DNA of 37,440 nucleotides from Clostridia bacterium (GTDB lineage: Bacteria > Bacillota > Clostridia > Christensenellales > Aristaeellaceae). Position 1 is the first letter of the stretch, and the number at the start of each line of letters is the position of its first letter. The notes below the pieces were generated by a model. The model ran no database searches, was not told where the DNA came from, and saw nothing but the letters and a program-made list of their open reading frames with translations. The position numbers and the translations under genes are program-made. Location: contig JAFQQT010000049.1 of NCBI GenBank assembly GCA_017410455.1, positions 1 through 37,440 of the forward strand. Reading direction: 5' to 3'. Shown here one piece after another: positions 1 through 37,440 of the stretch.

Positions 1-1
1 G

Positions 2-193
2 AGGCGGAATCCGAAGCTGCTCAACGCCAGCCGCCGCAAGCGCATCGCCGCCGGTTCCGGCACTACCGTCCAGGACGTGAATCAGCTGATCCGTCAGTTC
101 GAGAACGCCAAGGACATGATGAAGAAGATGACCGCTCAGATGAAGGGCGGCAAGGGTCAGCGCATGATGCGCCGCTTCCCCGGCTTCAAGTAA
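2..193 (+). CDS. ffh: Signal recognition particle protein Ffh, C-terminal end (partial)
   Basis: This is the last 63 codons of Ffh, the GTPase of the signal recognition particle that binds 4.5S/SRP RNA and signal peptides and targets membrane proteins to FtsY/SecYEG. What remains is the end of the M domain: the basic stretch [20 protein letters not shown], which in the family contributes to SRP RNA binding, then a Met/Lys-rich tail ([14 protein letters not shown] and [10 protein letters not shown]) typical of Ffh ends. The start and the NG GTPase domain lie before the window. rpsP follows after about 100 bases, the usual Bacillota order. Identification is secure from the tail and the context. 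Confidence 0.93.
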
Positions 194-290
194 GCCGGCG
201 ACCCGTCACAATTTGCGTGGTATCATACAGCCAACCGCTTATGATTTCCATATAGATCAACACAGATACGATTTTGAGGAGGAAACAACA

Positions 291-539
291 ATGGCAGTGA
301 AGATTCGTCTGAAGAGGATGGGCATGAAGAAGCACCCCTTCTACCGCGTGGTCGTGGCTGACGCCAAGTGCCCCCGCGATGGTCGCTTCATCGAGGAGAT
401 CGGCTACTACAACCCCATGACCCAGCCCGCGGAGATCAAGGTTGACGGCGAGCGCGCCAAGTACTGGCTGACCAGCGGCGCCCAGCCCACCGACACCGTG
501 CGCGTCCTGCTGAAGAAGACCGGCGTGATCGAGAAGTAA
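291..539 (+). CDS. rpsP: 30S ribosomal protein S16
   Basis: S16 is a small-subunit protein that binds 16S rRNA early in 30S assembly. The product is 82 residues, normal for the family, and begins with the signature [20 protein letters not shown], followed by the conserved [13 protein letters not shown] segment. The start at 291 is chosen because GAGGAGG lies eight bases upstream; an in-frame ATG farther upstream would add residues that are not S16-like. It sits between ffh and khpA in the standard ffh-rpsP-khpA-rimM-trmD string. Nothing odd was seen. Confidence 0.98.
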
Positions 540-629
540 TCGGACGCGCTCCGATTCTTCTCGGCGGCAGTCCGAACCCGGACGCCGGGCGGGCTTCCGT
601 CGTGCGCCAGAAGGCAGAAAGGACAGCTC

Positions 630-866
630 ATGCAAGAACTGCTCACCTTTGTGGCGAAGTCCCTGGTGGATCATCCCGACCAGGTTGTCGTCCGGATGAC
701 CGAGGGCGAGGCCATCATCCTCAACCTCCGCGTGGCGGAGGAGGATATGGGCAAGGTCATCGGCAAGAACGGCCGCATCGCCAAGGCCATCCGCGCGGTG
801 GTCAAGGCTGCGACCCCCAAGAACAGCAAGCCTGTTTTCGTCGAGATCGGCGAGGACGACGATTAA
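630..866 (+). CDS. khpA: KhpA family KH-domain RNA-binding protein
   Basis: A 78-residue single KH-domain protein. KhpA, often with KhpB/Jag, binds many transcripts and in several Gram-positive bacteria affects cell division and elongation. The KH signature VIGKNGRIAKAIR is present, with the GKNG nucleic-acid-binding loop at residues 45-48, and the protein ends in an acidic GEDDD tail. The start is supported by AGAAAGGA just upstream. The gene lies between rpsP and rimM, its usual place, and a strong terminator follows directly, so rimM and trmD probably have their own promoter or depend on read-through. Confidence 0.95.
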   Translation: MQELLTFVAKSLVDHPDQVVVRMTEGEAIILNLRVAEEDMGKVIGKNGRIAKAIRAVVKAATPKNSKPVFVEIGEDDD

Positions 867-878
867 GCCACATACACA

Positions 879-910
879 GGGCGCGGGAAAGGGATTTCCT
901 GCGCCCTTTT
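879..910 (+). terminator. Rho-independent terminator after khpA
   Basis: A 12-bp stem (GGGCGCGGGAAA with TTTCCTGCGCCC, one G-U pair) closes a GGGA loop and runs straight into TTTT. It is 12 bases past the khpA stop and would end the ffh/rpsP/khpA transcript. Confidence 0.9.
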
Positions 911-1215
911 GAAACCCCTGTTCCGCTGCCGCCGGGGGGCGTTCCCGCGCGGGAGGCCCTCCGCCGACCGCGCACGCGCAACTTCGCCACACAAACACGC
1001 GCGCGCAACGACGCAGGATTTAAGAAGTAAAACGCGAGAATGGGTTTCGAAAGGGCCGAAGCTCCAACATCGCTTGGCATTTTCGCCTTCGGCGAAGTCC
1101 CCACTGGGGACACATGCCCGCACGACGTCCTTCGCGGGCTGTCAGTGCAGAGCCCTGACCGCGCTCCATGGGCTTTGCCCCTGGCCGCCGGAGATCCCAC
1201 GCAAAGGAGACTATC
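911..1215. other. Non-coding gap with several short hairpins before rimM
   Basis: No gene is seen here. The stretch carries consecutive small inverted repeats: TTCGCC/GGCGAA near 1085, GTCCCC-ACT-GGGGAC near 1098-1112, and GCCCGC/GCGGGC around 1115-1140. Near 1174-1192 it carries a copy, 17 of 19 bases identical, of a motif that recurs after proS at 35541-35559. It could hold the rimM promoter, but I find no convincing -35/-10 pair. Confidence 0.5.
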
Positions 1216-1737
1216 ATGAACGAATATCTGATGATCGGCGAAGTCCTCAAGCCCCAGGGCATCCGGGGCGAGGTGAAGGTGAAGCCCTTCGCCGCCAACC
1301 ATGAGGACTTCTACCGCTGGAAGAAGCTTTACATCAAGAAGGGCGAAACGTATGAGGTCATCAAGGCCCGGTGCAGCCGGGTGCATGACGGCTTCGTGTA
1401 CCTGACGCTGGGCGAATGCGCCTCCATGGACGATGCGGAGAAGCTGCGCGGCGTGCAGCTGTGGATCGACCGCGCCCACGCCAACCAGCTGGAGGAGGAC
1501 GAGGTCTACGTTTCCGACCTGATCGGCTGCGAGGGCATCGACGAGGCGGGCGTGTCCATCGGCGTGCTGCAGGAGGTGCTGCAGCATGGCGTGGTGGATG
1601 TGTACGTCTTCAAGGCCAAGGGGAAGTCCGTCATGGCGCCGGCGCTCAAGGCTGTGTTCCCGACCGTGGACGTGGCGGACAAGCGCATCTCCGTCGTCCG
1701 CGAAAGGCTGAACGAGGTCGCCGTCTGGGAGGAGTAA
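1216..1737 (+). CDS. rimM: 16S rRNA processing protein RimM
   Basis: RimM is a 30S maturation factor that binds S19 and the 3' (head) domain of 16S rRNA. The product is 173 residues, the normal size. The amino-terminal RimM domain starts with the signature IGEVLKPQGIRGEVKVKPF and the carboxy-terminal PRC-barrel half contains YVSDLIGCEG and ends near VAVWEE. The start at 1216 follows AAAGGAGA by about six bases; an in-frame ATG at 1168 has no such site and lies in the hairpin-rich gap. trmD begins three bases after the stop, so the two are co-transcribed. Confidence 0.96.
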   Translation: MNEYLMIGEVLKPQGIRGEVKVKPFAANHEDFYRWKKLYIKKGETYEVIKARCSRVHDGFVYLTLGECASMDDAEKLRGVQLWIDRAHANQLEEDEVYVSDLIGCEGIDEAGVSIGVLQEVLQHGVVDVYVFKAKGKSVMAPALKAVFPTVDVADKRISVVRERLNEVAVWEE

Positions 1738-1740
1738 GCG

Positions 1741-2460
1741 ATGAAGATCACCATCCTGACCATCTTCCCGGAGATGTTTGAGAGCGTGCTGAACAGCAGC
1801 ATCCTGGGCCGCGCCCGGGAGCAGGGGCTCATCGAGGTGGAATGCGTGGATATCCGCCCCTTCTCCACCCTCAAGCACAAGAACACGGATGATTACCCCT
1901 TTGGCGGCGGCGCGGGCATGGTGATGCTGGCCCAGCCCATCATGGACGCCATGGCGGCCGTGACGGGGGAGAACTTCTCCGGCAAGCGCATCTTCATGGG
2001 CCCCCGGGGCACGACGCTGACCACTGCCAAGGCCCGCGAGCTGGCGCAGGAGGCGCATCTGGTGCTGCTCTGCGGCCATTATGAGGGCGTGGATCAGCGC
2101 GCGCTGGACGCCTGCATCGACGAGGAGATCTCCATCGGCGACTACATCCTCACTGGCGGCGAACTGGCGGCCATGGTGCTGACGGACTGCGTCAGCCGCT
2201 TCATTCCCGGCGTGCTGGGTTCCGGCGAATCCGCCGAGGAGGAGAGCTTCTCCGACGGCCTGCTGGAGTACCCCCAGTACACCCGCCCCCGCGAATTCCG
2301 CGGCATGGAGGTGCCGGAGATCCTGCTTTCCGGCGACCACGCGAAGATCCGCGCATGGCGGCGCATGGAGAGCCTGAAGGCCACGAAGCGCTTCCGTCCC
2401 GACCTGCTGGAAAAGGCGGAACTGACCGACAAGGAAAAGAAAATGCTGGAGGATCTGTGA
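1741..2460 (+). CDS. trmD: tRNA (guanine-N1-)-methyltransferase TrmD
   Basis: TrmD transfers a methyl group from S-adenosylmethionine to the N1 of G37 in tRNAs that read CUN, CCN and CGG codons, preventing +1 frameshifting. The 239-residue product has the SPOUT trefoil-knot motifs: GHYEGVD at 112-118 and GDYILTGGE at 133-141, plus the conserved SFSDGLLEYPQYTRP segment around 169-183. It opens with the family start MKITILTIFPEMF. It follows rimM after three bases, and its stop overlaps the start of the next gene. rplS, which often follows trmD, is absent here. Confidence 0.98.
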   Translation: MKITILTIFPEMFESVLNSSILGRAREQGLIEVECVDIRPFSTLKHKNTDDYPFGGGAGMVMLAQPIMDAMAAVTGENFSGKRIFMGPRGTTLTTAKARELAQEAHLVLLCGHYEGVDQRALDACIDEEISIGDYILTGGELAAMVLTDCVSRFIPGVLGSGESAEEESFSDGLLEYPQYTRPREFRGMEVPEILLSGDHAKIRAWRRMESLKATKRFRPDLLEKAELTDKEKKMLEDL

Positions 2461-2825
2461 TGTTTCTGCGCAAGCTGCTGGTGATGGTTGTGCCGCTGCT
2501 GCTGGCGGCGGCGTTGTGCATCGTTTTCCCGCTGGTGACGAAGCTGGGTTTCTGGACGAACGTGCTTATGGGCGGGCTGCTGGGCGTGGCGCTGGCGCTG
2601 CTGCTGCCGCTGTCGGGGGCCAGCAAGCGGCGCGAACCCTTCGCGGGGCTGCTGCTGGTGCCGGCTGTGCTGCTGCTGGCCATCGTTGTGGTGCAGTATC
2701 TGGAGGGGCGGGGGATCGCCGTGCCGGTGCTGGGCGTCTTCCGCACGACCCAGCCGACGGTGGTGCTGGTGGAGTGCGCCTTCATCGGCTACATGCTCAC
2801 GGCGGTGATCCGCACCAAAAAATGA
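2460..2825 (+). CDS. Small integral membrane protein of unknown function
   Basis: A 121-residue hydrophobic protein with about four predicted membrane segments: residues 5-25 (LLVMVVPLLLAAALCIVF), around 33-50, around 62-80, and around 100-117. It ends in the short basic tail IRTKK. No enzymatic or binding motif was recognised. Its ATG shares one base with the TGA stop of trmD (TGATG), so it is translationally coupled to trmD, but the function need not be related. It takes the place downstream of trmD where rplS often sits. Codon use looks like its neighbours. Confidence 0.75.
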   Translation: MFLRKLLVMVVPLLLAAALCIVFPLVTKLGFWTNVLMGGLLGVALALLLPLSGASKRREPFAGLLLVPAVLLLAIVVVQYLEGRGIAVPVLGVFRTTQPTVVLVECAFIGYMLTAVIRTKK

Positions 2826-2920
2826 CGGCGCGGGAAGAATCATCCGCCGCCATCCGTTATGTGGGCAGAGGGCGGCGTGATCTGCCGCCCCATACCCTTT
2901 ATGCGAGGAGGAATACATCG

Positions 2921-3604
2921 ATGAAGAAGCTGCTCATGCTGCTGGCGGCGCTGCTGCTGGCCGTTGCCCCCGTGCTGGCGGAGGACGCCGAAATGCCCGC
3001 CGTGCCGGTGGAGATCCTGCCCCAGACCGAGGGCCTGATGTACATGGCGGACGCCATCGCCGCGGCCAAGGCCACGCTGCCTGTGCTGCCTGCGGATTGC
3101 CTGACCCGCGCGGAACTCGTCCGCATGAGTGATGGCAGCCACCAGTGGATCGTGACCGTGTTTGACCTGGGCAACTTTGCCGACGGCTGGTGCATCGCGG
3201 TGGACGCGGTCAGCGGCGAGGTGCTGATGACGGACGCGACCACGATCGGCTACTTCGATACGGTCAGCGCCCGCTGGCAGGTTGTGAAGGGCCCGGAGGC
3301 CCTCTGGTCCCTGGAGGACAAGCTCCTCTTTGACACCCTCTACACCATGCAGCCCACCTACGGCCTGCCCATGGACGGCGACATGTCCCAGGGCGAAGCG
3401 CTGGTGAAGGCCATGGCGGCTGTGGGCGTGACGGCCGTGGAGGACTACGATATCGGCTACGGCTACATCATGGGCGCAGGCGACGCCAACGGCGTGTGGG
3501 AGGTCTGGTTCATGAACGGCGACGAGATGATCTACAAGGTCAACCTGGACGCCGTGACGGGCCAGATATACCTGATCGAGCCGGACGAGGAAGGGAATGG
3601 CTGA
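2921..3604 (+). CDS. Secreted PepSY-like protein
   Basis: A 227-residue exported protein. Residues 1-21 form a classical signal peptide (MKKLLMLLAALLLAVAPVLA) with a likely cut after VLA. Two segments share the pattern of PepSY modules, a strand ending in a [VL]DAV[ST]G[EQ] turn: CIAVDAVSGEVL near residues 88-99 and YKVNLDAVTGQIY near the end. PepSY domains occur in secreted protease inhibitors and envelope proteins; the ligand here is unknown. The start is set by GAGGAGG before 2921. The last eight bases overlap the next gene. PepSY assignment is by pattern only. Confidence 0.75.
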   Translation: MKKLLMLLAALLLAVAPVLAEDAEMPAVPVEILPQTEGLMYMADAIAAAKATLPVLPADCLTRAELVRMSDGSHQWIVTVFDLGNFADGWCIAVDAVSGEVLMTDATTIGYFDTVSARWQVVKGPEALWSLEDKLLFDTLYTMQPTYGLPMDGDMSQGEALVKAMAAVGVTAVEDYDIGYGYIMGAGDANGVWEVWFMNGDEMIYKVNLDAVTGQIYLIEPDEEGNG

Positions 3605-4166
3605 TAAGGTGACCTTCCCGCTGGACCGGACGAAAGGGCTGGCGAGGGGCGTTGTGGTCATCGGCGGTGTGCTGATGATTCTGATCTGCGGCGCGGCGTC
3701 CCTGTATCTGCTTATCAGCTGTGTGGTTTTTCCCTTCCGCTATGTGGCTGGGTGGGAGCTGCTGTTCATTCTTCTGCCGGCGTGTGCCCTTGCCATCTGG
3801 TTCACGGGATTCGGCGCCTTGCTGCTGCAGCAGATGTTCACCACCGCAGCTGTCAACGCGGAGGGAGTAACTCTGATGCGGCCTCTGCGGAAGGAGAAGC
3901 GCTATTCCTGGAGTGACTTCCAGCAGGTGTGTATCTGTTTTGCCTCCTCTGTGCCGCGTGGGCCCTCCACGTCCGTTGTGTGCTTCGTGTGCCACGGGGA
4001 GAAAAAGAACCTCTACGACCGGTGGAAGACGGATATGCCCTGGCATTACCGGCGGCTCATCGTGGCTGACCACACGGCGGAGATCGAGGATGCTGTCCGC
4101 GCTGTCTGCCCGATGGAGGTTCAGGATTTGCGGGGCAGCATTGCCTACCCTTATCCCGACAAGTGA
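3597..4166 (+). CDS. Membrane protein of a two-member family (bacterial-PH-like, paralogue of 8216-8758)
   Basis: A 189-residue protein with two amino-terminal membrane hairpins (about residues 18-45 and 51-75) and a soluble carboxy-terminal half. From residue 85 on it aligns with the product at 8216-8758: both carry AEGVT..RPL, then W.D..QVCIC, then KKNL[YF]DRWKT, then RRLI and a final CP[ML]...DLR. The topology, two membrane segments then a small beta-rich domain, resembles bacterial PH-domain membrane proteins, but that is inference. It overlaps the upstream secreted protein gene by eight bases and is followed by a strong terminator, so the two genes end one operon. Confidence 0.75.
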   Translation: MADKVTFPLDRTKGLARGVVVIGGVLMILICGAASLYLLISCVVFPFRYVAGWELLFILLPACALAIWFTGFGALLLQQMFTTAAVNAEGVTLMRPLRKEKRYSWSDFQQVCICFASSVPRGPSTSVVCFVCHGEKKNLYDRWKTDMPWHYRRLIVADHTAEIEDAVRAVCPMEVQDLRGSIAYPYPDK

Positions 4167-4171
4167 ATCCG

Positions 4172-4203
4172 TCCCTGCCCGCACCAAAACGGGCAGGGAT
4201 TTT
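4172..4203 (+). terminator. Rho-independent terminator
   Basis: TCCCTGCCCG pairs perfectly with CGGGCAGGGA across an eight-base loop (CACCAAAA), followed by TTTT. It sits six bases after the stop of the preceding gene. Confidence 0.9.
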
Positions 4204-4238
4204 CACGCACTGTGTACCACCCCTCCCACGCTTCCCCC

Positions 4239-4267
4239 TTTACGCATCGGGCGCGGTGTGGTACAAT
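4239..4267 (+). promoter_or_regulatory. Probable housekeeping promoter for the flippase-like gene and hflX
   Basis: TTTACG, 17 bases, TACAAT. A transcript starting about seven bases after the -10 box would begin almost at an ATG at 4279. That makes that ATG nearly leaderless and favours the downstream TTG at 4312, which has a good ribosome binding site. Confidence 0.65.
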
Positions 4268-4311
4268 AGTCCCGGCATATGCTGAAGAAGAAAAGAGGAA
4301 GGAGCCACGGC

Positions 4312-5361
4312 TTGAAGCAGAGCAAATGGAGCAGGATATTCAATGCGGCGGTGATCGTGCTGTCCGTGGCGGTGGTGGGGTGGATCCTGCTCTCCACCGA
4401 TGACCTGACCCGGGTGGGGGAGGCGCTGACGCACCTGCACCCCGGCTGGCTGGCGGCGGCCTTCCTCAGCTACGGCGGGTACCTGCTGTGCGAGGGGCTG
4501 GGCCTGATGGCCCTGCTGCGCCCCCACGGCTACCGCATGCGGGCGGCGGAAGCGGTGCATCTGTCCTTGATCGGCGTGTTCTACGGATACATTACCCCCG
4601 GCTATTCCGGCGGGCAGCCGATGCAGGTCTACCACATGGTGCGCCGGAAGATTGACGCGGGCGTGTCCCTGTCCTGCGTGGCGGCGCGGCATTTCTTCAA
4701 CCACCTGACCATCACGGGCATGACGCTGCTGCTCTGGGCGGCGAACGCGGCCTATGCCGCATCGCAGGTGGGGCATCTCACCGCGCTGATCGTCATCGGC
4801 CTCGTCATGACCTTCGCCAACGTGCCCATTACCCTGGCGGTGGTGCTGAACCGGCCGCTGGTGGAGCGCCTTGTGATGTGGTTCATCCGCCTGATGGAAA
4901 GGTGGCGCATCTGCCGCCATCCTGACAGGTGGCAGGAAAAGGCCGTCCACACCATGGACGAGTGTCAGCAGGCCCTGGCGGCGCTGGCGAGGAGCCCTGG
5001 GCAGGTGCTGCTGCAGCTGGTCATCAGCAGCGTGCAGGGCCTGTGCCTGATGGCCGCGCCCTGCCTGGTTTACAAGGCTCTGGGGCTGACGGGGACGGCG
5101 TGGCACCATGTGCTGACGATCTCGTTCCTGCTCTTTGTCAGCGCCAGCTACGCGCCGCTGCCGGGCGCGACGGGGGCCCAGGAGGGCGGCTTCGTGGTGT
5201 TCTTCGCCGGGATCTTCGGCGAAAATGCGCCGGTGGGGCTGCTGATCTGGCGGTTTGTGACGTTCTATCTGTGTCTGCTCATCGGCTGCGCGGACACGGT
5301 TTTCATCAGCAGCCGGGAGCCAAAGCCCTGCCAGAGGCAGGCAAGGGAGGAATCTTTATGA
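4312..5361 (+). CDS. Flippase-like / LPG-synthase transmembrane-region family protein (YbhN type)
   Basis: A 349-residue polytopic membrane protein of the lysylphosphatidylglycerol-synthase membrane-domain (UPF0104/YbhN) family. The family includes lipid synthases and flippases; without the catalytic carboxy-terminal domain of MprF, a lipid- or glycolipid-handling role is likely but unproven. Family features are the segment GYITPGYSGGQPMQVYHM and the late loop SYAPLPGATGAQEGGF before the last two membrane segments. I take the TTG at 4312 as start because GAGGAAGGAG lies seven bases before it; the in-frame ATG at 4279 (giving 360 residues) has no ribosome binding site. The stop overlaps the hflX start (ATGA). 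Confidence 0.82.
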   Translation: MKQSKWSRIFNAAVIVLSVAVVGWILLSTDDLTRVGEALTHLHPGWLAAAFLSYGGYLLCEGLGLMALLRPHGYRMRAAEAVHLSLIGVFYGYITPGYSGGQPMQVYHMVRRKIDAGVSLSCVAARHFFNHLTITGMTLLLWAANAAYAASQVGHLTALIVIGLVMTFANVPITLAVVLNRPLVERLVMWFIRLMERWRICRHPDRWQEKAVHTMDECQQALAALARSPGQVLLQLVISSVQGLCLMAAPCLVYKALGLTGTAWHHVLTISFLLFVSASYAPLPGATGAQEGGFVVFFAGIFGENAPVGLLIWRFVTFYLCLLIGCADTVFISSREPKPCQRQAREESL

Positions 5362-7118
5362 AGCAGGAAGTGCATGGAAATCTCACGGGCATCCGCGACA
5401 GCGTGATCGACGCCCTGGCCCAGCTGTATCTGTACGAGGTGGAGGACGGCGATTTCCTGCCCCGGGAGCTGATGCAGTTCCTGGCGAAGTTCTCCAATGC
5501 CCTCAACCGGGAGATCGCCATCTACATCACCCGCGACGGCGAGGTGGTGGACGTGTCCGTGGGCACTGACCGCGACGTGGAGCTGCGGGACTACCGCCTG
5601 CGCCGCAATGCGCAGCGCCTCTCCTGCGTCCGCTGCGTCCACACCCATCCCAATGGCGACGGCAGGCTGTCCGACGTGGATCTGTCCGCCCTGCGCTCCT
5701 TCCGCTATGACGCGATGGTGTCCGTCGGGTGCCTGAAGGGCGAGCCCACCACGGTGCAGGCGGCGTTCCTCACGGAGAAGCAGAACATCCTCCTGGAGGA
5801 ACCGGTGCGCTGGTACAAGGTGCCGGATGCGGCCTGGAACGCCCAGGTGGAGGAGAGCGACCGCATCGTCGGCTGGGAAGACGAGCAGAAGAACCCTAAT
5901 GCCCGCGAACGAGCCGTCCTCATGGGCATCGAGAACGAGGAGAGCCTGCAGGAGCTGGCCCGCCTGGCGGACACCGCCGGTGCGGAGGTCGTGGGCATGT
6001 TCCTGCAAAAGCGCGACAAGCCCGATACGGCCCTGTTCATCGGCAAGGGCCGCGCGGACGAGCTGTCCCGCCAGGCCCAGGTGCTGGAGGCGGACATGGT
6101 CATCTTCGACGAGGAGCTGTCCGGCATCCAGGTGCGCAACCTCGAAGATATGCTGCGCGTGAAGGTGGTGGATCGCACGACGCTGATCCTGGACATCTTT
6201 GCCCAGCGCGCGTCCTCCGCGGAGGGCAAGCTCCAGGTGGAGCTGGCGCAGCTGCAGTACCAGTCCACGCGCCTGATCGGTCAGGGCCTGGTGCTGAGCC
6301 GTCTGGCGGGCGGCATCGGTACCCGCGGCCCCGGCGAATCCAAGCTGGAGATGAACCGCCGCCGCATCCGCGAGCGCATGACGGAGCTGCGCAGAAGACT
6401 GGAAACCGTGGAAAAACAGCGCGAGCTGCGCCGCAAGAACCGCGAGAAGAACGAGATCCCCGTGGTGGCCCTGGTGGGCTACACCAATGCGGGCAAATCG
6501 ACGCTGCTCAACCAGATGACCGGCAGCGACGTGTATGTGCAGGATCAGCTCTTTGCCACGCTGGATGCGGTCAGCCGCCGCATCGAAACGGCGGAGCACA
6601 CGCCCTTCCTGCTGGTGGACACCGTCGGCTTTATCCGCAAGCTCCCCCATGCCCTGGTCAGCGCCTTCCGCTCGACGCTGGAGGAGGCGACCCTGGCGGA
6701 CGTGCTGCTCATCGTCAACGACGGTGCATCCAGCGAAATGCACAAGCAGCACGACGCGGTGGAGAAGGTGCTGTCCGAGCTGGGCGCGACGGAGCAGCCG
6801 CGCATCGAGGTCATCAACAAGTGCGACCTGGGCGGCGTGGAGCCCACCTTCCCCGGCGCGGTGATGGTGAGCGCCAAGACCGGCGATGGCATCGACGAGC
6901 TGCACCGGCGCATCGCTGCCGAGCTGCAGAAGACCTTCGCTCCTGTGACCTTCGTCATCCCCTTCAGCCAGTACGGCCTGATCAGCCAGATCCGCCCCCT
7001 GGGCCGCGTGGTCAACGAGGACTACACCGACGAGGGCACCGAGCTGACCATCGTGATCGGCAATGCCGACCGTGACCGCCTGGTGGCGAAGTACGGGCGC
7101 GGCATCATCAAGGAATAA
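5358..7118 (+). CDS. hflX: GTPase HflX with an extra amino-terminal JAMM-like domain
   Basis: HflX is a ribosome-associated GTPase that splits stalled 70S ribosomes. At 586 residues this is about 160 longer than typical HflX. The HflX core starts near residue 185: the amino-terminal HflX domain (GKGRADELSRQA, DEELSGIQVRNLED), the GTRGPGESKLE linker at 321-331, a long charged helix, then the G domain with GYTNAGKST (374-382), DTVGF (421-425), NKCD (487-490) and SAK (505-507). Residues 1-150 form an added domain with HTHPNGDGRLSDVD at 95-108, which fits the JAMM metalloprotease pattern H-x-H-x7-S-x2-D, and a candidate Glu at 52. The ATG overlaps the upstream stop; AAGGGAGG precedes it. Confidence 0.95.
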   Translation: MKQEVHGNLTGIRDSVIDALAQLYLYEVEDGDFLPRELMQFLAKFSNALNREIAIYITRDGEVVDVSVGTDRDVELRDYRLRRNAQRLSCVRCVHTHPNGDGRLSDVDLSALRSFRYDAMVSVGCLKGEPTTVQAAFLTEKQNILLEEPVRWYKVPDAAWNAQVEESDRIVGWEDEQKNPNARERAVLMGIENEESLQELARLADTAGAEVVGMFLQKRDKPDTALFIGKGRADELSRQAQVLEADMVIFDEELSGIQVRNLEDMLRVKVVDRTTLILDIFAQRASSAEGKLQVELAQLQYQSTRLIGQGLVLSRLAGGIGTRGPGESKLEMNRRRIRERMTELRRRLETVEKQRELRRKNREKNEIPVVALVGYTNAGKSTLLNQMTGSDVYVQDQLFATLDAVSRRIETAEHTPFLLVDTVGFIRKLPHALVSAFRSTLEEATLADVLLIVNDGASSEMHKQHDAVEKVLSELGATEQPRIEVINKCDLGGVEPTFPGAVMVSAKTGDGIDELHRRIAAELQKTFAPVTFVIPFSQYGLISQIRPLGRVVNEDYTDEGTELTIVIGNADRDRLVAKYGRGIIKE

Positions 7119-7127
7119 CTGCACACA

Positions 7128-7162
7128 AAAAGCAGCAGGGCATGAAAAACCTTGCTGCTTTT
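7128..7162 (+). terminator. Rho-independent terminator between hflX and the convergent GNAT gene
   Basis: AAAAGCAGCA pairs with TGCTGCTTTT, extended by G-C and one G-U pair towards a loop containing CATGAAAAA. The A-run on one side and T-run on the other allow it to work in both directions, serving hflX (+) and the gene ending at 7238 (-). Confidence 0.85.
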
Positions 7163-7237
7163 GCGTTACGGCTGGAAGAAACAGTCCTCCGTCCAGCGGA
7201 AGGGGTTCGTGTCGATGTATTCCCGGATCAGGCGATT

Positions 7238-8203
7238 TTATTCGGACACCACGCCCCGGCAGTTCCACCTCACCACTGTCTGATACCCCAGACGGGCGTA
7301 CCAGTGCCCCACGGCGGTGTAGTGGATCCAGCTCAGGTCGTAGCCGTCCTCCTTCAGCTGCTGGGTGGCCAGCTGGATCATGCGCAGGCCGATGCCCTGC
7401 CTGCGGTATGCGGGCACGGTGCCGACGCAGCCGGGCGCGCCGATTTTCAGCCCCTGGTACTCGCCGAAATCATCCAGCAGGCAGAAGCTACAGACCTTCT
7501 CGCCGTCCATGGCGGCAAAGACGCGGCTGTCCGGCCGGAACCACTGCGCCCAGTCCTCATCGACGGCGCGGACGGCGGCCAGCAGCGTGGCGTGGTCGCC
7601 GGTGTACACGCCGTAGAAGATGCCCTCGGGGGCGGGAATGGCCAGCGCGGTGGGGGAGTAGTCCGCCAGACGCAGCATCTGCTCGTGGAAGATGTGCTCC
7701 GGCGGCAGGGCACGGATGTAATCCTTCTGGAAGAAGCCTGGCTGGATGTGGTGGAACAGGTCGACATAATCGAGGGTCGGGGTCAGCTTCTTCTTGAGGA
7801 AGTAGCGGCACTGCCCCTCGGGGCAGTCCTCCAGCACGCCAAAGACCTCGTATCCCAGCCTGACGTAGAAGTCTCGGGCCTGCCAGGAGAAGGAGTCCAG
7901 GTGGATCAGCGTGCAGCCCTCCTGGCGGGCGGCGGCCTCCACCGCGCCCAGCAGCCGGCTGCCCAGCCCCTGATGGCGGTAGCGCTCGTCCACCCAGAGG
8001 ATGTCCACGAAGACCACCTTCCAGCAGTACATCTCGGCGATGCAGCCGGCGATGATGTTGCCGTCTTCATCGAGTATCTTGCGGCTGAGGTCGCAGAAGG
8101 GCTCCTCCTGGGTGAAGGGAATGCGGGAGTGGTTGAAGCGGCGGAGATTGCCGTAGATGACGGGCAGGTCCTGCTCGCTGCAGGCGTGGATGGCGTGATT
8201 CAT
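7238..8203 (-). CDS. Tandem GNAT-family N-acetyltransferase
   Basis: A 321-residue protein built of two GNAT folds, which use acetyl-CoA to acetylate amines. The first domain (about 1-135) has the acetyl-CoA loop motif in VDERYRHQGLGSRLL, with RHQGLG at 76-81, followed by HLDSFSWQARDFYVRLGYEV. The second (about 190-315) has TVPAYRRQGIGLRMI, with RRQGIG at 267-272, and ends WYARLGYQTVVRW. Both keep the glycine-rich phosphate-binding loop, so both could bind the cofactor. Substrate unknown. AAGGAGG sits before the ATG and overlaps the stop of the upstream gene, so it is expressed with the 8216-8758 gene. Confidence 0.9.
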   Translation of the reverse strand: MNHAIHACSEQDLPVIYGNLRRFNHSRIPFTQEEPFCDLSRKILDEDGNIIAGCIAEMYCWKVVFVDILWVDERYRHQGLGSRLLGAVEAAARQEGCTLIHLDSFSWQARDFYVRLGYEVFGVLEDCPEGQCRYFLKKKLTPTLDYVDLFHHIQPGFFQKDYIRALPPEHIFHEQMLRLADYSPTALAIPAPEGIFYGVYTGDHATLLAAVRAVDEDWAQWFRPDSRVFAAMDGEKVCSFCLLDDFGEYQGLKIGAPGCVGTVPAYRRQGIGLRMIQLATQQLKEDGYDLSWIHYTAVGHWYARLGYQTVVRWNCRGVVSE

Positions 8204-8215
8204 GGGGCTTCCTCC

Positions 8216-8758
8216 TTATCGGTAGGGCGGCGTGTTGCGCAGGTCGGTGATGTCGAGGGGACAAAGCGTGCGGACGGCCTCGTGAAGGGCCTCGTCGCAG
8301 TCGATGGCGATGAGCCTGCGGTGCTGGAAAGGGTCGTGGGTCTTCCAGCGGTCAAACAGGTTCTTTTTCGCGCCGGGGAGGACGAACACCAGCTGCGGGT
8401 GGCCGTGGCCGTGGATTTCGCCCATGCGGCGGTTGTACAGGCAGATGCAGACCTGCCGGACGTCCGCCCAGCGGATGACCTGCGGCCTTGCCAGCGGTCG
8501 GGTGACGGTGACGCCCTCCGCCGTGATGCGGGCTTTTCCCAGAAGCTGCTGCAGCTCCAGGAAGCAGCCGATGCTGAAATACACGCAGGGCAGGATCAGC
8601 GGCAGGGAAGCGATGAGCAGCAGCACAGACGGCAGCGAATCGAGAACGAAATACACCGCTGCCGCGCCGAACAGCGGCGCACCAAGCAGCATCAGCGGCC
8701 ACTGCTCCCTGCAGGACCCCTCGCCCGTCCTGCACAGCGGGGTGCTATACTCGGTCAT
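8216..8758 (-). CDS. Membrane protein, paralogue of the 3597-4166 product
   Basis: A 180-residue protein with two membrane segments at about residues 20-42 and 43-65, then a soluble domain. That domain aligns with the plus-strand gene at 3597-4166 through AEGVTVTRPL, W.DVRQVCIC, KKNLFDRWKT, RRLI and CPLDITDLR. The two proteins are clearly related but not recent copies, since the amino-terminal parts and many positions differ. The soluble part might be a PH-like fold; function unknown. It lies 13 bases upstream of the GNAT gene in the same direction. GGAGG precedes the ATG. Confidence 0.78.
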   Translation of the reverse strand: MTEYSTPLCRTGEGSCREQWPLMLLGAPLFGAAAVYFVLDSLPSVLLLIASLPLILPCVYFSIGCFLELQQLLGKARITAEGVTVTRPLARPQVIRWADVRQVCICLYNRRMGEIHGHGHPQLVFVLPGAKKNLFDRWKTHDPFQHRRLIAIDCDEALHEAVRTLCPLDITDLRNTPPYR

Positions 8759-8776
8759 AACAGCCTCCTACAGCAA

Positions 8777-8800
8777 CTCCCCGACGAAACCGCCGGGGAG
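8777..8800 (-). other. Intergenic hairpin, weak terminator or leader structure
   Basis: CTCCCCG and CGGGGAG form a perfect 7-bp stem with a ten-base loop in the gap between the genes ending at 8847 and starting at 8758 (minus strand). There is no T-run on either side, so it may be a leader structure, a weak terminator or an mRNA-stabilising hairpin. Confidence 0.4.
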
Positions 8801-8846
8801 CAAGGCACACAAACTAAATTCCGAATTTCGAATTCCCCCAACCGGC

Positions 8847-9560
8847 TCACTCCATCGCTGCCGAATCCGGCTCGGGCGTGGCGGAGGGGAAGACCTCCAG
8901 GTGGTTGTAGTTGTCCTGGGAGAGCCACACGCCGTCCTGCGCGTCCGGCGCGGGGGTGCTGCCGGGCACGATGACCGACGCGGGCGCGCTGCCCGGGCGG
9001 GCGAAGATGATGGTCAGCTGCAGCCAGTTGTGCAGGTCCTTGTACTGGTCGGGGTAGTAGGCGAAATACACGCGGGGCTGGGCGCTCTGGACATCGTTGA
9101 TGGTTTCCTCGAAGCCGCGGCTGGGGTCGCTGCGCACCCGGGATGCATAGGCCGAGGCGATGCCCGTGGCGGTATCCAGCGGAATGGCCTCCGGGCTGGC
9201 AGCCTGAATACAGGCCGCTGCCACCAGCGCGAAGCGGTCGGGGTTCTGCATGCGCAGAGTGAGGGAGTGCAGGCCCTCTTCGCCATACACGACGCTGATC
9301 TCCGCCTGGGGGTCGTATTCGGCGAAGGGGTCGTCAGGCAGCTCCAGGCCGTCCATCCCCAGATCGGCGAAGGTGGGGTACAGGCCGTGGAGCACATCGA
9401 TGGCGCCGCCGCCGGTGGTGCTGAGGGTCTGGTTCACATGTCCGATATAGCTCCGGAGCTGCTCCTGCCCGGGGTTGAGACCGGCGGGCCAGGCGATGTC
9501 CGCCAGGGCGGCAGCTGTTATCATCAGTAAGCACAGCAGCAGGGCTGCAAGCTTCTTCAT
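8847..9560 (-). CDS. Secreted protein of unknown function
   Basis: A 237-residue exported protein. The first 20 residues are a signal peptide (MKKLAALLLCLLMITAAALA, likely cut after ALA). The mature part has no motif I recognise. It contains a region rich in aspartate and proline (LPDDPFAEYDPQAEISVVYG, about 74-93), and ends with a low-complexity tail of Thr/Pro/Ser (PGSTPAP, PSATPEPDSAAME). The gene follows the cytidylate-kinase-like gene after six bases with its ribosome binding site AAAGGAG inside that gene's end, so the two share a transcript. The pairing of a cytosolic kinase with a secreted protein gives no clear functional clue. Confidence 0.72.
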   Translation of the reverse strand: MKKLAALLLCLLMITAAALADIAWPAGLNPGQEQLRSYIGHVNQTLSTTGGGAIDVLHGLYPTFADLGMDGLELPDDPFAEYDPQAEISVVYGEEGLHSLTLRMQNPDRFALVAAACIQAASPEAIPLDTATGIASAYASRVRSDPSRGFEETINDVQSAQPRVYFAYYPDQYKDLHNWLQLTIIFARPGSAPASVIVPGSTPAPDAQDGVWLSQDNYNHLEVFPSATPEPDSAAME

Positions 9561-9566
9561 GGCGGT

Positions 9567-10199
9567 TTACTCCTTTGCGGCGTCGCGCAGCTCCAGGAAC
9601 TTCGCGATCAGTTCCACCGCGCCTTCCACGCCCAGCATGCCCGTGTCCACCACAAGGTCGTAGTTCTCCACATCGCCCCAGGTGGCGGTGGCGTAGTAGT
9701 TGTAGTAGCTGGCGCGCTGCTTGTCGGCCTTGCGGATGCGCTCCTCGGCCTTGTCCTCCTCCACGTCGTAGTACTTCACGGCGCGGGCGATCTTGCTGGG
9801 CATATCCGCCTTGACGAAGACGCTGACGGTGTCGGGGTCCTCGCGCAGGACGTAGTCGGCGCAGCGGCCCACGATGACGCAGGAGCCGTCCGCTGCCAGC
9901 TTGCGGATGGCGTCGAACTGCGCCAGGAAAATGCGGTGGTTCAGCGGCATGTCCATATAGAAGGAGCCGGTGCCCATGTGGTGCTGCATGCCGGTGACGA
10001 GGCTGAAGAGGAGCGAGCGGGTGGGCTTTTCGTCATGATCCTCGAAAATCTCCTCGCAGATGCCGCTCTGCTTGGCTGCCTCGCTCAGCAGTTCCTTATC
10101 ATAGAAGGGGATGCCCAGCTTCTCCGCCAGCAGGCGACCCACATAGCGCCCGCCGGAGCCGAACTGACGGCCGATGGTGATGATGATCTTTTTTGCCAT
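9567..10199 (-). CDS. Cytidylate kinase-like family protein
   Basis: A 210-residue P-loop kinase of the cytidylate-kinase-like family common in Clostridia, distinct from the housekeeping Cmk. It starts MAKKIIITIGRQFGSGG, with the nucleotide loop GRQFGSGG at 10-17. It continues with the LGIPFYDKELL segment, GSCVIVGRCADYVL at 105-118, and KADKQRASYYNYYATATWG (157-175), then ends YDLVVDTGMLG. The family is expected to transfer phosphate from ATP to a nucleotide or similar small molecule, but its true substrate is not established. The start at 10199 follows ACAGGAGGA; a longer in-frame reading upstream crosses the promoter and is rejected. Confidence 0.88.
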   Translation of the reverse strand: MAKKIIITIGRQFGSGGRYVGRLLAEKLGIPFYDKELLSEAAKQSGICEEIFEDHDEKPTRSLLFSLVTGMQHHMGTGSFYMDMPLNHRIFLAQFDAIRKLAADGSCVIVGRCADYVLREDPDTVSVFVKADMPSKIARAVKYYDVEEDKAEERIRKADKQRASYYNYYATATWGDVENYDLVVDTGMLGVEGAVELIAKFLELRDAAKE

Positions 10200-10256
10200 A
10201 AGCGTTCCTCCTGTTCTGTTTGCGCGTGCGGCGCGATCTCTCTTCTGTGTGTCTTC

Positions 10257-10285
10257 AGTATAGCACAGATTTTTCCCCCGGGCAA
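10257..10285 (-). promoter_or_regulatory. Housekeeping promoter for the cytidylate-kinase-like operon
   Basis: On the minus strand TTGCCC, 17 bases, TATACT. It lies about 60 bases before the ATG at 10199 and should drive the genes from 10199 down to at least 8847. Confidence 0.7.
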
Positions 10286-10347
10286 GGCTTTCCCGGCAAA
10301 GATTCACAGACCTGCCGGAATTGGCTGAAATTTTGACGGGATATCCA

Positions 10348-11887
<1,540 letters not shown>

Positions 11888-11897
11888 GTATAAGATC

Positions 11898-11931
11898 GTC
11901 GTCCGTCTGCATGGCAGGCGGACGGCGTTTT
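11898..11931 (+). terminator. Rho-independent terminator of guaB
   Basis: CGTCCGTCTGC pairs with GCAGGCGGACG (one G-U) around an ATG loop, followed by GCGTTTT. It begins about a dozen bases after the guaB stop. Confidence 0.88.
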
Positions 11932-12079
11932 AATTCGGAATTGAGATGGTGGAGATGGGAATGCTGTAAACGAAAGACGGCTGTCGTCCCTGATGCCAGG
12001 ACGGCAGCCGTCTTTGATTTGAATTGTAAGCCAACGGAATCGGAACCACACATCAAATCCATAGTTCCTAATTCCGAAG
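11931..12079. repeat. Segment bounded by short inverted AATTCGGAATT-type ends
   Basis: The segment between the guaB terminator and the antiporter operon begins with TTCGGAATTGAG and ends, read on the other strand, with TTCGGAATTAGG. A related motif lies at 8816-8836 in another intergenic gap. Inside is the long hairpin at 11973-12015. This could be a small degenerate mobile element or a coincidence of AT-rich ends; no transposase or target duplication is visible. Confidence 0.35.
11973..12020 (-). terminator. Long hairpin terminator at the end of the antiporter operon (likely bidirectional)
   Basis: AAAGACGGCTGTCGTCC pairs with GGACGGCAGCCGTCTTT over 17 bp with one G-U, loop of nine bases. 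The stem ends supply T-rich tails on both strands (TTTCGTTT on minus, TTTGATTT on plus), so it can stop both the minus operon and read-through from guaB. Confidence 0.85.
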
Positions 12080-12086
12080 CAACCCA

Positions 12087-14198
12087 TCACTGCATCAGGT
12101 ACAGGCACGTCACCAGCAGGCCCAGGCACAGCAGCAGCAGGCCGAAGGAAACGCTGACGGTGAGGGTGCGGGTGTCCTCGCGGAGCTCGTGCCAGCTGGC
12201 GGCCAGCACAACCTCGAAGTCCGTCCGCATGGGCTTGCGGCGCAGGAGCGTGCGGTTGAGCAGGGTGGCCACCTTGTTCAGTACCATACCGAGAGCGTAG
12301 GTGACAGGCGTGCCCACCGGGACGGGCTCGCGGGTGCGGCGGTGACTGAAGACGGTCTTGCGGCCCAGCAGGACGAGGTTCTCCGGGATCTCCGCAACGA
12401 AGCGGATCACACCGGTCACGATGCCGGGGATGACCACCCTGACCAGCTTGCTGTCGGGCAGGCGGGCCAGGGTGCCGACGAGGAGATCGCAGGCGCCGGG
12501 GAGCCACTTCATCAGCAGGGGCTGATAGAGCAGGGTCTCCAGATCCAGCTTCTCGGGCCAGCGGTTGAGGTAGGCGCCCTTCTTCATCAGCAGGGGACGG
12601 CAGATCAGCAGATACACCACAAGGCCGATGCCGATGGAGATGGCCGCGCCCTCCAGGTTCGCCGCGCCGAAGTAGGGGATGGCATGACTGGAGGTGTGCT
12701 GGCCGAAGAAGTGCATGGACTGCTCGGCGAACCACTGCAGGAACCTCTCCGGCATGGCGCCCAGGAAGGGCAGAACCACGGCGCTGCCCAGGATGGCCAC
12801 GGCGGACAGGGGCTTCATGTAGTGGTACTGCTCGTCGTATTCCGCCTGGCGGGTGGGGTTCTTCTGCCAGAAGATGCAGATGTAGAGCTTGATCATGTAA
12901 GCCACGGTCAGGCCGCCGGAGATAAGGAAGAGGATCTCTGCCGCCTTGTAGGGCCACCACATGTGGCCGTGGGCCTCCAGCTCGTGGATCAGCTCCAGAA
13001 TGGCCTCGTGCAGCAGGGACTTGGAGTTGTAGCCGCTGCCGATGGGCGGGATGCAGGCGATGGATGTGGCGCCCAGGAAGAAGGCAATGTGCAGCAGGGG
13101 CTTCTTCCGGCCGAAGCCGCGGATCTCGTTCAGGTCCAGGCTGTGGGCGTTCATGTACACCACGCCCGCACACATGAACAGCACCAGCTTGATCAGGCTG
13201 TGGTTGGCCATGTGCATGACTGTGCCGTAGGCGGCCAGGGAGCCGTGCTCGCCCAGCAGCACCATCATCGACAGACCCACGGCGATGAAGCCGATCTGGC
13301 TCATGGAGGAGCAGGCAAGGGTGCGCTTGAGGTCGGTGGAGAACAGTGCCAGCAGCGCACCCAGGAACATGGTGATGCAGGCCAGCACCAGCAGCGCGTT
13401 GCCGAAGGCGGCGTTGCCGGGCATCAGGCGGCTGCAGATGACGATGAGGCCGAAGATGCCGGACTTGGTCAGGATGCCGGAGAGCAGGGCAGAGGCCGGG
13501 GCCGGGGCCACAGGGTGGGCCTTGGGCAGCCAGATGTGCACGGGGAACATGCCCGCCTTGCCGGCAAAGCCCACCAGCGTCAGCCAGGTGGCGACGGTCA
13601 GGACGGTGGAGCCGCCGGAAGCCGCCATGGCCTCCTGCAGGCCGTCGAAGGACAGGGTGCCCAGGTGGAAGTACAGCAGGAACAGGCCCATGAGGGTCGT
13701 CAGGCCGCCGATGACGGCCACGGCCAGGTAGGTGGCAGCTGCCTTCAGCGCACCGGGGGTCTCCTCCTGCGCCACCCAGACATAGCTGGTGAAGGACATG
13801 ATCTCGAAGAACACGAAGGTGGTGTAGAGATCGTCGGAGAGGAACACGCCCAGGGTCGCGCCCAGGGTCATCAGGTTGAAGAAGGAGTAGCGGGTGCGGG
13901 CGTGGCCGTGGCGCAGGTAATCGGGGGTGAAGAAGCCGCTCATCATCCACATGAACGCCGCGATGCAGGCGTACAGGCTGCGGAAGCCGTCGGCCTTCAG
14001 CGTCAGGCCGAAGCCGCAGAAGGCGGGGATGGTGAAGGCGCCGCCGCCCTGCACGGCGATGTACACGCACAGGGCGAAGACCACCGCGCCCGTCAGGGAA
14101 ACGATGGCGTCGCGCAGGGCGTTGCCAACACGCCCGGCCAGGACGCAGATGGCCGCCATCAGCATCGGCAGGAGGATCACAACAGGAAGCAGAGGCAT
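12087..14198 (-). CDS. NuoL/HyfB-like antiporter subunit with long C-terminal region (last gene of Mrp/Mbh-type operon)
   Basis: A 703-residue polytopic protein of the NADH-quinone/Mrp antiporter (proton-conducting) family. The charged residues that form the ion path are all present: Glu132 (TM5, FFEIMSF), Lys214 (TM7, GFAGKAGMFPVHIWLP), Lys245 (TM8, LTKSG), His333 and Lys337 (ANHSLIKLVLF) and Lys393 (TM12, YNSKSL). After about residue 480 it has more membrane segments and a basic stretch (RRTREP, RRKPMRTD), reminiscent of the long tail of NuoL but shorter than MrpA. It is the last of nine genes, 19 bases after the previous one, with a terminator downstream. It could be a third or fourth Na+/H+ pathway in the complex. 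Confidence 0.88.
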   Translation of the reverse strand: MPLLPVVILLPMLMAAICVLAGRVGNALRDAIVSLTGAVVFALCVYIAVQGGGAFTIPAFCGFGLTLKADGFRSLYACIAAFMWMMSGFFTPDYLRHGHARTRYSFFNLMTLGATLGVFLSDDLYTTFVFFEIMSFTSYVWVAQEETPGALKAAATYLAVAVIGGLTTLMGLFLLYFHLGTLSFDGLQEAMAASGGSTVLTVATWLTLVGFAGKAGMFPVHIWLPKAHPVAPAPASALLSGILTKSGIFGLIVICSRLMPGNAAFGNALLVLACITMFLGALLALFSTDLKRTLACSSMSQIGFIAVGLSMMVLLGEHGSLAAYGTVMHMANHSLIKLVLFMCAGVVYMNAHSLDLNEIRGFGRKKPLLHIAFFLGATSIACIPPIGSGYNSKSLLHEAILELIHELEAHGHMWWPYKAAEILFLISGGLTVAYMIKLYICIFWQKNPTRQAEYDEQYHYMKPLSAVAILGSAVVLPFLGAMPERFLQWFAEQSMHFFGQHTSSHAIPYFGAANLEGAAISIGIGLVVYLLICRPLLMKKGAYLNRWPEKLDLETLLYQPLLMKWLPGACDLLVGTLARLPDSKLVRVVIPGIVTGVIRFVAEIPENLVLLGRKTVFSHRRTREPVPVGTPVTYALGMVLNKVATLLNRTLLRRKPMRTDFEVVLAASWHELREDTRTLTVSVSFGLLLLCLGLLVTCLYLMQ

Positions 14199-14217
14199 TT
14201 CGTCAGATCCTCCTTTC

Positions 14218-15690
14218 TCACAGGGTCAGCCCGGCGGCCACGCTGCGCAGGAAGGTCACCAGCGGCGCGGACCACAGGCCCAGGGCAACGATGGCGATCA
14301 TCAGCAGCACCAGGGGCAGCTTCATCTGCCAGCCGGGGTCGCGGTTGAAGCCCTCCAGCGCGGCGGAATCCTCATTCAGCGGGCGGCCGTACATGGGCAG
14401 CACAACGGTGAAGATGTACACGGCCGTCAGCACGGCGGAGATGATCAGCGCCACCACGGCGGCCACGCCCAGCCACAGGCCGGTATCGGCTGCGGCGGTG
14501 AGCAGGTTCCACTTGCTGACGAAGCCCGCCAGCGGGGGCACGCCCGTCAGCGCTGCGCCAGCAAGGATGATGGCCGCGCAGGTCAGGGGCATCACACGGC
14601 CAAAGCCGCGCAGGTCCTGCACATACTCCTTGCCCGTGCGCGTGAGGATCGCGCCGGCGCAGTAGAACAGGGTGATCTTGATCACGCCGTGGATGACCAG
14701 GTGGGACAGGCTGCCCACCATGCCATCCCCGGTCATCAGGGCCGCGCCCATGAGCATGTAGGACAGGTTGGAGATGGTGGACCAGGCCAGGCGGCGCTTG
14801 AAGTGCTGCTCCCGCACGGCCATGGTGGAGCCGAACACGATGGTGAAGCAGGCCAGCGACAGCACGATGGCCTGCGCCCAGGTGCCGTGGAGGTTGCCCG
14901 CGCCAAAGGCGTAGTAGATCAGGCGCAGCACCGCGTAGGCGCCTGCATTGACCACCGCCACCGCGTGCAGCAGCGCCGTCACGGGCGCGGGCGCTACAGA
15001 GGCGGTGGGCAGCCAGGCGTGCATGGGGAACACCGCCGCCTTGGTGCCGAAGCCGATGAAGGCCAGCACGAACACCGTCAGCAGCAGCCCGCCGCGGGCG
15101 TTCATCATCTCGGCAGTGACAACGCCGCCCAGGGTGAACTCGGTGGTGCCGGCAAGGAAGAGCAGCACCACCAGGGCGATGAAGGCGAAGGCCGCGCCGG
15201 TGATGGAGTAGGTCAGGTACTTGCGGCCTGCGCGGATGGAGGCCGCGTCCTTCTTGTGAATCACCAGCGGCAGGGTCACCAGGGTCAGGCACTCGTAGAA
15301 CACATAGAGGGTGAAGAGGTTGCCTGCAAAGGCGATGGCCAGCGTGGCGGCATAGGACATGGTGTACCACATGAAGAAGGAGTTCTCCCGTTCCTCATGC
15401 TTCATGTACTCAAAGCCGTACAGGGACGCAATGGGCCACAGCAGGCTCACCAGCCCGGCGAACACGCAGCCCATGCCATCCACACGGAAGGTGAGGGGCA
15501 GCGCGTCGGTCATGTGATAGAGGGTGAAGGGCTGGCCATCGCGGGTGAGGATCACCGTCCATACCAGGATGGAGGTGGCGATGACCACCGCCTCCACATA
15601 CCACGCGCGGACAGCGGAGGATTTGGGGCGTATCACGCCCAGCAGCGCGCCGCCCACGAGGGGGACGAGCAGCGTCAGGAGGATCAGCAT
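14218..15690 (-). CDS. MrpD/NuoM-like antiporter subunit with altered TM8
   Basis: A 490-residue membrane protein of the same proton-conducting family, about 14 membrane segments. Key residues: Glu133 (FYECLTL), Lys217 (GFGTKAAVFPMHAWLP), His334 and Lys338 (VIHGVIKITLF), Lys393 (FVSKWNLL). At the TM8 position where the three sister subunits have Lys it has Asn248 (AVVNAG), with His242 one or two turns before (ALLHAV), a pattern nearer NuoL-type subunits. It is 12 bases after the upstream gene and 19 before the next; ribosome binding site AAGGAGG. The product likely forms one ion-conducting unit of the complex. Confidence 0.88.
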   Translation of the reverse strand: MLILLTLLVPLVGGALLGVIRPKSSAVRAWYVEAVVIATSILVWTVILTRDGQPFTLYHMTDALPLTFRVDGMGCVFAGLVSLLWPIASLYGFEYMKHEERENSFFMWYTMSYAATLAIAFAGNLFTLYVFYECLTLVTLPLVIHKKDAASIRAGRKYLTYSITGAAFAFIALVVLLFLAGTTEFTLGGVVTAEMMNARGGLLLTVFVLAFIGFGTKAAVFPMHAWLPTASVAPAPVTALLHAVAVVNAGAYAVLRLIYYAFGAGNLHGTWAQAIVLSLACFTIVFGSTMAVREQHFKRRLAWSTISNLSYMLMGAALMTGDGMVGSLSHLVIHGVIKITLFYCAGAILTRTGKEYVQDLRGFGRVMPLTCAAIILAGAALTGVPPLAGFVSKWNLLTAAADTGLWLGVAAVVALIISAVLTAVYIFTVVLPMYGRPLNEDSAALEGFNRDPGWQMKLPLVLLMIAIVALGLWSAPLVTFLRSVAAGLTL

Positions 15691-15702
15691 GGTCGTTCCT
15701 CC

Positions 15703-17169
15703 TTACAGCATCAGCGCGGCGGACAGCTGCGTGAACAGCTCCGTCAGCATGCCCGGGAACGCGCCCAGCAGCACGCTCAGCACAGCCAGGATCATCAGCG
15801 GCACCAGCATGCAGTAGGGGACGTCGTTCTTCTCCACATGCTCACCCTTGAAGAAGCCGTTGCTGATGATGGGCATCAGGTAGCCGGCCGTCAGCAGGGC
15901 GGAAACGAGCAGCACCACCGGGCCCAGCCAGGTCAGGAACTCCGGCACGCCGCCGGCATTCAGGCTGCCCTGCGCCAGATACCACTTGCTGATGAAGCCC
16001 ATGCAGGGCGGGATGCCGATCAGGCCGAGGCTGGCCACGGTGAAGCAGCCCATGGTGACGGGCATCTGGCGGCCGATGCCTTCCAGATCGCGCACGTCGG
16101 TCTTTTCAGTCTTCAGGATGATGGCGCCGGCGGACATGAACAGTGTGTCCTTGACCAGGGAGTGGCAGATGACGTGCAGCAGCGCGCCGATGAAGCCCTG
16201 GGGGGTCAGCGTGGACAGGCCGAAGAGGATGTAGCTCACCTGGGACACGGAGGACCAGGCCAGGCGGCGCTTGAGGTGGTTCTCGCGCAGCGCCAGCAGG
16301 GAACCGGTGAACACCGTCAGCAGAGCCAGGGACATGAAGGCCGTCTGAACCCAGGTGCCACGCAGGAAGTCAACGCCCAGGTAGCAGAAGAGCAGACGCA
16401 TCACGCCCAGCACGCCGGCCTTGGTGATCACGCCGGAGAGCACGGCGGAAGCAGGGGAGGGAGCGGCCGGGTGCGCCGTGGGCAGCCAGCCGTGCAGCGG
16501 GAACAGACCCGCCTTGGCGCCAAAGCCCACCAGCATCAGCAGCGCGAAGGTGAGCACGAAGCCCTCCTTGCCCGCGATCTTTTCTGCGTTGAGCACGCCG
16601 CCGGCGGTGAAGGAGAAGCTGTCCACACAGGGGCTGAGGACGAACACGCCCAGCAGCACCAGCGACGCGCCCAGCACCGAGTAGATCAGGTACTTCAGGC
16701 CCGCAGCCACGGCTTCCTTCTTGCCCGAATGCATCACCATGGGCATGGTCAGCAGGGTCATCGCCTCAAAGAACATGTAGAAGGTGATGATGCTGCCGGA
16801 GAAGCACAGGCCCATCAGGATGCCAAGGCTGATGAGGTAGAGCGCGTAGTAGCGCTGCTCCTTGCCCTCGTGGGCCATGTAGTGGAAGGAGTACAGGCCT
16901 GCCACCGCCCACACGAAGGCCATCACGCAGGCGAAGATCTTGCCCAGCGTGTCTGCGTGCAGGAAGACGGGGAGGCTGTCGGAAAGGGTGAAGAGCGTCA
17001 GCGTCAGGGACTCCTGCAGCATGACGGGGATCAGCAGGCCCACGGTGATCACCAGCACCGCAATGGTCAGCGCCGTGCGGGGGAGTTTCTTGTCTGTTGC
17101 GGGGACGAGCAGCAGCACAAGGCCCGCCAGAACCGGTACCAGGACCGGAAGAAGAAGCAGGAACGACAT
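15703..17169 (-). CDS. MrpD-like antiporter subunit
   Basis: A 488-residue membrane protein with about 14 segments, proton-conducting antiporter family. The ion-path residues are Glu135 (MFFEAMTLL), Lys219 (GFGAKAGLFPLHGWLP), Lys250 (VITKAG), His336 and Lys340 (ICHSLVKDTLF) and Lys395 (GFISKWYLA). The loop TAHPAAPSPASAVLSG is the family signature before TM8. It lies 23 bases after the upstream gene, with AAGGAGG before the ATG. It and the two genes either side are the duplicated core of the operon; they differ enough that they are old paralogues, not recent copies. Confidence 0.88.
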   Translation of the reverse strand: MSFLLLLPVLVPVLAGLVLLLVPATDKKLPRTALTIAVLVITVGLLIPVMLQESLTLTLFTLSDSLPVFLHADTLGKIFACVMAFVWAVAGLYSFHYMAHEGKEQRYYALYLISLGILMGLCFSGSIITFYMFFEAMTLLTMPMVMHSGKKEAVAAGLKYLIYSVLGASLVLLGVFVLSPCVDSFSFTAGGVLNAEKIAGKEGFVLTFALLMLVGFGAKAGLFPLHGWLPTAHPAAPSPASAVLSGVITKAGVLGVMRLLFCYLGVDFLRGTWVQTAFMSLALLTVFTGSLLALRENHLKRRLAWSSVSQVSYILFGLSTLTPQGFIGALLHVICHSLVKDTLFMSAGAIILKTEKTDVRDLEGIGRQMPVTMGCFTVASLGLIGIPPCMGFISKWYLAQGSLNAGGVPEFLTWLGPVVLLVSALLTAGYLMPIISNGFFKGEHVEKNDVPYCMLVPLMILAVLSVLLGAFPGMLTELFTQLSAALML

Positions 17170-17192
17170 GGTTTTGCCTCCTTAGTGGTTGA

Positions 17193-18707
17193 TTAACCGA
17201 ACATGCCCAGACCGGCGGTGATCATGTTCACGACCGTCTGCGAGAAAATGCCCAGGGTGATGTTGATCAGTGCCAGCAGCACCAGCGCCGCATTGAAGCA
17301 GAAGCCGCGCTGCCCCTTCTCGACGGGGTAGGACGCGCCGTCAAGGGGCTTGCGGTAGAGCGTGATGACCGTGCGCAGGAAATACATGGTGTTGAACATG
17401 GTGGAGATGGCGAGGGTCACCAGCACGATGCTGGCCTTCACCGGGCTCAGGGCGATGCCGGCCAGGGCCAGGTTCAGCTTGCTGACAAAGCCGCCCAGGA
17501 AGGGGAAGCCCACCATGGACAGTGCGCCGATGGTGAAGGCCACGCCCGCGATGGGGCTGCGGTAGCCCGCGCCGCGCAGGTCGCGGAAGAGCTTCGAGTT
17601 GCCGCTGGCATCCGCCAGGCCGCCCGCCGCCAGGAACAGCATGCTCTTGCACACCGCGTGGCTGAAGAGGTGGAACATGGCGGCCATCATGCCGGCCTCG
17701 GTGCCCATGGCCATGCCCAGGTAGATGTAACCGATCTGCGCCACGGAAGAGAAGGCGATCATGCGGCGCACGTCGTTCTGGCGCAGCGCGGAGAGGGAGC
17801 CCATGATCATGCCTGCGATGGCGAAGACGAACAGCACGTCGTCAATGCCGGTGGCGGCGATCACATCCACGCCGATCACGCGGTACATGATCTTCACCAG
17901 CAGGAAGATGTAGCCCTTGCTGACCAGGCTGGAAAGCACCGCCTGAGAGGTGGGGGTGGAGTAGCCATAGGCGTCCGGCACCCAGGTGTGGAAGGGGAAC
18001 AGGGCGCTCTTGATGGCCAGACCGATGACGAAGAGCGCGATGACCACCGTCAGGGGCTGCGCGTATTCGCCCGTGGCGGCGATCTGCGCGACCTGCCCGC
18101 GGATGGACTCCATCAGCAGGTGGCCGGTCAGGTCGTAGAGGATCACGATGCCCAGCAGGAACAGACCCGAGCCGATCAGGTTCATGATCATGTAGCGCGT
18201 GGCGGCCACCAGTGTGCGGCCACGCTTGCGGATGGCAATCAGCGCGCAGGCGGCCAGGGTCATGATCTCCAGGAACACATAGGAGGTGAACAGGTCGTTG
18301 GTGTACACCTGCGCCATGAGCGCGGCGGTCAGCAACAACAGGATGACGTAGTAGAGATTCTGCTTGTTGCCATCGATGTGCTCATCGAGCTTCTTCATGC
18401 CGCCCATCAGGGACAGGAGCATGATGATGCTGAAGAACAGGGCCGTGAGGGCCTCCAGTGCACCGGCGCGGATCTCGTTGCCGATGGGCGCGTAGTAGTG
18501 GCCCATGGGGAACACATAGCTTTCAGCGCCCAGCAGGTACTGGGCGGAGATGACGCCCGACAGCACGGTGACGATCGTCAGTACCGCCATCGCCCACCAG
18601 CGGGCCAGGCGGGGCTTCATCACGCTGGTGAAGGCCGCAGAGGCCAGGGGCAGGATGATGCACGCAAAGGGGATGTTCTGCCAGAGGGCGTAGTGCAGCT
18701 CCATCAT
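17193..18707 (-). CDS. MrpD/MbhH/NuoN-like antiporter subunit
   Basis: A 504-residue membrane protein at the MbhH/MrpD position of the operon, directly after the MrpC gene, as in archaeal mbh clusters. Ion-path residues: Glu147 (FLEIMTLA), Lys233 (GLAIKSALFPFHTWVPDAY), Lys264 (LVSKGY), His350 and Lys354 (LFSHAVCKSMLF), Lys410 (GGFVSKLNLA). The TM7 loop VPDAYGYSTPTSQ is NuoN/MrpD-like. The start at 18707 (Met-Met) is chosen because AAGGAGGGC lies seven to eight bases upstream; the gene overlaps the mrpC stop by four bases. Confidence 0.9.
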   Translation of the reverse strand: MMELHYALWQNIPFACIILPLASAAFTSVMKPRLARWWAMAVLTIVTVLSGVISAQYLLGAESYVFPMGHYYAPIGNEIRAGALEALTALFFSIIMLLSLMGGMKKLDEHIDGNKQNLYYVILLLLTAALMAQVYTNDLFTSYVFLEIMTLAACALIAIRKRGRTLVAATRYMIMNLIGSGLFLLGIVILYDLTGHLLMESIRGQVAQIAATGEYAQPLTVVIALFVIGLAIKSALFPFHTWVPDAYGYSTPTSQAVLSSLVSKGYIFLLVKIMYRVIGVDVIAATGIDDVLFVFAIAGMIMGSLSALRQNDVRRMIAFSSVAQIGYIYLGMAMGTEAGMMAAMFHLFSHAVCKSMLFLAAGGLADASGNSKLFRDLRGAGYRSPIAGVAFTIGALSMVGFPFLGGFVSKLNLALAGIALSPVKASIVLVTLAISTMFNTMYFLRTVITLYRKPLDGASYPVEKGQRGFCFNAALVLLALINITLGIFSQTVVNMITAGLGMFG

Positions 18708-19075
18708 TCCTCGCCCTCCTTTCTGCAAAGGGCGGTGATCTCGTCGATATCCAGGGTGTGATAGCGGCGGTAGAGGCGGATGGTCAGCGACAGCATGACC
18801 GCCGTGACGGACACGGACACCACGATGCCCGTCAGCACCAGGCCTGCCGGGATGGGGTTGATGTAGGCTTCCACCGTCTGCACGCCGTCCACCACGATGG
18901 GGGCGGTGCGGCCTTCGATGTAGCCCTTGGCGGCCAGGAAGAGGAAGATGGCGTTATCCATGATGGAGAAGCCGATGATCTTCTTGATCATGTTCTTGTG
19001 CAGCAGCAGCGTGGTAAAGCCGATGCCGAAGAGCACCATGGCTGCCAGCTCCACATAGTTCTGCAGAAAATCCAT
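18704..19075 (-). CDS. MrpC/MbhG/NuoK-like antiporter subunit C
   Basis: A 123-residue protein with three membrane segments (about 8-25, 30-48, 77-100), the NuoK/MrpC layout. The segment GFTTLLLHKNMIKKIIGFSIMDNAI is the family signature; the conserved helix after it carries the small residues of MrpC. The charged tail RRYHTLDIDEITALC extends into the cytoplasm. It begins one base after the upstream gene's stop, with AAGGGGGAT inside that gene, and ends in a four-base overlap with the next. In Mrp and Mbh complexes this subunit packs between MrpB/MbhF and MrpD/MbhH. Confidence 0.9.
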   Translation of the reverse strand: MDFLQNYVELAAMVLFGIGFTTLLLHKNMIKKIIGFSIMDNAIFLFLAAKGYIEGRTAPIVVDGVQTVEAYINPIPAGLVLTGIVVSVSVTAVMLSLTIRLYRRYHTLDIDEITALCRKEGEE

Positions 19076-19076
19076 G

Positions 19077-20096
19077 TTACATATCCCCCTTTCGGAAGAG
19101 GGTGTAGAAGGCATACATCGTGCAGCAGACCACCAGGCCCACGGCGATGTTCAGGTAGGGGATGAGGCCGGCGGAGAAGAGCATGCCCGGGGTGCCGGGG
19201 CTGAAGATGCTGGGCAGATGGTTCGCGCCGGTGAAGAAGGAGTAAGCCTTGGAGCAGGCATAGAAGGCCAGCGCCATGAGGCTGACGATCTGGAAGGTCC
19301 TGAAGGTGAAGAAGCGCTCGGTCTTCCTGAAGCCGAAGGCGTTCAGGTACAGGATGAGGCCTGCGCCCATGATGGCGCCGCCGGAGAAGCCGCCGCCGGG
19401 GCTGATGTGGCCGTTCATGACCACATAGATGCCAAAGAGCAGGATCAGCGGCACCAGCAGGTTCGCCTGGTGCTGCAGGATCATGTCGTGCTTGGGCTCG
19501 TACAGGCGGTCGTCCGCCTCGGCTTCCAGCATCTCCGTGGTGGGCTTGCCGTCCCTGGAGGGGGCCAGGCGCAGCAGCACCAGCACCGTCACCGCTGCGA
19601 TGAACAGCACGTTGGATTCGCCCAGGGTGTCGAAGGCGCGATAATCCAGGATCATGCCGGCAACGATGTTGACCGCACCGGTCTCGGCCTGGCCCTGGGT
19701 GATGTAATGGGCGGAAACTTCGTTGTTGACGGGGTTATCGGGGTCGCCGTAGGGGGGCAGGTTGGCCGCGGTGTTCAGCAGCAGGGCGATGATGCCCACA
19801 CACATCACCACGGATGCGACGATGTAAACCCAGCGCATGAGCCGGCTGCCCTTGGTGGAGGCCCACTGGTGGAGGCTGCTGTACATGCGCTGCTCGCGCT
19901 CCAGGGCGGCGTGGCGGCGCTCCTCCAGCGCATGCTCCTGCGTGGCGTGGTGATGCTCGCTGTCCACGAGGTGGTCGCGGCTGTGGGCGTCCATCTCGTC
20001 CGTCATGGCGTCATCCAGCGCGGTGGAGCCGTTCTCCAGCCAGTGCATGAGCCGGCCGAACCAGCTCGTTTCATAATCAGGCCTGATTTTCGCCAT
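19077..20096 (-). CDS. Fused MbhE-MrpB (MbhE/F) subunit with a His/Glu-rich N-terminal extension
   Basis: A 339-residue protein joining two modules that are separate genes in archaeal mbh operons. The MbhE-like part (about 85-180) has the signature YITQGQAETGAVNIVAGMIL and DYRAFDTLGE; the MrpB-like part (about 205-335) has the hallmark GHISPGGGFSGGAIMGAG at 229-246. Before them are about 85 mostly charged residues, including SEHHHATQEHALEERRHAA at 46-64, not found in standard members. The start at 20096 follows AAGGAGGAGG inside the upstream gene, giving a 20-base overlap. The charged extension is predicted to be cytoplasmic and could bind metal or another subunit. Confidence 0.86.
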   Translation of the reverse strand: MAKIRPDYETSWFGRLMHWLENGSTALDDAMTDEMDAHSRDHLVDSEHHHATQEHALEERRHAALEREQRMYSSLHQWASTKGSRLMRWVYIVASVVMCVGIIALLLNTAANLPPYGDPDNPVNNEVSAHYITQGQAETGAVNIVAGMILDYRAFDTLGESNVLFIAAVTVLVLLRLAPSRDGKPTTEMLEAEADDRLYEPKHDMILQHQANLLVPLILLFGIYVVMNGHISPGGGFSGGAIMGAGLILYLNAFGFRKTERFFTFRTFQIVSLMALAFYACSKAYSFFTGANHLPSIFSPGTPGMLFSAGLIPYLNIAVGLVVCCTMYAFYTLFRKGDM

Positions 20097-20379
20097 CGCT
20101 GATTGCCTCCTCCTTCCTGGATTCCTTTTCGGACGCCTTCTGGATGTCAATGGCGTGGATCTTCTTGAGGGTCACGAAGAGCAGCAGGCTCGTGATGCCC
20201 GCGCCCACGGCGGCCTCAGTGATGCCCAGGTCGGGGCTTTCCAGCAGGATCCAGATGACCGCCATGGCCAGCGACTGGCTCATGAAGATGACAAGGGCGG
20301 TCAGCAGATCCTTTGTCAGGGACACGCTGATGGCGCAGATGATCACGAAGATCAGCAGGATGATGCCCAGGAATTCCAT
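20077..20379 (-). CDS. MbhD-like (DUF4040) antiporter subunit
   Basis: A 100-residue protein with three membrane segments and the MbhD/DUF4040 signature LAMAVIWILLESPDLGITEAAVG (residues about 38-60), whose acidic residues in ESPDLG and TEAAVG are conserved in MbhD and the carboxy-terminal part of MrpA. In Mrp and Mbh complexes this module carries part of the proposed sodium path. It starts at 20379 (MEFLGI) one base after the mrpG stop; a longer in-frame reading is discarded because the extra residues are very basic and have no ribosome binding site. A charged tail (KASEKESRKEE) follows the last membrane segment. Confidence 0.87.
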   Translation of the reverse strand: MEFLGIILLIFVIICAISVSLTKDLLTALVIFMSQSLAMAVIWILLESPDLGITEAAVGAGITSLLLFVTLKKIHAIDIQKASEKESRKEEAISDGENQA

Positions 20380-20380
20380 G

Positions 20381-20776
20381 TTACTGCGCCTCCTCTTGCG
20401 TGTCGTCAGCGGGGGTGGTGGTAGTTTCGGGGACCTTCTCCTGCTCGACGTAGTCCTGGTCGAGAACATCGGCGTCCCGGGACAGCTCGTCGTTGATGGT
20501 CACTTCCAGCCGGCCGATCAGGTGGCCAGCAACGGGGCTTGTCAACCACAGGAAGGCGATGACCACCAGCATCTTCAGCGATGCGACGGTAAAGCCGGTG
20601 GCGACGATCACGCCCAGGAGCATCAGCAGGATGCCCACCGTGTCCAGCAGGGCGGCGGCATGGACGCGGCTGAGGGCATAGCGGAACTTATACACGCCCA
20701 CCACGCCCGAGAGCAGGCAGAACAGGCCCGCCAGCGTCAGCGCGGCGGAAATGACGAAACGGATGATATCAAGCAT
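20381..20776 (-). CDS. MrpG/MbhC-like antiporter subunit G
   Basis: A 131-residue protein with three membrane segments at about 5-28, 38-62 and 66-86. The conserved MrpG stretch is GVVGVYKFRYALSRVHAAAL followed by DTVGILLMLLG; the Arg/His-containing loop RVHAAA.DT is the family hallmark. Beyond residue 90 it has an acidic, Thr-rich tail of about 40 residues (DELSRDADVLDQDYVEQEKV) longer than in many MrpG. The first eight bases overlap the mrpF end. It is a structural subunit, one of the E-F-G trio. Confidence 0.9.
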   Translation of the reverse strand: MLDIIRFVISAALTLAGLFCLLSGVVGVYKFRYALSRVHAAALLDTVGILLMLLGVIVATGFTVASLKMLVVIAFLWLTSPVAGHLIGRLEVTINDELSRDADVLDQDYVEQEKVPETTTTPADDTQEEAQ

Positions 20777-21080
20777 CTTGCTGCCCCTCCTCTCTCTGGC
20801 GGCGCTTCTCGCGGTAAATGCCCATGTACACCTTCGTCAGCAGCACCACGGCCAGGAAGGAGAGCATCGTGTAGATCATGGCGATATCCACCAGCCAGCC
20901 CTCGCCCATCATGAAGGAGAGGATGCAGATGGAGATGACGATGAGCGTGCCCATCATGTTCACGGCGATGACGCGGTCTGCGATGCGCGGCCCGCGGATG
21001 GCGCGGATCAGGCACGCCAGCAGCAGCACGCCGATGACGATCAGCGCGCCTGTGAAGAGAATGTTGTATGCCTCAGTCAT
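20769..21080 (-). CDS. MrpF/MbhB-like antiporter subunit F
   Basis: A 103-residue protein with three membrane segments at about 9-26, 40-58 and 62-83. The MrpF signature is IRAIRGPRIADRVIAVNMMGT at 25-45 (the conserved GP..ADR..A.N) followed by a segment with a buried acidic residue (VDIAMIYTMLSFLAVV). The ends are basic (YREKRRQREEGQQDA). It overlaps the mrpE end and the mrpG start, eight bases each. Together with E and G it forms the membrane bundle that packs against the MrpB and MrpC subunits. Confidence 0.92.
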   Translation of the reverse strand: MTEAYNILFTGALIVIGVLLLACLIRAIRGPRIADRVIAVNMMGTLIVISICILSFMMGEGWLVDIAMIYTMLSFLAVVLLTKVYMGIYREKRRQREEGQQDA

Positions 21081-21558
21081 GCCCGGCTGCCTCCTTTCCG
21101 GCGCCTTCCAGCTTCATCACGCGGTCCTCCATGTCGAAGCCGTCCCGGCCCATGTCGAAGGAGGCGTCCAGGCAGTGGATGAGGAACTCGTCCTCCTGCA
21201 CGTCGATGGTGATGGTGCCGGGCGTCATGGTGATGGAGTTGGCCAGCACCACCTTGCCCGCGTCGGTGCGCAGCTTCGTGCGGAAGCTGGTCACCTCCGG
21301 CTCGATCACCAGCGTCGGCGACCAGATCAGCTTCATCACCCCGAATGCGCTCTTGAACACCTCGCCCACCAGGTACACAAAGTACCCGGCAATGCGGGGG
21401 AGGCGGCAGGCGATCTGCCACTCCTTTTTCGGGGAATACCCCATGAATGCACACATGAATGCGTAGAGCGCCGCGCACACGATCAGGCCCACGATGGCGA
21501 TCTCCACCGTCCACCGACCGTTGAGCAGCACCCAGAAACCAAACAGCAGGAAATACAT
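21073..21558 (-). CDS. MrpE/MbhA-like antiporter subunit E (first gene of operon)
   Basis: A 161-residue subunit opening the operon. It has two or three membrane segments at the start (MYFLLFGFWVLLNGRWTVEIAIVGLIVCAAL), then the MrpE pattern of a longer helix-rich region (PRIAGYFVYLVGEVFKSAFGVMKLIW). A cytoplasmic domain follows with the family core LANSITMTPGTITID (about residues 105-119) and DEFLIHCLDA. The start at 21558 is preferred because GGGAGG lies eight bases upstream; the longer reading from 21594 has no such site. The gene order E-F-G-MbhD-MbhE/B-C-D equals archaeal mbhA-H. Confidence 0.92.
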   Translation of the reverse strand: MYFLLFGFWVLLNGRWTVEIAIVGLIVCAALYAFMCAFMGYSPKKEWQIACRLPRIAGYFVYLVGEVFKSAFGVMKLIWSPTLVIEPEVTSFRTKLRTDAGKVVLANSITMTPGTITIDVQEDEFLIHCLDASFDMGRDGFDMEDRVMKLEGAGKEAAGHD

Positions 21559-21611
21559 GTGAAATGCCTCCCGATTTTCTTCCTTGTCCGGCACGATACG
21601 CGCCGCATGGT

Positions 21612-21640
21612 ATTGTATACCTTCATATTAATTAAGTCAA
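21612..21640 (-). promoter_or_regulatory. Promoter of the antiporter operon
   Basis: On the minus strand TTGACT, 17 bases, TACAAT, about 54 bases before the mrpE start. It is flanked by a direct repeat, reported separately, that may be an operator. Confidence 0.78.
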
Positions 21641-21669
21641 GGGCTGCACGGAATTTCTTCATATGAATT
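21621..21669. repeat. Direct repeat CTTCATATKAATT in the divergent control region
   Basis: CTTCATATTAATT at 21621-21633 and CTTCATATGAATT at 21657-21669 match at 12 of 13 positions and lie 36 bases apart, centre to centre. The first lies within the spacer of the antiporter promoter, the second just upstream of its -35 box. The second contains the perfect palindrome TTCATATGAA. This is the layout of a repressor site. Confidence 0.5.
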
Positions 21670-21709
21670 TCATCTTTCCTGCAGTAAAAAAATCGTTACA
21701 ATTGCCCCA

Positions 21710-21738
21710 TTGCCTGCGGGGAGGAAACATGGTATAAT
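21710..21738 (+). promoter_or_regulatory. Promoter of the NlpC/P60-like gene
   Basis: TTGCCT, 17 bases, a perfect TATAAT. It is 36 bases before the ATG at 21774 and diverges from the antiporter promoter. Confidence 0.75.
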
Positions 21739-21773
21739 ACCAGCTGATGAACTCGTGAAAGGTGGAACCCCTG

Positions 21774-22670
21774 ATGATGAAGCGGCTGCTGGCCCTGGTG
21801 CTGGCTCTGCTGACGTTGTGCCTGCCCGCCCTGGCGGAGGTGCAGCGCAGCGATGTGCTGGATATAGCCTTCTCCATGCTGGAGGAGGGGAACCCGTTCC
21901 TGACGCGCTACAATGCGCTGACCGGCGCGGAGGTGGAGGCGGTGTTCGAGCTGGGCGCGCCCTACTTCTTCGGCGGCAAGCACGATTACGAAACCAATGG
22001 CATGCCCCACATGTACCTGCGCCTGCCGGACTACACCAAGCGCAAGTGCTGGGAAACCACGCATTTCTACCGCAAGGACGCCCAGTACCTCTACGGCTTT
22101 GACTGCTCCGGCTTCACCCAGTGGGTCTACAGCGAGCTGGGCTGGGAGGAGCATCCCCCGCTGGATCAGATGATCCTCAACTACGGCAAGTACCAGAAGA
22201 AGAATCACATCTTCTCCCACCGCAAGGGCAAGGAGATGCCCGCCTGGGATGAGCTGGCCAGCTACCTCGTGCCCGGCGACCTGCTGGTGGGCAAGCTCCA
22301 CGGCGCGCGCCATGTGATGATGTTCTGCGGCACCCTCCGGGACTTCGGCTACACGGCCGAGGAGGTGCCCGAGCTGGCCCCCTACCTGGATTACGCGCTG
22401 GTGATCCACTGCGGCCCCAACTTCGCCTACACCACCCGCATCCAGGAGTGGCTGGACGCCCAGACCGATCCCTATTACGACGGCGTGCTGACCACTGACG
22501 GCGGCGTGGCGGTGTCCATCATCGGCGTACCCTTTGAGGAAGCCACCTACCAGGAGCACATCAACGTGACGGATTTTGCCTGGTTCGAGCTGCCGGACGG
22601 CACGCCCCTGACCATCTGGGATCTGCCCTCGACGACGTCCTTCTGCTGGTTCCGCTGGAACTTTGACTGA
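21774..22670 (+). CDS. Secreted NlpC/P60-family cysteine hydrolase
   Basis: A 298-residue exported protein of the NlpC/P60 superfamily, which mostly cleaves peptidoglycan stem peptides. Residues 1-21 form a signal peptide (cut after ALA). The catalytic Cys is 111 in GFDCSGFTQWVYSELG; the His is 180 in LVPGDLLVGKLHGARHVMMFCG, where PGDL is the family motif, and His212 may be the third residue. About 85 residues precede the domain, with FFGGKHDYETNG where the family often has G.PY.WGG. The ATG at 21774 follows AAAGGTGG; a GTG at 21762 would overlap that site. It is followed by a terminator and stands alone. Confidence 0.86.
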   Translation: MMKRLLALVLALLTLCLPALAEVQRSDVLDIAFSMLEEGNPFLTRYNALTGAEVEAVFELGAPYFFGGKHDYETNGMPHMYLRLPDYTKRKCWETTHFYRKDAQYLYGFDCSGFTQWVYSELGWEEHPPLDQMILNYGKYQKKNHIFSHRKGKEMPAWDELASYLVPGDLLVGKLHGARHVMMFCGTLRDFGYTAEEVPELAPYLDYALVIHCGPNFAYTTRIQEWLDAQTDPYYDGVLTTDGGVAVSIIGVPFEEATYQEHINVTDFAWFELPDGTPLTIWDLPSTTSFCWFRWNFD

Positions 22671-22678
22671 TCGCCAAT

Positions 22679-22726
22679 GGCGGCGCTGGTCTGCGGCTGC
22701 AAGCTGCGGATGGGCGCCGCCTTTTT
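22679..22726 (+). terminator. Rho-independent terminator
   Basis: GGCGGCGC and GCGCCGCC form an 8-bp GC stem around an internal stem-rich loop, followed by TTTTT. It starts nine bases after the preceding stop. Confidence 0.8.
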
Positions 22727-22774
22727 CTGCCCTGCACGGATGACGACAGGTGCACCAAAAGTGCAATCCGCCTG

Positions 22775-22804
22775 TTGAAATCGGGGCACGATCTGTAGTA
22801 CAAT
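22775..22804 (+). promoter_or_regulatory. Promoter of nfnAB
   Basis: TTGAAA, 18 bases, TACAAT, about 30 bases before the nfnA ATG. Confidence 0.68.
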
Positions 22805-22835
22805 AGTGCGCATACCCGTTTGAGGAGGAACCCTT

Positions 22836-23702
22836 ATGTATCGCATTGCAAAGAAGCGCGTGCTCAACCCCGCGGTCACGCTGATGGAGATCGAAGCCCC
22901 GCTGGTAGCCCGTAAGGCGCTGCCCGGGCAGTTCATCATCTTCCGCATCGACGAGGAAGGCGAGCGCATCCCGCTGACCATCGCCGGCTATGACCGCGAG
23001 CGCGGCACGGTGACGATCATCTTCCAGAAGGTCGGCTACACCACCGAAAAGCTCGATACGCTCAGCGAGGGCGATTATCTGATGGACTTCGTCGGCCCCC
23101 TGGGCGAGCCGAGCCACACCGAGGGCGTGAAGCGCGCGGCGGTCATCGGCGGCGGCCTGGGCGTGGCGATAGCCTACCCGCAGGCCAAGGCCCTGCACGA
23201 GGCCGGCTGCCAGGTGGATCTGATCGTCGGCTTCCGCAATGAGGAGCTGATTATCCTGGAGGACGAGCTGACCGCCGCCTGCACGGAGCTGACCGTCATG
23301 ACCGACGACGGCTCCAACGGCAACAGGGGCTTCGTGACCCAGGCGCTGGCGGCGAAGCTGGCGGCAGGGGAGCAGTACGACGAGGTCATCGCCATCGGCC
23401 CGCTGCCGATGATGCGCGCGGTCTGCGATCTGACGAAGCCCTACGGCGTGAAGACCATCGTCAGCATGAACCCCATCATGATCGACGGCACGGGTATGTG
23501 CGGCGGCTGCCGCGTCACCGTGGGCGGGGAAACGAAGTTCGCCTGCGTGGACGGCCCCGACTTCGACGGCCACCTCATCGACTGGGATGAGGCCATTGCC
23601 CGCAGCCGCATGTTCCGCCCCGAAGAGGCCCGTGCGAAGGAAAAGCTGCATAAGTGCCGCCGGGACGCCATGATCGAAAACGCCGCGAAGGGAGGCGCCT
23701 GA
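22836..23702 (+). CDS. nfnA: NADH-dependent ferredoxin:NADP+ oxidoreductase subunit A (NfnA type)
   Basis: The 288-residue small subunit of the electron-bifurcating transhydrogenase NfnAB, which couples NADH, NADPH and reduced ferredoxin. It is of the PyrK/SudB ferredoxin-reductase fold: an FAD-binding barrel (about 1-95, with ERIPLTIAGYD), an NAD-binding domain (AAVIGGGLGVAIAYPQAKAL, 101-120) and a [2Fe-2S] site with Cys222, Cys225 and Cys237 (MCGGCRV and KFACVDGPDFDG). Asp217 may give the fourth ligand, as described for the Thermotoga enzyme. It starts after GAGGAGGA and precedes its partner by one base. A sulfide dehydrogenase or glutamate-synthase-like pair is possible, but NfnAB is the likeliest. 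Confidence 0.88.
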   Translation: MYRIAKKRVLNPAVTLMEIEAPLVARKALPGQFIIFRIDEEGERIPLTIAGYDRERGTVTIIFQKVGYTTEKLDTLSEGDYLMDFVGPLGEPSHTEGVKRAAVIGGGLGVAIAYPQAKALHEAGCQVDLIVGFRNEELIILEDELTAACTELTVMTDDGSNGNRGFVTQALAAKLAAGEQYDEVIAIGPLPMMRAVCDLTKPYGVKTIVSMNPIMIDGTGMCGGCRVTVGGETKFACVDGPDFDGHLIDWDEAIARSRMFRPEEARAKEKLHKCRRDAMIENAAKGGA

Positions 23703-23703
23703 T

Positions 23704-25086
23704 ATGCCCAACATGAGCCTGCAAAAGAACCCCATGCCGGAGCAGGAGCCTGCCGTACGCGCGACGAATTTCGGCGAGGTCGCCCTGGGCTACACGGCGG
23801 AAATGGCCGTGAACGAGGCCGACCGGTGCCTGAACTGCAAACACATGCCCTGCGTGAGCGGCTGCCCGGTGAACGTGCCGATCCCCAGCTTTATCGCGAA
23901 GATCCGCGAGGGCGACTTCCAGGCCGCCTATGATATCATCCGTACGTCCAATGGCCTGCCGGCCATCTGCGGCCGCGTCTGCCCCCAGGAGAGCCAGTGC
24001 GAGAGCAAGTGCGTCCGCGGCATCAAGGGAGAGCCGGTGGGCATCGGCCGCCTGGAGCGCTTCGCTGCCGACTGGGCGATGAACGAGGGCAATGTTTCCG
24101 CTGAGACTGCACCGAAGAATGGCAAGCGCGCGGCGGTAGTCGGCTCCGGCCCGGCGGGCCTCACCTGTGCCGCCGACCTGGCCCGCGCGGGCTGGGACGT
24201 GACCGTTTACGAAGCCCTGCACACCCCCGGTGGCGTGCTGATGTACGGCATCCCCGAGTTCCGCCTGCCCAAGAAGCTGGTGCAGAGGGAAATCGACAAC
24301 ATCCGCAAGCTGGGCGTTGAAATCATCACCAACGCCGTTGTGGGCCGTGCGCTGACGGTGGACGAGCTGCTGAATGACGAGAAGTACGACGCAGTCTTCG
24401 TCGGCTCCGGCGCGGGTCTGCCCAACTTCCAGCGCATTCCCGGCGAGAGCCTGTGCGGCGTGTACAGCGCCAACGAGTTCCTCACCCGCATCAACCTGAT
24501 GAAGGCCTATACCTTCCCGCAGGCGGACACCCCGGTGAAGGTCGGCAGCAGAGTCGCGGTCATCGGCGGCGGCAATGTCGCCATGGACGCGGCCCGCTGC
24601 GCCCGCCGCCTGGGCGCGGAGGTCAGCATCGTGTACCGCCGGAGCGAGGCGGAGATGCCCGCCCGCGCCGAGGAAGTCCACCACGCCAGGGAGGAGGGCG
24701 TCAACTTCCTCATGCTCACCAACCCCACCGCCATCAGGGGCGACGAGCACGGCTTCGTCTCCGCCATGACCTGCGTGAAGATGGAGCTGGGCGAGCCGGA
24801 CGCGAAGGGCCGCCGCCGCCCCGTGCAGGTGGAGGGCAGCGAGTTCGACCTGCCGGTGGAGACGGTCATCGTGGCCATCGGCAACAGCCCCAACCCCCTC
24901 ATCAAGAAGACCACCCCCGACCTGCCGACGGAAAAGTGGGGCGGCATCACCACCGACGACATGGGCCGCACGGGCAAGCTCCACGTCTACGCCGGCGGCG
25001 ACGCGGTCACCGGCGCAGCCACGGTCATCCTGGCCATGGGCGCGGGCAAGAAGGCCGCCCGGGCGATCCTGGAGGATCACGCCTGA
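23704..25086 (+). CDS. nfnB: NADH-dependent ferredoxin:NADP+ oxidoreductase subunit B (NfnB / GltD-like)
   Basis: A 460-residue flavoprotein of the glutamate-synthase-small-subunit family, annotated also as gltA/gltD in Clostridia. Two [4Fe-4S] sets sit in the amino-terminal domain: Cys42, 45, 50, 54 (CLNCKHMPCVSGCPVNVP) and Cys89, 93, 99, 103. The first FAD fingerprint is GSGPAGL at 147-153, the NADP(H) fingerprint is VAVIGGGNVAMDAARCARRLG, and GGDAVTGAATVILAMGAGKKAA is the carboxy-terminal FAD loop. It follows nfnA with GGGAGG in the end of that gene. No large GltB glutamate synthase is present, and the neighbour is NfnA, so bifurcation is the better call. Confidence 0.9.
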   Translation: MPNMSLQKNPMPEQEPAVRATNFGEVALGYTAEMAVNEADRCLNCKHMPCVSGCPVNVPIPSFIAKIREGDFQAAYDIIRTSNGLPAICGRVCPQESQCESKCVRGIKGEPVGIGRLERFAADWAMNEGNVSAETAPKNGKRAAVVGSGPAGLTCAADLARAGWDVTVYEALHTPGGVLMYGIPEFRLPKKLVQREIDNIRKLGVEIITNAVVGRALTVDELLNDEKYDAVFVGSGAGLPNFQRIPGESLCGVYSANEFLTRINLMKAYTFPQADTPVKVGSRVAVIGGGNVAMDAARCARRLGAEVSIVYRRSEAEMPARAEEVHHAREEGVNFLMLTNPTAIRGDEHGFVSAMTCVKMELGEPDAKGRRRPVQVEGSEFDLPVETVIVAIGNSPNPLIKKTTPDLPTEKWGGITTDDMGRTGKLHVYAGGDAVTGAATVILAMGAGKKAARAILEDHA

Positions 25087-25103
25087 AAAGGCAACTGAAT
25101 AAC

Positions 25104-25160
25104 ACAGACGGCTTCTGCAGCGGACTGTTCAGGGAACAGTTTCTGCGGAAGCCGTCTGTT
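25104..25160. terminator. Long bidirectional hairpin between nfnB and the XRE gene
   Basis: ACAGACGGCTTC pairs perfectly with GAAGCCGTCTGT; inner arms TGCAG/CTGCG and ACTGTTC/GAACAGT extend it to an AGG loop. It sits between convergent genes. The T-run is poor on the plus strand, so termination may be only partial. Confidence 0.72.
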
Positions 25161-25205
25161 CGTATGTGAAAATGAAATCATGGCGGGGACGGCGCTGGCT
25201 GCGCG

Positions 25206-25547
25206 TCATGCTTTGCTGGCGAGGTAGTTGCGGATGACCAGATCGATGCTCAGCTGCTCATCGGGCGACAACTGCCGGTAGTTGTCCACCAGCTGGCACT
25301 CGGCGCAGGTGAGGGCAGCAGCGGTTGTGTCGGAGAGGATCGGGTGCAACCGTACGTCCGTGCGCTCGACAAGATAATCGATGCTGACGCCGAAAAGATC
25401 GGCGATCTGCTGCAGCATGCTGATATCGGGTTCGATGTTGTGGTTTTCATATTTATTGATGGATTGCTGACTGATGCCCAGAAGATCAGCCAGTGCGCGC
25501 TGGCTCAGCCCGCGCTCCTGCCGCAGCAGTTTGATGCGCGTTAGCAT
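25206..25547 (-). CDS. XRE-family helix-turn-helix regulator
   Basis: A 113-residue DNA-binding protein. The Cro/CI-type helix-turn-helix is residues 1-60: LLRQERGLSQRALADLLGISQQSINKYENHNIEPDISMLQQIADLFGVS, with the recognition part around SQQSINKYEN. Residues 65-113 are a short helical tail, probably for dimer formation. The start at 25547 is supported by AGGGGGTG just before it; the in-frame ATG at 25577 lies almost at the predicted transcription start. It is transcribed away from a secreted-protein gene and is the obvious candidate regulator of the shared region, though that is inference. The ligand is unknown. Confidence 0.9.
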   Translation of the reverse strand: MLTRIKLLRQERGLSQRALADLLGISQQSINKYENHNIEPDISMLQQIADLFGVSIDYLVERTDVRLHPILSDTTAAALTCAECQLVDNYRQLSPDEQLSIDLVIRNYLASKA

Positions 25548-25588
25548 GTCGCACCCCCTGTTACCGATATTCGTCATTGACTGATAAC

Positions 25589-25594
25589 ATTATA
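25589..25594 (-). promoter_or_regulatory. Extended -10 promoter of the XRE gene
   Basis: On the minus strand TGC-TATAAT, an extended -10 element (TGn), with only a weak -35. It implies a leader of roughly 35 bases to the ATG at 25547. Confidence 0.6.
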
Positions 25595-25634
25595 GCAAGC
25601 AATAAATGAGTGAAAAGAATCCTGAAAGTAGTTA

Positions 25635-25664
25635 TTGACAACCTGTAGGTGTTGGTGCTATAAT
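25635..25664 (+). promoter_or_regulatory. Consensus promoter of the secreted-protein gene
   Basis: Perfect TTGACA, 18 bases, perfect TATAAT preceded by TGC. It is probably among the strongest housekeeping promoters in the window. It lies 41 bases from the XRE -10 box, so one regulator could cover both. Confidence 0.85.
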
Positions 25665-25713
25665 ATGTACAACAGGTTCAGAGACCTGAAAATACAAATG
25701 GAGGTATACATCC

Positions 25714-26616
25714 ATGAAGAAGCTTCTGTCCCTTGTGCTGGCGCTGGTCGTGCTGTGCGCCTGCGTCCCTGCCTCTGCTGCGACCCCCTACAAGAAGGGC
25801 GGCACCCTGCAGAACGAAAGCCACTACGCCACCCGTGAACTCCAGCCCGGTACGGCGTATATGGTTGAGAATGTGGACGTGCCCTTCGCGCCCACCAGCG
25901 TTACCGTGTACAAGGTGAACATGCCTGCCAACAAGGTGCAGGCGCAGGCGGCTGCCACTTTCGCTCAGAACGGCAATGGCCTGTGGGACGTCGACATTTC
26001 GTCCATCGGCATGGACCAGGACGCCACCAGGGATGACCGTGAGCAGAAGTACGTCATCGAGTACACCGATGGCACCCGGTACTACTATGTGAACTACTAT
26101 GTCAATGCCCAGGGCAATGGCAAGGTGCTCGCCACCTTCGACGCCTACTACCAGGGCCACGCCAACGCCTTCGGCCCCAAGGTTGACGGCAGCTGGAAGA
26201 CCTACGCGGTCGTCGACCTGGCTGTGCAGGGCACCCAGTCCTACAAGCTGATCGCCTCCGGCGGCTGGTATCTGGGCACTGTGAGCGTGACTGTCGACGG
26301 CGACCAGGTTGTTGTTGATTACCTGATGGCTGAGGACGTCAATACCGCCGACGTGCATGACGATCTCTTCGTCAAGGGTGAGTATGTCAACATCTTCGCC
26401 GACGCAGCCTCCATCGACATGAACGCTGAGTCTTCCTTCGAGTTCGGCAAGGCCATCAGCATCTCTGGCGATCTGGCCGGCGATACCGTCGTGTGCCTGT
26501 TCGTTGACGTGGAGTGCGCTTACAACGTGAGCTGCCCCTTCGTCACCCGCTTCTGGCCCAACCTGCGCGAGAACAAGAACATCGTCGAAACGATGAATGT
26601 TCTGCTGGGTCAGTAA
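25714..26616 (+). CDS. Abundant-type secreted protein of unknown function
   Basis: A 300-residue exported protein. The signal peptide is residues 1-23 (MKKLLSLVLALVVLCACVPASA); LCAC may hint at a lipoprotein, but the fit to a lipobox is poor and the A-S-A cut is likelier. The mature part is rich in Val, Tyr, Asp and Gly with beta-like strands (YVIEYTDGTRYYYVNYYVN, SVTVDGDQVVVDY) and no motif I recognise. It ends NKNIVETMNVLLGQ. The start follows GGAGG about nine bases upstream. Consensus promoter, good ribosome binding site and terminator imply high expression. Confidence 0.8.
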   Translation: MKKLLSLVLALVVLCACVPASAATPYKKGGTLQNESHYATRELQPGTAYMVENVDVPFAPTSVTVYKVNMPANKVQAQAAATFAQNGNGLWDVDISSIGMDQDATRDDREQKYVIEYTDGTRYYYVNYYVNAQGNGKVLATFDAYYQGHANAFGPKVDGSWKTYAVVDLAVQGTQSYKLIASGGWYLGTVSVTVDGDQVVVDYLMAEDVNTADVHDDLFVKGEYVNIFADAASIDMNAESSFEFGKAISISGDLAGDTVVCLFVDVECAYNVSCPFVTRFWPNLRENKNIVETMNVLLGQ

Positions 26617-26631
26617 TCCTCAATCCCGTGC

Positions 26632-26661
26632 GGGCGTCCTCCTTCGGGGGGACGCCCTTTT
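26632..26661 (+). terminator. Rho-independent terminator with TTCG loop
   Basis: GGGCGTCCTCC pairs with GGGGGACGCCC (one wobble) across a TTCG tetraloop and runs into TTTT, 15 bases after the stop. Confidence 0.9.
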
Positions 26662-26683
26662 GGTGTACGCTGATATCTGTGAC

Positions 26684-26712
26684 TTGTGGAAAGGCGGCTG
26701 ATGTGGTATAAT
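26684..26712 (+). promoter_or_regulatory. Promoter of the dnaD-dnaI-like operon
   Basis: TTGTGG, 17 bases, TATAAT with a TGG extension. It is 30 bases before the dnaD-like start. Confidence 0.72.
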
Positions 26713-26741
26713 GTAATTCTACAGCAAAGGAGGCGACCGCG

Positions 26742-28253
26742 ATGCCCATGTTCGGCTTTGATGAGCAGTACCCGCTCTTTGACTCGACCCCGGTGGACAA
26801 CCAGTTCATCCTCGAATACCTGCCCACCGCCACGGGGGACGCGGTGCGCGTGTACCTCTACGGGCTGATGCAGTGCTATCACCCGGAGGCGGCCATGTCC
26901 CTGGAGCAGATGGCCCGCGAGCTGGGCATGGATGCGGATGCGGTGCTGGCCGCCTTCCGCCACTGGGAGCGCAAGGGCCTGGTGCGCCGCGTGAAGGACA
27001 ATCCGCCCACCTACAGCTACGTCAGCGTGAAGCAGGCGATGTTCATGGGCAGCGCCGCGCCGGTGGATCAGGAATACGAGAACTTCGCCACGGCGGTGTA
27101 CGGCATCTTCGGCAACGACCGGCGGCTCCATGGCAAGGAGATCAGCCAGATCTACGAGTGGGTGGAGGATCTCCACCTGCCTGCGGAGGTGGTGCTGGCA
27201 CTGATTACCCACATGGTGAAGCAGAATGGCAAGGGCGTGAGCATCAAGACCATCGAGAAGCGTGCTCTGCAGCTGCTGGACGAGGGCGTGACCACCGCCG
27301 AGGACGCGCAGGCCGTGCTCTCCCGGGATCAGCAGGTGCACGATGGCGCGAAGGCCGTCATCCGCCGCATGGGCAAGCGCCGCAACCCCTCCGAGGACGA
27401 AACGGACCTGTATCGCAAGTGGACGGTGGACTGGCGCTTCACCCGCGAGGATGTGCTGGCCGCCTGTGTGGAGCTGACCAAAGGCGACCCGAACTTCAAA
27501 TACCTGGACGGCATCCTCAGCCGCCTGTATGCCAAGCGCAGCGAGACCGGGCGGGTGCAGAAGGTGGCCGAGACCCTGGCGGGCGAGCAGGATGCCGTGG
27601 CGCCGCTCAGGGCGCTGCTGTCGGTGCTGAACCTGCCCACGGCGGCCATCAACCCCGGCACCCTCAAGGTGTATGAGGAGATGCGCGCGCTCTACCCGGA
27701 CAACATCATCCTCATGGCCGGGCAGGAGTGCTCCCGCCACGGCGTGACCAAGCTGGATGACGTGATGTACACCCTGCAGAACTGGAAGCGCAACGGCCTG
27801 CAGGATGCGGCGGCGGTGCGGCTGTACATGCAGCGCATCAACGAGATGAACGACTTCCTGCGCGTGCTCTACGAGGTGACGGGGATGGTCAACGCTCGCC
27901 CCAACGCCGCCGACCGCCGCATTGCGGCCAAGTGGCTGGAGGAGTGGGGGTTCGACATGGCCTTCGTGACCCAGTGCGCGGCGTGGGCCATCGGCAAGGA
28001 ACGCCCCCTGGGGTACCTGGACCGCATGCTGGAGGCCTACCATGGCAAGGGCGTGCGCACCATCGAGGCGGCCCAGCAGGAGCGGGAGAGCTTCCAGCAG
28101 GCGCAGGCGGCGAAGTCCGAGCGCCCTGCGGCTGCGCCCCGCGGCCCCAAGACCGTGGAGCAGCAGCAGTACACCCAGCGCGAGTATATCCATTCGGATG
28201 ACGCCATCGACGCGATGATGAAGGCGTGGCAGGAGGAGAACGGCAATGCGTAA
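26742..28253 (+). CDS. DnaD-domain replication initiation protein
   Basis: A 503-residue DnaD/DnaB-family protein; these remodel DNA and help load the replicative helicase at origins in Bacillota. The amino-terminal third (about 1-110) contains a winged-helix region (MSLEQMARELGMDADAVLAAFRHWERKGLVRRV). Repeated helical DnaD carboxy-terminal (DnaB_2) units follow: one at about 115-195, one around 225-270 ending FKYLDGILSRLYAKR, and one at about 365-440 ending PLGYLDRMLEAYHGKGVRT. The last 60 residues are Gln/Ala-rich and probably flexible. AAAGGAGG precedes the ATG; the end overlaps the loader gene by eight bases. Domain count is by eye. Confidence 0.88.
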   Translation: MPMFGFDEQYPLFDSTPVDNQFILEYLPTATGDAVRVYLYGLMQCYHPEAAMSLEQMARELGMDADAVLAAFRHWERKGLVRRVKDNPPTYSYVSVKQAMFMGSAAPVDQEYENFATAVYGIFGNDRRLHGKEISQIYEWVEDLHLPAEVVLALITHMVKQNGKGVSIKTIEKRALQLLDEGVTTAEDAQAVLSRDQQVHDGAKAVIRRMGKRRNPSEDETDLYRKWTVDWRFTREDVLAACVELTKGDPNFKYLDGILSRLYAKRSETGRVQKVAETLAGEQDAVAPLRALLSVLNLPTAAINPGTLKVYEEMRALYPDNIILMAGQECSRHGVTKLDDVMYTLQNWKRNGLQDAAAVRLYMQRINEMNDFLRVLYEVTGMVNARPNAADRRIAAKWLEEWGFDMAFVTQCAAWAIGKERPLGYLDRMLEAYHGKGVRTIEAAQQERESFQQAQAAKSERPAAAPRGPKTVEQQQYTQREYIHSDDAIDAMMKAWQEENGNA

Positions 28254-29220
28254 GGCCATCATGCAGGAGCTGCTGACCGAGTACGAAGCGCAGCGGCAGC
28301 GCAACCGCGATGAGGAAATGCGCCGGCGGCAGGAGGCGGAGCGCCTCTGCCCGGAACTGGGCGGCGTGCTGGACGCGCGGCAGGGCGTCATCTTCGCGGG
28401 CCTGCGGGGGATCCTCGGGGGCGAGGCCACCGCAGGGGACATCCCGGCGCAGATAGACGTGCTCAACCGGCGCGTCGCGGCGCTGCTGCGGCAGCATGAT
28501 CTTCCCGAAAACTACCTCGATCCGGTGTACCGCTGCCCCGTCTGCAAGGACACGGGCTATGTGGGCGAACCGATCCGCGAGCAGTGTGAGTGCCTGCGGG
28601 CGGCGTTCTATACGCGGCTGTACCGCAGGGTGGGGCTGGGGGAGGCGGCGGAGCAGAGCTTCGAACGCTTCGACCTGAACGTGTTTTTCGCCCAGAAACT
28701 ACCCGGAAAAAACTACTCCCAGCGGGACGTGATGGGCGTGTTCCGCGCCAAGTGCGAGGAGTGGTCGGCGAAGTATCCCACGGTGGCGGCCCGCGACGTT
28801 TTCATGATGGGCCAGAGCGGCCTGGGCAAGACCTACCTGATGCACGCCATGGCCAAGGCCCTGCTGCAGCGGGGGTTCAGCGTGATGCTCATCAGCGCCT
28901 ACCGCTTCCTGGACACGGCGCGCAAGGCCTATTTCTCCGGCAGCAGCGAGGAAATGGACGTGCTGATGGACGCGGACGTGCTGATGATTGACGACATGGG
29001 CTCCGAGCCCCTGATGGAGAACGTGACCATCAGCCAGTGGTTCAACCTGATCAACGAGCGGCAGCAGCGCGGCCGGGCGACGGTCATCTCCACCAACCTG
29101 ATGGAGGACGAGATCCGCCGCCGCTACACCGAGCGCATCGCCTCGCGCCTGCTCAACAACCCCGGGCAGTGCATGCTCCTGCAGTTCCTGGGCGACGACG
29201 TAAGGGGGAGAAAGCCGTGA
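28246..29220 (+). CDS. DnaI/DnaC-like helicase loader ATPase
   Basis: A 324-residue AAA+ protein. The amino-terminal half has a coiled-coil-like charged helix (residues 8-35) and a zinc-type Cys set, Cys97, Cys100, Cys114 and Cys116 (RCPVCKDTGYVG and QCECLR), as in DnaI. The ATPase has Walker A GQSGLGKT at 189-196, Walker B DADVLMIDDMG at 242-252, sensor ISTNL at 281-285, and RRRYTERIASRL with the arginine finger. The partner is the DnaB-type helicase. It overlaps the upstream DnaD gene and the downstream ArsC-like gene. Confidence 0.92.
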   Translation: MRKAIMQELLTEYEAQRQRNRDEEMRRRQEAERLCPELGGVLDARQGVIFAGLRGILGGEATAGDIPAQIDVLNRRVAALLRQHDLPENYLDPVYRCPVCKDTGYVGEPIREQCECLRAAFYTRLYRRVGLGEAAEQSFERFDLNVFFAQKLPGKNYSQRDVMGVFRAKCEEWSAKYPTVAARDVFMMGQSGLGKTYLMHAMAKALLQRGFSVMLISAYRFLDTARKAYFSGSSEEMDVLMDADVLMIDDMGSEPLMENVTISQWFNLINERQQRGRATVISTNLMEDEIRRRYTERIASRLLNNPGQCMLLQFLGDDVRGRKP

Positions 29221-29567
29221 ACATCCAGCTCTACATCAGCAAGAAGAACTTCGACGTGCAGAAGGCCGAGCGCTTCTTCAAGGAGCGGCGGATCGCCGTG
29301 CAGGTGATGGACCTCAAAAAGCACAGGCTGGGCGAGCGGGAGCTGCAGGTTTTCGCCCGCGGCATCGGCATGGAGGCCCTGCTGGACCGCGATGACAAGA
29401 AAGTCGCCGCCCACCCGGCCAGCTACAACAGCATCGAGGCGCACCTGATGGCCTATTTCATCGAGAACCCCTGGCTGCTGCGCGCGCCCATCGTGCGCAA
29501 CGGCAGCAAGGTGACCATTGGCTACTGTCCTGAGGTGTGGGAGCAGTGGATCCGGGATGGGAAATAA
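29217..29567 (+). CDS. ArsC/Spx-like protein without the catalytic cysteine
   Basis: A 116-residue thioredoxin-fold protein of the ArsC/Spx family. It matches the family through YISKKNFDVQKAERFFKERR at 6-25 and the end NSIEAHLMAYFIENPWLLRAPIV, then NGSKVTIGYCPEVWEQW. In ArsC and Spx the loop after the first strand holds the catalytic Cys (CxxC in Spx); here that place is KKNFD, with Asn11, and the only Cys is 104. It is therefore unlikely to be an arsenate reductase. It starts with GTG, one base before the previous TGA, behind GGGGGAG. Its co-transcription with DnaD and DnaI-like genes is unexplained. Confidence 0.82.
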   Translation: MNIQLYISKKNFDVQKAERFFKERRIAVQVMDLKKHRLGERELQVFARGIGMEALLDRDDKKVAAHPASYNSIEAHLMAYFIENPWLLRAPIVRNGSKVTIGYCPEVWEQWIRDGK

Positions 29568-29597
29568 GGGTACAATCAGGGAATCACAAAACATACC

Positions 29598-29634
29598 ATA
29601 AAGAAGACCTCCGCTGTGTGCGGAGGTTTCTTTA
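29598..29634 (+). terminator. Bidirectional Rho-independent terminator
   Basis: ATAAAGAAGACCTCCGC and GCGGAGGTTTCTTTAT form a long stem with a TGTG-type loop. The A-run and T-run sides make it usable by the dnaD operon (+) and by acpS (-), whose stop is inside its edge. Confidence 0.85.
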
Positions 29635-29991
29635 TGCCATCCAGATGGCGGTGGCGGCGGCCATGTCGCCCTCGTGGGTGATGCTCAGCAGCACCGACCC
29701 GCCGAAGGCCGCGGCTTTGCCCGTGAGGGTTGCCAGGGGCTGCCCCAGGGGCGTGTGGGTGATGACCACGTCGGTAAAGGCGACGGACATGCCCGTGCCC
29801 AGGGCCTTCAAAACGGCCTCCTTGGCGGCGAAGAGCCCGGCCATGGTTTGCGCGGCGGTGACGCCCTTGCTGCGGAAGTAGGCCTCCTCCGCCTCGGTGA
29901 ACATGCGGCGCAGCGGCCGCCCGCTGTCCAGCAGCGCCTGCATGCGCGGGATGCTGCACAGGTCGAGCCCCAGACCACGAATCTCACACAT
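29632..29991 (-). CDS. acpS: Holo-[acyl-carrier-protein] synthase
   Basis: AcpS transfers 4'-phosphopantetheine from CoA to the Ser of acyl carrier protein. The 119-residue product has both metal-binding signatures: GLGLDLCSIPR with Asp10, and LFAAKEAVLKALGTG at 53-67 with Glu58 and the family Lys residues. It ends with the conserved strand region SITHEGDMAAATAIW, where most have SISHE or SITH. It overlaps the birA end by eight bases and so shares its transcript. No sign of an alternative Sfp-type function. Confidence 0.95.
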   Translation of the reverse strand: MCEIRGLGLDLCSIPRMQALLDSGRPLRRMFTEAEEAYFRSKGVTAAQTMAGLFAAKEAVLKALGTGMSVAFTDVVITHTPLGQPLATLTGKAAAFGGSVLLSITHEGDMAAATAIWMA

Positions 29992-30784
29992 AGCCCATCA
30001 TCCCCCTGACTGATACGTCGCCCGCCAGCACGCGGCGGACGCTCCCGTCTTCAGCGCGCACCAGCAGCGCGCCGCTATCATCCACGTCCAGCGCGGTTCC
30101 GGCGTAAGTCTCCGCCGGGGCGATCACCTGAACGGCGCTGCCCAGCGTGCAGGAAAAATTGCGGTATGTTTTCAGGAATCCCGGAATATACCCAGATTCA
30201 CACGCGCGGATTGCCTCCTCCAGGTGGTTGAGGTAGGCGGCGATGAGCGCGCTCCGCTCCGGCGGCGGGCAGACTTCCTCCAGGGCAATGGCGCGGTCGG
30301 CCAGCTCCGGCGGGTACGCCTCCCTGCGGACGTTCAGCCCTGTGCCGATGACCACGAACTGCCGCCCATCGGGGGCGAAGCCGGCCTCCAGCAGCACGCC
30401 GCAAACCTTGCGCCCGCAGAGGATCACGTCGTTGGGCCACTTGATGCGGGCGCCGCAGCCGGGCAGGGCGCGCAGGGCCTGCGTCATGGCCACGGCGGCA
30501 CACAGGGTCAGCAGCGGCAGGCGCTCCGGCGGAAGCCCGGGCTGCAGCAGCACGCTCATCCACACGCCCTGCCCTTCGGGCGAAGACCAGCTGCGGTCCA
30601 GGCGGCCGCGCCCGGTGGTCTGCTGCTCGCAGAGGCAGATGGCCTCCCGAAATGTACCTTTTCGGGCGAAATCCTTGAGAACGGTGTTGGTGGAGGCAAG
30701 GGTATGCTCACAGATGACGGCGCCGCGCCCGAGGGTGCGGGTGGTCAGCAGCGGCTGCCAGGCGGCGGGGGACAGGTCGTGCAT
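29984..30784 (-). CDS. birA: Biotin--[acetyl-CoA-carboxylase] ligase without a DNA-binding domain
   Basis: A 266-residue biotin protein ligase that makes biotinyl-AMP and attaches biotin to the carrier lysine of acetyl-CoA carboxylase or other biotin enzymes. The biotin/ATP loop is TTGRGRLDRSWSSPEGQGVWMS (about 56-77), followed by IKWPNDVILCGRKVCGVLLE at 113-132 with the catalytic lysine region and GTGLNV. A small SH3-like carboxy-terminal domain closes the protein. There is no amino-terminal helix-turn-helix, so it should not act as the biotin repressor. The start at 30784 follows AGGAGGTG; longer in-frame readings cross the promoter. Confidence 0.94.
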   Translation of the reverse strand: MHDLSPAAWQPLLTTRTLGRGAVICEHTLASTNTVLKDFARKGTFREAICLCEQQTTGRGRLDRSWSSPEGQGVWMSVLLQPGLPPERLPLLTLCAAVAMTQALRALPGCGARIKWPNDVILCGRKVCGVLLEAGFAPDGRQFVVIGTGLNVRREAYPPELADRAIALEEVCPPPERSALIAAYLNHLEEAIRACESGYIPGFLKTYRNFSCTLGSAVQVIAPAETYAGTALDVDDSGALLVRAEDGSVRRVLAGDVSVRGMMGYV

Positions 30785-30814
30785 GGAAGCACCTCCTGAG
30801 GTTTGTTTCATCCT

Positions 30815-30844
30815 ATTATACCATGCGGACGCCGGGGATGGCAA
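30815..30844 (-). promoter_or_regulatory. Promoter of birA-acpS
   Basis: On the minus strand TTGCCA, 18 bases, TATAAT, about 30 bases before the birA ATG. It diverges from the azlC promoter. Confidence 0.72.
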
Positions 30845-30884
30845 GGCATGCGGCATCGGCGGCTGTACTCCTTGTGTACCGCGC

Positions 30885-30914
30885 TTGCGTGGGCGGTGCC
30901 GGCTGTGGTATGAT
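30885..30914 (+). promoter_or_regulatory. Promoter of azlCD
   Basis: TTGCGT, 18 bases, TATGAT with a TGG extension. It is 30 bases before the azlC start. Confidence 0.55.
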
Positions 30915-30944
30915 GGAGGCAATCTGACGAAAGAGGTTATGTGG

Positions 30945-31637
30945 ATGAAACATGCGCTGAAACCCGCCTTTCTGGCGACGCTGCCGGTGATGACGGGCTA
31001 CCTGGTGCTGGGCTTCGGCTTCGGGCTGGTGCTGCTGGAGGCAGGGGGCAATCTGCCCCTGGCGCTGGCCATGAGCGGCTTCATTTACGCGGGCAGCATG
31101 CAGTATGTGGCCATTGACCTGTTGACCGGCGGTGCAACGCTCCTTTCCGCAGCGCTGATGACGCTGATGGTCAACGCGCGCCACCTGTTCTACGGCGTGT
31201 CGATGCTGGAAAAGTACCGCGATGCGGGCGCGGCGAAGCCCTACCTGATCTTCGCGCTGACGGACGAAACCTACTCCCTGGTCTGCCAGGAGCCGCTGCC
31301 TGTGCCGCAGGAAATCCGCCGGGCTTACTGTCTGCTGGTATCCGCCTTCGATCACCTGTGGTGGGTGCTGGGCACGGCGTTGGGTGCGGCGGCGGGCACG
31401 GTGCTGGCCATCAATACCGAGGGCGTCGACTTCGCGCTGACGGCGCTGTTCGTCACTGTGATGGTGGAGCAGTGGCTGACGGCGGAGGACCGCGTGCCGG
31501 CCCTGATCGGCGTGGGCGCGTCCGTCCTCTGCCTTGTGCTCTTGGGCGCGGCGGATTTCCTCATCCCGGCGATGCTGCTCATCGCCCTGCTGCTGTGCTT
31601 GTACACCAACGGAAGGGCGGTGAAGCGTCATGAATGA
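30945..31637 (+). CDS. azlC: AzlC-family branched-chain amino acid exporter, large subunit
   Basis: A 230-residue polytopic membrane protein, the large partner of AzlCD-type branched-chain amino acid exporters. The family signatures are PVMTGYLVLGFGFGLVLLE near the start, then SGFIYAGSMQYVAI and LMVNARHLFYGVSML, followed by an ALTDETYSL segment. I take the second ATG (MKHALK) because AAAGAGG lies eight bases before it, and only two bases before the ATG at 30939. The last eight bases overlap azlD. Substrate in this organism not shown. Confidence 0.92.
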   Translation: MKHALKPAFLATLPVMTGYLVLGFGFGLVLLEAGGNLPLALAMSGFIYAGSMQYVAIDLLTGGATLLSAALMTLMVNARHLFYGVSMLEKYRDAGAAKPYLIFALTDETYSLVCQEPLPVPQEIRRAYCLLVSAFDHLWWVLGTALGAAAGTVLAINTEGVDFALTALFVTVMVEQWLTAEDRVPALIGVGASVLCLVLLGAADFLIPAMLLIALLLCLYTNGRAVKRHE

Positions 31638-31956
31638 GATACATGCGTGGCTGATGGTGGCGGTGATTGCCCTGGTGACGGCGGGGCTGCGGTTCCTGCC
31701 GTTCCTGATCTTCAGCGGCGGGCGGAAAACGCCGGCCATTATCGAGCGGCTGGGAGCCGTGCTGCCGGCGGCGATGATGGCCATGCTGGTGGTCTACTGC
31801 CTGAAGGGCACGAGCTTCGCCACGGCGGAAGGCTGGGTTCCGGTGCTGATTGGCGTGGCGGTCACCGCGGGGCTGCATGTGTGGAAGCGTAATACCCTGC
31901 TGAGCATTGTGGGCGGCACGGTGTGCTACATGCTGCTGGTGCAGGTGGTTTTCTGA
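31630..31956 (+). CDS. azlD: AzlD-family branched-chain amino acid exporter, small subunit
   Basis: A 108-residue partner of AzlC with four membrane segments. The family pattern is LVTAGLRFLPFLIFSGGRKTPAIIERLGAVLPAAMMAML, which includes the conserved Pro and the RK.P motif after the second helix; the tail VGGTVCYMLLVQVVF is typical. It overlaps azlC by eight bases, so the two are made together. An ECF-type promoter for the next genes starts seven bases after its stop, with no terminator between. Confidence 0.92.
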   Translation: MNEIHAWLMVAVIALVTAGLRFLPFLIFSGGRKTPAIIERLGAVLPAAMMAMLVVYCLKGTSFATAEGWVPVLIGVAVTAGLHVWKRNTLLSIVGGTVCYMLLVQVVF

Positions 31957-31962
31957 CAAAAA

Positions 31963-31989
31963 TGAAACGAAAATGGCTCCTGCTGCGTA
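31963..31989 (+). promoter_or_regulatory. ECF-sigma-type promoter, copy 1
   Basis: TGAAAC, 17 bases, CGTA, matching the SigW-like ECF consensus. It lies 22 bases before the gene at 32012. The same boxes and spacing recur at 32455-32481. Confidence 0.7.
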
Positions 31990-32011
31990 CATATAGTCAG
32001 GAGGGATAAAT

Positions 32012-32434
32012 ATGACGATGCAACGACTGAAATGGATGGTGGTGCCTCTGGCGTACTCGGTGCTGATGGTGCTGAGTTTCTTTGCGAGCCCTGCTGGCGT
32101 GGGGGTCATGGCCTGCGGCTTCAGTGCGCCGGTGATGATCCCGCTGGTGGTGGCGCTGGGGAGCGTGGAGAAAATTGGCGTCGGCTGGAGGATGTATGTC
32201 GGCCTCGGGCTGACGCTTGTGCAGGCGGCGGGCGTGATCGCCGCACCCGCGCTGGCGGCCCGCCGGCAGTACTGGCTGTTCCTGGCGCTGCAGGGCGTGG
32301 GGATGGTCTGCCGTATCGCCGTGTGTACGCAGCTGTGGGGCGGGGACTTCGTCACGTCCGTGTGGGGCTGCGTGGTGCACGGCGTGCTGCTGCTGGCGGC
32401 GGCGCTGATCTGCCGGAAGCAGCGGGCAGCCTGA
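32012..32434 (+). CDS. Small four-helix membrane protein, member 1 of a trio
   Basis: A 140-residue hydrophobic protein with about four membrane segments (9-25, 29-48, 58-80, 113-133) and a basic end (CRKQRAA). No enzymatic motif was seen. Its layout, a basic start with a first helix of similar design (LKWMVVPLAYSVLMVLSF), resembles the two following genes (QWLILLYTVLTVASV and SGWALGYSALYILTP), so I treat them as a loose family. The start follows AGGAGG at seven bases. It is the first gene behind ECF-type promoter 1. Confidence 0.72.
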   Translation: MTMQRLKWMVVPLAYSVLMVLSFFASPAGVGVMACGFSAPVMIPLVVALGSVEKIGVGWRMYVGLGLTLVQAAGVIAAPALAARRQYWLFLALQGVGMVCRIAVCTQLWGGDFVTSVWGCVVHGVLLLAAALICRKQRAA

Positions 32435-32454
32435 TCCGGAATCCACGTGCGATG

Positions 32455-32481
32455 TGAAACGCTTCTGGCCTGATGTACGTA
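32455..32481 (+). promoter_or_regulatory. ECF-sigma-type promoter, copy 2
   Basis: TGAAAC, 17 bases, CGTA, the same boxes and spacing as copy 1. The flanks also match partly (TGGC near the middle, TATA after the -10, then TCA and AGGAGG). It drives the gene at 32504 and probably the next. Confidence 0.7.
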
Positions 32482-32503
32482 TATACTCACAGGAGGAATG
32501 CCT

Positions 32504-33004
32504 ATGAAGCACAGAACGAAGCAATGGCTGATCCTGCTGTACACGGTGCTGACGGTGGCGAGTGTGGCGCTCTGCCTGAGCCCGTGGACGTGGAATGCCG
32601 GGCTGTTCGGACTGGTGTGGCCGGAGCTGCTGACCATTACGTTCATTGCCGGATGGGAGGAGCTGACCGTGCCGGGCGTGATCACCACCTTTGTGCTGGC
32701 CGCGGGGATGCTGCTGCACCTGGCGGCGCCGGTGTGCGGCTTTTTCCGGATGTACTGGCCCTTCAAGGCGCTGCTGGGCGTGAAGGCGGTGCTGAGCCTG
32801 GCGGCGTTCCTGCTGCTGCCGGGATGGGTGTTCGGGCTGTTCCTGCTGCACGGCGGGCTGTTCGTGTTGGCGACGATCTTTTTCCGGCGCGAAGGGATAG
32901 AGGCTGCATCGGAAGGGGAGCATGGCGAATATGTCCCCGAGGAGAAATGCCGGATTCCGTCGACGGGCCTGCGCATGCCCGGCGACGGCTTCCCGGACGG
33001 CTGA
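32504..33004 (+). CDS. Small membrane protein, member 2 of a trio, with acidic tail
   Basis: A 166-residue protein with four membrane segments in the first 125 residues and a cytoplasmic tail of about 40 residues (FRREGIEAASEGEHGEYVPEE, then a Gly/Pro-rich end). Nothing recognised in the tail. Compared with member 1 it shares only the general design and the promoter. The start at 32504 has AGGAGG seven bases upstream; the ATG at 32498 is one base from that site and is too close. The next gene starts 12 bases after the stop with its own GAGGAGG. Confidence 0.72.
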   Translation: MKHRTKQWLILLYTVLTVASVALCLSPWTWNAGLFGLVWPELLTITFIAGWEELTVPGVITTFVLAAGMLLHLAAPVCGFFRMYWPFKALLGVKAVLSLAAFLLLPGWVFGLFLLHGGLFVLATIFFRREGIEAASEGEHGEYVPEEKCRIPSTGLRMPGDGFPDG

Positions 33005-33016
33005 GGAGGTGAGCCC

Positions 33017-33457
33017 ATGACAAGAAGGCAGAAATCCGGCTGGGCGCTGGGGTATTCGGCACTCTATATCCTGACGCCGTTGGCGTATCTCTTCTTCCAT
33101 GGGAATGCGCTGCTGATCCTGCCGGGATCATCGGTCTTAACGGGTGTGATTTTTATCGGGTTCTCGGAGATCCCTGGGCTGAAGGACGTCACGACGGTGG
33201 CTGTGCTGGCGATGCTGGCCGGGCTGGTGATCGCGCCGGTGTGCGCGGCCTTCCGGCGGTATAGGATGCTGCACGCGCTGATGGCGCTGGATGTTGTGCT
33301 GCATGCGCTGATGATCGCCCATGGCCTTATGGAGGGGGACAGCGAGGGGACGCTGGTCTGGCTGGTTCCGGGGACGATCGTTTCCATCGCTGTGCTGGCT
33401 GTGACGGCGTATGTACTGCGTCGCCCGGAACCGCATGGCGCGGAAAAATCCGCCTGA
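33017..33457 (+). CDS. Small membrane protein, member 3 of a trio
   Basis: A 146-residue protein with four membrane segments (about 10-28, 32-52, 60-78, 110-136), separated by an Arg-rich inner loop (FRRYRMLHALM) where members 1 and 2 have RRQYWLFLAL and FRMYWPFKAL. That shared [FR]R.Y.....[AL]L pattern in the loop supports common ancestry of all three. No promoter was seen in the 12-base gap, so it belongs to the second ECF-type transcript. No terminator is visible before the proS promoter. Confidence 0.72.
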   Translation: MTRRQKSGWALGYSALYILTPLAYLFFHGNALLILPGSSVLTGVIFIGFSEIPGLKDVTTVAVLAMLAGLVIAPVCAAFRRYRMLHALMALDVVLHALMIAHGLMEGDSEGTLVWLVPGTIVSIAVLAVTAYVLRRPEPHGAEKSA

Positions 33458-33462
33458 ACCCC

Positions 33463-33491
33463 TTGCAAATCCTCCGCCGGTGATGTATAAT
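33463..33491 (+). promoter_or_regulatory. Promoter of proS / T-box leader
   Basis: TTGCAA, 17 bases, TATAAT. Transcription would start about 33498, at the base of the T-box stem I. Confidence 0.75.
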
Positions 33492-33497
33492 GTCCGC

Positions 33498-33723
33498 ATC
33501 GGCTATGAAGGACTTGATCCGCCCGGGAAAGTCCCAGCGAGCGCACGGTTGGTGGGAGGTGCGCACTGAAATGGGCGGACGCACCCGGTCCGGAGCTGCG
33601 GCCAATCCCCGCCGGTTCGTCCCCGTTACGGATATGTTGAGAGAAGCGGCCAGTCCGCTTAAGCAAGGTGGTACCGCGAAGTTATTTCACTTCGTCCCTG
33701 CAGAATCAGGGGCGGAGTTTTTC
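33498..33723 (+). promoter_or_regulatory. T-box riboswitch, proline-specific, before proS
   Basis: Uncharged tRNA-Pro would be sensed here and allow proS transcription. Stem I: GGAC (33510) with GTCC (33588), TCCGCCC (33518) with GGGCGGA (33573), and distal GCGCAC with GTGCGC around the AGCGAG and GGTGGGAG loops. The unpaired 3' side between the lower helices is CGCACCCG (33580-33587); CCC or CCG in it is a Pro codon, but I cannot decide which. The conserved T-box core AAGGTGGTACCGCG is at 33665-33678, with TGGT able to pair with ACCA. The terminator stem CTTCGTCCCTG/CAGGGGCGGAG then TTTTT is at 33690-33722. Confidence 0.9.
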
Positions 33724-33756
33724 TATTTCCGCCCGGAAAACGAAGGAGGAACCCTC

Positions 33757-35484
33757 ATGAAGCTCAAGAACCTCGTCTCCAAGCGCTACAAGGAGACCCC
33801 TGCCGATTGCCAGATCGCGTCCCAGGCGCTGATGATGCGCGGCGGCTACATCAAGCCCGTCGGCAACGGCATCTACACCCTGTTCCCCGTCACCAAGCGC
33901 ATCACCTCCAAGATCGAGAAGATCATCCGCGAGGAGATGAACCGCATCGACGGCCAGGAGCTGATGTTCCCGGTCGCCATGCCCGCCTCCATCTGGCGCG
34001 AGTCCGGCCGCTATGACGCGATCGGCTCCGAGCTCCTGCGCTTCAAGGATCGCGGCGATCAGGACATGGTGCTGGGCATGACCCACGAGGAAGCCTCCGT
34101 CCACTTCGTCCGCGACGTGGCCGACTCCTACACCCAGTACCCCTTCATGATCTACCAGATCCAGACCAAGTTCCGCGACGAGCCCCGCTGCCGCGGCGGC
34201 CTGATCCGCGTGCGCGAGTTCACCATGAAGGACGCCTACTCCTTCCACACCTCCCAGGAGGATCTGGAGCGCTACTACCAGATCTGCTACGACGCCTACA
34301 ACCGCATCTTCGCCCGCGCGGGCGTGCCCGAGGTGGTGGCGGTCGCGTCCGACAGCGGCATGATGGGCGGCAAGGTCTCCCACGAGTACATGCTGCTGAC
34401 CCCCGTGGGCGAGGACACCATCGTCCTGTGCCACGACTGCGATTACCGCGCCAACATGGAGGCCGCGCCCTGCATCGTCAGCAACGAGGCGGGCGAAATC
34501 GCCGAGCTGGTGAAGGTGGAGACCCCCAATGTGAAGACCATCGAGGAGCTGTGCGCGTTCCTGAACGTCCGCGCCGACCGCACCTGCAAGGCCGTGGTCT
34601 ATCAGGAGAACCTGACGGACAAGTATGTCGTGGTGTTCATGCGCGGCGATCTGGAGCTGAACGAGACGAAGCTCCGCAACCACCTCAAGGCCGAAATTCA
34701 TGCGGCCGAGCTGACGGAAACGTCCCCCCTGTGCGCGGGCTTCATCGGCCCGGTGGGCATCAGCAAGGACGTGCGCGTGGTCTTCGATGCGAGCCTCAAG
34801 GGCATCGAGAACCTGGTCTGCGGCGCGAACGAGACGGATCACCACATGACCGGCCTGAACATCGCCCGCGACGTGGGCAATGTGGAGTACATCGACGTGG
34901 CCAAGGCCTACGACGGCGGCATCTGCCCGATCTGCGGCAAGCCCAGCGTCTACACCTCCCGCGGCATTGAGGTGGGCAACATCTTCCAGCTGGGCACCAA
35001 GTACACCCAGAGTATGGACATGACCTATGTCGCCCAGGACGGCAGCCTGCAGCACCCCATCATGGGCTGCTACGGCATCGGCGTGGGCCGTCTGGCCGCT
35101 TCCGTCTGCGAAGCGCACCGCGATGATTACGGCCCCATCTGGCCCATCTCCATCGCGCCCTGGCATGTGCATCTGTGCTCCATGCGCGCCGACAACGAGG
35201 AAGTCGCCGCCATGTCCCAGAAGATTTATGACGAGCTGACTGCCAAGGGCGTCGAGGTCATCTGGGATGACCGTCCTGTCTCTGCCGGCGTCATGTTCGC
35301 CGACGCTGACCTGTTCGGTGTGCCCGTGCGCGTGATCGTCAGCCCCAAGGGCCTCAAAAATGGCACCATCGAGATCAGCGCCCGCGACAAGTCCATGAAG
35401 GAGATCAAGCCCATCGACGAGGCGGTGGATTTCGTGGTGGACTACGTCAAGGCTGAGCTGGAGAAGCTGGAGTGCCGCCTGTAA
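33757..35484 (+). CDS. proS: Prolyl-tRNA synthetase (bacterial type with editing insertion)
   Basis: ProS attaches proline to tRNA-Pro. The 575-residue product is the bacterial type: class II core with motif 2 FRDEPRCRGGLIRVREFTMKDAYSF (139-163) and motif 3 GCYGIGVGRL (437-446). Between motifs 2 and 3 lies the INS editing domain (about 230-390, with TCKAVVYQE and GFIGPVGI) that removes mischarged Ala-tRNA. An anticodon-binding domain closes the protein. The start follows GGAGGA eight bases upstream. Regulation is by the T-box. A CPICG motif (389-393) sits at the end of the insertion. Confidence 0.98.
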   Translation: MKLKNLVSKRYKETPADCQIASQALMMRGGYIKPVGNGIYTLFPVTKRITSKIEKIIREEMNRIDGQELMFPVAMPASIWRESGRYDAIGSELLRFKDRGDQDMVLGMTHEEASVHFVRDVADSYTQYPFMIYQIQTKFRDEPRCRGGLIRVREFTMKDAYSFHTSQEDLERYYQICYDAYNRIFARAGVPEVVAVASDSGMMGGKVSHEYMLLTPVGEDTIVLCHDCDYRANMEAAPCIVSNEAGEIAELVKVETPNVKTIEELCAFLNVRADRTCKAVVYQENLTDKYVVVFMRGDLELNETKLRNHLKAEIHAAELTETSPLCAGFIGPVGISKDVRVVFDASLKGIENLVCGANETDHHMTGLNIARDVGNVEYIDVAKAYDGGICPICGKPSVYTSRGIEVGNIFQLGTKYTQSMDMTYVAQDGSLQHPIMGCYGIGVGRLAASVCEAHRDDYGPIWPISIAPWHVHLCSMRADNEEVAAMSQKIYDELTAKGVEVIWDDRPVSAGVMFADADLFGVPVRVIVSPKGLKNGTIEISARDKSMKEIKPIDEAVDFVVDYVKAELEKLECRL

Positions 35485-35660
35485 GGAGCAAAAGAATGGG
35501 TCAAGGGGCGATGCCCCTTGCGCGGGTGCAGGGGCGGCGTTAGCCCCTGCCCGCCGGAGGCCCCCGCGCCGCAGCGCAAAGCCCCTCGACGCCTTTGACG
35601 AATCTCCGATTCGTCAAACAGTCCACGCAACTCCAAAGGAATAGCCAGCAAGGTACACCA
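35485..35660. repeat. Cluster of three perfect hairpins, REP-like intergenic element
   Basis: CAAGGGGC/GCCCCTTG (35502-35520), GCAGGGGC/GCCCCTGC (35528-35550) and an 11-bp stem TTTGACGAATC/GATTCGTCAAA with TCC loop (35594-35618) follow each other. Part of it (TAGCCCCTGCCCGCCGGAG, 35541-35559) recurs at 1174-1192 with two changes. No gene. The first could be a weak proS terminator without a T-run. Confidence 0.55.
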
Positions 35661-35675
35661 ATCAAATCACCAACA

Positions 35676-35711
35676 CGGCGGATGCCCATCAAGCGGGACG
35701 TCCGCCGCTTT
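35676..35711 (+). terminator. Possible terminator before the anchored-protein gene
   Basis: CGGCGGA pairs with TCCGCCG over a loop of 18 bases, followed by CTTTGAT. The T-run is short, so confidence is modest. Confidence 0.45.
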
Positions 35712-35743
35712 GATATACACCTGTAACAATTCGCCGCCGCAGC

Positions 35744-35772
35744 TTGACAGGCAACTGACGTTGTGCGAAAAT
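35744..35772 (+). promoter_or_regulatory. Probable promoter of the anchored-protein gene
   Basis: Perfect TTGACA, 17 bases, GAAAAT (four of six positions of the consensus). It lies 26 bases before the ATG. Confidence 0.55.
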
Positions 35773-35797
35773 ACAGCCAGAAAGGAGGCGGTAAACC

Positions 35798-36349
35798 ATG
35801 AAAAAACGCAAGCTGAACGGCTGGATGCTCGCGTTTATTGCGCTGGCGGCGACGTTGCTGGTGCTCCTTTACATCCAGATGCGCGCATCGGAAACGGATA
35901 CCTACACCGTGAGACTCTATCGGACATCCTGGAACGAGGAGCGTGGCTATGAGGTTACGCGCAGCATCGCGCCCCGTCCGGAGGCGGCCTGGCGCTCTGA
36001 AATGCACGAGGCTCCACCTGTGCCGGTGCGCTTTGACGGCGCGGTACTCCGCCAGGGTGCAGGATACGGCCCGACCTCGCTGGAAGGTGCTTTCGCGGCG
36101 GAGGACGTGAACGAGCTGTGCGGCCGTGAGGTGCTGAGGGAGGACTGGGTCTTTTCCTGGGGATTGTATTTCACCAACGACTGGTATCACATCAATGCTT
36201 ATGTGGAGGTCAGGCTGCCGGAGGAAGAGAGCGGTCTGGCGGAAGCAACCATGACGGTGTACCATGAGGGCTATTCTGCCCCGGCTTGCGTCATGACGTG
36301 GACGGGGGAAGTCGGCGAGCCGATCCGCTTCGGCGCGGAGGAGCTGTGA
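35798..36349 (+). CDS. Membrane-anchored protein of unknown function
   Basis: A 183-residue protein with a short basic start (MKKRKLNG), one membrane segment at about 10-28 (MLAFIALAATLLVLLYIQM) and an extracellular part of about 150 residues. That part is rich in Glu, Tyr and Trp with likely beta strands (YTVRLYRTSW, WYHINAYVEVRLP, ATMTVYHEGY). No motif recognised. AAAGGAGGCGG precedes the ATG. It stands alone with a probable promoter; the rpsO promoter follows. A signal anchor is likelier than a cleaved signal peptide, as no clear cut site follows the hydrophobic core. Confidence 0.7.
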   Translation: MKKRKLNGWMLAFIALAATLLVLLYIQMRASETDTYTVRLYRTSWNEERGYEVTRSIAPRPEAAWRSEMHEAPPVPVRFDGAVLRQGAGYGPTSLEGAFAAEDVNELCGREVLREDWVFSWGLYFTNDWYHINAYVEVRLPEEESGLAEATMTVYHEGYSAPACVMTWTGEVGEPIRFGAEEL

Positions 36350-36406
36350 GCAGCCCGATTCTGCAACTTTTCCGCCAAATCCGCGAAAAATATCCGCAAA
36401 AGCCCA

Positions 36407-36435
36407 TTTACAAACGGCGGAAAACGTGTTAGAAT
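36407..36435 (+). promoter_or_regulatory. Promoter of rpsO
   Basis: TTTACA, 17 bases, TAGAAT. It gives a leader of about 114 bases before the rpsO start. Confidence 0.7.
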
Positions 36436-36441
36436 AGTCGA

Positions 36442-36555
36442 TGGGCTTGATGAACCTCCTGCGCAGGCTGCCGATCACTCCGACGGCGCACTTCGTGGGA
36501 TGGCGATTGCCCGAGAATAAGCGGCACAGCCGCAAAAAAATGGAGGATGAAACCC
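36442..36555 (+). promoter_or_regulatory. Long structured rpsO leader, candidate S15 autoregulatory RNA
   Basis: The stretch from the predicted transcript start to rpsO holds no gene and is full of short pairings: GGC-GATT-GCC near 36502 and GCGGC-ACA-GCCGC at 36521-36533, just before an A-run and GGAGG. Leaders of rpsO that bind S15 are known in many bacteria; assignment here is inferred from position and structure, not from a matched consensus. Confidence 0.5.
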
Positions 36556-36810
36556 ATGACCAAGTCCGAGATCATTGCCGCCTTCGCTCAGCATGAGGGC
36601 GACACCGGTTCCCCCGAGGTGCAGGTCGCGCTGCTGACCTACCGCATCAACCACCTGAACGAGCACCTGAAGCACAACAAGAAGGACCACCACTCCAACC
36701 GTGGTCTGCTGCTGATGGTCGGCAAGCGTCGTGGTCTGCTGGAGTACCTCAAGAAGACCGACATCGAGCGCTACCGTGCGCTGATCGCCAAGCTGAACCT
36801 GCGTAAGTAA
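36556..36810 (+). CDS. rpsO: 30S ribosomal protein S15
   Basis: S15 binds the central domain of 16S rRNA early in assembly and, in many bacteria, its own leader. The product is 84 residues, a little shorter than the usual 88-89 because the start is trimmed. Signatures are [30 protein letters not shown] and [21 protein letters not shown]. The start at 36556 is preferred to an ATG nine bases earlier that directly abuts the GGAGG. rpsO and pnp are next to each other as in most Bacillota, here separated by a terminator. Confidence 0.97.
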
Positions 36811-36855
36811 TCGCAGCGCCCGGCCTGACGACCGACTGGCGGTTTGCATAGCCAA

Positions 36856-36890
36856 GGCCGCCGCAGGGACTCGTTCTCTACGGCGGCTTT
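36856..36890 (+). terminator. Terminator after rpsO
   Basis: GCCGCCG and CGGCGGC enclose an inner stem AGGGA/TCTCT with a CTCG-type loop, followed by TTTGCTT. It lies about 45 bases after the rpsO stop and could limit read-through into pnp. Confidence 0.78.
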
Positions 36891-37002
36891 GCTTGTAAAC
36901 CGGAACTGACGGGGAGGCGGCACACCGTTTTTTCTGTCAGCGGGAATTCCTGTTTTCTGCCGCGTTGTGCGGATGTGAATCGTCCAGGGGATGTTGTCCC
37001 TT

Positions 37003-37024
37003 GAAAATCCTGCACAGGGTTTTC
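37003..37024 (+). other. Hairpin in the pnp leader
   Basis: GAAAATCCTG pairs with CAGGGTTTTC (one G-U) in the region between the rpsO terminator and pnp, about 70 bases before the pnp start. The gap 36891-37095 holds no gene. A role in PNPase autoregulation, as with the RNase III site of the E. coli leader, is possible but only inferred. Confidence 0.4.
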
Positions 37025-37095
37025 ATATGACAGCATCCTGTGGACCGGATAGGGCAGGGGCAAGGGCCGCTGCCTGTGAAGAAGGAGAGAGAGAA

Positions 37096-37440
37096 ATGGA
37101 TTACCGTTCCTACAAAATGGACCTGGCGGGCCTCCCGCTGGAGCTGGAATTCGGCAAGTACTGCGAGCAGGCTGCCGGTTCCGTCTGGGTGCACCTGGGC
37201 GACACGGTCGTGATGGTCAACGCCACCATGAGCCCCACCGCCCGCCCCGGCGTTGACTTCTTCCCTCTGGCGGTTGACGTGGAGGAGAAGCAGTACGCGG
37301 CCGGCAAGATCCCCGGCGGCTTCATCAAGCGCGAGGGCCGTCCCACCGAGAAGGCGACCCTGACCTGCCGCCTGATCGACCGCCCCCTGCGCCCCCTGTT
37401 CCCCAAGGGCATGCGCAACGACGTGCAGGTGGTTGCCACC
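37096..37440 (+). CDS. pnp: Polyribonucleotide nucleotidyltransferase PNPase, N-terminal part (partial)
   Basis: PNPase degrades RNA from the 3' end using phosphate. The window ends after 115 codons, within the first RNase PH domain. The visible part has the family pattern [22 protein letters not shown], then [18 protein letters not shown] and [42 protein letters not shown], the signature that includes the substrate-binding Arg-rich loop. AAGGAG lies eight bases before the ATG. The second PH domain, KH and S1 domains lie outside the window. A leader hairpin may regulate it. Confidence 0.97.

Follow-up and report, generated by a model that had tools for sequence, protein, structure and literature searches.

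A candidate ECF-sigma regulon with two promoters before a trio of paralogous membrane protein genes in an uncultured Clostridia bacterium

Two matching promoter-like sites in front of three small membrane protein genes of a Clostridia bacterium (Christensenellales; Aristaeellaceae) are, with a probability of roughly 0.85, promoters of one ECF sigma factor, which would serve the first gene (T1), the following pair (T2-T3) and about ten others after an envelope signal. In the proposed mechanism, the signal would free the sigma factor from a membrane-bound anti-sigma factor, and the holoenzyme would use promoter 1 for T1 and promoter 2 for T2-T3. The same holoenzyme would start about ten more promoters, mostly located before genes for secreted or membrane proteins. 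The window, i.e. the whole stretch of DNA that was analysed, is 37,440 nucleotides long and lies on contig C36 of the bacterium's own genome (G000; 3.3 Mb, 93 contigs, 92% complete). The following features, all on the plus strand, surround the two sites:

30936..31637, plus strand: azlC (branched-chain amino acid export), upstream of the trio; PF03591, E 3.6e-40; start placed by eye
31630..31956, plus strand: azlD, ending 6 bases ahead of promoter 1; PF05437, E 4.3e-24
31963..31993, plus strand: predicted ECF-type promoter 1; -35 TGAAAC at 31963-31968, 17-base spacer, -10 CGTACATA at 31986-31993; regulon consensus with one mismatch
32012..32434, plus strand: T1, multi-helix membrane protein of 140 aa, paralogue of T2 and T3
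32455..32485, plus strand: predicted ECF-type promoter 2; -35 TGAAAC at 32455-32460, 17-base spacer, -10 CGTATATA at 32478-32485; exact regulon consensus
32504..33004, plus strand: T2, multi-helix membrane protein of 166 aa, within the listed frame 32498-33004
33017..33457, plus strand: T3, multi-helix membrane protein of 146 aa, starting 12 bases past T2
33463..33491, plus strand: sigma-A-like promoter of the T-box/proS unit, TTGCAA-N17-TATAAT, marking the end of the trio
33496..33702, plus strand: T-box leader before proS; RF00230 at E 1.8e-17, sub-threshold with 78 bits where gathering requires 93

The sequence-only reading had placed TGAAAC-N17-CGTA at 31963-31989 and at 32455-32481, and both copies were recovered there with identical boxes and 17-base spacers. 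Two matches to TGAAAC-N15..18-CGTA in the window compare with a mean of 0.02 expected, and none of 100 shuffles reached two. An AAC-containing -35 box and a CGT-containing -10 box at fixed spacing, which characterize ECF promoters, are both present at the G000 sites. At either promoter the ATG lies 49 bases from the initial T of TGAAAC, and a GGAGG stretch lies ahead of the ATG of both T1 and T2. ECF-dependent transcription starts a few bases past the -10, 7-9 after CGTA, and would be expected to do so here. T3 follows T2 without room for a promoter, as had been noticed earlier: the 12 bases between them are free of the motif, and no promoter of its own was seen for T3. A sigma-A-like site was sought between azlD and T3 in G000 and none was found. 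The three proteins had been described as small four-helix proteins; they are indeed predicted to be multi-helix membrane proteins, but the count of four is not firm, as hydropathy (read by eye) suggests four to five helices in each, with charges that suggest both ends to be inside.

Elsewhere in the window, a long run of NADH-dehydrogenase-like membrane subunits was observed by eye on the minus strand at 12087-21594, with several antiporter-like ones in a row, resembling a multi-subunit Na+/H+ antiporter of the Mrp type (named by eye). The frame at 35798-36349, between proS and an rpsO-like gene, encodes 183 aa with a single hydrophobic stretch at the N-terminus, and this protein had no match in Pfam or NCBIfam. 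At gathering level, Rfam returned nothing over 29900-37440.

Across the whole G000 assembly, TGAAAC-N15..18-CGTA was found 17 times, versus 14 times in the backwards control, so that the short pattern by itself is uninformative. The spacer was exactly N17 in 13 of the 17 matches (binomial 1.2e-5 if each of the four spacings is equally likely), and these 13 sites also agree beyond the boxes: a G follows TGAAAC in 12 of them, and T, A, T and A follow CGTA in 10, 11, 12 and 12, respectively. The longer pattern TGAAAC-N17-CGTATATA had nine exact copies in G000 and none in the control; with up to two mismatches, the counts were 20 and 6. The enrichment of the short pattern alone is unconvincing; our conviction rests on the spacing and on the longer -10. 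Each of the 13 N17 sites is followed, within 132 bases, by a same-strand open frame with a Shine-Dalgarno-like stretch, as scored by a simple script rather than a gene finder, the second offered frame being taken for L014 and L017.

Forty genomes were compared: the bacterium's own, 17 of the genus, six of the family and 16 of the order. Exact copies of TGAAAC-N17-CGTATATA were present in G000 (nine), G010 (nine), G009 (one) and G023 (one), of which G010 belongs to the same genus as G000; the other 36 genomes had none, and the control was zero in all 40. When up to two mismatches were allowed, G010 had 17 copies versus four in its control, while counts near the controls were obtained for G009 (9/6), G011 (3/10), G002 (9/8), G016 (8/9), G005 (6/3), G012 (4/6) and G023 (7/7). 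Three pairs of sites from G000 and G010 lie before homologous genes, namely L012/L098 (proteins 71% identical), L010/L100 (37%) and T2 with its G010 relative. Gapped alignment showed both boxes to be identical in all three pairs, with spacers matching at 6, 8 and 5 of 17 positions and upstream flanks agreeing at 31, 43 and 27 of 60. The identity of the boxes is partly a matter of selection, since the motif was used to find both members of each pair, and the conservation of the upstream flank in one of them (L010/L100) makes the footprint argument slightly weaker. By sequence, the stronger point is that homologous genes occur in both site lists. L010 and L100, at 37% identity, are homologues of unproven orthology. 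The ECF-promoter part of the sequence-only reading is well supported by these patterns, together with a G010 copy of the motif ahead of an ECF sigma gene (see below).

A LytTR-like response regulator gene of G010 also carries the exact motif (it scores 122.7 bits where the LytR model requires 375), and its look-alike in G009 has a copy with one mismatch. Beyond the 40 genomes, named relatives were collected through ProS, keeping the best 80 out of a larger number of matches, and the nearest named records among these best 80 include gut MAGs from sheep, goat and water-deer. In the 54 relatives scanned, with flanks of at most 6 kb and some much shorter, TGAAAC-N17-CGTA was found in none, and tblastn gave no match to azlC, azlD, the trio or the trio homologues; 20 of them were re-searched with ProS as positive control.

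Among the first genes behind the 13 N17 sites, eight encode secreted-looking proteins (L002, L005, L006, L010, L012, L014, L015 and L017; N-termini read by eye), four encode multi-helix membrane proteins (T1, T2, L009 and L011) and one (L003) belongs to neither group. A Pfam search with ten of the eleven first genes outside the window (L010 left out) identified one polysaccharide deacetylase and one DUF975 protein, and returned nothing for the other eight at E 0.01. A regulon with mostly secreted or membrane products, as predicted here, fits a role in envelope homeostasis. The sequence-only reading had suggested an envelope-stress module, and such a role for the trio and the regulon is plausible from these products and from the usual roles of ECF sigma factors.

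The sequence-only reading had noticed no sigma factor in the window, which agrees with two Pfam genome searches whose sigma-domain matches all lie off contig C36. It had further proposed to look for an ECF sigma gene autoregulated by the same motif. Such a gene was found in G010, where on contig C99 the exact motif lies 22 bases upstream of the TTG start of an ECF sigma gene (81.4 bits on the sigma70-ECF model, cut-off 42.9); a longer frame with a GTG start would run over the motif. Its neighbour on the same contig is:

L260, 9368-10084 (G010, contig C99): anti-sigma-like protein, overlapping the end of the sigma gene; short N-terminal part and one hydrophobic stretch

By sequence, the sigma gene and the overlapping frame are arranged like an autoregulated ECF/anti-sigma pair, and both the overlap and the autoregulatory-looking site are as in ECF sigma/membrane anti-sigma pairs generally. 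The short inside part, the single helix and the long outside part of the neighbour likewise resemble membrane anti-sigmas generally. In contrast to such pairs, its outer part is a long TPTATPSP-type repeat, cut at the contig end, and a search with its first 159 residues gave no NCBIfam match at E 0.01.

A motif common to the regulon and to the sigma factor's own gene is thus seen in G010 but was not found in G000, whose assembly is without a close relative of the C99 protein: the best match has 47% identity, and 59 fetched sigma loci of G000 (186 kb, many overlapping) contained no copy of TGAAAC-N17-CGTA. Three further genes of the C99 contig (GNAT, ilvA-like and leuB-like) had no match in G000 either, which fits an assembly gap and equally a real absence; two of these neighbour-gene searches were run without a positive control. 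We consider that the C99 orthologue is probably missing from G000 through an unassembled stretch and would be the sigma factor in question; it may also be really absent, with another ECF sigma acting in its place. A relative with 63% identity occurs in G002, where the motif shows no excess (9 versus 8 in the control). In a tree of 27 ECF proteins, 17 of them from G000, the C99 protein groups with G002 C43 (100/99) and with no G000 protein; G011 C123, G010 C228 and some G000 sigma-like frames were not included in this tree, and 14 of its 24 inner branches are open.

A count by eye gave about 20 ECF-like sigma genes in G000. Many of them have their own compact upstream site near the Shine-Dalgarno stretch, with -10 variants such as CGTCTATA, CGTTATA, CGTCATATA or CGTGTATA, and many sigma loci of the related genomes resemble them in this respect; a set of parallel ECF circuits is possible. 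The sites of the regulon share with those of the other ECF genes of the genus the compact form ending near a Shine-Dalgarno stretch, but differ in the -10, which in the latter is mostly CGTC.., CGTT.. or CGTG.. (by eye) instead of CGTATATA. The motif could be real and yet be used by another ECF sigma factor of G000 with a slightly different preference, for instance that of C52, rather than by a C99 orthologue. The site upstream of C52, TGCAAC-N17-CGTGTATA, is by eye the closest autoregulatory-looking one among the G000 sigma genes. In a weight-matrix scan of the G000 sigma loci C64 scored best (17.8, compared to 32-50 for the 13 training sites, which score high by construction), and the anti-sigma-like neighbour of C64 bears a faint resemblance to the G010 one (E 1.3e-4). 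We regard this alternative as unlikely, though a serious contender, given the motif-free G000 sigma loci, the full motif at the C99 gene of G010 and the targets common to G000 and G010.

The position of the trio directly behind azlC-azlD suggests another explanation, according to which it would mainly belong to this operon and be transcribed by read-through from upstream, the ECF sites being additive and the proteins serving amino-acid export. Promoter 1 begins 6 bases behind azlD, a scan revealed no terminator-like site between the two, and the T2 relative of G010 also lies behind azlD. In G010, however, azlD is followed by a candidate end of transcription:

L109, 1401-1414 (G010): terminator-like hairpin overlapping the azlD end, directly ahead of the ECF-type promoter of the T2 relative

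Moreover, the trio homologue adjoins birA in G002, G016 and G017 and lies before proS in G009; the stretches fetched there showed no match to azlC, and each of these homologues has its own promoter-like site. We therefore consider it improbable that the trio belongs mainly to the azl operon, although some read-through from azlC-azlD may occur.

T1, T2 and T3 share 29-33% identity in alignments, and pairwise BLASTP gave E values of 1e-4, 3e-5 and 1e-5 (single comparisons, those of T2 over 62-73 residues only); judged by this mutual similarity, they are paralogues of one protein family. Searches against Pfam, NCBIfam and PDB sequences gave nothing above cut-off, the sub-threshold matches being chance-like (e.g. 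PF06281 on T3, 15.5 of 25 bits), and four trio homologues likewise had no Pfam match above cut-off. A T1-T3 profile found homologues in six of the 39 other genomes (G002, G009, G010, G011, G016 and G017), all of the same genus; a distribution search over genome contigs with this profile returned no relative. An ECF-type site is present before members of the family in G000, G010 and G009. In G002, G011, G016 and G017 a sigma-A-like site, TTGAC[CG]-N17/18-TAT[CG]AT, is found in front instead, and these four genomes have no exact long motif anywhere; the G011 locus is cut by a contig end. Upstream of the G010 and G009 homologues no sigma-A-like site was detected, which slightly strengthens the case for a promoter swap. 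The seven genomes are related, and the promoter types do not represent seven independent events.

In a tree of seven trio proteins, read as unrooted (the midpoint root serves the drawing alone; the homologues of G011 and G017 are not among the seven; G009 forms a long branch), T1, T2 and the G010 protein stand opposite T3 with the G009, G002 and G016 proteins. The closest G010 relative of T2 has the same promoter at the same 49-base distance to the start. Past the -10, the leaders of T1, T2 and the G010 gene match one another at 14, 16 and 17 of 22 positions, whereas 11 other sites average 7.9 matches and reach 14 at most. From the common distance and the agreement of the leaders, the two promoter-gene units seem to stem from an old tandem duplication. 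The two sites had been presented as independent copies hardly explained by chance. The second half of this statement stands: two look-alike sites arising by chance in short intergenic gaps are scarcely credible, as the near-control count of the short pattern (17 versus 14) is opposed by the spacing bias, by the long pattern in both G000 (9 versus 0) and G010 and by the same sites before homologous genes. Their independence is put in doubt by the tree and the leaders. We tentatively propose, as one possible history, that the trio represents an undescribed, genus-restricted and envelope-protecting family whose control changed among species, from a housekeeping promoter to a dedicated ECF sigma factor or the reverse, followed by a tandem duplication of gene and promoter in the G000 lineage.

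The promoters had been called SigW-type. In the literature, the SigW consensus is given as TGAAACN16,17CGTA (PMC2375139), the SigW regulon of Bacillus subtilis is said to contain many membrane and envelope-stress proteins (PMC3498285), and the AAC and CGT boxes, together with positive autoregulation, count as early hallmarks of ECF sigma factors (PMC8103513). The present regulon is like that of SigW in its -35 (TGAAAC), -10 (CGTA) and spacer (16-17 in SigW; PMC2375139), and in its membrane-rich products (PMC3498285). It differs in the extension of the -10 to CGTATATA, in the spacer of 17 in 13 of 17 matches, and in that no RsiW-type anti-sigma was identified here. The C99 protein was considered as SigW itself and rejected, since its scores on PRK09641 (86 bits, cut-off 209) and TIGR02948 (78.4, cut-off 243.1) are both far under cut-off. 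The label holds for the consensus boxes but not for the sigma factor: the regulon would work like the SigW regulon, and by the sigma-model test is none.

An ECF-sigma regulon is a known kind of system. Searches of the literature, covering titles and abstract openings, found no description of such a regulon or ECF sigma factor in these Clostridia, and both the trio family and this regulon are undescribed as far as these searches reach. The finding would give uncultured gut Clostridia a concrete ECF regulon that can be tested, with a candidate sigma factor, a candidate anti-sigma factor and candidate targets. It would also offer a case of one gene family that is seemingly driven by a housekeeping-type promoter in certain species and by an ECF promoter in others, and proteins of no known family would become a group with a common regulatory cue.
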